Shown here in pieces: positions 1 to 34,008 of a DNA stretch of 34,008 bases (within the stretch, counting starts at the first letter, position 1; every line of letters starts with the position of its first letter). The notes under the pieces are model-generated. The model was not told the origin of the DNA. It made no database searches and saw nothing but the letters and a program-made list of their open reading frames with translations. Origin of the DNA: a virus; the IMG/VR virus record IMGVR_UViG_3300025133_000367, positions 1 to 34,008 of that record; one strand, written 5' to 3'. The position numbers were made by a program, and so were the translations under genes.

Positions 1-562
1 AAGTTATGCAAGAAAAGTTCTATCAGCTCAAAGCAAAATTGCTAATGAACTGTTAGAGGCTGCCGAACCACAAGACAATGGTGCAGTAGCAGGTCCTCAA
101 GAAGTTGTTGATGCAATCGAAGAGATTGTTTCACAATTAGAAGAGGTATCTGAAGCTATTCCAGCCGAACCTTCTGTTGAAGAAGAAGAGGTTGCAGTAG
201 AAGCACCAGAAGTTGAGGTTGAAGCAGAAGCACCTGTCGCAGAGGAAGAAGAAGTACCAATGGTTGCAAAACTAAAAGCTCAAGTTGCAGCATTAAACCG
301 TAAGGTCGATGCTCAAGAAAGAGAAAAATTGGCACAAACTTATTCTGAACTCTTTGACGATATCAAAGTTGCACAAGCAAAATTTGATGAGGTAGTTTCT
401 TCAAAAGATCCAATCGGATCATGGCAGTCAAAGATCGCAGCTATCCAAGCCTACAAAGACAATACAGGGGGAAATTCACAATATGTTTCACCAACTAACA
501 CTTCAGGATTCTTATCCAGAAGCAAAGTTGCAAAACAACAAAGTGGATTTACTCACCTATAG
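1..562 (+). CDS. Capsid scaffold protein, C-terminal part (5' truncated)
   Basis: The reading frame is open from base 2, so the gene starts upstream of the window. The visible part has an Ala/Glu-rich, strongly acidic stretch (bases 60-255) followed by a predicted coiled coil beginning MVAKLKAQVAALNRKVDAQE, then a Ser/Gln/Thr-rich tail. Acidic linker plus coiled coil directly before decoration and major capsid genes is typical of prohead core/scaffold proteins, which are often the C-terminal domain of a prohead protease. The protease part, if present, is outside the window. The role is inferred from position and composition. The Met at 260 is internal, not the start. Confidence 0.6.
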   Translation, partial: SYARKVLSAQSKIANELLEAAEPQDNGAVAGPQEVVDAIEEIVSQLEEVSEAIPAEPSVEEEEVAVEAPEVEVEAEAPVAEEEEVPMVAKLKAQVAALNRKVDAQEREKLAQTYSELFDDIKVAQAKFDEVVSSKDPIGSWQSKIAAIQAYKDNTGGNSQYVSPTNTSGFLSRSKVAKQQSGFTHL

Positions 563-571
563 GAGATTATA

Positions 572-1069
572 ATGGCATTTGGAACAACACCAGCAGGAAC
601 TATTGTTAGAGAGACTATTATCTCTACACGTAGAATACCTGTAAAGGCAGCTACAACGATCACCAAAGGTCAAGTATGTGAACTAAGCGGTGGATATTTA
701 ATCCCATGTGCAGCAGCAGGAGCTACTGCAGACGTGGCACACTTCGTAGCACTAGAAACAGCAAACAATGCAGCAGGAGCTAACGCAGCTATTACTGCAC
801 CTGTAGCCGTTGCTGGTCACTACGTAACAGTCACAGCAAACGGAGCTATCTCACCGGGCGGTAGAGTGCAAGTTGATGGAGCAATCGCTGGTCGAGTAAA
901 AGCAGCAGCAGGAACCATCACAACCCAATGCGGTACCTACTTCGGTAAAGAAGGCGGTATTGTCGCAAAAGGTGGAGCAGCAAACTACCTAGAATCATAT
1001 ACTGACGATCAAGACTTTCCACCAGTTGCATGTGCAGCCGGAGACGTAATTGAGGTACTATTAATTTAG
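572..1069 (+). CDS. Head decoration / capsid-stabilising protein (DUF2190-like)
   Basis: 165 residues, Ala/Gly-rich, predicted all-beta. The N-terminus (GTIVRETIISTRRIPVKAAT) and the pattern of a small barrel with a 'G-x-V-x-L-S-G-G' strand resemble short phage decoration proteins of the DUF2190 type. A strong Shine-Dalgarno, AGGAG, lies 6 bases upstream of the ATG. It sits between the scaffold and the major capsid protein, 9 bases from each, so the three are probably one transcript. It would bind the outside of the capsid. Family assignment is by composition and context; confident that it is structural, less so about the exact family. Confidence 0.6.
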   Translation: MAFGTTPAGTIVRETIISTRRIPVKAATTITKGQVCELSGGYLIPCAAAGATADVAHFVALETANNAAGANAAITAPVAVAGHYVTVTANGAISPGGRVQVDGAIAGRVKAAAGTITTQCGTYFGKEGGIVAKGGAANYLESYTDDQDFPPVACAAGDVIEVLLI

Positions 1070-1077
1070 GTGATATT

Positions 1078-2238
1078 ATGCAACACAAAATTAATAGAGC
1101 AAACAACACTGATTGGAACGGTAAACAACTATGGCACAATCCTGTAGATAACAGAATTTATGCCACAGACAGTGCACCAACCTACAGCTTCGATGAAGCA
1201 AATGGTTATCCAGTCTATGATTATGCACAACACTTCGATGCAGTCAAGACAGCAAAAGGAGAAAAATTAGGTACATCTTACGTACATGATGCATTCTTAG
1301 ACAGCGAATTTAAATCCGTTGCAGAAGAATATGTATCTGATGTTCAAGCAGGTGGTCGTCAAAAACTAGCAGCTTTAAGATCAAACGTAAACTCCGCAGT
1401 CGACATTGTTAACGTATGGGAAACCGTATTAGGCAAAAGAGACAGAGTTTATGCAGGTAAGAACCTAGCAAAAGAAATTGCAGTACCAAACCTTTTGATT
1501 AGTATTGATACCGTCACAAAATTCGGTGGTATGACAAAACTCGATGAAGGACAAAGATCACCTCTCAAAGAATTGCCATACACAAGAGCAAACTTCACAG
1601 CAGCAAAATACGGATTGAAGTTCATCATCCACGAAGAAGCAAGATTGAAAAACGTGCACAACGTTTTGCAAGATTCTATCCAAGTGGCTTCTAACAAGAT
1701 CGAACAAAAACAATCCTTTGATGTTATCAGTGAGCTTAACTCGAATTTGACAGCACAAGCAGCAACAGGAGTCTGGGATACATTTGTCGCAGCAACAGAC
1801 CGTTCAACCAACGACCCAACCGTAGATATAGGAATCGCTTCCTTAAACATCGAAGGTTCTGGTGTAGGTGGTAAAATGAACAGAGTCGGTATGCACCAAC
1901 TTACATACGCAAAATTCACTGGAAACACCTTCCTAAGAGGAGTTGCCAGTAACGGACCACGTGATTATTCATATGAGCCGGGAACTAGCGAACTAAGTGG
2001 CATTCCGGGAGTAGGTCTCGTTCTAGACAACAGTATTCAACAAGGTGAAGTTTATGCAGTCGACACAGAATTAGAACCAACAGCAGCCCTATTTCAGGGT
2101 CCGCAAAGAGTTGGATCACAGCACGACGAGGAGACAGGAGATGACAAATACTTTGTTATTGACTATCACCTAGCAGCTATAATTCAGTCAGAAACTGGTA
2201 GACAGATCACAGGATGCACAACACCATTAGCTTGGTAG
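1078..2238 (+). CDS. Major capsid protein, HK97 fold
   Basis: 386 residues, a usual length for HK97-fold capsid proteins. Seen: a long N-terminal region, a helix-rich central part (residues about 85-230, with a predicted spine helix around VLQDSIQVASNKIEQKQSFDV), and a C-terminal beta-rich P-domain-like end (VGLVLDNSIQQGEVYAVDTE, then an acidic loop). Position after scaffold and decoration genes and before a T-rich terminator supports the call. The ribosome site AGGTGA is close to the ATG. It forms the icosahedral shell after assembly on the scaffold. No direct motif proves the fold; the call rests on length, pattern and synteny. Confidence 0.75.
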   Translation: MQHKINRANNTDWNGKQLWHNPVDNRIYATDSAPTYSFDEANGYPVYDYAQHFDAVKTAKGEKLGTSYVHDAFLDSEFKSVAEEYVSDVQAGGRQKLAALRSNVNSAVDIVNVWETVLGKRDRVYAGKNLAKEIAVPNLLISIDTVTKFGGMTKLDEGQRSPLKELPYTRANFTAAKYGLKFIIHEEARLKNVHNVLQDSIQVASNKIEQKQSFDVISELNSNLTAQAATGVWDTFVAATDRSTNDPTVDIGIASLNIEGSGVGGKMNRVGMHQLTYAKFTGNTFLRGVASNGPRDYSYEPGTSELSGIPGVGLVLDNSIQQGEVYAVDTELEPTAALFQGPQRVGSQHDEETGDDKYFVIDYHLAAIIQSETGRQITGCTTPLAW

Positions 2239-2254
2239 TAAATACCAACTAACC

Positions 2255-2273
2255 TTTCTTTTTTTTTATTTTT
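2255..2273 (+). terminator. T-tract terminator after the capsid gene
   Basis: Two T runs separated by single bases follow the capsid stop codon, preceded by CTAACCTT. The same CTAACCTT plus T-tract arrangement recurs at 30885-30904, which supports a real archaeal (hairpin-free) terminator. Confidence 0.6.
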
Positions 2274-2277
2274 GCTT

Positions 2278-2382
2278 ATGGTTGACCATACACTACCTTG
2301 CAGATTATGTAGAAAAGAACTAGCAAGTGTATTACATGGGTTATGTGTGAAATGCTTCAAAAAAGAACTAGGCAGAGATTAA
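2278..2382 (+). CDS. Zinc-knuckle microprotein (34 aa)
   Basis: The frame from ATG 2278 encodes a 34-residue protein with CRLC at residues 8-11 and CVKC at 24-27, two CxxC knuckles that would hold one zinc ion. It starts inside the tail of the T-tract, so it is either expressed by read-through or from a weak promoter. Its last codons (GRD-stop) form the left edge of a duplicated segment: the same DNA recurs at 2619-2723 after the next gene. Function unknown; similar microproteins fill the 22.6-26.5 kb island. Confidence 0.45.
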   Translation: MVDHTLPCRLCRKELASVLHGLCVKCFKKELGRD

Positions 2383-2464
2383 TCACTTAAATAGTTTATA
2401 GTTATATACTAAATATGACAGATACACTGGATTTAAAGTCAAGATTGGCTAAATTACGACTAGC
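2360..2464 (+). repeat. Direct repeat, copy 1 (promoter plus gene start)
   Basis: About 105 bp repeated at 2619-2723 with a constant offset of 259 bases and no indels. It spans the 3' end of the zinc-knuckle gene, the CTTAAATA promoter and the first 17 codons of the 2415 gene. Confidence 0.85.
2386..2394 (+). promoter_or_regulatory. TATA-like box (CTTAAATAG) for the 2415 gene
   Basis: It ends about 20 and starts about 29 bases before ATG 2415, fitting leaderless archaeal transcription. The same CTTAAATA core precedes the genes at 2674, 27050 and 33739. Confidence 0.55.
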
Positions 2465-2630
2465 AGGAGTTCAACAAGACCAACATGTCAAAAAGAAGAT
2501 ACAAGATGATAATGAATGGGAAGATATAAAACGAGAATCATATGAAGAACCACAACCAGCATACCCAGAAGAAATAGAAGCTGCAGAAGTTAGAAATAGT
2601 GTATATGGTAAGAAAGACAAAAAGAATTAG
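2415..2630 (+). CDS. Small hydrophilic protein with LKxRLAKLRLA N-terminal helix, paralogue A
   Basis: 71 residues. The N-terminus MTDTLDLKSRLAKLRLA is a basic amphipathic helix, followed by charged, disordered-looking sequence ending KKDKKN. It shares this N-terminus almost exactly with the next gene (2674), from which the rest differs completely. No catalytic motif. Start chosen because the TATA-like box is about 26 bases upstream and the shared peptide begins there. Function unknown; a docking or localisation helix is a guess. Confidence 0.6.
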   Translation: MTDTLDLKSRLAKLRLAGVQQDQHVKKKIQDDNEWEDIKRESYEEPQPAYPEEIEAAEVRNSVYGKKDKKN

Positions 2631-2723
2631 GCAGAGATTAATCACTTAAATATATTAGGTTTATATACTAAATATGACAGATACACTAAATTTAAAGTTA
2701 AAATTAGCTAAATTACGACTAGC
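2619..2723 (+). repeat. Direct repeat, copy 2
   Basis: Second copy of the 105-bp unit at 2360-2464. The upstream part is nearly identical; the promoter core and the first 17 codons are kept with mostly synonymous or conservative changes. Confidence 0.85.
2645..2654 (+). promoter_or_regulatory. TATA-like box (CTTAAATATA) for the 2674 gene
   Basis: Lies 20-29 bases before ATG 2674, inside the duplicated unit. Confidence 0.55.
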
Positions 2724-2907
2724 TTATTTACCCTTTGTGCCACTGTCAAATGAAAAACCACGTATAAAAAACAGAATACCTGATACAGACGAAAATATAA
2801 AACAACGTTATAAGCAGCACAAAAGAAAAAAATATTACAACGATATTGTTCGTTACAAGAATAAAAGAAAACAAGCAGATAAAATATTTCCATCCTACAC
2901 AAAATAG
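2674..2907 (+). CDS. Small basic protein with LKxKLAKLRLA N-terminal helix, paralogue B
   Basis: 77 residues. Residues 1-17 match the N-terminus of the preceding gene (MTDTLNLKLKLAKLRLA); the remainder is very Lys/Arg/Tyr-rich (for example KQHKRKKYYNDIVRYKNKRK), which suggests nucleic-acid or acidic-surface binding. It arose by duplication of the upstream promoter and gene start, then acquired or kept a different C-terminus. Function unknown. Confidence 0.6.
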   Translation: MTDTLNLKLKLAKLRLAYLPFVPLSNEKPRIKNRIPDTDENIKQRYKQHKRKKYYNDIVRYKNKRKQADKIFPSYTK

Positions 2908-2912
2908 AATAG

Positions 2913-2920
2913 TTATATAG
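2913..2920 (+). promoter_or_regulatory. TATA box (TTATATAG) for the 2943 gene
   Basis: Centred about 26 bases before ATG 2943. The near-palindrome AGTAATACT follows at 2922-2930. Confidence 0.5.
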
Positions 2921-2942
2921 TAGTAATACTCTAATATTATTA

Positions 2943-3455
2943 ATGGCTAAGAAAGAACTTACGTCAAATGATTATTGGGCACAATATATCGTCAGAACAT
3001 CATCTGCTGGTAAAGACTACATGTACGCACTGGTAAGACGAAAATATTCAGACGAAGATATTGAATCAAAAGGACCGGGTAAATATTTAGGACTGTTAGA
3101 AGAAGATAGATTCGAAATGGTTACAGATAATGACCCAGATTCAGATACATTTGGCAAAAGAATATCTAAACCAAACTCTGAACCAGTTGGTAAAAAACTG
3201 AAATACACAATTCCTTTCGATAGTAAAAATATCGCAGACTTTAAGAAAATGTGTGCAGCAGTTGGAACACCATTTGGGGAAACAAAGTTGTATTTCAAGT
3301 TCAAAGAAAGAACCATTACATCAGAAGATGCAAATGAGTTCTGGTCAATAGATTGGACTGAAGCACACAAACGTTTCATACATGGAAAACAGGTAATTGA
3401 AATTGAGCAAAAGAATAAGTATGACGATAGACCCAGAAGTGCTAGAAAAGCTTAA
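2943..3455 (+). CDS. Conserved-looking hypothetical protein, 170 aa
   Basis: 170 residues, mixed alpha/beta, soluble, charged. Visible features: YIVRTSSAGKDYMYALVRRK near the N-terminus, a central KKLKYTIPFDSKNIADFKKM segment, and a basic C-terminus (RPRSARKA). No Cys pairs, membrane segments or catalytic motif were recognised. Its 3' end overlaps a small ribbon-helix-helix gene by 35 bases. I do not recognise the family. Expression is probably leaderless. Confidence 0.6.
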   Translation: MAKKELTSNDYWAQYIVRTSSAGKDYMYALVRRKYSDEDIESKGPGKYLGLLEEDRFEMVTDNDPDSDTFGKRISKPNSEPVGKKLKYTIPFDSKNIADFKKMCAAVGTPFGETKLYFKFKERTITSEDANEFWSIDWTEAHKRFIHGKQVIEIEQKNKYDDRPRSARKA

Positions 3456-3555
3456 TCGCTTTGTAGAAGAGTTTGCATTAGATGAGGAGAGAGGAAACAG
3501 GAGTCTATTCTTGAATAACCTCATCCAAAAGTACGTACCAGACGTACCCCCTTAA
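3421..3555 (+). CDS. Ribbon-helix-helix (CopG/Arc-like) mini-regulator, 44 aa
   Basis: The frame from ATG 3421 encodes 44 residues with a short beta strand (MTIDPEVL), helix LEKLNRFVEEFA, a turn with GNRS, and helix LFLNNLIQKYV. This is the order expected for a ribbon-helix-helix dimeric DNA-binding fold ('ID-ee-l-e-L-...-RS-l-n-li-kyv'). It overlaps the preceding gene out of frame by 35 bases, which suggests translational coupling. It may regulate one of the viral promoters. The assignment is by pattern only. Confidence 0.55.
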   Translation: MTIDPEVLEKLNRFVEEFALDEERGNRSLFLNNLIQKYVPDVPP

Positions 3556-3601
3556 TATTTTTTATAATTCCTGCAAATAATGGGGTGAAAAGTAGGGAAA
3601 G

Positions 3602-3609
3602 TTATATTA
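3602..3609 (+). promoter_or_regulatory. TATA box (TTATATTA) for the GHKL-zincin gene
   Basis: Located 25-32 bases before ATG 3634, with no Shine-Dalgarno, so leaderless transcription is likely. Confidence 0.6.
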
Positions 3610-3633
3610 CAACCTAAAACAATTATAATATTA

Positions 3634-5103
3634 ATGACATGTAATCAAAAGTCAAAAACATTCGAAGTGGATGCGAAAGGATTCAAAGTCCAAATGGAAG
3701 AGATTGGTACACCAAGACTGTGTGCTGAAATAATATCAAACCCGTTGGATGAAGATTCTGTGAAAAATATTAAAGTCCACATTACTAAACATGGAGAACT
3801 ACTTCATGTAAAAGTTAATGATGACGGAAATGGTTTCAGAGATGTAAAAGAAATTTGGACCTTGTTTGCAGACTCTTACAAAAGAACAGACCCAACTAAA
3901 CGTGGTAGATTTAATCTTGGTGAAAAGCAATTCCTAATAGCATGTGAAGATGCATACATTAAGACAGGTAATCATCATGTAGTAGTAAAGGGTGCACATA
4001 AAGAAGTAAAACGACTTAGTAAAAAGTTCGAGGGAGTTGAAGTCTTTGGTAGAATCAGAGATGATGAACATTCAAAAGATGACATTCTACAATTCCTACA
4101 TAAAATTGCAATACCAGAAGATAAAACATTACACATCAATGACGTAAAAGTAGAGTCTACAGAAATCGTAAAATCTTTCAAAGCAAAATTAAAAACACCA
4201 GTAGCATCAGGTAGATACCAACAGTTAAGAGACTTGGTAAGAGAAACAAACGTGTATCTTTATCAAGTCGCTGATGGTGAAACAGCATGGTTATACGAAA
4301 AAGGTATACCAGTGCAAAAACTTGATGACAACATCAAATGGCATGTTGATGTACAACAAAAAGTTCCACAAGTCATAGAACGAAATGTTGTAAAGTCTGC
4401 ATACCTGAAAACAATCTATACTGCAGTTGCAGAAAACTGTATAGATATTATCACCGAAGAAGATGCTGGTCAAACATGGGTAACAGATGCACTTGAAAAC
4501 ACAAGTGAAGAAACTACCAATATTTTGTTTGAAAAGAAATATGGTACAGATAAAATCTGTATTGAATCATCCGACTATAGAGAAAACGAAAAAGCAGCCC
4601 TCGCAGGTTACAAAATACTCAAAGGTACAGAGTTGAATAGAGATATTAAAGATAATCTCAAATCAAACGACCAGCTTGTTTATGCAAGTAAAGAGTTTGC
4701 TTGTAACAACTTTGAGGAATCAGAACCTGTTGAAAAAACACCAGCTTTAGACTTCTTTGAAAGATTGGCTAAGTCAATAGCACGAAAAACAATCAACAAA
4801 GACATATCTGTAAGTTTTGTAACAACAAAGCACACAGATGAAGCAGCTCAATATGGTGGAAACCATCTCTCATTTAATGTGAGAAACTGTGGTGGTAAAC
4901 GTGCATTTGAAGACCCAAAAAACCCAAAACTTTTAGGTCTAATTATACACGAACTAGCACATGACAAAGTTGGTAATAATTATGGACATGCACATCTATC
5001 GCATGACTACATCCATGAACAGGAAAGAATAGCTGGTATATGCTTCTCCGTTGGTATCGACCACTTCATCGAACTTTGCAAGAACCCAAAAGTTCTAGCA
5101 TAA
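3634..5103 (+). CDS. GHKL ATPase fused to a C-terminal HExxH metalloprotease
   Basis: 489 residues. The N-terminal part carries GHKL (Hsp90/MutL/TopoVIB-type) ATP-site boxes: N box E32-x3-N36-x2-D39 (EIISNPLDE), G1 box DDGNGF at 63-68, and a G2-like GRFNLGEKQF at 91-100. A middle region of mixed alpha/beta (about 170-390) could be a transducer-like and connector part. The C-terminus has HELAH at 439-443 inside a hydrophobic helix, followed by His/Glu-rich sequence (HLSHDYIHEQE) that can give the third zinc ligand, as in gluzincins. ATP-driven clamp plus protease in one chain is unusual. It has its own promoter. Possible roles: remodelling and cleaving host factors, or counter-defence; both are inference. 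The two motif sets are seen directly. Confidence 0.75.
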   Translation: MTCNQKSKTFEVDAKGFKVQMEEIGTPRLCAEIISNPLDEDSVKNIKVHITKHGELLHVKVNDDGNGFRDVKEIWTLFADSYKRTDPTKRGRFNLGEKQFLIACEDAYIKTGNHHVVVKGAHKEVKRLSKKFEGVEVFGRIRDDEHSKDDILQFLHKIAIPEDKTLHINDVKVESTEIVKSFKAKLKTPVASGRYQQLRDLVRETNVYLYQVADGETAWLYEKGIPVQKLDDNIKWHVDVQQKVPQVIERNVVKSAYLKTIYTAVAENCIDIITEEDAGQTWVTDALENTSEETTNILFEKKYGTDKICIESSDYRENEKAALAGYKILKGTELNRDIKDNLKSNDQLVYASKEFACNNFEESEPVEKTPALDFFERLAKSIARKTINKDISVSFVTTKHTDEAAQYGGNHLSFNVRNCGGKRAFEDPKNPKLLGLIIHELAHDKVGNNYGHAHLSHDYIHEQERIAGICFSVGIDHFIELCKNPKVLA

Positions 5104-5107
5104 CCCC

Positions 5108-5120
5108 CTTTTTCTTTTTT
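5108..5120 (+). terminator. T-tract terminator after the GHKL-zincin gene
   Basis: Long T-rich run directly after the stop codon at 5103, overlapping the start of the next gene's TATA region. Confidence 0.45.
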
Positions 5121-5126
5121 ATATTA
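5118..5126 (+). promoter_or_regulatory. TATA box (TTTATATTA) for the first tail gene
   Basis: Centred about 24 bases before ATG 5145. It decides the start: an upstream in-frame ATG at 5040 lies inside the previous gene and has no such box. Confidence 0.55.
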
Positions 5127-5144
5127 GTAAGTATAATAATACAT

Positions 5145-6020
5145 ATGGCAGTAGCTACAGCAGAAAGTATTAAAACACAGATTCTAGCAGGAACCTACCC
5201 AGCAGGTACTATAGAAGACGGAAATGTCTTTGATTATGTTCAGTATGAGAAAAGACGTAGATACCCAAGTTGTGAGATAACTACAGTTCAACCAGAGTCT
5301 ACAACAGAGACTAAGAAATCTACTGAAACCAGTGTTACATTTGAAATCAAATATTTTGTTAAAAATCTAGGTTTAAGGTCTGATTCTATAACAACCCAAA
5401 AGTCAGTTGAGGATGTAATAAGAACACAGATTGAGGCTATGACATTACAAGACCATAAAGTAGTCTTAGAGTCAAAAATATGGCAAAGAGAACAGATAGG
5501 CAAGTTTGGTGCAGATTTTCCACCTTACATGGTATCAACATTAAGAGTAACAGTTAGACAAATTACCCCATCCACAGCAGCAGCCGATGGTGTTTTAATG
5601 TTTAAAAAAACAGGTTCCACATGGGCTGGTGACGAACCTTCAGATTATACATATACAGAAGTTTTTGATGTAGACATATCTGAAGGCTATCGTGATATAC
5701 CAGAAAAATACACAGGGTCAAATATACCATTACATTATGCAGGTGATTTTATAGGTAATTTAATATGTAATATTCCAGTTAAAGCAAGTGATTTAGGTGC
5801 CACAGGAGATAAACTAAACCAATTAATTAGACTAAGAACCACAGGAGAGAAACCAGAGATCAAATTTGTATATACCAATAAAACAGGTGGAGAATCACCT
5901 AGCACTATAACAGAGACCTTCATAGTAGAACCAGACACCCTACAGAGATTATATAGATATCAAGATACCGTTGTATACAGACTTACAGCCACAATAACAA
6001 CTCCTAGCACGATTAGTTAA
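5145..6020 (+). CDS. Tail protein, possibly tail terminator fused to a beta-rich domain
   Basis: 291 residues from ATG 5145. An N-terminal helix (AESIKTQILAGTYPA), then repeated beta strands including VTFEIKYFVKN and PYMVSTLRVTVRQI, resemble tail-terminator or tail-tube-like alpha/beta proteins; the C-terminal part is Thr-rich beta (for example KPEIKFVYTNKTGG). It begins the tail module directly upstream of the tube gene, with a structured RNA candidate between the two. An in-frame start at 5040 would add 35 residues with a poly-Phe stretch and is rejected. Structural role likely, exact protein uncertain. Confidence 0.5.
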   Translation: MAVATAESIKTQILAGTYPAGTIEDGNVFDYVQYEKRRRYPSCEITTVQPESTTETKKSTETSVTFEIKYFVKNLGLRSDSITTQKSVEDVIRTQIEAMTLQDHKVVLESKIWQREQIGKFGADFPPYMVSTLRVTVRQITPSTAAADGVLMFKKTGSTWAGDEPSDYTYTEVFDVDISEGYRDIPEKYTGSNIPLHYAGDFIGNLICNIPVKASDLGATGDKLNQLIRLRTTGEKPEIKFVYTNKTGGESPSTITETFIVEPDTLQRLYRYQDTVVYRLTATITTPSTIS

Positions 6021-6021
6021 A

Positions 6022-6030
6022 TTTATATTA
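6022..6030 (+). promoter_or_regulatory. TATA box (TTTATATTA) for the structured RNA at 6053
   Basis: Placed about 26 bases before the folded region. No protein of useful length starts there; the first ATG (6059) gives only a 6-codon frame. Confidence 0.45.
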
Positions 6031-6052
6031 TTTACCGTATATAATAATATAT

Positions 6053-6140
6053 CAGGATATGGCTAGATTTTGGTTATAAGATTGGGGAATCAAAGACCAA
6101 ACAGGCTTATTACGCTTCATTGAAGCCATATTTTGTTTTT
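6053..6140 (+). ncRNA. Candidate structured viral RNA, about 88 nt
   Basis: A perfect 8-bp terminal stem pairs ATATGGCT (6057-6064) with AGCCATAT (6124-6131). Inside it, TTTGGT/ACCAAA and GCTTC-ATT-GAAGC form two further hairpins. A TATA box lies about 26 bases upstream and a T-rich tract follows at 6131-6140. It is not a tRNA: no T-arm and no anticodon arm of the right geometry. Similar in design to the candidate at 30398-30506 (closing stem, own TATA box, T-run). Function unknown; a packaging RNA, a regulator of the tail-tube gene or an antisense RNA are all possible. Confidence 0.5.
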
Positions 6141-6145
6141 AAATC

Positions 6146-6152
6146 TTTATAT
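6146..6152 (+). promoter_or_regulatory. TATA box (TTTATAT) for the tail tube gene
   Basis: 23-29 bases before ATG 6175, which supports 6175 rather than the TTG at 6160 as the start. Confidence 0.5.
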
Positions 6153-6174
6153 GGCGTAATTGCTATTTAATAAT

Positions 6175-6648
6175 ATGGCAGATTTAGGTGTAGTAACCGA
6201 AGCAGTTAATGCTAAACAAATGCAGTTATACATAGGTTCAGCAGGTTCAAACAACGAATGGAAATTAGTTCAAAATGCAAGAGTTATGATTTCACATCCT
6301 ATTTTTAGAGAACCAACAACAGGTGGTGGTGTAGTTACATACACAGGAGCACCAGACCATAGTATTTCAGGTTCATTATTATTTACAAGAGATGAATGGA
6401 ATACAGCAAACGCAGGAACTGCAGTAACAGCAAAATCAGGATTAGCAGGATTATTAACAATAGCAAATGGTGAAGTACCATTAAAATCATGGGTGATAAA
6501 ATTCACTGATACAACAGGTACATCAACAAGTGCAACATTAACATTTACAAATTGTAAACTATCAGTTGTAGATATTTCAAAAAGTGCTGAAGGTGGAGTT
6601 AAAGCAGACATTACAATAGTTTGCCCAGATGAACCAGCTACAACATAG
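6175..6648 (+). CDS. Major tail tube protein
   Basis: 157 residues from ATG 6175. Thr/Ala/Gly-rich, beta-dominated: DLGVVTEAVNAKQMQLYIGS, then HSISGSLLFTRDEWN, KSWVIKFTDTTGTSTSATL, and a last strand GGVKADITIVCPDEPATT. Size, strand pattern and place before the tail-completion and tape-measure genes fit tail tube subunits of long-tailed phages ('dhsisGsllft...' followed by a final 'vkadit...v' strand). It stacks as hexameric rings to make the tail tube. A TTG at 6160 could extend it by five residues but lacks support. Confidence 0.65.
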   Translation: MADLGVVTEAVNAKQMQLYIGSAGSNNEWKLVQNARVMISHPIFREPTTGGGVVTYTGAPDHSISGSLLFTRDEWNTANAGTAVTAKSGLAGLLTIANGEVPLKSWVIKFTDTTGTSTSATLTFTNCKLSVVDISKSAEGGVKADITIVCPDEPATT

Positions 6649-6664
6649 TGATGTGTGATGAACA

Positions 6665-7150
6665 ATGAGTCTAAATCTCACCAAACAGAGAATTACTTCT
6701 GCTAAAGGCAGAGTGGATAAATACATTGACCAAAACATCTTAACATGGGCTACTGAAGAGATATTATTACCCGGACATACAGATATACAAAAAAGTGTTT
6801 CAAGTAGAGCAGCCGAAGGTCTTAAACTAGAAAAAACAGGATTCATGAAAATTGATTTAACATGGGAATTTTATGTAGATGATAAACCAGTTCATTTTTA
6901 TCTAGAACATGGTACCAGACCCCACCCTATTAGAGCAAAAGGTAAGGATAATGGTGGTGCAGATTGGTTACATTGGAAAGGACCAAGCGGTGGATTTGTA
7001 ATTGGTGCAGATCATTTTGCAAGAGAAGTTAGACATCCGGGTACACAACCAAAAAAACTAATAGAAGGAATTAAAGAAGAAAGATTACCAAGATTACAAG
7101 AACGAGTGATAAGAGAGGTAAATAATTTTATGGAGATTGAAGCATTATGA
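6665..7150 (+). CDS. HK97 gp10-like tail-completion / minor tail protein
   Basis: 161 residues. Seen: N-terminal helix, strand DLTWEFYVDDKPVHFYLEHG, the motif YLEHGTRPHPIRAKG at 95-109, and ..VRHPGTQPKKLIEG.. followed by a C-terminal helix. The pair 'EHGTRPHPI' and 'HPGTQPKKLI' is characteristic of the HK97 gp10 family of head-tail/tail-completion proteins. It overlaps the next gene by ATGA (7147-7150), so translation is coupled. It should act at the head-tail interface. Confidence 0.7.
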   Translation: MSLNLTKQRITSAKGRVDKYIDQNILTWATEEILLPGHTDIQKSVSSRAAEGLKLEKTGFMKIDLTWEFYVDDKPVHFYLEHGTRPHPIRAKGKDNGGADWLHWKGPSGGFVIGADHFAREVRHPGTQPKKLIEGIKEERLPRLQERVIREVNNFMEIEAL

Positions 7151-8058
7151 GTGCAAGAGATGATAACGTAGTTAGAGTACCAATAGAAATCAAAACAGAA
7201 GATATAGCAGAGATACAAGATTTAATACAAAAATTATCTGAAGCAGAAGGTGACATTACAAGAATTAAATCAACAGGAATAACATCAGGTGCTATGCCAC
7301 AGACATTCAGTGGTCAAGCAAGAAGAGCAGGTGGAGAACGTACAACAACTGAAGGTAGAGGTGGTATTTTTGCTAAACAAGGCGAAGATGAATCATTACC
7401 AATGTCATTTAGAGATAGAACAGGTAGACAAGCCATGCAAAGAGGTAATAGATTTACTGATTTAGAAAGTAAAGTTAACCAAATGGAAGAAGAAAACATG
7501 GCTGCTATGGGTGGTATGTTGGATCAAGTAATTGGAATGGGAACTGCTTATCTTCCTTTTGTTGGTGGTGGTGCAGTAGTAGGTGCAGCAAGAAAACACA
7601 TGGTAAATAAATATAATCAAAAATCACAACAAGCACAACAACAGTTTCACGCAGCAGGTGGTATAGGACCAGCAAAACCAAAAGCAGGTATTGGTGGAAG
7701 AGCTATGGGTATGCTATCAAGAGTTGGTGCATTTGCAGGTGCTTTAGGACCAATAGGTGCAGCAGTAGGTGTCGTGGTTGGTGGAATTATGGCATCAAAA
7801 GCATTTGTAGATTGGATGCAAGGACCGGGCGGTTTCTGGGATATTCGTTACAAGAGACATATACAAAAAGAGATAGATCCATTTTTAGAAAGACGAACTA
7901 AACAAGAAACAAATGTAGGATTAAGAGTAGTAAGAGTAACAAGTAGTCCTGCTGTTAGGGGTCATAATCAAGTATTTTCGACACATGAAGCTGTTAAAAA
8001 AGGAATACCAATTTATAATGGAGAGTTTGAAGCATTTAGTAAGGGGTTGTATATGTAA
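7147..8058 (+). CDS. Short tape-measure-like tail protein
   Basis: 303 residues. A helical N-terminus (TEDIAEIQDLIQKLSEAEG), a hydrophilic Gln/Gly/Arg-rich middle, then Gly/Ala-rich hydrophobic helices (about 118-150 and 188-222, for example GALGPIGAAVGVVVGGIMAS) as seen in tape-measure proteins that insert in the membrane during DNA entry, and a soluble C-terminal domain. Position after tube and completion genes and before the distal tail proteins fits. At about 0.15 nm per residue the tail would be only some 45 nm. It overlaps the flanking genes by 4 and 1 bases. The tape-measure role is inferred. Confidence 0.5.
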   Translation: MSARDDNVVRVPIEIKTEDIAEIQDLIQKLSEAEGDITRIKSTGITSGAMPQTFSGQARRAGGERTTTEGRGGIFAKQGEDESLPMSFRDRTGRQAMQRGNRFTDLESKVNQMEEENMAAMGGMLDQVIGMGTAYLPFVGGGAVVGAARKHMVNKYNQKSQQAQQQFHAAGGIGPAKPKAGIGGRAMGMLSRVGAFAGALGPIGAAVGVVVGGIMASKAFVDWMQGPGGFWDIRYKRHIQKEIDPFLERRTKQETNVGLRVVRVTSSPAVRGHNQVFSTHEAVKKGIPIYNGEFEAFSKGLYM

Positions 8059-8624
8059 TGGTAAGTTATATTTGGAGAGATAAGACAAATCCACCTGATT
8101 CTAGTAATAATTCAAGTTTTAAAGCAACAGATTATATTTCATTTGAATTATCAGTAGGAACAGATGATAATGCACATATACACCAAACTGATTTTAAATT
8201 TTCAACAGCATTGGCAGATAATGAAAAACCAAACGCAAAATTAAACGAACTACAAGACACACAGTTAGACTCTATAACAATAACAATAACAGGTTCAATA
8301 GAAAACCAACAGGCTGATGGGGGTGCAAATGCAGTAATACAAAAAGCAAAACAATGGATGTGTGACAAAAAAACAAAGATAGTTGCAAGTCCTAGTAGTA
8401 CAACACCTACATTACCAAAAGGTAGATTTGGATTAAAACTTTCTGATTTCTCTTCATTTAATGTTTATCCTAAAGCAACTCTGGGCTTTATGATACAAGA
8501 TTGGACATGGGTAAGAGATGGAGATACACCCGGTAAAACATCATTTATTGCTACTTTGAGGCTTAATGGTGACATTGGTGCTGAAAATTCAACATACGCA
8601 TGGAACACAGAGGTTACATCTTAG
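8058..8624 (+). CDS. Tail protein (distal-tail-like), 188 aa
   Basis: 188 residues, beta-rich with Thr/Ser/Asp. Features: FELSVGTDDNAHIHQTDFKF, SITITITGSI, then a KGRFGLKLSDFSSFNVYP segment and FMIQDWTWVRDGDTPGKTSF. Small beta proteins between tape measure and hub are usually distal tail or baseplate adaptor proteins. Its start codon shares a base with the upstream stop (TAATG) and its stop abuts the next ATG, so it is translated within the tail operon. Assignment is by synteny. Confidence 0.5.
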   Translation: MVSYIWRDKTNPPDSSNNSSFKATDYISFELSVGTDDNAHIHQTDFKFSTALADNEKPNAKLNELQDTQLDSITITITGSIENQQADGGANAVIQKAKQWMCDKKTKIVASPSSTTPTLPKGRFGLKLSDFSSFNVYPKATLGFMIQDWTWVRDGDTPGKTSFIATLRLNGDIGAENSTYAWNTEVTS

Positions 8625-11543
8625 ATGGCAGATTGGACCCATAGTGTTTTCCATTTTTCAGGTACTTCACAATCAGGAGTAGACATAACAGATGATGTAA
8701 TTTCTATACCACTGTTTACAGACACCGGGTCAGGTGAAGTTAATGAGGCACAAGTTGTATTAAATGCAATAGACGGTCAATACATACAAGCCAGTATAAA
8801 CAGTAAAGCTAAAATTGAACAATTTGATAGAATAAGTCTTGTAATAACTGATGGGTTAACAGCACAGGGAACAATGCGAGGTGGTTATACAAAGATGTTT
8901 TTTGTTATGAAAAAACAACCAATAAAATCAAAAGACTCTGGTGTAAGATTACAATTAGAATTATTAGGAACTGAATCATTCTTACAAAGGGTTCAATATG
9001 TAAAACCACATTATTTTGAAACACCATATGAGGTTTTTAAATCTATAGGAGATCAATACAATGCAAACAGAGGAACAGGTACCACTGTTATGCCATTACT
9101 AGAAAAACTTGATGATCCTAACTATAATAAACTACCAAAAATTATTAATACGTATGATTTTGGTGTAAACGAAGATAATTGTTATGATAGAATGGGAGAA
9201 GTTATTGATTCAATGGGTGCATCATTATCAGCAGGTGGTGCTCTTGATTTCTATGATTTAAAATTTGAATATGCAGATAATGGATTAAAATTAAGACCAA
9301 AAGTTTTTAGTTCTGGTAATCCGGGAACAGGTAATAACATAGGTGATTATCCTATTGTAACAATAGATAACTCTACAGCAGTAAATGTAGGTGAAACAGA
9401 TGGTGGTATTGATGCAAAGACGGGTACACAGGTATTAGCATGGGGTGCAACAGATAGTGGTTCACTACCAACTAATTTTTCTAAATTCTGGGGAAGACAA
9501 CAAATGTGGAATATATTCTTCCCAGAGTGGGATACAAATGAATCGTATGGGGAAGACTCAAAAGTCAGTTATGTTGTTAATGATGAAAGGAAAAATTATA
9601 TTGCAGATGCTGATACAAATACATCGGTAGCACCACCCGGCAGTAGTGGTACAGAGTGGATATTATTAACACCAAAAGCATATTATGGTGATGTTTATCA
9701 ATATTCAAAATGGACTTCAGGTAAAGCAACCAGTATATGGAAAAATGGTGCAGCAGACCCTACACATAGTTTTGGGTTAAATGATTCATCAGGAAAATAT
9801 TATTTCTGGGATCATAATTTAACAATTAATGATGGTACATTTTGGAGAACAAATGCAGATATAGCATCAAGGTCAGATGCAATAGGTAATACATACACTC
9901 CACCAAATGAACAAATACCACAAGAATATCTATATGATACAACAGGTAATGGAATAGGTGATTCATTTTACAGAGGTTTTAGAGTTTTATGTTATGGTAA
10001 TCCAGTTGCAAACGGTGGTAAATATTTTGGATACTCTGCAAGTTCTGCTGCAGATGCAGTAGATGTAAACGGTAAAAAAATAGCTAATAGTATATTACAA
10101 TATGATGGTACACAATGGAAAGTTTTTGCAAGACCGTATAAAGACCAGTTTAGTAGTACATCAGATCCTATAGGACTTCAATGCACACTCATGCATGAAG
10201 CATCAACATTTAGATTTAATAAAACTGGAACTGGTGTATGGAATGATATAACAGACGATGATATAGGTAATGATTCATTTCATCCTATTATATATGAAGA
10301 TAATGAGTATAAAATAACCAATGTACCGGGAGTATTAGCAAACTATGCAGATAATAAACAAGATTCTAGTGAACCTGTAAAAGATGTAGATAGAAGTGAC
10401 GGTACTGGTCCTTATGGTAGTGCTTATTGGAGTACATTAAATGCAGATTCTGCAGTAGAAGTTGTTTATGATTGGTCTCCCGGTTCTGTAAAATATGCTG
10501 ATAATCTAGCAGCAGGTAGAGATGATGAAGACTTTTATCAAGTTGGTGCATATATTAGTACACGATTTCCATTTCCTAAAACATCATATAACATAACTGA
10601 AGACGTTGGTGATATTTTTGGTGGGGGTACAAACACAGACAACCCAAAAGAACCAGCAACACTTGATACACAAAACATGCATATGACACACGATGGTAAA
10701 AATGGTTTTAATCACTCTTCATCAGAAGATTTAGGTCAAATTAATGCAATATCATTTAATATGAAATTACATTATCAACAACAATTTCTTGTCAGTTCAG
10801 CTTTAAGTGATGTTAGGGGTGAGACAGGTGCAAACTTTAAAATGAGATGTGCATTATGGGATACGGATGATAATTGTGTTGTTCAAGATTTTTCAATATT
10901 TTTTAATGATTTTTGGCAAGGAGTAAATCTACCAATTAGTGGGTTCCAAATTTTTAAAGCAAGGGAGCCAAGATATGGTACCAATGCAGAATATTGGTTC
11001 TTCCAGCCTAAAGGTATTGATGTTCAAAATATATTTATTTGGAGAAATCTAAAAGCAATATCAATTTATACATTAGATCAATATGATGAATTTGGTAGAT
11101 ATTCTCCAAAAGCAGGTAGATATTGTGATTCAGATGGAGATTGGAGAAGAAGACTAACCTTAACACTGGATGCATTTAGATTTTCAAAACCATTGTTAGC
11201 ATCAACTGGTGTAGAAACAGGTGATGCAATACAACCTGATTTTCTTGAAAAACCAGAGATAAGTAATTACGAGCAGTTAAAGAGTGATGCAGAAGCAGAG
11301 AAACAAAAACACCTACACCAAAGGGTGGAATATGATGTGACCACAACAGGTAGATTTGATATTGGTTTTGGTGATTATTTTAATTTAACAGATGACGAAA
11401 TTATACCAGCTTTTACTAATCCAACTGAAAGTGCTGGTCAAGTAAAATTAGTTGCAAAACGAATTGAATATTCTATTAGTAAACCTTTAAATGGTAAAGG
11501 TGGCTTTTTAAGACGTATACGAGGAGTAAGGAGATTTGTATGA
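8625..11543 (+). CDS. Tail hub / baseplate protein with large insertion, 972 aa
   Basis: The largest gene here. Residues 1-150 look like a baseplate hub domain: an immunoglobulin/oligosaccharide-like beta pattern, then LQLELLGTESFLQRVQYVKPHYFETPYEVFKSIGDQY, the helix-strand arrangement found in hub proteins. The middle (about 250-720) is Gly/Asn/Asp/Tyr-rich beta sequence with many aromatic residues, a possible carbohydrate- or receptor-binding insertion. The C-terminal 200 residues return to a hub-like fold (QRVEYDVTTTGRFDIGFGDYFNL..VKLVAKRIEYSISK). It starts directly after the previous stop and overlaps the fibre gene by ATGA. It probably anchors the fibre and contacts the host surface. Confidence 0.6.
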   Translation: MADWTHSVFHFSGTSQSGVDITDDVISIPLFTDTGSGEVNEAQVVLNAIDGQYIQASINSKAKIEQFDRISLVITDGLTAQGTMRGGYTKMFFVMKKQPIKSKDSGVRLQLELLGTESFLQRVQYVKPHYFETPYEVFKSIGDQYNANRGTGTTVMPLLEKLDDPNYNKLPKIINTYDFGVNEDNCYDRMGEVIDSMGASLSAGGALDFYDLKFEYADNGLKLRPKVFSSGNPGTGNNIGDYPIVTIDNSTAVNVGETDGGIDAKTGTQVLAWGATDSGSLPTNFSKFWGRQQMWNIFFPEWDTNESYGEDSKVSYVVNDERKNYIADADTNTSVAPPGSSGTEWILLTPKAYYGDVYQYSKWTSGKATSIWKNGAADPTHSFGLNDSSGKYYFWDHNLTINDGTFWRTNADIASRSDAIGNTYTPPNEQIPQEYLYDTTGNGIGDSFYRGFRVLCYGNPVANGGKYFGYSASSAADAVDVNGKKIANSILQYDGTQWKVFARPYKDQFSSTSDPIGLQCTLMHEASTFRFNKTGTGVWNDITDDDIGNDSFHPIIYEDNEYKITNVPGVLANYADNKQDSSEPVKDVDRSDGTGPYGSAYWSTLNADSAVEVVYDWSPGSVKYADNLAAGRDDEDFYQVGAYISTRFPFPKTSYNITEDVGDIFGGGTNTDNPKEPATLDTQNMHMTHDGKNGFNHSSSEDLGQINAISFNMKLHYQQQFLVSSALSDVRGETGANFKMRCALWDTDDNCVVQDFSIFFNDFWQGVNLPISGFQIFKAREPRYGTNAEYWFFQPKGIDVQNIFIWRNLKAISIYTLDQYDEFGRYSPKAGRYCDSDGDWRRRLTLTLDAFRFSKPLLASTGVETGDAIQPDFLEKPEISNYEQLKSDAEAEKQKHLHQRVEYDVTTTGRFDIGFGDYFNLTDDEIIPAFTNPTESAGQVKLVAKRIEYSISKPLNGKGGFLRRIRGVRRFV

Positions 11544-12928
11544 CCAAAGCAACACATAAAAAAACAACGGTAGATGTAATTAAACAACAAAAGAAAAACG
11601 CAAAACGTCAAGCTGGTATGGGAAGACAACAAGCATCAGGTGTGAGTGCAGCATCAGCAGGAACAACGTCATTAGTACAATCATCACAGGGTAGTTCAGC
11701 AGGTAGTAATACTGGAGACTTATTAAAAACATCTGGTGGTTCAATGATTGGTCCAATAGCTTTCTATCCTAAAGCTATAATGATTTCTAGCGATACTATT
11801 GATATATCAAGTACAACAGGTACTGGTTTTTCATCAAGGGTTAGTATTACAGGTCAAACAACTGCAGATGATTTAAAACAAATAGATGGTGCAAATAACG
11901 CTGGTCAGATATTATTTTTACAATCTATAACAGGTCAAACAATTACATTAAAACATCACACAGGTTCAGCAGGTGGTGGAAATATAAACATTCCCGGTGG
12001 TGCTGATTATGTTATGGGAGCACAAGATATAGTTTTATTACAATGGGATACAATTAACCCTGCTTATAGTAATTCAGGTGGTCAATGGACATTAGTATCT
12101 TCTAGTAGTTCATCATCAAGTGGTGCAACAAGAGAATTAGATAACTTACAAAATACAGCAGTAAATGCAGATATAATTCCAGCTTCTGCAAGTTCAGTAG
12201 ATTTAGGTTCACTAACAAAGCCATATGATGTAACATATTCAGATAAAGTTGTTTTTGTTACAGAGGGTGCAATACCAACAAACAAACCAACTATAGGTTG
12301 GGGAAATAGTGGTAGAGGTATGACATTTTCGGTTCATAGCACAGGTGCAGATTATAATGGTTGGAGTTGGGAACATTCAGCAAGTAATGTGATGTCATTA
12401 ACAACAGCAGGGTCTTTAGCTGTTGCAAATATTACAACAACAGGATTATTAAGATCAGAAGGTGATACAGATGTAGGTAATGCAACAACAGACACATTTA
12501 CGATTACTGCAAGAGTCGATTCTGATATAATACCAACCACAACACAATCACGTGATTTAGGTGATACAGATAGATGGTGGGATAAGTTATATTCAATGTA
12601 TGTATATACTAATAGAATTAGCTTTTCTGGTTCAAATGCACAAATTGATATGAATAACTATCCTATTATGGAATGTGGAGATATTGATTTTGCAGATACA
12701 GAGCATATCAAACGAAGTGGGGTTAATTTTATAGAATTTCAATCTAGTAAAATTTTAATAGAAAAACCAGTACAGATAGAGGAAGATTTGACAATGGCTG
12801 CAGCATATTTCAATCCGGGAAACGTTACAACAGGTGCAGCATCAGGTACAGCCAATTTTTTCTATGTTAAAGTACCAGACAGTGGAGCATCAGGTTGGGC
12901 ATATGCTAAAGTTCCATGTTACACATAG
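11540..12928 (+). CDS. Tail fibre protein
   Basis: 462 residues. Basic N-terminus (THKKTTVDVIKQQKKNAKRQ), a Ser/Gly linker with an 8-Ser run, then repeated 'DIIPxxxxxxDLGxxxxxWDxxYxxxV' modules: ADIIPASASSVDLGSLTKPY with DVTYSDKVVF, and SDIIPTTTQSRDLGDTDRWW with DKLYSMYVY. Such 'DLGS..kpWd.lY' repeats are common in phage tail fibres. The N-terminus likely attaches to the hub encoded just upstream (ATGA overlap); the C-terminus would bind the host. No chaperone domain is recognised. Confidence 0.7.
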   Translation: MTKATHKKTTVDVIKQQKKNAKRQAGMGRQQASGVSAASAGTTSLVQSSQGSSAGSNTGDLLKTSGGSMIGPIAFYPKAIMISSDTIDISSTTGTGFSSRVSITGQTTADDLKQIDGANNAGQILFLQSITGQTITLKHHTGSAGGGNINIPGGADYVMGAQDIVLLQWDTINPAYSNSGGQWTLVSSSSSSSSGATRELDNLQNTAVNADIIPASASSVDLGSLTKPYDVTYSDKVVFVTEGAIPTNKPTIGWGNSGRGMTFSVHSTGADYNGWSWEHSASNVMSLTTAGSLAVANITTTGLLRSEGDTDVGNATTDTFTITARVDSDIIPTTTQSRDLGDTDRWWDKLYSMYVYTNRISFSGSNAQIDMNNYPIMECGDIDFADTEHIKRSGVNFIEFQSSKILIEKPVQIEEDLTMAAAYFNPGNVTTGAASGTANFFYVKVPDSGASGWAYAKVPCYT

Positions 12929-12962
12929 ATACATTTTTATGTGATGATAATAATTAGATATT

Positions 12963-13115
12963 ATGGGATTATTAGGATATCTAGAAAATCTAGTAAATAA
13001 TGCTGAAATAAAAATTCAACAGTTAGAACAACAAGTCCAAATACTACAACAAAGAATTGCAGAGTTGGAAGAACATTCAACAGTTAAAGAAGTTGTAGAA
13101 TTGGATGACAAGTAG
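12963..13115 (+). CDS. Coiled-coil microprotein, 50 aa
   Basis: The frame from ATG 12963 encodes 50 residues. Residues 17-42 (IKIQQLEQQVQILQQRIAEL and following) show clean heptads with I/L/V at a and d positions, a strong two- or three-stranded coiled coil. A short hydrophobic N-terminal segment (MGLLGYLENLVNN) could touch a membrane or another protein. It ends the tail transcript. It might be a virion component, an oligomerisation partner or part of lysis; function unknown. Confidence 0.6.
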   Translation: MGLLGYLENLVNNAEIKIQQLEQQVQILQQRIAELEEHSTVKEVVELDDK

Positions 13116-13116
13116 A

Positions 13117-13124
13117 TTTATAAG
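13117..13124 (+). promoter_or_regulatory. TATA box (TTTATAAG) for the 13148 gene
   Basis: 24-31 bases before ATG 13148. The motif AGTATTAC (13139-13146) follows immediately before the start codon. Confidence 0.5.
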
Positions 13125-13147
13125 TAGTATAATATAATAGTATTACA

Positions 13148-13555
13148 ATGAGTGTACAAGAAATACTAGGAACACCTGTTACAAAGTGGAAATGGAAAGA
13201 CTGTAAAGAAATAATTGCATCTACTGAAGCAACTTCAGACCAGAAGGTTACTGCACAAGAGAGAATGGATTCAATTAAACAATGGCTTGACAGTAAAAAC
13301 GGTACAAGTACGCCAAACGTACAAAGTAATTTTAAAACAAACACACCTGTAACTGGTCACAAAACTCGTATAGACACAACCAAAATTGATATTGATGCAT
13401 CTGATAAAGATTCAATCAGAAAAATTGTTGATAAAAAACTAAATATTATTTTAGTACAACAAGCACATATCGATGACAGACTTAAAGAACATGGAATAGA
13501 CAATCCAGCTTTAGCAGGTATGTTATTAAAATTGGTTCGTGACGACAATAGTTAG
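13148..13555 (+). CDS. Hypothetical protein, 135 aa
   Basis: Soluble, largely helical. An N-terminal region with WKWKDCKEIIASTEATSDQK, a Thr/Asn-rich linker (residues about 55-75), and a C-terminal helical part (IRKIVDKKLNIILVQQAHIDDRLKEHG) that could dimerise. It precedes radA with its own promoter and may act with the recombination genes, but only position supports that. Family not recognised. Confidence 0.55.
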   Translation: MSVQEILGTPVTKWKWKDCKEIIASTEATSDQKVTAQERMDSIKQWLDSKNGTSTPNVQSNFKTNTPVTGHKTRIDTTKIDIDASDKDSIRKIVDKKLNIILVQQAHIDDRLKEHGIDNPALAGMLLKLVRDDNS

Positions 13556-13556
13556 A

Positions 13557-13565
13557 TTTAAATAT
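13557..13565 (+). promoter_or_regulatory. TATA box (TTTAAATAT) for radA
   Basis: 21-29 bases before ATG 13586; no Shine-Dalgarno is visible. Confidence 0.55.
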
Positions 13566-13585
13566 CTAACACTCTTATTTATTTT

Positions 13586-14584
13586 ATGACAGATTTTAAA
13601 TTAGAAGATTTACCGGGAATTGGTCCTACTAAGGCAAAACGATTGGAACAATGTGGTGTTAAGACTCCATTAGATTTTATTATCAGGGGTGCAAGAGAAA
13701 TATCAAGAGTTACAGATATTACTCCACAAACTACAGTTAAATTAATCAGACAAGTAAAAGAGATTCTAACAGAGCAGGGTACACCAATACAAATTGACTC
13801 TATTGAAACATTAAGAGAACTTAAGAAATTACAAAAACAATATCCACTAGATGTAGAAGAATTAGATAAAGCAACTAGAGGTGGATTTGAGACACAATCA
13901 GTATATGAAATATATGGTGGTGAAGGTGTAGGAAAAACACAATTATCATTTTCATTAACATCCAGTGTTATGAAACAAGATGAAGCAGTATGGTTTATAG
14001 ACTGTGAAGGTACATTTGATGAAGACCGTTTAGAGGAAATATGCAATAATAGAGAAGTAGAGTATAACCCAGACTTGGTAAAATATAACATGATAACAGA
14101 TTCAGAAGAGATGTTAGATTTAATCAATAATAAGGGATTAGAATATGTAACTGAAGGAGATGTTAAAGTAATCATAATTGACGGTCTAGTAGGGCTATTT
14201 AGAATGCTTTATCATGGTCGTGGAGAATTAGCAGAGAGACAGGATGTATTAGAGCAGATACTTATAAAATTACGTAACTTATCAGTATATGGTAATTGTT
14301 GTGTAATACTAACTAATCAGGTTATGTCCAACCCAGACCCATTCGGTGCAAAAGAAAAGGCAGTAGGTGGTCATGTATTAGGACATTCTGTAAAGTACAT
14401 ATTTGCTATTACTAAAGGACTTAAGAATAATAGAACATTTAGATTGATAAAGTCTCCTAAACACCCTCAAGCAGACTATGTGTTTTATCTTAATGAAGAG
14501 GGTGTATCTGGTACAGAGTCTGTTAAAAAGAAGAAAACAGTAGGTTCACAGGTAGTTAAGAAAGAGTTGTTGCTCGATGAGTAA
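13586..14584 (+). CDS. radA: RadA/Rad51-family recombinase
   Basis: 332 residues, close to archaeal RadA length. Residues 1-60 hold the helix-hairpin-helix DNA-binding domain (LEDLPGIGPTKAKRLEQCGV). The ATPase core follows: Walker A GGEGVGKT at 111-118, ..WFIDCEGTF.. at 136-143, Walker B VIIID ending at D199, and the L2 region with TNQV and GGHVLGHSVKY at about 243-271. It would form filaments on single-stranded DNA and drive strand exchange, useful for recombination-dependent replication and repair of viral DNA. HhH plus this core separates it from bacterial RecA and from RadB (no N-terminal domain). The next gene overlaps its end by 8 bases. The C-terminus is Lys/Val-rich. Confidence 0.92.
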   Translation: MTDFKLEDLPGIGPTKAKRLEQCGVKTPLDFIIRGAREISRVTDITPQTTVKLIRQVKEILTEQGTPIQIDSIETLRELKKLQKQYPLDVEELDKATRGGFETQSVYEIYGGEGVGKTQLSFSLTSSVMKQDEAVWFIDCEGTFDEDRLEEICNNREVEYNPDLVKYNMITDSEEMLDLINNKGLEYVTEGDVKVIIIDGLVGLFRMLYHGRGELAERQDVLEQILIKLRNLSVYGNCCVILTNQVMSNPDPFGAKEKAVGGHVLGHSVKYIFAITKGLKNNRTFRLIKSPKHPQADYVFYLNEEGVSGTESVKKKKTVGSQVVKKELLLDE

Positions 14585-14891
14585 GAAATGGGCAAAACAT
14601 TTTATGAATGAGAATAGGAACAATCAATACCGTAATGAACAATTAGAAATATACATGGACTTGAGAGAGAAACGACCTGAATCACGTTTATTAATGGAAT
14701 ACGAAATAAAATACAAGTATGATGATGAGGAACGTATAACTATTGCTGATATCGTTGATTTAACTAAAAAAGAGATAATTCGTATTAATGGTGGTGTGCA
14801 TATGTCTTCTGATAGAAGAATATTAAAAGATGAAATACAGAAAGAAGGTCTTGAAGCTAGTGGGTGGATTGTTACCGATATAGATGTATAA
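14577..14891 (+). CDS. DUF559/VSR-like nuclease-fold protein with altered active site
   Basis: 104 residues, co-translated with radA (8-base overlap). After a basic helical N-terminus come a strand ITIADIVDLTKKEIIRINGG, H75, R80, D85 and GLEASGWIVTDI. The order 'D..., hydrophobic strand, G-G-x-H, R, D, L-x-x-x-G-W-x-V' matches small restriction-like folds such as DUF559 and VSR, whose strand is normally IExDGxxH. Here the E-x-D pair is R-x-N (EIIRINGGVH at 66-75), so catalysis is doubtful. It may be a DNA-structure-binding partner of RadA. The family link is tentative. Confidence 0.45.
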   Translation: MSKKWAKHFMNENRNNQYRNEQLEIYMDLREKRPESRLLMEYEIKYKYDDEERITIADIVDLTKKEIIRINGGVHMSSDRRILKDEIQKEGLEASGWIVTDIDV

Positions 14892-14898
14892 ATAAATA

Positions 14899-14938
14899 TA
14901 CATACACTACATACATTATACATACAATACATACAAAA
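14899..14938 (+). repeat. Two tandem 20-bp repeats, each with two ACATAC boxes
   Basis: ACATAC starts at 14900, 14909, 14920 and 14929: paired boxes 9 bases apart, with the pairs exactly 20 bases apart. The units TACATACACTACATACATTA and TACATACAATACATACAAAA differ at 3 of 20 positions. The region is otherwise gene-free and AT-rich, upstream of the RHH/primase-MCM transcript. It could be an operator or replication iterons. Confidence 0.6.
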
Positions 14939-14948
14939 ATCAGTTAGG

Positions 14949-14958
14949 TTTATATTTA
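14949..14958 (+). promoter_or_regulatory. TATA box (TTTATATTTA) for the RHH/primase-MCM transcript
   Basis: 20-29 bases before ATG 14978, about 10 bases downstream of the tandem repeats. Confidence 0.6.
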
Positions 14959-14977
14959 AAAATCACATATACTATAC

Positions 14978-15274
14978 ATGAATCATTTGACATTCTATGT
15001 TAGACCACATCATGTAAAAACTCTAAAACAAATGGATAAACTAAGAGGAACAAAATCTAAATCAGAGTTTATACTGGATTCAGTACAATATATGATTGAC
15101 ACACATCAAAAGAATAAAGATATACTAACACCTATTGATTTACCTACACTTGCAGATGATGTAGAGATTTGGAAGATTTATCTACAAGGCATGTCTATTA
15201 TTAACTTGGTAGATAGTATAACTAAACTCAATCAATTATTAAATTTGGCAAATGATGAGGTGGCACGAAGATAA
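14978..15274 (+). CDS. Ribbon-helix-helix DNA-binding regulator
   Basis: 98 residues. The N-terminal half matches the RHH pattern: strand LTFYVRPHHV, helix KTLKQMDKLRG, turn TKSKSEF, helix ILDSVQYMIDTHQ. The C-terminal half (VEIWKIYLQGMSIINLVDSI and onward) is helical and may oligomerise. The tandem 20-bp repeats 40-80 bases upstream are natural operator candidates, so it may control its own transcript and the primase-MCM gene. It ends with TAATG overlap into that gene. Confidence 0.65.
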   Translation: MNHLTFYVRPHHVKTLKQMDKLRGTKSKSEFILDSVQYMIDTHQKNKDILTPIDLPTLADDVEIWKIYLQGMSIINLVDSITKLNQLLNLANDEVARR

Positions 15275-17688
15275 TGTTATCTAGAGAACTATTCAATATA
15301 ATACCAGTTAGAGACAAGTCAAAACTACCACTAATAGCATGGGGTGACTTTAAAGAAAAGAAGTATGATGGTAATATTAGTACAGTTAACTATGCAGTAA
15401 TTTGTGGTAAAGTATCTAGTTGTGTTGTGATTGATATTGACAGCCCAGAACTCACACCAGAGATATTTCAAGGATGGGAAGAACTAAAGAAAAAGACTCT
15501 AGTTGTTAAAACAGGGTCTGGTGGGTATCACGTCTATACTAAACCAAAAGATGGTGTGTACCCACCCAAAATGCCATTAACTAATACCAAAGGTCAACAC
15601 ATAGATATACAATCAACAGGTTCGTATGTATTAGGTCCGGGAAGTGTACATCCTAATGGAAACCATTACGAAATAATTAGTACCACTACAGAAGTATTAG
15701 AAATGGATATACCAAACTTCCTTAATCATCTTAAAAAATGGGGGTTCAACACAGAGTATGGCGGACTTAAAAGATTTGATGAAATAGCCAAAGGTAAACT
15801 AGGTAAGGGTGAAAGGAATAACAGTGCATTCAAGTATGCAATAAATCTCCTAGAGAACGTATCAATGGATGCACAGACAGCATGGTCAGAGATGGAAAGA
15901 TGGAATGGAACCCTAAGCCCACCTATGGATAATAGTGAGTTAAAGTTAGTGTTCGAGTCAGCACTCAAAAAGTTCCAACGTAAAGCAGGGGTACAACAAC
16001 CTAAAGAAGAAATAACTCTAAAACATATGAAAGAGATATCAGCAAGTGATGAAGGTTCTACTATATCGTTTTATTCATTTGTATCTGCTATGGATGAACA
16101 TCGTACTATAACAAAGAAACTTATACACAAGTGTAATAGGTGTGGTGGTACATTTACAGCAATATCTAATGGGTTTGAAAATCCTAGAACCCCATCATGT
16201 AAAAAATGTCATGATGAGATGGAACCTGTAGAAGAGACTAGAGAGACTGAAGATATTAGAACCATATTATTACAAGAGTTATCAGAAGAGGTATCAAACA
16301 ACACTCCAGCTAAAAAGACAGCAAGATTACATGGAGAACTAGCAAGACTTGTGTATATATCATCTAGAAAGATTCTAGTAACTGGTAAATTTAGATCAGT
16401 TAAGGTTAAAGGTAAAATGGAAAATGAAATTGTTATAGAGATAACTAACTTAGAGTATGCAGATGAAGACCAAGATGAAATGTCTACTACACCAGAATTA
16501 CAAAAGATACATGAAAACATAAAGACCAATAATAACTTTTTTGATGATATAACTAAATGCTTTGCACCTCACATATTTGGATATGATGATATTAAAAAAT
16601 CAGCAATATTATACATTATAGGTGGTGGTAACTTGAGAAGAAGTGACATACATATATTATTAATTGGTAATCCCGGTAGAGGTAAATCAGAGATACTAAA
16701 AGAGATAGGAACATTAACAAAGTCATCATACGTTAATGGTAAACTATCATCTGGTGCAGGGTTGGCTGCAGGAATGGTTAAATTATCAACAGGCAACAGT
16801 GTAGTACAGACAGGACCATTAACATTATACAAACATGTACTTATAGACGAATTGGATAAGATGAGAAAAGAAGACAGAGCAGCACTATTAGAATCAATGG
16901 AGCAACGTACTGTATCTCTACATAAAGCAGGTGTAGATATGACCGTAGCAGCCAAAGCACGTATCTTTTCAGCATGTAATCCACGACTTGGTAAATGGAA
17001 AGAAGAGTTAGGTCTAGAGCAAAACATTAACTTAGAGTCATTTCTTTTGTCAAGGTTTGATCTAATATGGGGGGTTATCAAGCAATCAACAGTAGAAAGA
17101 GCAAGGGTTGCACATCATATTGTAACTCAATCGGTAACTGAACATGAGTTATTGTTAACACATGATGAGTTTAAGAGATACCTAAATTATTGTTCTACAT
17201 TAGAACCTAAACTATCAGAGAAAGCAGCAAAACACTTGGAAGAGTTTTACATACAAACAGCAGAGTTCATAGAACGTTCTGCAGAGGAATCACTACCATT
17301 AGAGGAGAGACAGTTAGAGGGGTTAATTAGACTAGCAACAGCCCATGCCAAATTACACCTAAAAGACACAGTAGAGGTAATAGATATGCAAGAAGCAATA
17401 AGATTATATGAGGAGAGTCTTCATAGTTTTGGAATAAAGACAGAAGAGGGTCAATACCAAACATCATTAAAGTCTCCTGCTGCAAACAAAGAAGAGGCAT
17501 TCTGGGGTGCAATATATCTCATAGTAGATGAGAACAAACACTTTAGATTAGATGAGTTATTAATCAAACTAAAAGAATACAAGTTCTTTAAGAGTATACA
17601 TGATGCAAAATCATACTTTGAGAATATGGCTGCAAGGTCAAGGGTACTGTTGAATGAGGATGGAAGTTACAGAATCAACAAACTCTAA
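15274..17688 (+). CDS. Primase-polymerase (AEP) fused to MCM replicative helicase
   Basis: 804 residues. N-terminal AEP prim-pol domain: catalytic DxD at D54/D56 (VVIDIDS), GSGGYHVY at 81-88, and HIDIQSTGSYVLGPGSVHPN at 109-128. A PriCT-like helical region follows (about 160-235). Two CxxC pairs, C286/C289 and C308/C311, form a zinc finger as in MCM N-domains. The AAA+ core has Walker A GNPGRGKS at 464-471, Walker B VLIDELDKM at 521-529, sensor-1 SACNP at 566-570 and the arginine-finger motif LLSRFD at 590-595. The C-terminus looks like a winged helix. It should unwind viral DNA and make primers, perhaps also extend them. Fusions of this type are known from mobile elements (for example Bacillus cereus prophage MCM). 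Confidence 0.9.
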   Translation: MLSRELFNIIPVRDKSKLPLIAWGDFKEKKYDGNISTVNYAVICGKVSSCVVIDIDSPELTPEIFQGWEELKKKTLVVKTGSGGYHVYTKPKDGVYPPKMPLTNTKGQHIDIQSTGSYVLGPGSVHPNGNHYEIISTTTEVLEMDIPNFLNHLKKWGFNTEYGGLKRFDEIAKGKLGKGERNNSAFKYAINLLENVSMDAQTAWSEMERWNGTLSPPMDNSELKLVFESALKKFQRKAGVQQPKEEITLKHMKEISASDEGSTISFYSFVSAMDEHRTITKKLIHKCNRCGGTFTAISNGFENPRTPSCKKCHDEMEPVEETRETEDIRTILLQELSEEVSNNTPAKKTARLHGELARLVYISSRKILVTGKFRSVKVKGKMENEIVIEITNLEYADEDQDEMSTTPELQKIHENIKTNNNFFDDITKCFAPHIFGYDDIKKSAILYIIGGGNLRRSDIHILLIGNPGRGKSEILKEIGTLTKSSYVNGKLSSGAGLAAGMVKLSTGNSVVQTGPLTLYKHVLIDELDKMRKEDRAALLESMEQRTVSLHKAGVDMTVAAKARIFSACNPRLGKWKEELGLEQNINLESFLLSRFDLIWGVIKQSTVERARVAHHIVTQSVTEHELLLTHDEFKRYLNYCSTLEPKLSEKAAKHLEEFYIQTAEFIERSAEESLPLEERQLEGLIRLATAHAKLHLKDTVEVIDMQEAIRLYEESLHSFGIKTEEGQYQTSLKSPAANKEEAFWGAIYLIVDENKHFRLDELLIKLKEYKFFKSIHDAKSYFENMAARSRVLLNEDGSYRINKL

Positions 17689-17720
17689 TCCTTCTCCTAC
17701 GGTGGAAGGTAGGGATCTAC

Positions 17721-17727
17721 TTATATT
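17721..17727 (+). promoter_or_regulatory. TATA box (TTATATT) for the SWIM gene
   Basis: 23-29 bases before ATG 17750. It favours that start over an upstream in-frame ATG at 17654 inside the MCM gene. Confidence 0.55.
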
Positions 17728-17749
17728 CCAAATTAGTGTATTCTATTGT

Positions 17750-18058
17750 ATGAGTTTAAAATACAAATACCAAGACATTGGTTCAGCAAACCAAGAAAAA
17801 TTGGAAAAGGGAATACAACTGGTCATAGATGAAAAAGTACATCAATACGATGACAATGAATTAAGATTCTATGTAGAGGGTGAAGAGAGGCATGAAGTAA
17901 ATCTTTCAAGTGTAAAATGCACATGTCAAGATTTTGAATTTAGAGGAAAACACCAAAAACCAGATGAACTAGGCAGAAAGTGTAAACACATACATGCATG
18001 TGTATTATACAGGAAAGCACAAATAGGCGAAATATCTATACAGGGGGTGAAAGTATGA
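17750..18058 (+). CDS. SWIM zinc-finger protein
   Basis: 102 residues from ATG 17750. The SWIM signature CxC-x(n)-CxH is clear: C57/C59 (VKCTCQDFEF) and C78/H80 (GRKCKHIHA). The N-terminal part is a small alpha/beta domain ending in a beta hairpin (ELRFYVEGEERHEVNLSS), the usual strand arrangement before SWIM. Stand-alone SWIM proteins are frequent in archaea and their viruses and bind DNA or protein partners in recombination. Context next to RadA, MCM and a resolvase fits. ATGA overlap couples it to the next gene. Confidence 0.75.
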   Translation: MSLKYKYQDIGSANQEKLEKGIQLVIDEKVHQYDDNELRFYVEGEERHEVNLSSVKCTCQDFEFRGKHQKPDELGRKCKHIHACVLYRKAQIGEISIQGVKV

Positions 18059-18375
18059 TAAGATTAGAAGAAGAAAAACCAAAATGTAATAATGGACACT
18101 GTGAACACCCAGAAGAAGAACATGAAGCAGGAGTATGTATGCATATTACAGACCCAGAATTAAAGGATAAGCCAACTAATGCAAAATATTGCCCATGTAA
18201 GAGAGACCCAGAGTTCATCAGAACATATGCACAAATAGAGAAATATGAAGGCAAAGGATGGATGGAACCAACTAAAGAAGATATAATGATTACTAAAGAG
18301 TGTAAAAACTGTAAAGCAGTATCATTAATCAGAGTAGATGGTCATCTTTGCACTACTTGTGAACGTGGTGTGTAA
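18055..18375 (+). CDS. Cys/His-rich zinc-binding protein, 106 aa
   Basis: Starts at ATG 18055 in ATGA overlap, behind the Shine-Dalgarno GGGGGTGA. Eleven Cys and several His residues in three groups: CNNGHCEH (11-18), CMH...CPC (28-48) and CKNC...CTTC (83-102). The last pair is a classical zinc ribbon. Two or more zinc sites are likely. Role unknown; probably binds nucleic acid or RNA polymerase. Confidence 0.65.
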   Translation: MIRLEEEKPKCNNGHCEHPEEEHEAGVCMHITDPELKDKPTNAKYCPCKRDPEFIRTYAQIEKYEGKGWMEPTKEDIMITKECKNCKAVSLIRVDGHLCTTCERGV

Positions 18376-18377
18376 CG

Positions 18378-18397
18378 CTACCTATAAATATAGGTAG
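18378..18397 (+). promoter_or_regulatory. TATA box inside a perfect 8-bp palindrome (promoter/operator)
   Basis: CTACCTAT and ATAGGTAG form a perfect inverted repeat around AAAT, so the TATA box TATAAATA is exactly centred in it. It sits 18-37 bases before ATG 18415. A dimeric regulator binding here would block TBP. Confidence 0.6.
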
Positions 18398-18414
18398 AGT
18401 TATATACTCTATAG

Positions 18415-18864
18415 ATGGTAGAACTTGAGGATGTTGTCTCTAGACGTGACTATAGACTCAAGCCAACCTTTAAAAAAAGATGCACTAAATGTGACAATTT
18501 CCTTGTTTTATTAAGATATAACAGTTCAATATCCCAATGGTGTGGTAGATGTAAATTGATTTATCCTATAAAAAGAGCATGTACATATTGTGGTGGGTTA
18601 TTTGCATTTGATGATTTAGACTGTGGGTTATGTGATAAGATAATAGAGAAAATAGCTACTGCAGAAGTAGGTGTAGAACAGAATGAAAAGACCATAAGAC
18701 GTATTACACGTAAACATAAGAGAGGAGAGATGACAGATTTAGATTTTCAAAATCATAAACAAATATGCTTAGAGGAGATAGTAAAATGTACAAAAGAAGG
18801 GGAAAGATTAAGAAAACATCGGGAAATAGGAAAGCCTTCAGAGACTCAAACGCAAAAGCAGTAA
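18415..18864 (+). CDS. Multi-zinc-ribbon protein, 149 aa
   Basis: Three CxxC-type pairs in the N-terminal 80 residues: CTKC (23-26), CGRC (43-46), CTYC (57-60) and CGLC (70-73), so two zinc ribbons. The C-terminal half is a charged helix (EQNEKTIRRITRKHKRGEMT and beyond), a possible coiled coil. Its last 79 bases are read in a second frame as the start of the resolvase gene. Function unknown; DNA- or RNA-polymerase-binding is plausible. Confidence 0.65.
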   Translation: MVELEDVVSRRDYRLKPTFKKRCTKCDNFLVLLRYNSSISQWCGRCKLIYPIKRACTYCGGLFAFDDLDCGLCDKIIEKIATAEVGVEQNEKTIRRITRKHKRGEMTDLDFQNHKQICLEEIVKCTKEGERLRKHREIGKPSETQTQKQ

Positions 18865-19154
18865 AGTGGCTGCATGAGCATGGGTTTAGGCAGGTCCTAC
18901 TAAGAACCCACTGTAGACATAAGGATTTTGTGTATGCACATAAATTTCATAAGTATCTATCAACAGATTATTGGAATAAATGGGATGGTATGTGTTTTGA
19001 TAAGCAGGGGTATTTGTGGTTCATACAGATAAAAACATGTGGTTTCCCTAAAGACAGTGACATATTAGACTGGATAGAAGATAAGAAAGGCATGAGGGCA
19101 TTATCTATTAGATTCAAGCCCAAAACAGCCTTACGCTTCTATTATAATATTTAA
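18786..19154 (+). CDS. Predicted Holliday-junction resolvase / PD-(D/E)xK-type nuclease
   Basis: 122 residues from ATG 18786, preceded by the Shine-Dalgarno GAGGAGA (18772-18778). An N-terminal basic helix, then D67 (NKWDGMCFDKQGY) and strand WFIQIKTCG with Q81-x-K83. D-x(n)-(E/Q)-x-K is the active-site pattern of archaeal Hjc-like and related nucleases; Q instead of E occurs in several of them. It could resolve recombination intermediates made with RadA or trim branched DNA before packaging. The upstream in-frame start at 18765 lacks a ribosome site. It overlaps the previous gene by 79 bases in another frame. Confidence 0.6.
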   Translation: MYKRRGKIKKTSGNRKAFRDSNAKAVKWLHEHGFRQVLLRTHCRHKDFVYAHKFHKYLSTDYWNKWDGMCFDKQGYLWFIQIKTCGFPKDSDILDWIEDKKGMRALSIRFKPKTALRFYYNI

Positions 19155-19178
19155 ATGCTAGGAAAGGATAGATAACGT

Positions 19179-19520
19179 ATGGCATACTTCCAATTCACGA
19201 AGGTCAAACAGATATTGGGTCAAACAGGCACATCTAACGATGATAAGATTCAGCATTATGGAGAAATGGCAGATACATTTATTAATTCCTACCTAACAGA
19301 TGTAAGAAATATAGATATACCTGTAACAGTAACAGATTTCACATCTAGTGCAGAATTTAATGTATTACTGGATATTGCAAATCAATTAACAGTAGCATAT
19401 TTCTATAAATTCGAGTCAGGAGACACCAGTACAGCAGACCAAGCTGAAGCAGTATGGTTAAGATTCTTCACCTCAAAGTTTCAACGCCCAAGATTCAAAG
19501 CTAGAGGAGCAGAGTTTTGA
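19179..19520 (+). CDS. Head-tail adaptor (connector) protein, gp6-like
   Basis: 113 residues, almost all helical: FTKVKQILGQTGTSNDDKIQHYGEMADTFINSYL, then a beta-turn segment and a long helix LLDIANQLTVAYFYKFESGD, ending with a basic tail. This layout is typical of head-tail connector adaptor proteins bound below the portal. The next gene is a neck-like beta protein coupled by overlap. Both lie far from the other head genes, among DNA-metabolism genes. A GGAAAGGA site and an AT-rich TATA-like stretch (19146-19155) precede it. Confidence 0.6.
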   Translation: MAYFQFTKVKQILGQTGTSNDDKIQHYGEMADTFINSYLTDVRNIDIPVTVTDFTSSAEFNVLLDIANQLTVAYFYKFESGDTSTADQAEAVWLRFFTSKFQRPRFKARGAEF

Positions 19521-19777
19521 TTTATGAGTTTTGGCTAGTTGGAAATGGCGGTAATATTAGTGATACGTTATTATTCTCAACTGATTTAGAATCATGGTCA
19601 AGACCAACTAAAGGGCAACAGATAAAAATCAAACACACTCTATTTGAAGTATTAAGAACCGATCCAATCACATTACCACCTGATTCAGAAACAGTAAAGA
19701 TTTATATTGAAAAATATAATCCAGTTAGACCATTTAAACGTGATATGAAAATAACACGAAGAATGGAAGGCATATAG
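19517..19777 (+). CDS. Neck / head-closure-like protein, TTG start
   Basis: 86 residues, beta-rich: FWLVGNGGNISDTLLFSTDL, KGQQIKIKHTLFEVLRTDPI, VKIYIEKYNPVRPFK. Small barrel proteins directly after the adaptor are usually head-closure (stopper) or neck proteins. The start is TTG at 19517, overlapping the previous stop as TTGA, with GAGGAG 7 bases upstream; no ATG occurs until near the end. Role from synteny. Confidence 0.5.
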   Translation: MIYEFWLVGNGGNISDTLLFSTDLESWSRPTKGQQIKIKHTLFEVLRTDPITLPPDSETVKIYIEKYNPVRPFKRDMKITRRMEGI

Positions 19778-19782
19778 TATAG

Positions 19783-19792
19783 TTTATATTTA
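19783..19792 (+). promoter_or_regulatory. TATA box for the exonuclease gene
   Basis: TTTATATTTA, 20-29 bases before the GTG start at 19812; there is no Shine-Dalgarno, so a leaderless GTG start. Confidence 0.55.
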
Positions 19793-19811
19793 ACATATAC
19801 CATTATAGATT

Positions 19812-20579
19812 GTGAAAACTAATATTCATGGTAATTATAAACGCATATTACCAATAGAAAAAATTGCACAAAAGTTTGAATTACATCAGAAACTACATAA
19901 TTTTGAAGTAGATGAATTATTCAAAGATGAAAAACATAAAAAATTTTCAGATATACAAATTAGATACCTACAGGTTGGTGTAAGAAAACAATTTATCTTT
20001 GATATTGAAACATCGGATTTCAACCCACATAGTAATTTCATCATATGTTATAATGGTATTATGAGAGATATGGTTACAGGCGAAATAGAATATATAGAAG
20101 ATGCTATGACTAAAAAGGACATAAAGAAAGCTGTAGATGAACAGACATTTGACTTTGATAAAAGACTGTTAGAGACATTATCATGGAATATCAAACAAGC
20201 AGACCAGATAGTAGGGCATTACTCAACTAGGTTCGATTACCCATATTTTGTATCAAGATGTATGTTAACTAAACAAGATGACCTAATACCAACATACGGT
20301 AGAATACTACACCAAGACACATGGAGAATGATGAAAAAGTCAATAAATCCTAGTTGGAAGGGTAATACATTACGAAACTTCATCAAATTAACAGGGGGTA
20401 AAGACGAAAAGACCTTTGTAGATTTAAAATATTGGTACATAACACATTTTAAGGACCATAAAGAATGGCAAAAGGCTATGAATTACATACAAGACCATTG
20501 TAGAAAAGATGTGAAGATGACATATGAAGGATTAAAGAAAGCAGAGCTGTTCAATCCAATCAGCAGGACACGAATATAA
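19812..20579 (+). CDS. Stand-alone DEDD 3'-5' exonuclease (PolB-exonuclease-like)
   Basis: 255 residues starting at GTG. ExoI: FIFDIETSDF with D64/E66. ExoII: IVGHYSTRFDYPYF with D142. ExoIII: DHCRKDVKMTY with D233. The arrangement and the surrounding sequence resemble the exonuclease domain of family-B DNA polymerases, but no polymerase domain follows. In PolB the ExoIII motif is YxxxD; here His229 replaces Tyr at that spot. It could proofread for the primase-polymerase or host polymerase, or process ends. TAATG overlap with the next gene. Confidence 0.8.
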   Translation: MKTNIHGNYKRILPIEKIAQKFELHQKLHNFEVDELFKDEKHKKFSDIQIRYLQVGVRKQFIFDIETSDFNPHSNFIICYNGIMRDMVTGEIEYIEDAMTKKDIKKAVDEQTFDFDKRLLETLSWNIKQADQIVGHYSTRFDYPYFVSRCMLTKQDDLIPTYGRILHQDTWRMMKKSINPSWKGNTLRNFIKLTGGKDEKTFVDLKYWYITHFKDHKEWQKAMNYIQDHCRKDVKMTYEGLKKAELFNPISRTRI

Positions 20580-20785
20580 TGGTAGACACACCACCAACAC
20601 CAGAAGTATCACTACCAAGTGAAATACAGATAGAGGTAAACGATAACACTACTGCATATAATCATAATGTAGCTATAAGAATGACAGATGGGTCAGGTAA
20701 AACCAGCCCAGAAGAGTTATCAAAAATAGCTATGAAAAGAATAAAAGAGATTAGAGAGGAGTTAAAAAATGGCACTCACAAGTAG
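20579..20785 (+). CDS. Small hypothetical protein, 68 aa
   Basis: Pro/Thr-rich N-terminus, a Gly/Ser turn, then a helix SPEELSKIAMKRIKEIREEL. Coupled to the exonuclease by TAATG and overlaps the next gene by 17 bases. No domain recognised. Confidence 0.55.
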   Translation: MVDTPPTPEVSLPSEIQIEVNDNTTAYNHNVAIRMTDGSGKTSPEELSKIAMKRIKEIREELKNGTHK

Positions 20786-21038
20786 AGAAGGATTCATAGC
20801 ATGGTTCACAGCATTCCAAATGGCACACACCGTAACAGGTGTTGATACTGAAGACTTAACACAGGAATTTCTTAACCTATACCATTCTGTTTTAGATACA
20901 ATGTGGCAGTCAAAATATTCAGATTTATCACAAGAGGAGATTTCAGAAATTATGGATGATATTAACATGGAGTTAATGAAAACAAGAGATATAATGGCAG
21001 AAGCAATAGAACAAGATAGATTAGGAGAAAGAGTATGA
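20769..21038 (+). CDS. Small helical acidic protein, 89 aa
   Basis: All-helical by eye: SREGFIAWFTAFQMAHTVTG, then a long acidic C-terminal helix region (EEISEIMDDINMELMKTRDI). The Shine-Dalgarno GAGGAG (20755-20760) is about 8 bases upstream. It precedes a small HTH protein and the small terminase, so a packaging-related role is possible, but no family is recognised. Confidence 0.55.
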   Translation: MALTSREGFIAWFTAFQMAHTVTGVDTEDLTQEFLNLYHSVLDTMWQSKYSDLSQEEISEIMDDINMELMKTRDIMAEAIEQDRLGERV

Positions 21039-21169
21039 AAGGTAGTAGATATGCAAGAAACAATGGTAAAGTAATAACAGCAAAAGAGATAGCAGATGCT
21101 GCAGGGATAAACACCATAACATTGTTTTATAATGCAAAGATGCTTAAAGAAATTATAAAATCCTTATAA
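21035..21169 (+). CDS. Helix-turn-helix microprotein, 44 aa
   Basis: The frame from ATG 21035 (ATGA overlap with the previous stop) encodes 44 residues. After a basic N-terminus, KVITAKEIADAAGINTITLF reads as a helix-turn-helix (A-K-E-I-A-x-A-A-G-I-N at the turn), followed by YNAKMLKEIIKSL. It is just upstream of the small terminase gene, and could be a transcription regulator or a DNA-recognition helper in packaging. Confidence 0.5.
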   Translation: MKGSRYARNNGKVITAKEIADAAGINTITLFYNAKMLKEIIKSL

Positions 21170-21171
21170 AC
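21164..21171 (+). promoter_or_regulatory. TATA box (TTATAAAC) for the small terminase
   Basis: 22-29 bases before ATG 21193; AGTATTAC lies between the two (21183-21190). Confidence 0.5.
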
Positions 21172-21192
21172 CATAATACCCTAGTATTACCT

Positions 21193-21696
21193 ATGCCTAA
21201 AAAACTAGGGAAAACTAGGGCAAAAGGTGGTAGACCCACAAAAGCTAAACAGGTTGAAATTAGAAAAAAGTGTGAGGAAGAATATATGAAATACCATTCA
21301 GCAGCATATGCAGCAAGAGTCTTAGACCTTAACTCTAACACAGTAGAGAAATACTTTAGAGAGTTCCAAGAAGCAGAGTTAGAGGAGACAAATAGGGATT
21401 TTGTAATCAAACAACATTCAGTAAAGAACAAAGTAGTAGCACGATTAGATGATATATTAGAAAAACTGGATAAACAGTATAGAGATATTGATAATGAATT
21501 AACAGAAAAAAAGCAAGATGAACTTGATAAAGGTAGGTATGAAGCCATGAAGACCACAGTATTAAAATCAATATCAGATATCCTGCAGCAGAAAGCAAGT
21601 ATAGAGACCACACCAACATTAGATATAACTATAGATAAATACATAGAGGAGACATATGGACAGCATATTAGCGAAAAAGTGGCAAAACCTCAATAG
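21193..21696 (+). CDS. terS: Terminase small subunit
   Basis: 167 residues. A very basic N-terminus (KKLGKTRAKGGRPTKAKQ), an HTH-like stretch (SAAYAARVLDLNSNTVEKYF at about 36-55), a long helical/coiled-coil segment (KNKVVARLDDILEKLDKQYR and onward), and a short C-terminus. This HTH-plus-oligomerisation layout and the directly overlapping ATPase gene identify the DNA-recognition subunit of the packaging motor. It overlaps the ATPase gene by 41 bases. Confidence 0.7.
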   Translation: MPKKLGKTRAKGGRPTKAKQVEIRKKCEEEYMKYHSAAYAARVLDLNSNTVEKYFREFQEAELEETNRDFVIKQHSVKNKVVARLDDILEKLDKQYRDIDNELTEKKQDELDKGRYEAMKTTVLKSISDILQQKASIETTPTLDITIDKYIEETYGQHISEKVAKPQ

Positions 21697-22561
21697 AACT
21701 GGTATACAGAAAGCCCAATCTGTAGAACTAGAGATGGAGACAAAGACCTTCAATGTACCTGAAGACTTTGAAAAGTTCAATGAGATGATAGGTGCACCCA
21801 TACATCCGGGAACAGGAGAACGTACACCCATATTTGATTATCAGGATGATTACTTTAAAGCATGGCAGAAGCATCATAAACTCATACTAAACAAGTCTAG
21901 GAAGATAGGTGCAACAGAGACAGCACTCCGTATTATAGCATATAATTGCATAATAGGTAGGTATTCAGGTCATCGTGTGATGATTGTAGCAGGTAACAAA
22001 CAAGAAGTAGCCAATAGATTTATACAAAGGTTCAAGTCATTGTTCATGAAAGGCTTTACAGACCTAGATGGTAAAACATATGAATATGATGATATTATTA
22101 CAAAAGAGGATAGTAAATCATGTATGGTTAATAATACATTTGTACAGGCATATCCAGCCAATGAGTCAGTGAGAGGTGAGGAGAATGTAAAATGTGTATT
22201 TATGTCAGAGTGTGCATTTATAAACCTGATTGACGATACTAAAGTATACAATGCCCTTCACCCTAATGTTGCAAACATATCGGATGCAGATTTCGTCATG
22301 GAGTCTACGCCTAATGGAAAGAGGGGTTTCTTTTGGACCAACTTTGATGCGGGTTCTGAATACCATAAATTAGAGCAACCATATACGGTATCATTAGGTA
22401 AACTATTAGATAAGAAATTCATAGAGACCGAAAAGGATAACCCAAGAATTGACTTTGAACAGGAATATTGCTGCAAGTTTACAACATCATTATCTGGTGC
22501 ATTCAAAGAGGATGAGATAATATTTGAAGAGAAAGATATAAATTATTATAACGATATATAA
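21656..22561 (+). CDS. terL: Terminase large subunit, ATPase half (split gene)
   Basis: 301 residues, behind GAGGAG 4 bases before its ATG. The ATPase signatures are: Walker A-like LNKSRKIGATET at 78-89 (A replaces the usual K after G), adenine-side AYQDD-type segment at 61-65 (DYQDD), Walker B-like CVFMSECAF at 180-188 where E185 is kept but the preceding Asp is Ser, and coupling motif MESTPNGKRG at 215-224. The protein stops at the linker, right where the RNase H-like nuclease should begin; the nuclease half lies 5.2 kb downstream at 27760. No intein motifs are at the edge. It should power DNA translocation into the head as a separate chain. Confidence 0.85.
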   Translation: MDSILAKKWQNLNRTGIQKAQSVELEMETKTFNVPEDFEKFNEMIGAPIHPGTGERTPIFDYQDDYFKAWQKHHKLILNKSRKIGATETALRIIAYNCIIGRYSGHRVMIVAGNKQEVANRFIQRFKSLFMKGFTDLDGKTYEYDDIITKEDSKSCMVNNTFVQAYPANESVRGEENVKCVFMSECAFINLIDDTKVYNALHPNVANISDADFVMESTPNGKRGFFWTNFDAGSEYHKLEQPYTVSLGKLLDKKFIETEKDNPRIDFEQEYCCKFTTSLSGAFKEDEIIFEEKDINYYNDI

Positions 22562-22565
22562 GGAT

Positions 22566-22778
22566 ATGGATGAGATACAAGACCTCATTAACGAGACAAA
22601 ACGTAATGAACAATATTGGGAGAGAGTCGTTGAGGAATTAGGTGTACATAAAAATGTATTAGAAAAAAGAGGTGAACCTGTTTATGACCGACTAAAAGAC
22701 CTATTAGACATGGGTGTACAGCAATATCACATTTATAACGCTTTAATAACAGAACTGAACATAATAAAACATGGTTGA
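22566..22778 (+). CDS. Small acidic helical protein, 70 aa
   Basis: Four bases after the terminase ATPase stop, with AAGGA before its ATG. Two charged helices (EIQDLINETKRNEQYWERVVE and PVYDRLKDLLDMG). It overlaps the next gene by 8 bases. First gene of the island between the terminase halves; family not recognised. Confidence 0.5.
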   Translation: MDEIQDLINETKRNEQYWERVVEELGVHKNVLEKRGEPVYDRLKDLLDMGVQQYHIYNALITELNIIKHG

Positions 22779-22947
22779 TGTTGAATTAGACGAGTCTGAC
22801 TACAAAACTATATTGGCATGGTATGAATTAGCTTTTGCAGGTAAAGACGTAAAGGCACATAAAACAAAAGACCTAGACACATTAAACAAAATTGGTGTTA
22901 TGTGTAAGGCATATCTAAAGGAATTAAAAGACGAGGCAGAGTCATGA
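22771..22947 (+). CDS. Small hypothetical protein, 58 aa
   Basis: The frame from ATG 22771 encodes 58 residues: an acidic N-terminus, helix YKTILAWYELAFAGKDVKAH, and helix LDTLNKIGVMCKAYLKELKD. Overlaps both neighbours (8 and 4 bases), which supports real coupled translation. Confidence 0.5.
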   Translation: MVDVELDESDYKTILAWYELAFAGKDVKAHKTKDLDTLNKIGVMCKAYLKELKDEAES

Positions 22948-23063
22948 TAGGAGATATAGGGTTTACATTGATATGTATGGCATATTTTTTTGGTGGTATA
23001 ACGATAGGTTATTATGTGGCAACGTGGAAGAATAGAAAGAGAGGAGACGGAAGATGGGATTAA
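22944..23063 (+). CDS. Single-pass membrane microprotein, 39 aa
   Basis: The frame from ATG 22944 (ATGA overlap) encodes 39 residues with one hydrophobic segment (IGFTLICMAYFFGGITIGYY) and a basic C-terminus (KNRKRGDGR), expected to stay in the cytoplasm. It could be a small holin-like or membrane-anchoring protein. Confidence 0.5.
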   Translation: MIGDIGFTLICMAYFFGGITIGYYVATWKNRKRGDGRWD

Positions 23064-23296
23064 GAGATTTATTAAAGAAGGAAAGATTTGTATTACCACC
23101 TGAAGATATACAACGTGCATTTGTATTAGAGATAGAAGAGAGATTATTGACAGCAACCGGGTCAGAGAAGACCAAACTAACATATATGTTGGCTAATCAA
23201 TTAATGTTCCTTAATCAAATAAGAGATAAGAAGAAGCCAGTTAAACCAATAAAGATGAATAATAGAGGTAAATGGGTGTGGGTAGAAGATGAGTGA
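23054..23296 (+). CDS. Small hypothetical protein, 80 aa
   Basis: Shine-Dalgarno GAGGAG lies about 7 bases before ATG 23054. Helical N-terminus (IQRAFVLEIEERLLTATG), helix KLTYMLANQLMFLNQIRDKK, then a short basic tail ending WVWVEDE. Overlaps both neighbours. Not recognised. Confidence 0.55.
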   Translation: MGLRDLLKKERFVLPPEDIQRAFVLEIEERLLTATGSEKTKLTYMLANQLMFLNQIRDKKKPVKPIKMNNRGKWVWVEDE

Positions 23297-23378
23297 TTGT
23301 CAACATCCTAACTTTTTCTTTAAAGAATTTAAATTCTACTGCAGAACATGTGGTGAAGAAGTTACCGATGAACCTTGA
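23289..23378 (+). CDS. Zinc-knuckle microprotein, 29 aa
   Basis: The frame from ATG 23289 encodes 29 residues with C4/H6 and C18/C21 (YCRTCGEE) as likely zinc ligands. Overlaps the previous gene by 8 bases. Confidence 0.4.
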   Translation: MSDCQHPNFFFKEFKFYCRTCGEEVTDEP

Positions 23379-23485
23379 ATGACGTATATAATATAAGACA
23401 TTGTATATGGTGTGGGCAAAGAGGATTCAAGGATGCAGAAGAAGTTATTAAACATATCAAGTCAAAACATACAACACAAGGGTAA
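23375..23485 (+). CDS. C2H2 zinc-finger microprotein, TTG start, 36 aa
   Basis: From TTG 23375, overlapping the previous stop as TTGA, the frame encodes CIWCGQRGFKDAEEVIKHIK followed by SKH: Cys pair CxxC at 10-13 and His pair at 27/32, a classic C2H2 finger. The start is uncertain because no ATG is available in frame, but the finger itself is clear. Confidence 0.5.
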   Translation: MNDVYNIRHCIWCGQRGFKDAEEVIKHIKSKHTTQG

Positions 23486-23487
23486 CA

Positions 23488-23497
23488 ATTAAATATA
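23488..23497 (+). promoter_or_regulatory. TATA box (ATTAAATATA) for the 23518 gene
   Basis: 21-30 bases before ATG 23518. Confidence 0.5.
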
Positions 23498-23517
23498 CAA
23501 ACAACATAACTACTTCT

Positions 23518-23868
23518 ATGGCAAATTCAAAATCATATTATGGTGGGCATGAATGGCAAATAACAGAGTTAGGTCTAGTACCTGCACCACCTAAAAGCGG
23601 TCGTTCTAATACAGTTTTACCAGTTGGTGGTCAATGTAATAATTTATGTGTTAATTTTAAATCAAGAATAAGAAACAATCTAGGAGAGAACCCATATGAT
23701 AAACACGCATATTGTAAGAGATGTAGTAAATATATATTTAAAGAGTTATTACATGAAAACAAAAATGGTGCAAAGATATTATGCCCATGCTGTCATGCAT
23801 ATGCTAGAATGACCCCATCCACATCTGCTAAGAACAGAACTCTAAAACGCAGGGCTTCTAAGGAATGA
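23518..23868 (+). CDS. Basic zinc-binding protein, 116 aa
   Basis: Own promoter. Residues 40-44 CNNLC, 66-69 CKRC and 89-92 CPCC give enough Cys for one or two zinc sites; the segment PYDKHAYCKRCSKYI followed by CPCCHAYARMTP looks like a nucleic-acid-binding zinc domain. C-terminus basic (KNRTLKRRASKE). Possibly a transcription or DNA-binding factor. Family not recognised. Confidence 0.55.
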   Translation: MANSKSYYGGHEWQITELGLVPAPPKSGRSNTVLPVGGQCNNLCVNFKSRIRNNLGENPYDKHAYCKRCSKYIFKELLHENKNGAKILCPCCHAYARMTPSTSAKNRTLKRRASKE

Positions 23869-23951
23869 AGTGTTGTGAACATGAATGGAGAGAAGTAGTA
23901 TTGCGATGCTTAATATGTGGTAAACAATTAAAGAAGAATAATGGTAATTGA
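23865..23951 (+). CDS. Cys-rich microprotein, 28 aa
   Basis: The frame from ATG 23865 (ATGA overlap) encodes 28 residues: CCEHEW near the N-terminus and CLIC at 15-18, a likely small zinc ribbon. It overlaps the DUF4338 gene by 11 bases. Confidence 0.4.
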   Translation: MKCCEHEWREVVLRCLICGKQLKKNNGN

Positions 23952-24609
23952 GTTAGAATATATATTAGGATATAAAGAAGAGTCAGATAATACAAAACGT
24001 ATGTTGTTCAGACAAATTATTAACGAACATCATAAATACAAAAAATACAGTGATTATGTTGGTAGAACATTAAACTATTTTGTAAAGAAAAATGATGATA
24101 TAATTGGATGTGTTGGTGTTGGGTCTGGTGTATTAGCATTAAAACATAGAGATGATTATATAGGTTGGGACAAGAAACAACGATTAAAGAACTTAAGGCA
24201 TATAGCAAATAACTATAGGTTCTGCATGATAGAACAAGGATATGGTAGTCAAGTTCTTAGTTTATTAGCAAAAGAAGCAAAGAAACATTGGATGCGTAAG
24301 TTTGGGGATAGACTTGTTTTATTAGAAACTATGGTTCAACCACCATTCACAGGTGTGGTTTATAAATCTGCAGGGTGGGATATGTTAGGAATGACCAAAG
24401 GATTATCATTTAAATCAAGACCGTCAAAATCATTATTATTAAAAGGGTCTAAAAAAAGAGCAGCGTTAGTTGCAAAGAATAATTATGAAAAAGGTAATTA
24501 TAAATATTGTGGTGATAAACAATATCAAGATACAAAGAAGGTAACACCAAAATATATATTTGTTAAACCCATTTATAAAAACTGGAAGGATATACTGAAT
24601 AGAGATTGA
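23941..24609 (+). CDS. DUF4338 protein, related to Druantia DruA
   Basis: 222 residues. Landmarks of the DUF4338 family in order: YVGRTLNYFVKKNDDIIGCVGVGSG (39-63), LKHRDDYIGWD (67-77), LRHIANNYRFCMIEQGYGSQ (85-104), and LLETMVQPPFTGVVYKSAGW (128-147) followed by MLGMTKG. The same blocks characterise DruA, an essential part of type I Druantia anti-phage systems, and related proteins of mobile elements. No other Druantia gene (DruE helicase etc.) is nearby. In a virus it may serve in exclusion of other viruses, interfere with host defence, or process DNA; all of this is inference. The family call is firm. Confidence 0.8.
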   Translation: MVIELEYILGYKEESDNTKRMLFRQIINEHHKYKKYSDYVGRTLNYFVKKNDDIIGCVGVGSGVLALKHRDDYIGWDKKQRLKNLRHIANNYRFCMIEQGYGSQVLSLLAKEAKKHWMRKFGDRLVLLETMVQPPFTGVVYKSAGWDMLGMTKGLSFKSRPSKSLLLKGSKKRAALVAKNNYEKGNYKYCGDKQYQDTKKVTPKYIFVKPIYKNWKDILNRD

Positions 24610-24980
24610 TTTATATGACAAATAACACTAGTAAAGGTAGGGAAGAGTATATATTGAACAATAGCGTAATACTACCAATGGATACAGAATCAATAACATG
24701 GGAAGAACTATTTACAGAGATAGAAGCCAATGACGAACACTGTCAAGAGGTCGCTTCTAACTTAGCTAAACTTTCTCCTAGACCAGATTGGTTTAGATGC
24801 TCACATCATACAAATGTCAAGTATTGGGGTGCAGCAGGTGCATGTCCATTATGTTTTCTAAAAACAATCTTGGAAGAAAAACAAAGAATAGAGCATGAGA
24901 TTAGAACACCAGAATATCAAGAGTTTCTTAAAGACTTAGAGAGAGCATTTAACAATAGGAGACCTAATGAAAAAGTGTAA
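24606..24980 (+). CDS. Zinc-binding protein, 124 aa
   Basis: Starts either at TTG 24606 (TTGA overlap with the DUF4338 stop) or at ATG 24615. Mid-region WFRCSHHTNVKYWGAAGACPLCF has C/H ligands (C, H, H and CxxC) for one zinc; a charged C-terminal helix follows (KTILEEKQRIEHEIRTPEYQ). Not recognised as a family. Confidence 0.55.
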   Translation: MIYMTNNTSKGREEYILNNSVILPMDTESITWEELFTEIEANDEHCQEVASNLAKLSPRPDWFRCSHHTNVKYWGAAGACPLCFLKTILEEKQRIEHEIRTPEYQEFLKDLERAFNNRRPNEKV

Positions 24981-25062
24981 ACAATGCGGTATTTATAGAG
25001 ACTTTGCATTATTTTATGATGATAGATTTAATATGTGCAGAAGATGTTATGAGGCGATATAA
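24967..25062 (+). CDS. Zinc-ribbon microprotein, 31 aa
   Basis: Behind AGGAG 6 bases upstream, the frame from ATG 24967 encodes 31 residues with CKQC (4-7) and CRRC (25-28), a minimal zinc ribbon. Confidence 0.5.
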   Translation: MKKCKQCGIYRDFALFYDDRFNMCRRCYEAI

Positions 25063-25178
25063 TGAAAGCTGATGATTATGATGAGACCAGAGGGGTACAC
25101 GCAGGTTGGTGCAGAGGATGCAAACAAGAAAAATGGGATTTATCTAATGATGATGGATATTGTGGAGATTGTAACTAA
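25062..25178 (+). CDS. Zinc-ribbon microprotein, 38 aa
   Basis: TAATG overlap with the previous stop. 38 residues with CRGC (17-20) and CGDC (34-37). Same design as its neighbour. Confidence 0.5.
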   Translation: MKADDYDETRGVHAGWCRGCKQEKWDLSNDDGYCGDCN

Positions 25179-25255
25179 TGGATGAACGAGACTGGGAAAC
25201 GATAGGTTATTATACACAAAGAACGTATGTAAAGAGGAAAGATTGGTATGACTAA
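25178..25255 (+). CDS. Hypothetical microprotein, 25 aa
   Basis: TAATG overlap with the previous gene and an 8-base overlap with the next. 25 residues, aromatic and charged (WETIGYYTQRTYVKRKDWYD). It may be a leader that couples translation of the next gene. Confidence 0.3.
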   Translation: MDERDWETIGYYTQRTYVKRKDWYD

Positions 25256-25397
25256 AAATTGTAAAGACTGTGGAACAAAACTTGTTTTAATAGAAACAGG
25301 TGCACATACATTATGGACATGTCTACAGTGTGCTGTTGAGTTTAATGATATTCAAAAATTAACAAAAGACTGGAAAGATAAATTAGGTGCATGGTAA
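25248..25397 (+). CDS. Zinc-ribbon microprotein, 49 aa
   Basis: 49 residues from ATG 25248: CKDC (5-8), then CLQC (27-30) in WTCLQCAVEF, an ordinary zinc ribbon, with a charged helix after it. It follows the SD-like sequence AGAGGAAAG. Overlaps the nuclease gene by TAATG. Confidence 0.5.
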   Translation: MTKNCKDCGTKLVLIETGAHTLWTCLQCAVEFNDIQKLTKDWKDKLGAW

Positions 25398-26059
25398 TGT
25401 TTATACATAAACCACTTACAGTGACCTTACCTAATCTAAAAAGGAAGAATGAGAATCACAAACGTGTATACTATGATGATGATGGTAATAGATATGAGAG
25501 TGTAACTAATGTAGTAGGCATTGTAGACAGAAAGGGATTACAAGAATGGAGAGATGCAGTTGGTGAAGATGTAGCAAACTATGTATCACGTAAGGCTATG
25601 AACACAGGAACCAAAATGCATAACATGGTCGAGAACTATTTATATAATAAAAAGAATACTGAAAAGAACATATTTGCCAAAGCCCACTTTGAGAACATTA
25701 AACCACTATTAAAGCCACTAACTAACGTTCAGGGCTTAGAGGTTAGATTATGCAGTAAAGATTTAGGCTTAGCAGGAACAGCAGATTGTGTTGCAACATA
25801 TGATGGGGTTCAATCAATTATCGACTTTAAATCATCTAGTAAGCAAAAGAAAGAGGAGTGGATACAAAAGTATTTCCTTCAAACTACTGCATATTCACTC
25901 ATGTGGGAAGAGTTAACAGGTCAGAAAATAGAGCAACTTGTTGTATTAATTACAGGAGAAGACGGTTCTAGAGACACATTTATACGAAATAGAAAAGATT
26001 ATATACAAGAATTACATAATGCTATTGAGGCATTCCAGATGGAAAAAGACAATGGCTAA
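25397..26059 (+). CDS. RecB/Cas4-type PD-(D/E)xK nuclease
   Basis: 220 residues from ATG 25397 (an in-frame ATG two codons upstream is also possible). RecB-type motifs: GTKMHNMVE (71-79), E115, GTAD with D130, strand SIIDFKSSSK with D143-x-K145, and QTTAY (162-166), the QxxxY motif. This set defines the RecB/Cas4/lambda-exonuclease-like group. It could degrade DNA ends for recombination with RadA or destroy foreign or host DNA. It lies in the island between the terminase halves, with no helicase or SSB gene adjacent. Confidence 0.75.
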   Translation: MFIHKPLTVTLPNLKRKNENHKRVYYDDDGNRYESVTNVVGIVDRKGLQEWRDAVGEDVANYVSRKAMNTGTKMHNMVENYLYNKKNTEKNIFAKAHFENIKPLLKPLTNVQGLEVRLCSKDLGLAGTADCVATYDGVQSIIDFKSSSKQKKEEWIQKYFLQTTAYSLMWEELTGQKIEQLVVLITGEDGSRDTFIRNRKDYIQELHNAIEAFQMEKDNG

Positions 26060-26219
26060 CACAAGTAGAGACTTTGAAATGGAACAGATGTTCGGTAAAG
26101 ATGCTAAAGAAGTCATTGTACCTAACATACACGAACAATGTGAAATGTGCGGAGATGTAAAAAATATTAATAACCATGATTTATGTCCATTTTGTCAATT
26201 AGATATAGATTTAAACTAA
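26052..26219 (+). CDS. Zinc-ribbon protein, 55 aa
   Basis: Overlaps the end of the nuclease gene by 8 bases. 55 residues, an acidic N-terminus, then CEMC (34-37) and CPFC (49-52), one zinc ribbon. Expected to be co-translated with the nuclease. Confidence 0.5.
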   Translation: MANTSRDFEMEQMFGKDAKEVIVPNIHEQCEMCGDVKNINNHDLCPFCQLDIDLN

Positions 26220-26221
26220 AC

Positions 26222-26228
26222 ATATTTA
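26222..26228 (+). promoter_or_regulatory. TATA box (ATATTTA) for the 26254 gene
   Basis: 26-32 bases before ATG 26254, followed by a GAGTA-A-TACTC palindrome at 26239-26249. Confidence 0.4.
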
Positions 26229-26253
26229 TGTAGTGATGGAGTAATACTCAAGT

Positions 26254-26433
26254 ATGCCTCAATACAAAGATTTTATAATTATGCATCCAAGAAAAGGAAA
26301 AATCAAACTAAGCCAATTATCACATAATGAGATGTGCAGATATTGTTTTAATCTTATAATAGAATGTTCAAGACTAAGGGAAGAATTAAAATTAGATGAG
26401 GAGAAACCAGATGAGTCTAAAGAAACAGAGTAA
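26254..26433 (+). CDS. Small protein with Cys pair, 59 aa
   Basis: The frame from ATG 26254 encodes 59 residues: FIIMHPRKGKIKLSQLSHNE, then MCRYC (a CxxC), helix NLIIECSRLREELKL, and an acidic end. It overlaps the next gene by 23 bases. Function unknown. Confidence 0.45.
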   Translation: MPQYKDFIIMHPRKGKIKLSQLSHNEMCRYCFNLIIECSRLREELKLDEEKPDESKETE

Positions 26434-26533
26434 CCCTATTTGTGTTAGATGTGGAACTGAAATGACCCCCATCCAAGCATGTCATGAGAGATGCGATAAT
26501 TGTGGAGCAGAGTTGACCTGTAGTGATGAATAG
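26411..26533 (+). CDS. Zinc-ribbon microprotein, 40 aa
   Basis: Shine-Dalgarno GAGGAG lies about 7 bases before ATG 26411. 40 residues with CVRC (11-14) and C..CDNC (23-30), followed by C37. A zinc ribbon. Confidence 0.5.
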   Translation: MSLKKQSNPICVRCGTEMTPIQACHERCDNCGAELTCSDE

Positions 26534-26535
26534 AT

Positions 26536-26799
26536 ATGTGGAACAAATTTTGGGATTGGTATGAAAGACATACTACCGAATCATTAGGTGTTACAGCTCT
26601 AATCCTTTATATGCAAATCCCTCATATGATATGGGCTGGAGATGCTATATTACAGACAGGTCTTGTTTGGGGTGCAAATCCAGTATTAGACTTCTTTTTA
26701 TATGGAATAGACCTAGTTGAGATATTACCCATGATAAATATAGGTCTAATCATTTATAGTCGAGTACGTCATAATAATAATAATGAACCTAAGGGTTGA
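26536..26799 (+). CDS. Two-pass membrane protein, 87 aa
   Basis: Starts two bases after the previous stop. An N-terminal amphipathic WNKFWDWYERH, membrane segment LGVTALILYMQIPHMIWAGD, a short loop, and a second segment FFLYGIDLVEILPMINIGLI, then a basic Asn-rich tail. It may be host-derived. It could be a holin-like or receptor-masking protein; nothing decides this. Confidence 0.55.
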   Translation: MWNKFWDWYERHTTESLGVTALILYMQIPHMIWAGDAILQTGLVWGANPVLDFFLYGIDLVEILPMINIGLIIYSRVRHNNNNEPKG

Positions 26800-27025
26800 A
26801 CTAAGGGCTAGGCAGTCAGATAATAGGGGTATATATTATGCTGAAACTAAGAGAGCAGTAATATACCTAGCCATGCATGAAACTCTAGAAGATGTATTTA
26901 AGACCATAAACCATGAGACATTCCACCATTGTTTCTCTGAAGCAGGGGAAGCAGATGATATGGATGAGGACCAAGAAGAACGGTTAATATTTTGTCTACA
27001 ATGGGCAGATATTTCAATCGCTTAA
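26783..27025 (+). CDS. Minimal HExxH zincin, 80 aa
   Basis: 80 residues. Strand RAVIYLAMHETLED, then helix TINHETFHHCFSEAG with HETFH at 44-48, and an acidic helix DEDQEERLIFCLQW that can provide a Glu ligand, as in minigluzincins. Very small for a peptidase, and with no visible substrate cleft. It overlaps the membrane protein by 17 bases. It may be an active mini-protease or a zinc-binding regulator. Confidence 0.55.
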   Translation: MNLRVELRARQSDNRGIYYAETKRAVIYLAMHETLEDVFKTINHETFHHCFSEAGEADDMDEDQEERLIFCLQWADISIA

Positions 27026-27030
27026 ATATT
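27021..27030 (+). promoter_or_regulatory. TATA-like box (CTTAAATATT) for the 27050 gene
   Basis: 20-29 bases before ATG 27050; shares the CTTAAATA core with the 2415 and 2674 promoters. Confidence 0.5.
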
Positions 27031-27049
27031 ATAGCAAAGTATATAAAGC

Positions 27050-27763
27050 ATGTCTAGAGTAGACGAACTAAAGCAAAGACTTGCAGCCATAAAAGATTTT
27101 GGTGAAAATAATACTAATAAACATTTTACAGCACCTATTAACAAAAAAAATGAATTAGGTAAAAAATTAAGACGTAAACGTATAGAAGAAACACAACCAC
27201 ACATAGGTGGGGGTCCGGCTTATGAAAGAAAAGACAAAGTTATAGGTAGAAGACCACCATATATGTCTCATCATAATACTTTACCATTTGAAAGAACAAA
27301 ACCGGGAACTATGGAAGAAGTAGATGAAATTAAACATGAATTAGAGAAGTTTCCTAGACCAAAGGTACGAGAAAAAGATAGAAAACCCGGAACTTTATTT
27401 GATAATGAAGAGGGGTTACAAGATAGAGAGTTTGCTGCAGATTCATTTGATGACCCATCCATGAAAGACCCAGATAAATGGAGTGGTGAAGATTTAAAAA
27501 AATTAGAAGAAGAATTAACACCACCATCATTGAGTAATTACACACATAATCAACCATTACGAGATAGAATACATCAATTAAATCCCGGTAGTGTAACAAT
27601 GATTGAACCAAAAAGAGATGTTTCTATGAAAAAATCAGAAGAAGAGTGGAAATATATTGAAGACCCAAATTATAAAATTAAACCTATTAAACCTACTAGA
27701 ATGGAATGGAGAGCTATAATATCTGCTAAACTAAAGCAAAGACTATCGAGGTTACAACAATGA
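27050..27763 (+). CDS. Hydrophilic disordered protein, 237 aa
   Basis: Charged, Pro/Lys/Glu-rich throughout, with little predicted secondary structure except the ends. The N-terminus VDELKQRLAAIKDF and C-terminus AIISAKLKQRLSRLQQ carry an LK-x-RL helix like that of the genes at 2415 and 2674. Three Pro-Gly turns separate low-complexity blocks. It is coupled to the terminase nuclease by ATGA overlap and may bridge it to another partner or act in assembly. Family not recognised. Confidence 0.55.
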   Translation: MSRVDELKQRLAAIKDFGENNTNKHFTAPINKKNELGKKLRRKRIEETQPHIGGGPAYERKDKVIGRRPPYMSHHNTLPFERTKPGTMEEVDEIKHELEKFPRPKVREKDRKPGTLFDNEEGLQDREFAADSFDDPSMKDPDKWSGEDLKKLEEELTPPSLSNYTHNQPLRDRIHQLNPGSVTMIEPKRDVSMKKSEEEWKYIEDPNYKIKPIKPTRMEWRAIISAKLKQRLSRLQQ

Positions 27764-28344
27764 AAATGCCAAAGTTCGGTGGATTAGATTTAGCACAAAG
27801 GGTAGATAATTCTGCACTGGTTGTATTAAAGTTAGAGGATAATAAACTATCTCAAGTGGGTCAAAAAACATGGGCACATATTGACTATGAGAAGGTATTT
27901 AATGATGTAACTAAGATTAATGAAGTAGAGGAAGGCATGTATAAAATATGCTATGATAGAACAGGGGTTGGAGATGCAGTAGCCAAATTAATTAACCCAG
28001 AGATACGAAACATATTTAGACCAGTAGTATTATCAGCCCCTAAGAAATTCGAGTTAATATCATTAATGAAGGGTATGTTCAATAAGAAGAAGTTAATTAT
28101 ACACGATAGGGATTTATTCAGGGAGATAACAGAGCAGGAGATAGTTAAATCAGATGCAGGTAATATTCTATACAGACACCCACAGGGTTTTCACGATGAT
28201 AGATTCTGGGCATTAGCCTTAGCATGTGATGCAGCATCTAATTATTTGAGAGGATATAGTAGACCTAGAGTAGCAGCAGCCACACCTAGAACCACAGACC
28301 TAGAAAGCCTTGTTACAAAAGAAATCAATAAAATGATGCAATAA
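27760..28344 (+). CDS. terL: Terminase large subunit, nuclease half (split gene)
   Basis: 194 residues of the RNase H-like terminase nuclease: KFGGLDLAQRVDNSALVVL with D10 on the first strand, the second acid D66 in CYDRTGVGDAV, and HDDRFWALALACDA with D146/D147. This triad cuts concatemeric DNA during packaging. The start is right at the strand that begins the nuclease domain in intact terminases. A GAGGT ribosome site and ATGA overlap show it is translated as its own protein. The ATPase half is at 21656-22561. The C-terminus (RPRVAAATPRTTDL) is Ala/Arg-rich and could bind the portal. Confidence 0.85.
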   Translation: MKMPKFGGLDLAQRVDNSALVVLKLEDNKLSQVGQKTWAHIDYEKVFNDVTKINEVEEGMYKICYDRTGVGDAVAKLINPEIRNIFRPVVLSAPKKFELISLMKGMFNKKKLIIHDRDLFREITEQEIVKSDAGNILYRHPQGFHDDRFWALALACDAASNYLRGYSRPRVAAATPRTTDLESLVTKEINKMMQ

Positions 28345-28347
28345 TAA

Positions 28348-28357
28348 CTTTAATAAG
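28348..28357 (+). promoter_or_regulatory. TATA-like box for the portal gene
   Basis: CTTTAATAAG, 23-32 bases before ATG 28380. Confidence 0.35.
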
Positions 28358-28379
28358 AGGGAAAGGGTAACTAATAAAT

Positions 28380-30041
28380 ATGGCAGATGATGTTAAAGCA
28401 GCACCTAGAGTAGCAGCATCTAATGGCGAAGCAGCACGTAGTTTTGACCGTTCTCTATTTAGACGTATGAATGGGCAAGAAGGTAATTTTCAAGGCTTAC
28501 AAGTTTGGCATCCAGTAGACCCATATTCTGGTCAACAAAGAAAAGAGTTTAGAAGTGCCATGACAAACCCATATGTTTACAGGGCATCACGTATCCAATG
28601 CACATATACAGCAGGACAGGGGTATACAACTGAAATCGTACCAAGACATGAGGAAGACGTACCAGAAGAACAATTAAACGAATGGCAAAGATCAACAACA
28701 TACCATATACCATACTTTGATAAAGATATGACTGCAGAACAATTATTAGATAAAGTAGACAAACTAGCATTAGATTTAGATTTACCAACAAATTTATTTA
28801 ATGGGTATTTTACAGCACTGGAGCAAGGTCGATGTGTATTAGCATTGACACCTCTAGACCCAGATGAGCAAGGTAATTGGCAACTACCAGAACAGATTAG
28901 ATTAATTAGGTCCGAGTTTACAGAGAGACCAGTATTAGATGATAACACAGGTGAGTTAGTTGGAGTTAGAATCATAGGGGTTAGAAGTCAAATAAGAGAT
29001 AACATCATACCAGCAGAACGTATGCTTTATCTTATGCATGGATTTAACAACGAATTATTTTCAGATTATTATGGAGACTCTAAAATAGCTAGAGTATCAG
29101 ATGAGGCTAACACATTAAACATTGTATTGAATCAAGACTTTGAGAGAGCTGCAGAATCAGCATGGTATAAACCACCAGTCTTTAGTGTACCAATACCACC
29201 ACAGGAAGCAGGTAATGAGGATGACGTACTAGCATCATTCATTAATAAGATTAACGATTCTAAAGGTCAAGCTATCGCAGTAACAGGACCAAGTAACCCA
29301 GAAGAGACGGGGGTAAATGTTCTAACTACACCAGTAAATGCAGACATAGGCGGATTAGAAATTGTTAGAATGGGATTAATTAAAGCAATTATCACAGCAT
29401 TCGGTCTACCCGGATTCATGCTTAGTGAGGGGGATGTAGGAAAATTAGGTGGTAATGCAAACATTGAAGAGGTTGATGCATATCTAAACCAAGAGATTAG
29501 ACCAGAGAGAATTATACTAGAAGACTCTATTGAGAAACAATTCTATGATAGAATACTTTGTATATTATTCAGAGAACCAGATGCACGTAAACTACCATGT
29601 AAGATTAAATTCAAATTCAATAAACCTAAACTACTCACATTAGTAACACCTGATATGTTCCAAGTTTTAACAGGCATGGCACAAATGGGATTGATTGATT
29701 CATCAGGTATTAAAGATATACTAGGATTAGAAGATATGGATAAAGATACAGTATCTAAAGGTTCACAAGGGGGAGCAGACCCAATGAATAATAAACTAAC
29801 AGGATGGAGACAACCTGTACAAATCAACCTATGGGAAGATGCTACAGGTAAGATGAACATGACTGCTGCAGACTGGGTTAATACAGACCAATGGAATAAG
29901 GTAGATATTAGGAATAAAGAGAGTGAGGTAGATAGAGAGATTCAGAATCATGAGTGGGAAATAGCAGAGAAAAAGTCAGAATGGTCAAACGGTAATACTC
30001 GTAAAGCATCTAAAAAGAATAAAAGGAAGAAAAAACAATAA
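28380..30041 (+). CDS. Portal protein
   Basis: 553 residues, typical portal length. Seen: RKEFRSAMTNPYVYRASRIQ at about 54-73 (portal clip-and-wing entry motif), IIPAERMLYLMHG (211-223), a 'FSDYYGDSKIARVSDEANTL' stem-type helix, a long helical core, then LIKAIITAFGLPGFML, where 'P..il' precedes the crown. The C-terminus is very basic (RKASKKNKRKKKQ). Twelve copies form the channel through which the terminase pumps DNA. Next to the terminase nuclease half; adaptor genes are 9 kb away. Confidence 0.8.
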   Translation: MADDVKAAPRVAASNGEAARSFDRSLFRRMNGQEGNFQGLQVWHPVDPYSGQQRKEFRSAMTNPYVYRASRIQCTYTAGQGYTTEIVPRHEEDVPEEQLNEWQRSTTYHIPYFDKDMTAEQLLDKVDKLALDLDLPTNLFNGYFTALEQGRCVLALTPLDPDEQGNWQLPEQIRLIRSEFTERPVLDDNTGELVGVRIIGVRSQIRDNIIPAERMLYLMHGFNNELFSDYYGDSKIARVSDEANTLNIVLNQDFERAAESAWYKPPVFSVPIPPQEAGNEDDVLASFINKINDSKGQAIAVTGPSNPEETGVNVLTTPVNADIGGLEIVRMGLIKAIITAFGLPGFMLSEGDVGKLGGNANIEEVDAYLNQEIRPERIILEDSIEKQFYDRILCILFREPDARKLPCKIKFKFNKPKLLTLVTPDMFQVLTGMAQMGLIDSSGIKDILGLEDMDKDTVSKGSQGGADPMNNKLTGWRQPVQINLWEDATGKMNMTAADWVNTDQWNKVDIRNKESEVDREIQNHEWEIAEKKSEWSNGNTRKASKKNKRKKKQ

Positions 30042-30047
30042 TGAACT

Positions 30048-30263
30048 ATGGATACAAAAAAAGCAATAGCGAGGGTTTTAGGCAACTCTGGAACATACTT
30101 CGTTACACCTTATGTTGGTTCGGCGATAGCAGGGATACCATCACTGGAGATAGCATTATATACGGCAATTATCGGATTAGTATTATCGACCTCAAGGGAA
30201 CTGATTGAATATGGTAAAGGTCTCAAAACTGTTTATTGTAATGGATGTGGAAGACCTTTATGA
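30048..30263 (+). CDS. Small membrane protein with Cys tail, 71 aa
   Basis: One or two hydrophobic segments (FVTPYVGSAIAGIPSLEIAL and YTAIIGLVLSTSREL), then a short polar stretch and CNGC at 66-69. A holin-like or membrane-anchored zinc protein is possible. ATGA overlap with the next gene. Confidence 0.5.
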   Translation: MDTKKAIARVLGNSGTYFVTPYVGSAIAGIPSLEIALYTAIIGLVLSTSRELIEYGKGLKTVYCNGCGRPL

Positions 30264-30349
30264 GTGACGAGACCTGTGAGAATAAATGTTGGTGGGCAAA
30301 GCTAGGCGACTGTCTAGATCATATATTAATCTTTTGCCCTAAAAAATAG
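30260..30349 (+). CDS. Cys-rich microprotein, 29 aa
   Basis: The frame from ATG 30260 encodes 29 residues with four Cys (C6, C10, C18, C26) and aromatic residues (CWWAKLGDCLDHILIFCPKK). Coupled to the previous gene by ATGA. Confidence 0.4.
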   Translation: MSDETCENKCWWAKLGDCLDHILIFCPKK

Positions 30350-30368
30350 GATGTAAAGTAGAGTAATA

Positions 30369-30384
30369 CTTATATTATAATTTA
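30369..30384 (+). promoter_or_regulatory. TATA region for the structured RNA at 30398
   Basis: CTTATATTATAATTTA, followed 15-25 bases later by the start of the folded region; the motif AGTAATACT overlaps its upstream edge (30362-30370). Confidence 0.45.
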
Positions 30385-30397
30385 ACGTATACATATT

Positions 30398-30506
30398 GTC
30401 TTAACAACTTGGAGTGTTTGCATACACTCAACCCACTAAAGGCTAGAGTCCTCTGGTATCTCGAATGGATACATTGGAAGGCTAGAGTTAGTGGGTATTA
30501 TTTTTA
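30398..30506 (+). ncRNA. Candidate structured viral RNA, about 109 nt
   Basis: A first hairpin pairs GAGTGT (30412-30417) with ACACTC (30424-30429). Then a perfect 9-bp stem pairs ACCCACTAA (30431-30439) with TTAGTGGGT (30488-30496). Inside, CTCT (30451-30454) pairs with AGAG (30484-30487) and GTATC with GATAC (30456-30460/30468-30472) around a 7-base loop. GGCTAGAG occurs twice, on both sides of the inner stem, so the fold may switch. A T-run follows at 30500-30505. No protein frame of useful size covers it. Not a tRNA. Function unknown. Confidence 0.5.
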
Positions 30507-30521
30507 ATTAAAAAAGTTCAT

Positions 30522-30743
30522 ATGGTGTTACCACGTAAGGGTTATGTGTCTCAACTATTATTCAAACAAAAACAAAGTATGTATTGGTTGAGAGTTGCAA
30601 ACAAATATTTAGAGAACCAGTATGAAATTAAAGATTCATGGGGTGAGGGTCAAATCCATAAGAAAGCCAGTTATGATGAAGAGTTCCTAGCAGAGTTTGA
30701 CTTTATACATCAAGAAATAAAACAAACACTAATAAAGGAGTAA
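30522..30743 (+). CDS. Small hypothetical protein, 73 aa
   Basis: Basic N-terminal half (VSQLLFKQKQSMYWLRVANK) and acidic C-terminal helix (DEEFLAEFDFIHQEIKQTLI). Just after the structured RNA; start in a TAT-rich leader. Not recognised. Confidence 0.5.
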   Translation: MVLPRKGYVSQLLFKQKQSMYWLRVANKYLENQYEIKDSWGEGQIHKKASYDEEFLAEFDFIHQEIKQTLIKE

Positions 30744-30757
30744 TACTATACATCTGT

Positions 30758-30886
30758 ATGAATGCAGCACTTAACGATGCAGAAAGAAAAGCAAAAGTAA
30801 CAAGAAAACACATTACTATCTTTTCAGCTCCAAAAAGGGGTATCTATGAAAAGAGAGTAGAAGACTGTGATACTTGTCACGACTAA
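30758..30886 (+). CDS. Small basic protein, 42 aa
   Basis: The frame from ATG 30758 encodes 42 residues: helix NAALNDAERKAKVTRKHI, then a strand-turn part and CDTCH near the end, a half zinc knuckle. The AGTAATACT motif is 11 bases before the ATG. Confidence 0.4.
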   Translation: MNAALNDAERKAKVTRKHITIFSAPKRGIYEKRVEDCDTCHD

Positions 30887-30888
30887 CC

Positions 30889-30904
30889 TTCTTTTTTTAT
30901 TTTT
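30889..30904 (+). terminator. T-tract terminator
   Basis: Follows the stop at 30886; preceded by CTAACCTT exactly as after the capsid gene. Confidence 0.55.
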
Positions 30905-30914
30905 AAATTTAATA

Positions 30915-31037
30915 CCTATAGGTTGATTAGACCTATAGATACTAAGTAATTCGTTGAATCGTTTATATCTCCAACGCCCAAGAACGTGTGTCTCTGACTC
31001 ACAAAACAATTAGGAAGTATTACAATTTAACAGTTTT
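30915..31037 (+). other. Structured intergenic region between convergent genes
   Basis: Three successive inverted repeats: CTATAGGT/ACCTATAG (30916-30938, perfect 8 bp), CGTTG/CAACG (30952-30976), and GTGtGTC/GACtCAC (30986-31002). A TATA-like AT stretch lies at 30898-30912 and a T-run at 31032-31037. It may be a third small RNA on the + strand, a bidirectional terminator, or an operator. Confidence 0.35.
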
Positions 31038-31869
31038 TTGTTGAAGCTGTTGGTAATTGTCTACATTCTATAAATCTTTCTTTAAGATAGTCTACTCCTA
31101 TAAACTTTGGTGCTAGACCATGTTGACCACCAAACCCATCCTTTGCATATATTTCTACTGCCATCTGTAAATCAATAGGTTCTATTACTATATCACCGCT
31201 TGTATCAAATGGGTCAAATGAAGGATACATGAGAGAATGAACATTATTATTTTTTGACTTGTCTTCTACATAATGACCTAATCCTATAGCATGACCAAAC
31301 TCATGTAACATTATCATTTTGATAGCTGGGTATGGCATATAAACAGGACTCATATCTATTTCAACTTGATATGGAACATTACCTAATCTGTGTTTATCAT
31401 TATCACATCCTATACATAATGAAATATTAGGTTTTTCTATATGTTTAAAATATGTGGTTATAAATACATATTGATGGGTGGAATTAGAAAAGTCATAACT
31501 TGTTGTACCAAGTGCATCATTACCTGAATATTCCTCAAATTCCATAAATATTTGACATTGTGGAAAATCATCAGCGTGTTTATCATTATGATATTCATAA
31601 TCATAAAATCTCACATTCATGGTCCAATCACCCCCAGAATAATCAATAAGACTGTTCTGCCATTCTTTTACTGTATAATATGCATCATACAATACACCCC
31701 CATAAAATCTCTCATGTAAAGATGGTTCAGGTTCTGCTATACAAACAGTAGGGTTATCTTTATGCCATATATTATTACCTATTGTTTTAAATGTATCTTC
31801 ACCATAAGCCTGTGGAGTAATCATTAATAATACAAAAATCATAATAACACCTGTTTTATAGAAACGCAT
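31027..31869 (-). CDS. Secreted metzincin metalloprotease
   Basis: 280 residues, the only - strand gene. A signal peptide is clear: basic MRFYKTG, hydrophobic VIMIFVLLMI, cleavage site near AYG-ED at 21-24. Catalytic zinc motif HEFGHAIGLGH at 189-199 and Met-turn HSLMYPSF with M214 define a matrixin-like metzincin. Cys pairs (C105, C152/C155) may form disulfides outside the cell. It is divergent from a holin-like gene; their start codons touch (31867-31872). Likely cleaves S-layer or other surface protein, for lysis or host-surface change. Opposite strand and secretion suggest acquisition from a cellular genome. Confidence 0.85.
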   Translation of the reverse strand: MRFYKTGVIMIFVLLMITPQAYGEDTFKTIGNNIWHKDNPTVCIAEPEPSLHERFYGGVLYDAYYTVKEWQNSLIDYSGGDWTMNVRFYDYEYHNDKHADDFPQCQIFMEFEEYSGNDALGTTSYDFSNSTHQYVFITTYFKHIEKPNISLCIGCDNDKHRLGNVPYQVEIDMSPVYMPYPAIKMIMLHEFGHAIGLGHYVEDKSKNNNVHSLMYPSFDPFDTSGDIVIEPIDLQMAVEIYAKDGFGGQHGLAPKFIGVDYLKERFIECRQLPTASTKNC

Positions 31870-31899
31870 ATGTTTTCTATGTATTCATGGTTAAAAAGG

Positions 31900-31910
31900 T
31901 TTAAATTAAA
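31900..31910 (+). promoter_or_regulatory. TATA-like box for the holin-like gene, in a divergent promoter region
   Basis: TTTAAATTAAA, 20-30 bases before ATG 31930. The - strand protease promoter must lie in the same 60-bp interval (a TTTTTAACC sequence on the - strand at about 31889-31897). Confidence 0.45.
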
Positions 31911-31929
31911 GGAAAAGGTAGTAATACCA

Positions 31930-32193
31930 ATGGCAGATATACCAATTCTGATACTAGCAGGAAGCCTATTCGGTGCAGCCTTAAATATCATCAGAGGAGT
32001 CTCTGGGGATACAAGTGGCGAACTGGATTACAAAAAACTACTAGGCGGTGGAGTAACCGCAATAGTTGCAGCATTAGGTGCTATAGTAGCATTAGATGCA
32101 GCTGCAATTAGTGAACCAGTCACTCAAGTAGTAGTCGGTGTTCTAGTTGGTTTCGGTGCTGATTTCACTATCAGTAAATTGAAAAAAGACTAA
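31930..32193 (+). CDS. Holin-like membrane protein
   Basis: 87 residues from ATG 31930. Two to three membrane segments: IPILILAGSLFGAALNIIRG, LLGGGVTAIVAALGAIVALD and VTQVVVGVLVGFGADFTISK, with a basic C-terminus KLKKD. Small, Gly/Ala-rich, two or three segments and charged tail fit holins. An upstream in-frame ATG at 31870 would add 20 residues but would overlap the divergent promoter. Next to two metzincins, it could open the membrane so that a protease reaches the S-layer. Confidence 0.6.
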   Translation: MADIPILILAGSLFGAALNIIRGVSGDTSGELDYKKLLGGGVTAIVAALGAIVALDAAAISEPVTQVVVGVLVGFGADFTISKLKKD

Positions 32194-32238
32194 GGCTTTA
32201 CGGTTTCAAACCTATAAATATAAGAACCGCCTTTTTTT
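32191..32238 (+). terminator. Hairpin terminator containing the next promoter
   Basis: AAGGC/GCCTT with GGTT/AACC forms a stem followed by a run of seven T. The TATA box CTATAAATATA (32212-32222) of the next gene sits in the loop. Confidence 0.6.
32212..32222 (+). promoter_or_regulatory. TATA box (CTATAAATATA) for the second metzincin gene
   Basis: 21-31 bases before ATG 32243. Confidence 0.6.
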
Positions 32239-32242
32239 ATAT

Positions 32243-32935
32243 ATGGCGTTATGTACAGTTAGAGAAACACCAAACGAAGTTTTAGAGTTCTCCGAAGACC
32301 AAGAGGAATGGGGTCATAAATGGGATGGTAATAAAGTATTCTATTCATTAGAGTATAATGATGAATGCCCATTAATATCTAAAAATAAAATGAGAAAAGC
32401 AATTAACCTAGCCATGTCTACATGGAATTTCGAAATACCTATTAAGATTAAATCATTGTACAGAAACTATAATAATGCAGATATAAAGATTATGTTCAGA
32501 AAGAAAGACGATGACGATATATTTAGAGAAAGACATGGGGTCTTGGCATATGCATATTTTCCAAAAACCTCAAAACAGGGGGAGATAGTATTTAACCTAG
32601 ATAAGATATGGTCTGTAGATGGTAAAGGAGTAAAAGCATCAGAAGCCATAAGATTAGGAATTATAGAGAATGCTAGTAACCCAGATAGTACAATTAGAAC
32701 ATATAATATTATACATACTCTAATACATGAGATAGGTCATTCTCTTGGATTACGTCATGATGCAGATGATAACACTACAGATGTAATGGATCCATATTAT
32801 GATGGTAAGGTATTAGATTTATCATCGAGGGATTTATATCGTATTAGACTCAAATATGGTACTAGAGTGTGGAGAAGCTGGTCAATGTACGATAGAATCA
32901 AGAAATGGTTATATAACAAAAAAAGGAATATTTAA
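32243..32935 (+). CDS. Matrixin-like metzincin metalloprotease, no signal peptide
   Basis: 230 residues. Zinc motif HEIGHSLGLRHD at 162-173, Met-turn TDVMDPYY with M182, and the helix LSSRDLYRIRLKYG (193-206) that matches the 'Ls-Di-x-i-q-x-lYG' end of matrixin catalytic domains. An N-terminal beta-rich part includes WGHKWDGNKVFYSLEYND, the usual first strand. No signal peptide or membrane segment, so it acts in the cytoplasm, is released at lysis, or rides in the virion. The distance to fibre genes (0.2 kb) favours a virion or entry role. Basic C-terminus. Confidence 0.8.
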   Translation: MALCTVRETPNEVLEFSEDQEEWGHKWDGNKVFYSLEYNDECPLISKNKMRKAINLAMSTWNFEIPIKIKSLYRNYNNADIKIMFRKKDDDDIFRERHGVLAYAYFPKTSKQGEIVFNLDKIWSVDGKGVKASEAIRLGIIENASNPDSTIRTYNIIHTLIHEIGHSLGLRHDADDNTTDVMDPYYDGKVLDLSSRDLYRIRLKYGTRVWRSWSMYDRIKKWLYNKKRNI

Positions 32936-32937
32936 GC

Positions 32938-32947
32938 CTTATATACA
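32938..32947 (+). promoter_or_regulatory. TATA box (CTTATATACA) for the 32970 gene
   Basis: 23-32 bases before ATG 32970. Confidence 0.5.
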
Positions 32948-32969
32948 ATAACCCCCTTTAAATATTAGT

Positions 32970-33170
32970 ATGACATTCGCATGTTACATTCACGACTTTA
33001 GCACAGACGATGTTGAAGAATGGGATGACCATAATCAAGAGAAAGAACACACCGTAACAGGTACATCACCATGTAATTTATGTGGTATTGTAACAGATTT
33101 TGAATTTACAGGTAAACGTAAAATATCTAGTATTCCTTGCATATGTGAGGATTGTAAGGCGGGATTCTAA
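32970..33170 (+). CDS. Zinc-ribbon protein, 66 aa
   Basis: Acidic N-terminus, then CNLC (35-38) and C57/C59/C62 (CICEDC), a zinc ribbon. TAATG overlap with the following gene indicates co-translation with the fibre-like protein. Confidence 0.5.
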   Translation: MTFACYIHDFSTDDVEEWDDHNQEKEHTVTGTSPCNLCGIVTDFEFTGKRKISSIPCICEDCKAGF

Positions 33171-33700
33171 TGATAGAAGATACACCTAACAAAACAACTT
33201 TAAATATAACAAAATGCACTGATAAGTGTATGAAGGAAGAACCATTAATTAAAGGTTATGTAACAGTTATTAAGAACGCTGGAAGACCAGATGAACAAGT
33301 ATTATGTAAAGATAAACCAAACTTATTAACCAACGCAGGAAGAGATTGGATGATAGCCCAAGTTTATACTAACACAGGAGCAGGAACTAGAGGTTCAGGC
33401 TTTGTTGCATTAACAGTAAATACCTCATCACCAGCAGCAGGTGATACCACACTAGCAGGTGAAATAACAACAGGTGGTCTAAATAGAGCAGATGCAACCA
33501 CAAAATCACACACAGGGGGTACAAATAGTACAACCATTCAACATACCTTTACAGCATCAGCAACACACACAGCAGTACAAAAATCAGCATTATTTAACGC
33601 ATCATCAGGTGGCACAATGTCACATGAGAATACATTCACCCCAGTAACCCTTCAAAGTTCAGATACCCTACAGGTAACTTGGACTACCACATTAGGATAA
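33170..33700 (+). CDS. Tail fibre / virion surface protein
   Basis: 176 residues. N-terminal part with Cys (KCTDKCMKEE), then LLTNAGRDWMIAQVYTNTGA, and a Thr/Ser/Gly-rich beta region (FVALTVNTSSPAAGDTTLAG, ending in LQVTWTTTLG). 'LLTNaGrDw...aq' followed by GFVALTVNTSSPAAGDTTLAGEITTGG-type sequence is typical of phage fibre/collar proteins. Probably attached to the tail with the next gene's product. Confidence 0.6.
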   Translation: MIEDTPNKTTLNITKCTDKCMKEEPLIKGYVTVIKNAGRPDEQVLCKDKPNLLTNAGRDWMIAQVYTNTGAGTRGSGFVALTVNTSSPAAGDTTLAGEITTGGLNRADATTKSHTGGTNSTTIQHTFTASATHTAVQKSALFNASSGGTMSHENTFTPVTLQSSDTLQVTWTTTLG

Positions 33701-33701
33701 A

Positions 33702-33718
33702 CTTAAATAGTTATATAG
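33702..33718 (+). promoter_or_regulatory. TATA-like region for the last gene
   Basis: CTTAAATAG followed by TTATATAG; the second box is 21-28 bases before ATG 33739. Confidence 0.45.
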
Positions 33719-33738
33719 TAAATTAACCCAATTATATC

Positions 33739-34008
33739 ATGGCAAGACAAGGTTGGGGTAGACATTCTACAGTAGCAACAGGAAGCAACGATAGTTCAAA
33801 ACAGATATCAGTAAACGCTTGGAACGCAGATACCAACACAGCAGGTATTTTAGGATTTGCACCAGAAACAATAGCATCAGCATCATCAATTACACCAACT
33901 AACTCTTTTATTAAATTATCAGGTTCAACCAATATTGATACAATAGCATTAGGTAATTCAGCAGAAGGTGACTTATTATATGTTATCACAACTGGTTCAG
34001 TAACATTA
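33739..34008 (+). CDS. Fibre-like protein (3' truncated)
   Basis: The first 90 codons are present and open to the window end. Ser/Thr/Asn-rich beta sequence: STVATGSNDSSKQISVNAWN, then ITPTNSFIKLSGSTNIDTIA and a final GDLLYVITTGSVTL. The strand pattern 'I-x-L-S-G-S-x-x-I-x-x-I', repeated before 'GDLLYVITTGSVTL', resembles beta-helix-type tail fibre tips. Its function as a fibre is likely; the rest of the gene is outside. Confidence 0.6.
   Translation, partial: MARQGWGRHSTVATGSNDSSKQISVNAWNADTNTAGILGFAPETIASASSITPTNSFIKLSGSTNIDTIALGNSAEGDLLYVITTGSVTL

What the first reader, a model, noticed from the sequence alone, without database searches (positions are those of the whole stretch)
21656..28344. 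Large terminase split into separate ATPase and nuclease genes 5.2 kb apart
Seen: the ATPase gene (21656-22561) ends at the inter-domain linker, and the complete nuclease triad D10, D66, D146/D147 is on a different gene (27760-28344) with its own GAGGT site and ATGA overlap. Between lie about 17 accessory genes. Known: terminase large subunits are normally one chain. Inference: the motor works as a trans-assembled ATPase plus nuclease, and the gap became a cargo insertion site.
Basis: partly seen in the sequence, partly recalled or inferred. Interest (0 to 1): 0.75.

Follow-up and report, generated by a model that had tools for sequence, protein, structure and literature searches.

The report
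Split DNA-packaging motor of archaeal viruses
In a family of viruses that probably infect marine ammonia-oxidising archaea, the DNA-packaging enzyme that is normally one protein is encoded as two separate proteins, a motor and a DNA cutter, often kilobases apart; this offers a natural test of whether the two parts must be joined to work.

Summary
The ORF at 21656-22561 is a T4-type terminase ATPase domain that ends at the inter-domain linker. The ORF at 27760-28344 is a complete TerL RNase-H-like nuclease with its catalytic aspartates. Neither has a second copy in the record. All 16 virus records that carry both halves (window included) are split, down to about 36% identity. TerS-like gene plus ATPase, and nuclease plus portal, stay paired in nearly all, while the gap runs from 0.9 to 8 kb and is far larger in one record. 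Host-chromosome relatives show the intermediate: ATPase and nuclease as adjacent genes, one pair with an ATGA overlap. Split nucleases form one group in a tree (81/83); the halves diverge in step (r = 0.87); both are under purifying selection. Assembly error is excluded; no intron or intein was detected. Most likely two proteins assemble without a covalent link (0.8). The 'cargo site' idea holds only in part: gap genes turn over, but several lie outside the gap in relatives. The nearest precedent, mirusviruses and alloherpesviruses, splits the gene but rejoins it by RNA trans-splicing. Split-adjacent TerLs also occur in Acidobacteria and Treponema, apparently independently. A new variant of a known kind.

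The parts
21193..21696 (+). HTH protein, probable small terminase subunit (TerS); overlaps the ATPase start by 41 nt
   Evidence: Position, weak HTH matches. Homologues sit directly before the ATPase in L022, L017, L055, L061 and in host orphans L063, L135, L136. TerS identity is inferred.
21656..22561 (+). Terminase large subunit, ATPase half (301 aa); stop codon at the inter-domain linker
   Evidence: PF03237 1.5e-6, phrog_2 4.1e-17; T4 gp17 by profile and fold; invariant K80, G85, T87, E185, TPNG; dN/dS about 0.05
22566..27049 (+). Intervening accessory genes (13 plus-strand ORFs before the gene at 27050), including a DruA/DUF4338-like protein (23941-24609), a PD-(D/E)XK exonuclease (25391-26059), zinc-ribbon-like small proteins and an M78-like protein (26783-27025)
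   Evidence: ORFs; families; variable among relatives
27050..27763 (+). Hypervariable protein with constant ends (MSRVDELKQRLA ... KLKQRLSRLQQ); ATGA overlap with the nuclease
   Evidence: no family match
27760..28344 (+). Terminase large subunit, nuclease half (194 aa), RNase-H-like, complete acidic triad
   Evidence: PF17289 1.7e-9; G20c/P74-26 nuclease by profile and fold; invariant D66/D146/D147; dN/dS about 0.11-0.14 against L022 and L017
28380..30041 (+). Probable portal protein, directly after the nuclease gene in nearly all linked relatives
   Evidence: 7 of 10 family members match PF04860 Phage_portal (best 1.9e-4); family profile matches the L134 protein (3e-10), itself PF04860 5e-7
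1078..2238 (+). Major capsid protein (same virion module; context only)
   Evidence: phrog_1650 major head protein 1.5e-8

Best explanation
In this lineage of tailed viruses, probably of marine Nitrososphaeria, the large terminase underwent an ancient fission at the linker between ATPase and nuclease. The two genes were at first adjacent and translationally coupled. Later they became separable modules, TerS-ATPase and nuclease-portal, and accessory genes moved in and out between them. Shown: homology of both halves, conserved separate reading frames, independent starts, purifying selection, co-divergence, no intact TerL in the records. Inferred: the order of events, and that the two chains meet at the portal as a non-covalent motor, with the ATPase ring translocating DNA and the nuclease cutting at the start and end of packaging.
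For: Domain and fold identity of both halves. Split in all 16 virus records with both halves, window included: 15 linked, plus G018. Adjacent split genes in host genomes: L129 (ATGA overlap) and L130 (TAA then ATG). Nuclease tree: 20 split rows on one side of a branch, 81/83. ATPase-nuclease distance correlation r = 0.87, Mantel p 1e-4, 15 taxa. dN/dS about 0.05 (ATPase) and 0.07-0.14 (nuclease) for closely related pairs. Starts within a few residues of the first nuclease strand in nearly all viral relatives. No Rfam intron or other RNA family; no intein domain in either half.
Against: No biochemical or transcript evidence that the two chains interact. Published work says that the linker promotes oligomerisation in phi29 gp16 (PMC7672431), so losing it should cost something. 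The ATPase model has modest confidence (pLDDT 64). The nuclease could act elsewhere. All virus records are metagenomic.
Confidence: 0.8

Rival explanations
1. The halves are rejoined before or after translation (RNA trans-splicing as in mirusviruses and alloherpesviruses, an undetected intron, or protein ligation), so the working enzyme is one chain.
For: Mirusvirus terminase ATPase and nuclease exons lie up to about 30 kb apart and are joined by trans-splicing (PMC12768974). The halves here are exactly complementary.
Against: Nuclease genes have their own start codons, some with GAGG-type sites and gene overlaps. No conserved in-frame extension upstream of the start in most relatives. No Rfam intron and no intein. 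Gap size and content differ in every lineage. Host loci with directly adjacent genes have nothing to splice out. Spliceosomal mRNA splicing is not known in archaea (general knowledge).
Confidence: 0.06
2. The ATPase alone is the packaging motor, as in phi29-type systems, and the free nuclease has another job, such as processing replication intermediates.
For: TerS-ATPase pairs without a detectable nuclease occur in host chromosomes (L063, L135, L136). TerL nucleases share the RuvC-like fold (one search lists RuvC).
Against: The nuclease is paired with the portal gene, not with replication genes, in nearly every linked virus, keeps the TerL triad, co-diverges with the ATPase, and is closest to TerL nucleases rather than resolvases.
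Confidence: 0.12
3. Assembly artefact, frameshift, or decayed provirus.
For: The window comes from an assembled metagenomic contig. One relative (G018) has two stops in its nuclease frame, and some host loci are decayed (L131, L133).
Against: Independent contigs reproduce both the layout and the sequence. Both halves are under purifying selection. The same break recurs across about 36-42% identity.
Confidence: 0.01

Closest known systems
Tailed-virus TerL, T4 gp17 type (Terminase_6N/6C)
   Same: Both domains, motifs, fold, and TerS/portal gene neighbours
   Different: Known members are one chain; here two genes 0.9-8 kb or more apart
Mirusvirus and alloherpesvirus terminases (PMC12768974)
   Same: ATPase and nuclease parts encoded at distant places in the genome
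   Different: Theirs are exons joined by trans-splicing (shown for mirusviruses by metatranscriptomes), with sites near Walker B in the reported alignment; here separate genes with their own starts, broken at the linker, in probable archaeal viruses
Orthoherpesvirus UL15/UL89-type spliced terminase (general knowledge)
   Same: Other genes lie between the two coding parts
   Different: Joined by cis-splicing
phi29 gp16 packaging ATPase (PMC7672431)
   Same: Motor without its own catalytic nuclease
   Different: gp16 keeps a vestigial nuclease domain in the same chain; here an active-looking nuclease is a separate gene
NitKor-E1 element of 'Ca. Np. koreensis' (PMC6563490)
   Same: TerS + TerL in a thaumarchaeal integrated element without other virion genes, like L063/L135
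   Different: Whether its TerL is ATPase-only was not tested here

Membership tests
TerL (Terminase_6) large terminase | ATPase domain with Walker A/B and TPNG motif III | tested here: met
   Walker A is the form NKSRKxGxT, lacking the lysine of the T4 motif GKT; Walker B keeps the glutamate (E185).
TerL (Terminase_6) large terminase | RNase-H-like nuclease domain with acidic triad | tested here: met
TerL (Terminase_6) large terminase | Both domains on one polypeptide | tested here: not met
   Separate ORFs with stop and start codons in all virus records holding both halves
TerL (Terminase_6) large terminase | Packages and cuts DNA at the portal | not testable with these tools
   Only gene neighbourhood available
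Trans-spliced terminase (mirusvirus/alloherpesvirus type) | Two exons joined in RNA | tested here: inconclusive
   No transcripts at hand. Own start codons and gene overlaps argue against it.
TerL interrupted by self-splicing intron or intein | Group I/II intron RNA or intein domain at the break | tested here: not met
   Rfam: no match in the window and six relatives; Pfam: no intein in either half

The most novel reading that the evidence does not exclude
The packaging motor is modular by design: a TerS-ATPase unit and a portal-docked nuclease unit that are exchangeable. Host-chromosome TerS-ATPase orphans would then be satellites that hijack packaging by plugging their own motor half into a helper virus's nuclease and portal.
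Probability: 0.12. Interest if true: 0.85.

Novelty: new variant of a known kind. Interest (0 to 1): 0.62.

Why it matters
Models of viral DNA packaging rely on movements between the ATPase and nuclease domains of one TerL chain. A natural, long-lived split indicates that the covalent link can be dispensed with, and gives a way to assign motor and cutting functions to separate proteins. It also warns that TerL-based surveys may miss or truncate archaeal virus terminases. The series fused, split-adjacent, split-distant documents how a hallmark gene came apart.

Tried and rejected
Intron, intein and assembly explanations. 'Insertion split an intact gene' as the first step: rejected as less likely because adjacent split genes exist. 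The gap as a unique cargo site: weakened by relocation of gap genes. AF2 of the two chains as a complex could not be run. Phage collection searches gave only distant hits, to fused or full-length terminases where checked. Literature searches found no report of a TerL encoded as two proteins; the library holds open-licence papers only. Bacterial hits of the ATPase profile first looked like decayed genes, but five of seven are followed by a nuclease-like ORF with the conserved acidic positions.

Full report
What was claimed.

The halves. The first ORF matches Terminase_6N and PHROG TerL families. Its eight-member profile matches T4 gp17, and its AF2 model, of modest confidence (pLDDT 64), finds the T4 gp17 ATPase domain first. 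The second ORF matches Terminase_6C; its profile and its model (pLDDT 83) find TerL nucleases: G20c and P74-26 by profile, these and T4 and others by fold. The nuclease aspartates are conserved. The Walker A stretch is NKSRKIGATE: it lacks the lysine of T4's GKT but keeps K80, R82, K83, G85 and T87 in all eight relatives; E185 and TPNG are also invariant. Neither half has a second copy in the record. No second TerL is detectable, but the record is linear and may be incomplete.

Not an artefact. Contig L013 matches 23281-31000 at 99.88%. L002 and L003 hold both halves with nearly identical proteins but different gap contents. Synonymous change far exceeds non-synonymous change: window against L022, dS 0.94 and dN 0.04 for the ATPase, dS 1.07 and dN 0.15 for the nuclease.

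Conserved split. Scans of IMG/VR with each half gave 14 further records with both halves linked, plus the 52-kb record G018, where they lie 33 kb apart in the record. All are split. In nearly all, the TerS-like gene runs into the ATPase gene and the nuclease is followed directly by the portal gene; in L009 and L036 small ORFs lie between nuclease and portal. Gap (ATPase stop to nuclease start): L061 0.9 kb, L062 1.6, L017 2.1, L060 3.4, L009 3.6, L022 4.5, window 5.2, L055 6.0, L036 8.0 kb. The ancestral order TerS-TerL-portal is still visible around the gap; an intact relative, L012 (480 aa), has TerS, TerL and portal in that order (assignments by position and motif).

Host and origin. A 63% identical ATPase lies in a Marine Group I thaumarchaeote genome and another relative in a Nitrosopumilus MAG; the window has RadA and a primase-MCM protein, so a marine Nitrososphaeria host is likely but not proven. 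A survey of 400 genomes of that order gave adjacent split genes: L129, with an ATGA overlap, and L130, with TAA followed by ATG. L132 has a 1.4-kb gap, L134 has the halves on opposite strands 14 kb apart, and fused genes (L143-L148) occur further out. In the ATPase trees the viral sequences sit in a clade of 20 split or ATPase-only rows (90/94; 85/94 for a clade of 20 with somewhat different membership in the larger tree). In the nuclease tree all 20 split rows lie on one side of a branch (81/83). Support is moderate, so a single origin is likely but not certain; L134 falls with fused rows in the ATPase tree. ATPase and nuclease distances correlate (r 0.87, Mantel p 1e-4).

A second split. Bacterial hits of the ATPase profile in Acidobacteria and Treponema also end after the ATPase domain. 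L065, L066, L068 and L070 (Acidobacteria) and L067 (Treponema) are followed by a nuclease-like ORF with the conserved acidic positions, read by eye; L069 is truncated and L071 shows none. They branch near fused sequences away from the archaeal clade, which suggests an independent fission. These are MAG sequences and the reading frames need checking.

The gap. It holds 14 plus-strand ORFs, including a DruA/DUF4338-like protein and an exonuclease. Gap genes are less often shared by G001, G002 and G005 than other genes (4 of 12 against 27 of 37, p 0.02; I scored this table by hand, leaving out minus-strand ORFs judged spurious). L002 lacks exactly the DruA-like gene. But 22566, 25391 and 26254 are upstream of TerS-ATPase in G001. 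The region is fluid rather than a single insertion point.

Mechanism. Most likely two chains meet at the portal. Published work holds that TerL nuclease domains help connect the motor to the portal (PMC7672431), which fits the nuclease-portal gene pairing. This step is inference. RNA rejoining is the alternative with a real precedent because mirusviruses do it (PMC12768974), but own starts, gene overlaps and the adjacent host forms argue against it.

Known or new. I found no report of TerL as two proteins in the open-licence library. PHROGs holds short TerL families (phrog_7579, phrog_5713), so TerL pieces have been clustered before. I therefore rate this a new variant of a known kind.

Noticed in passing
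window 27050-27763; L017:8814-10004; L023:1312-1989; L016; L055:16295-16948: Gene before the nuclease has constant ends with LKQRL motifs and a wholly variable middle; L017 has an internal LKQRL copy and its second half is 80% identical to the whole gene of L023. A 16-nt exact repeat (AACTAAAGCAAAGACT) marks both ends in the window, suggesting cassette exchange.
   Followed up: partly
G001 7765-12177 (L153), G002 27697-32043 (L157), G005 27364-31698 (L160): Proteins of about 1,450 aa just upstream of the capsid genes carry several LKxRLAxI motifs; possibly a virion-internal polyprotein cut by the head protease.
   Followed up: no
L063:9462-10813, L135:5699-7031, L136:7763-9359: TerS-like gene plus ATPase without nuclease, among apparent host genes in thaumarchaeal genomes; no nuclease match of this family in those genomes at the threshold used, though G204 (L136) has a separate 522-aa Terminase_6C-containing ORF elsewhere. 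Possible packaging-hijacking satellites or relics.
   Followed up: partly
L129 and L141: Terminase ATPase genes lie near what look like the same host genes (SRPBCC-like and ctaA/cytochrome-oxidase-like), beside an integrase in L141, suggesting a shared integration site.
   Followed up: partly
L065-L071: Split-adjacent TerL in Acidobacteria and Treponema MAGs, apparently independent of the archaeal split.
   Followed up: partly
G018 about 50468-50989 (L059:1082-1597): Nuclease frame holds two consecutive stops (TAA TGA) between AKR and the conserved aspartate; sequencing error, inactivation or a late start.
   Followed up: no
window 31027-31869 (-) and 32243-32935 (+): Two matrixin-like metalloproteases near the portal, conserved in relatives.
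   Followed up: no
window 3634-5103: HATPase-like (GyrB/HSP90-type) protein absent from all six larger relatives examined.
   Followed up: no
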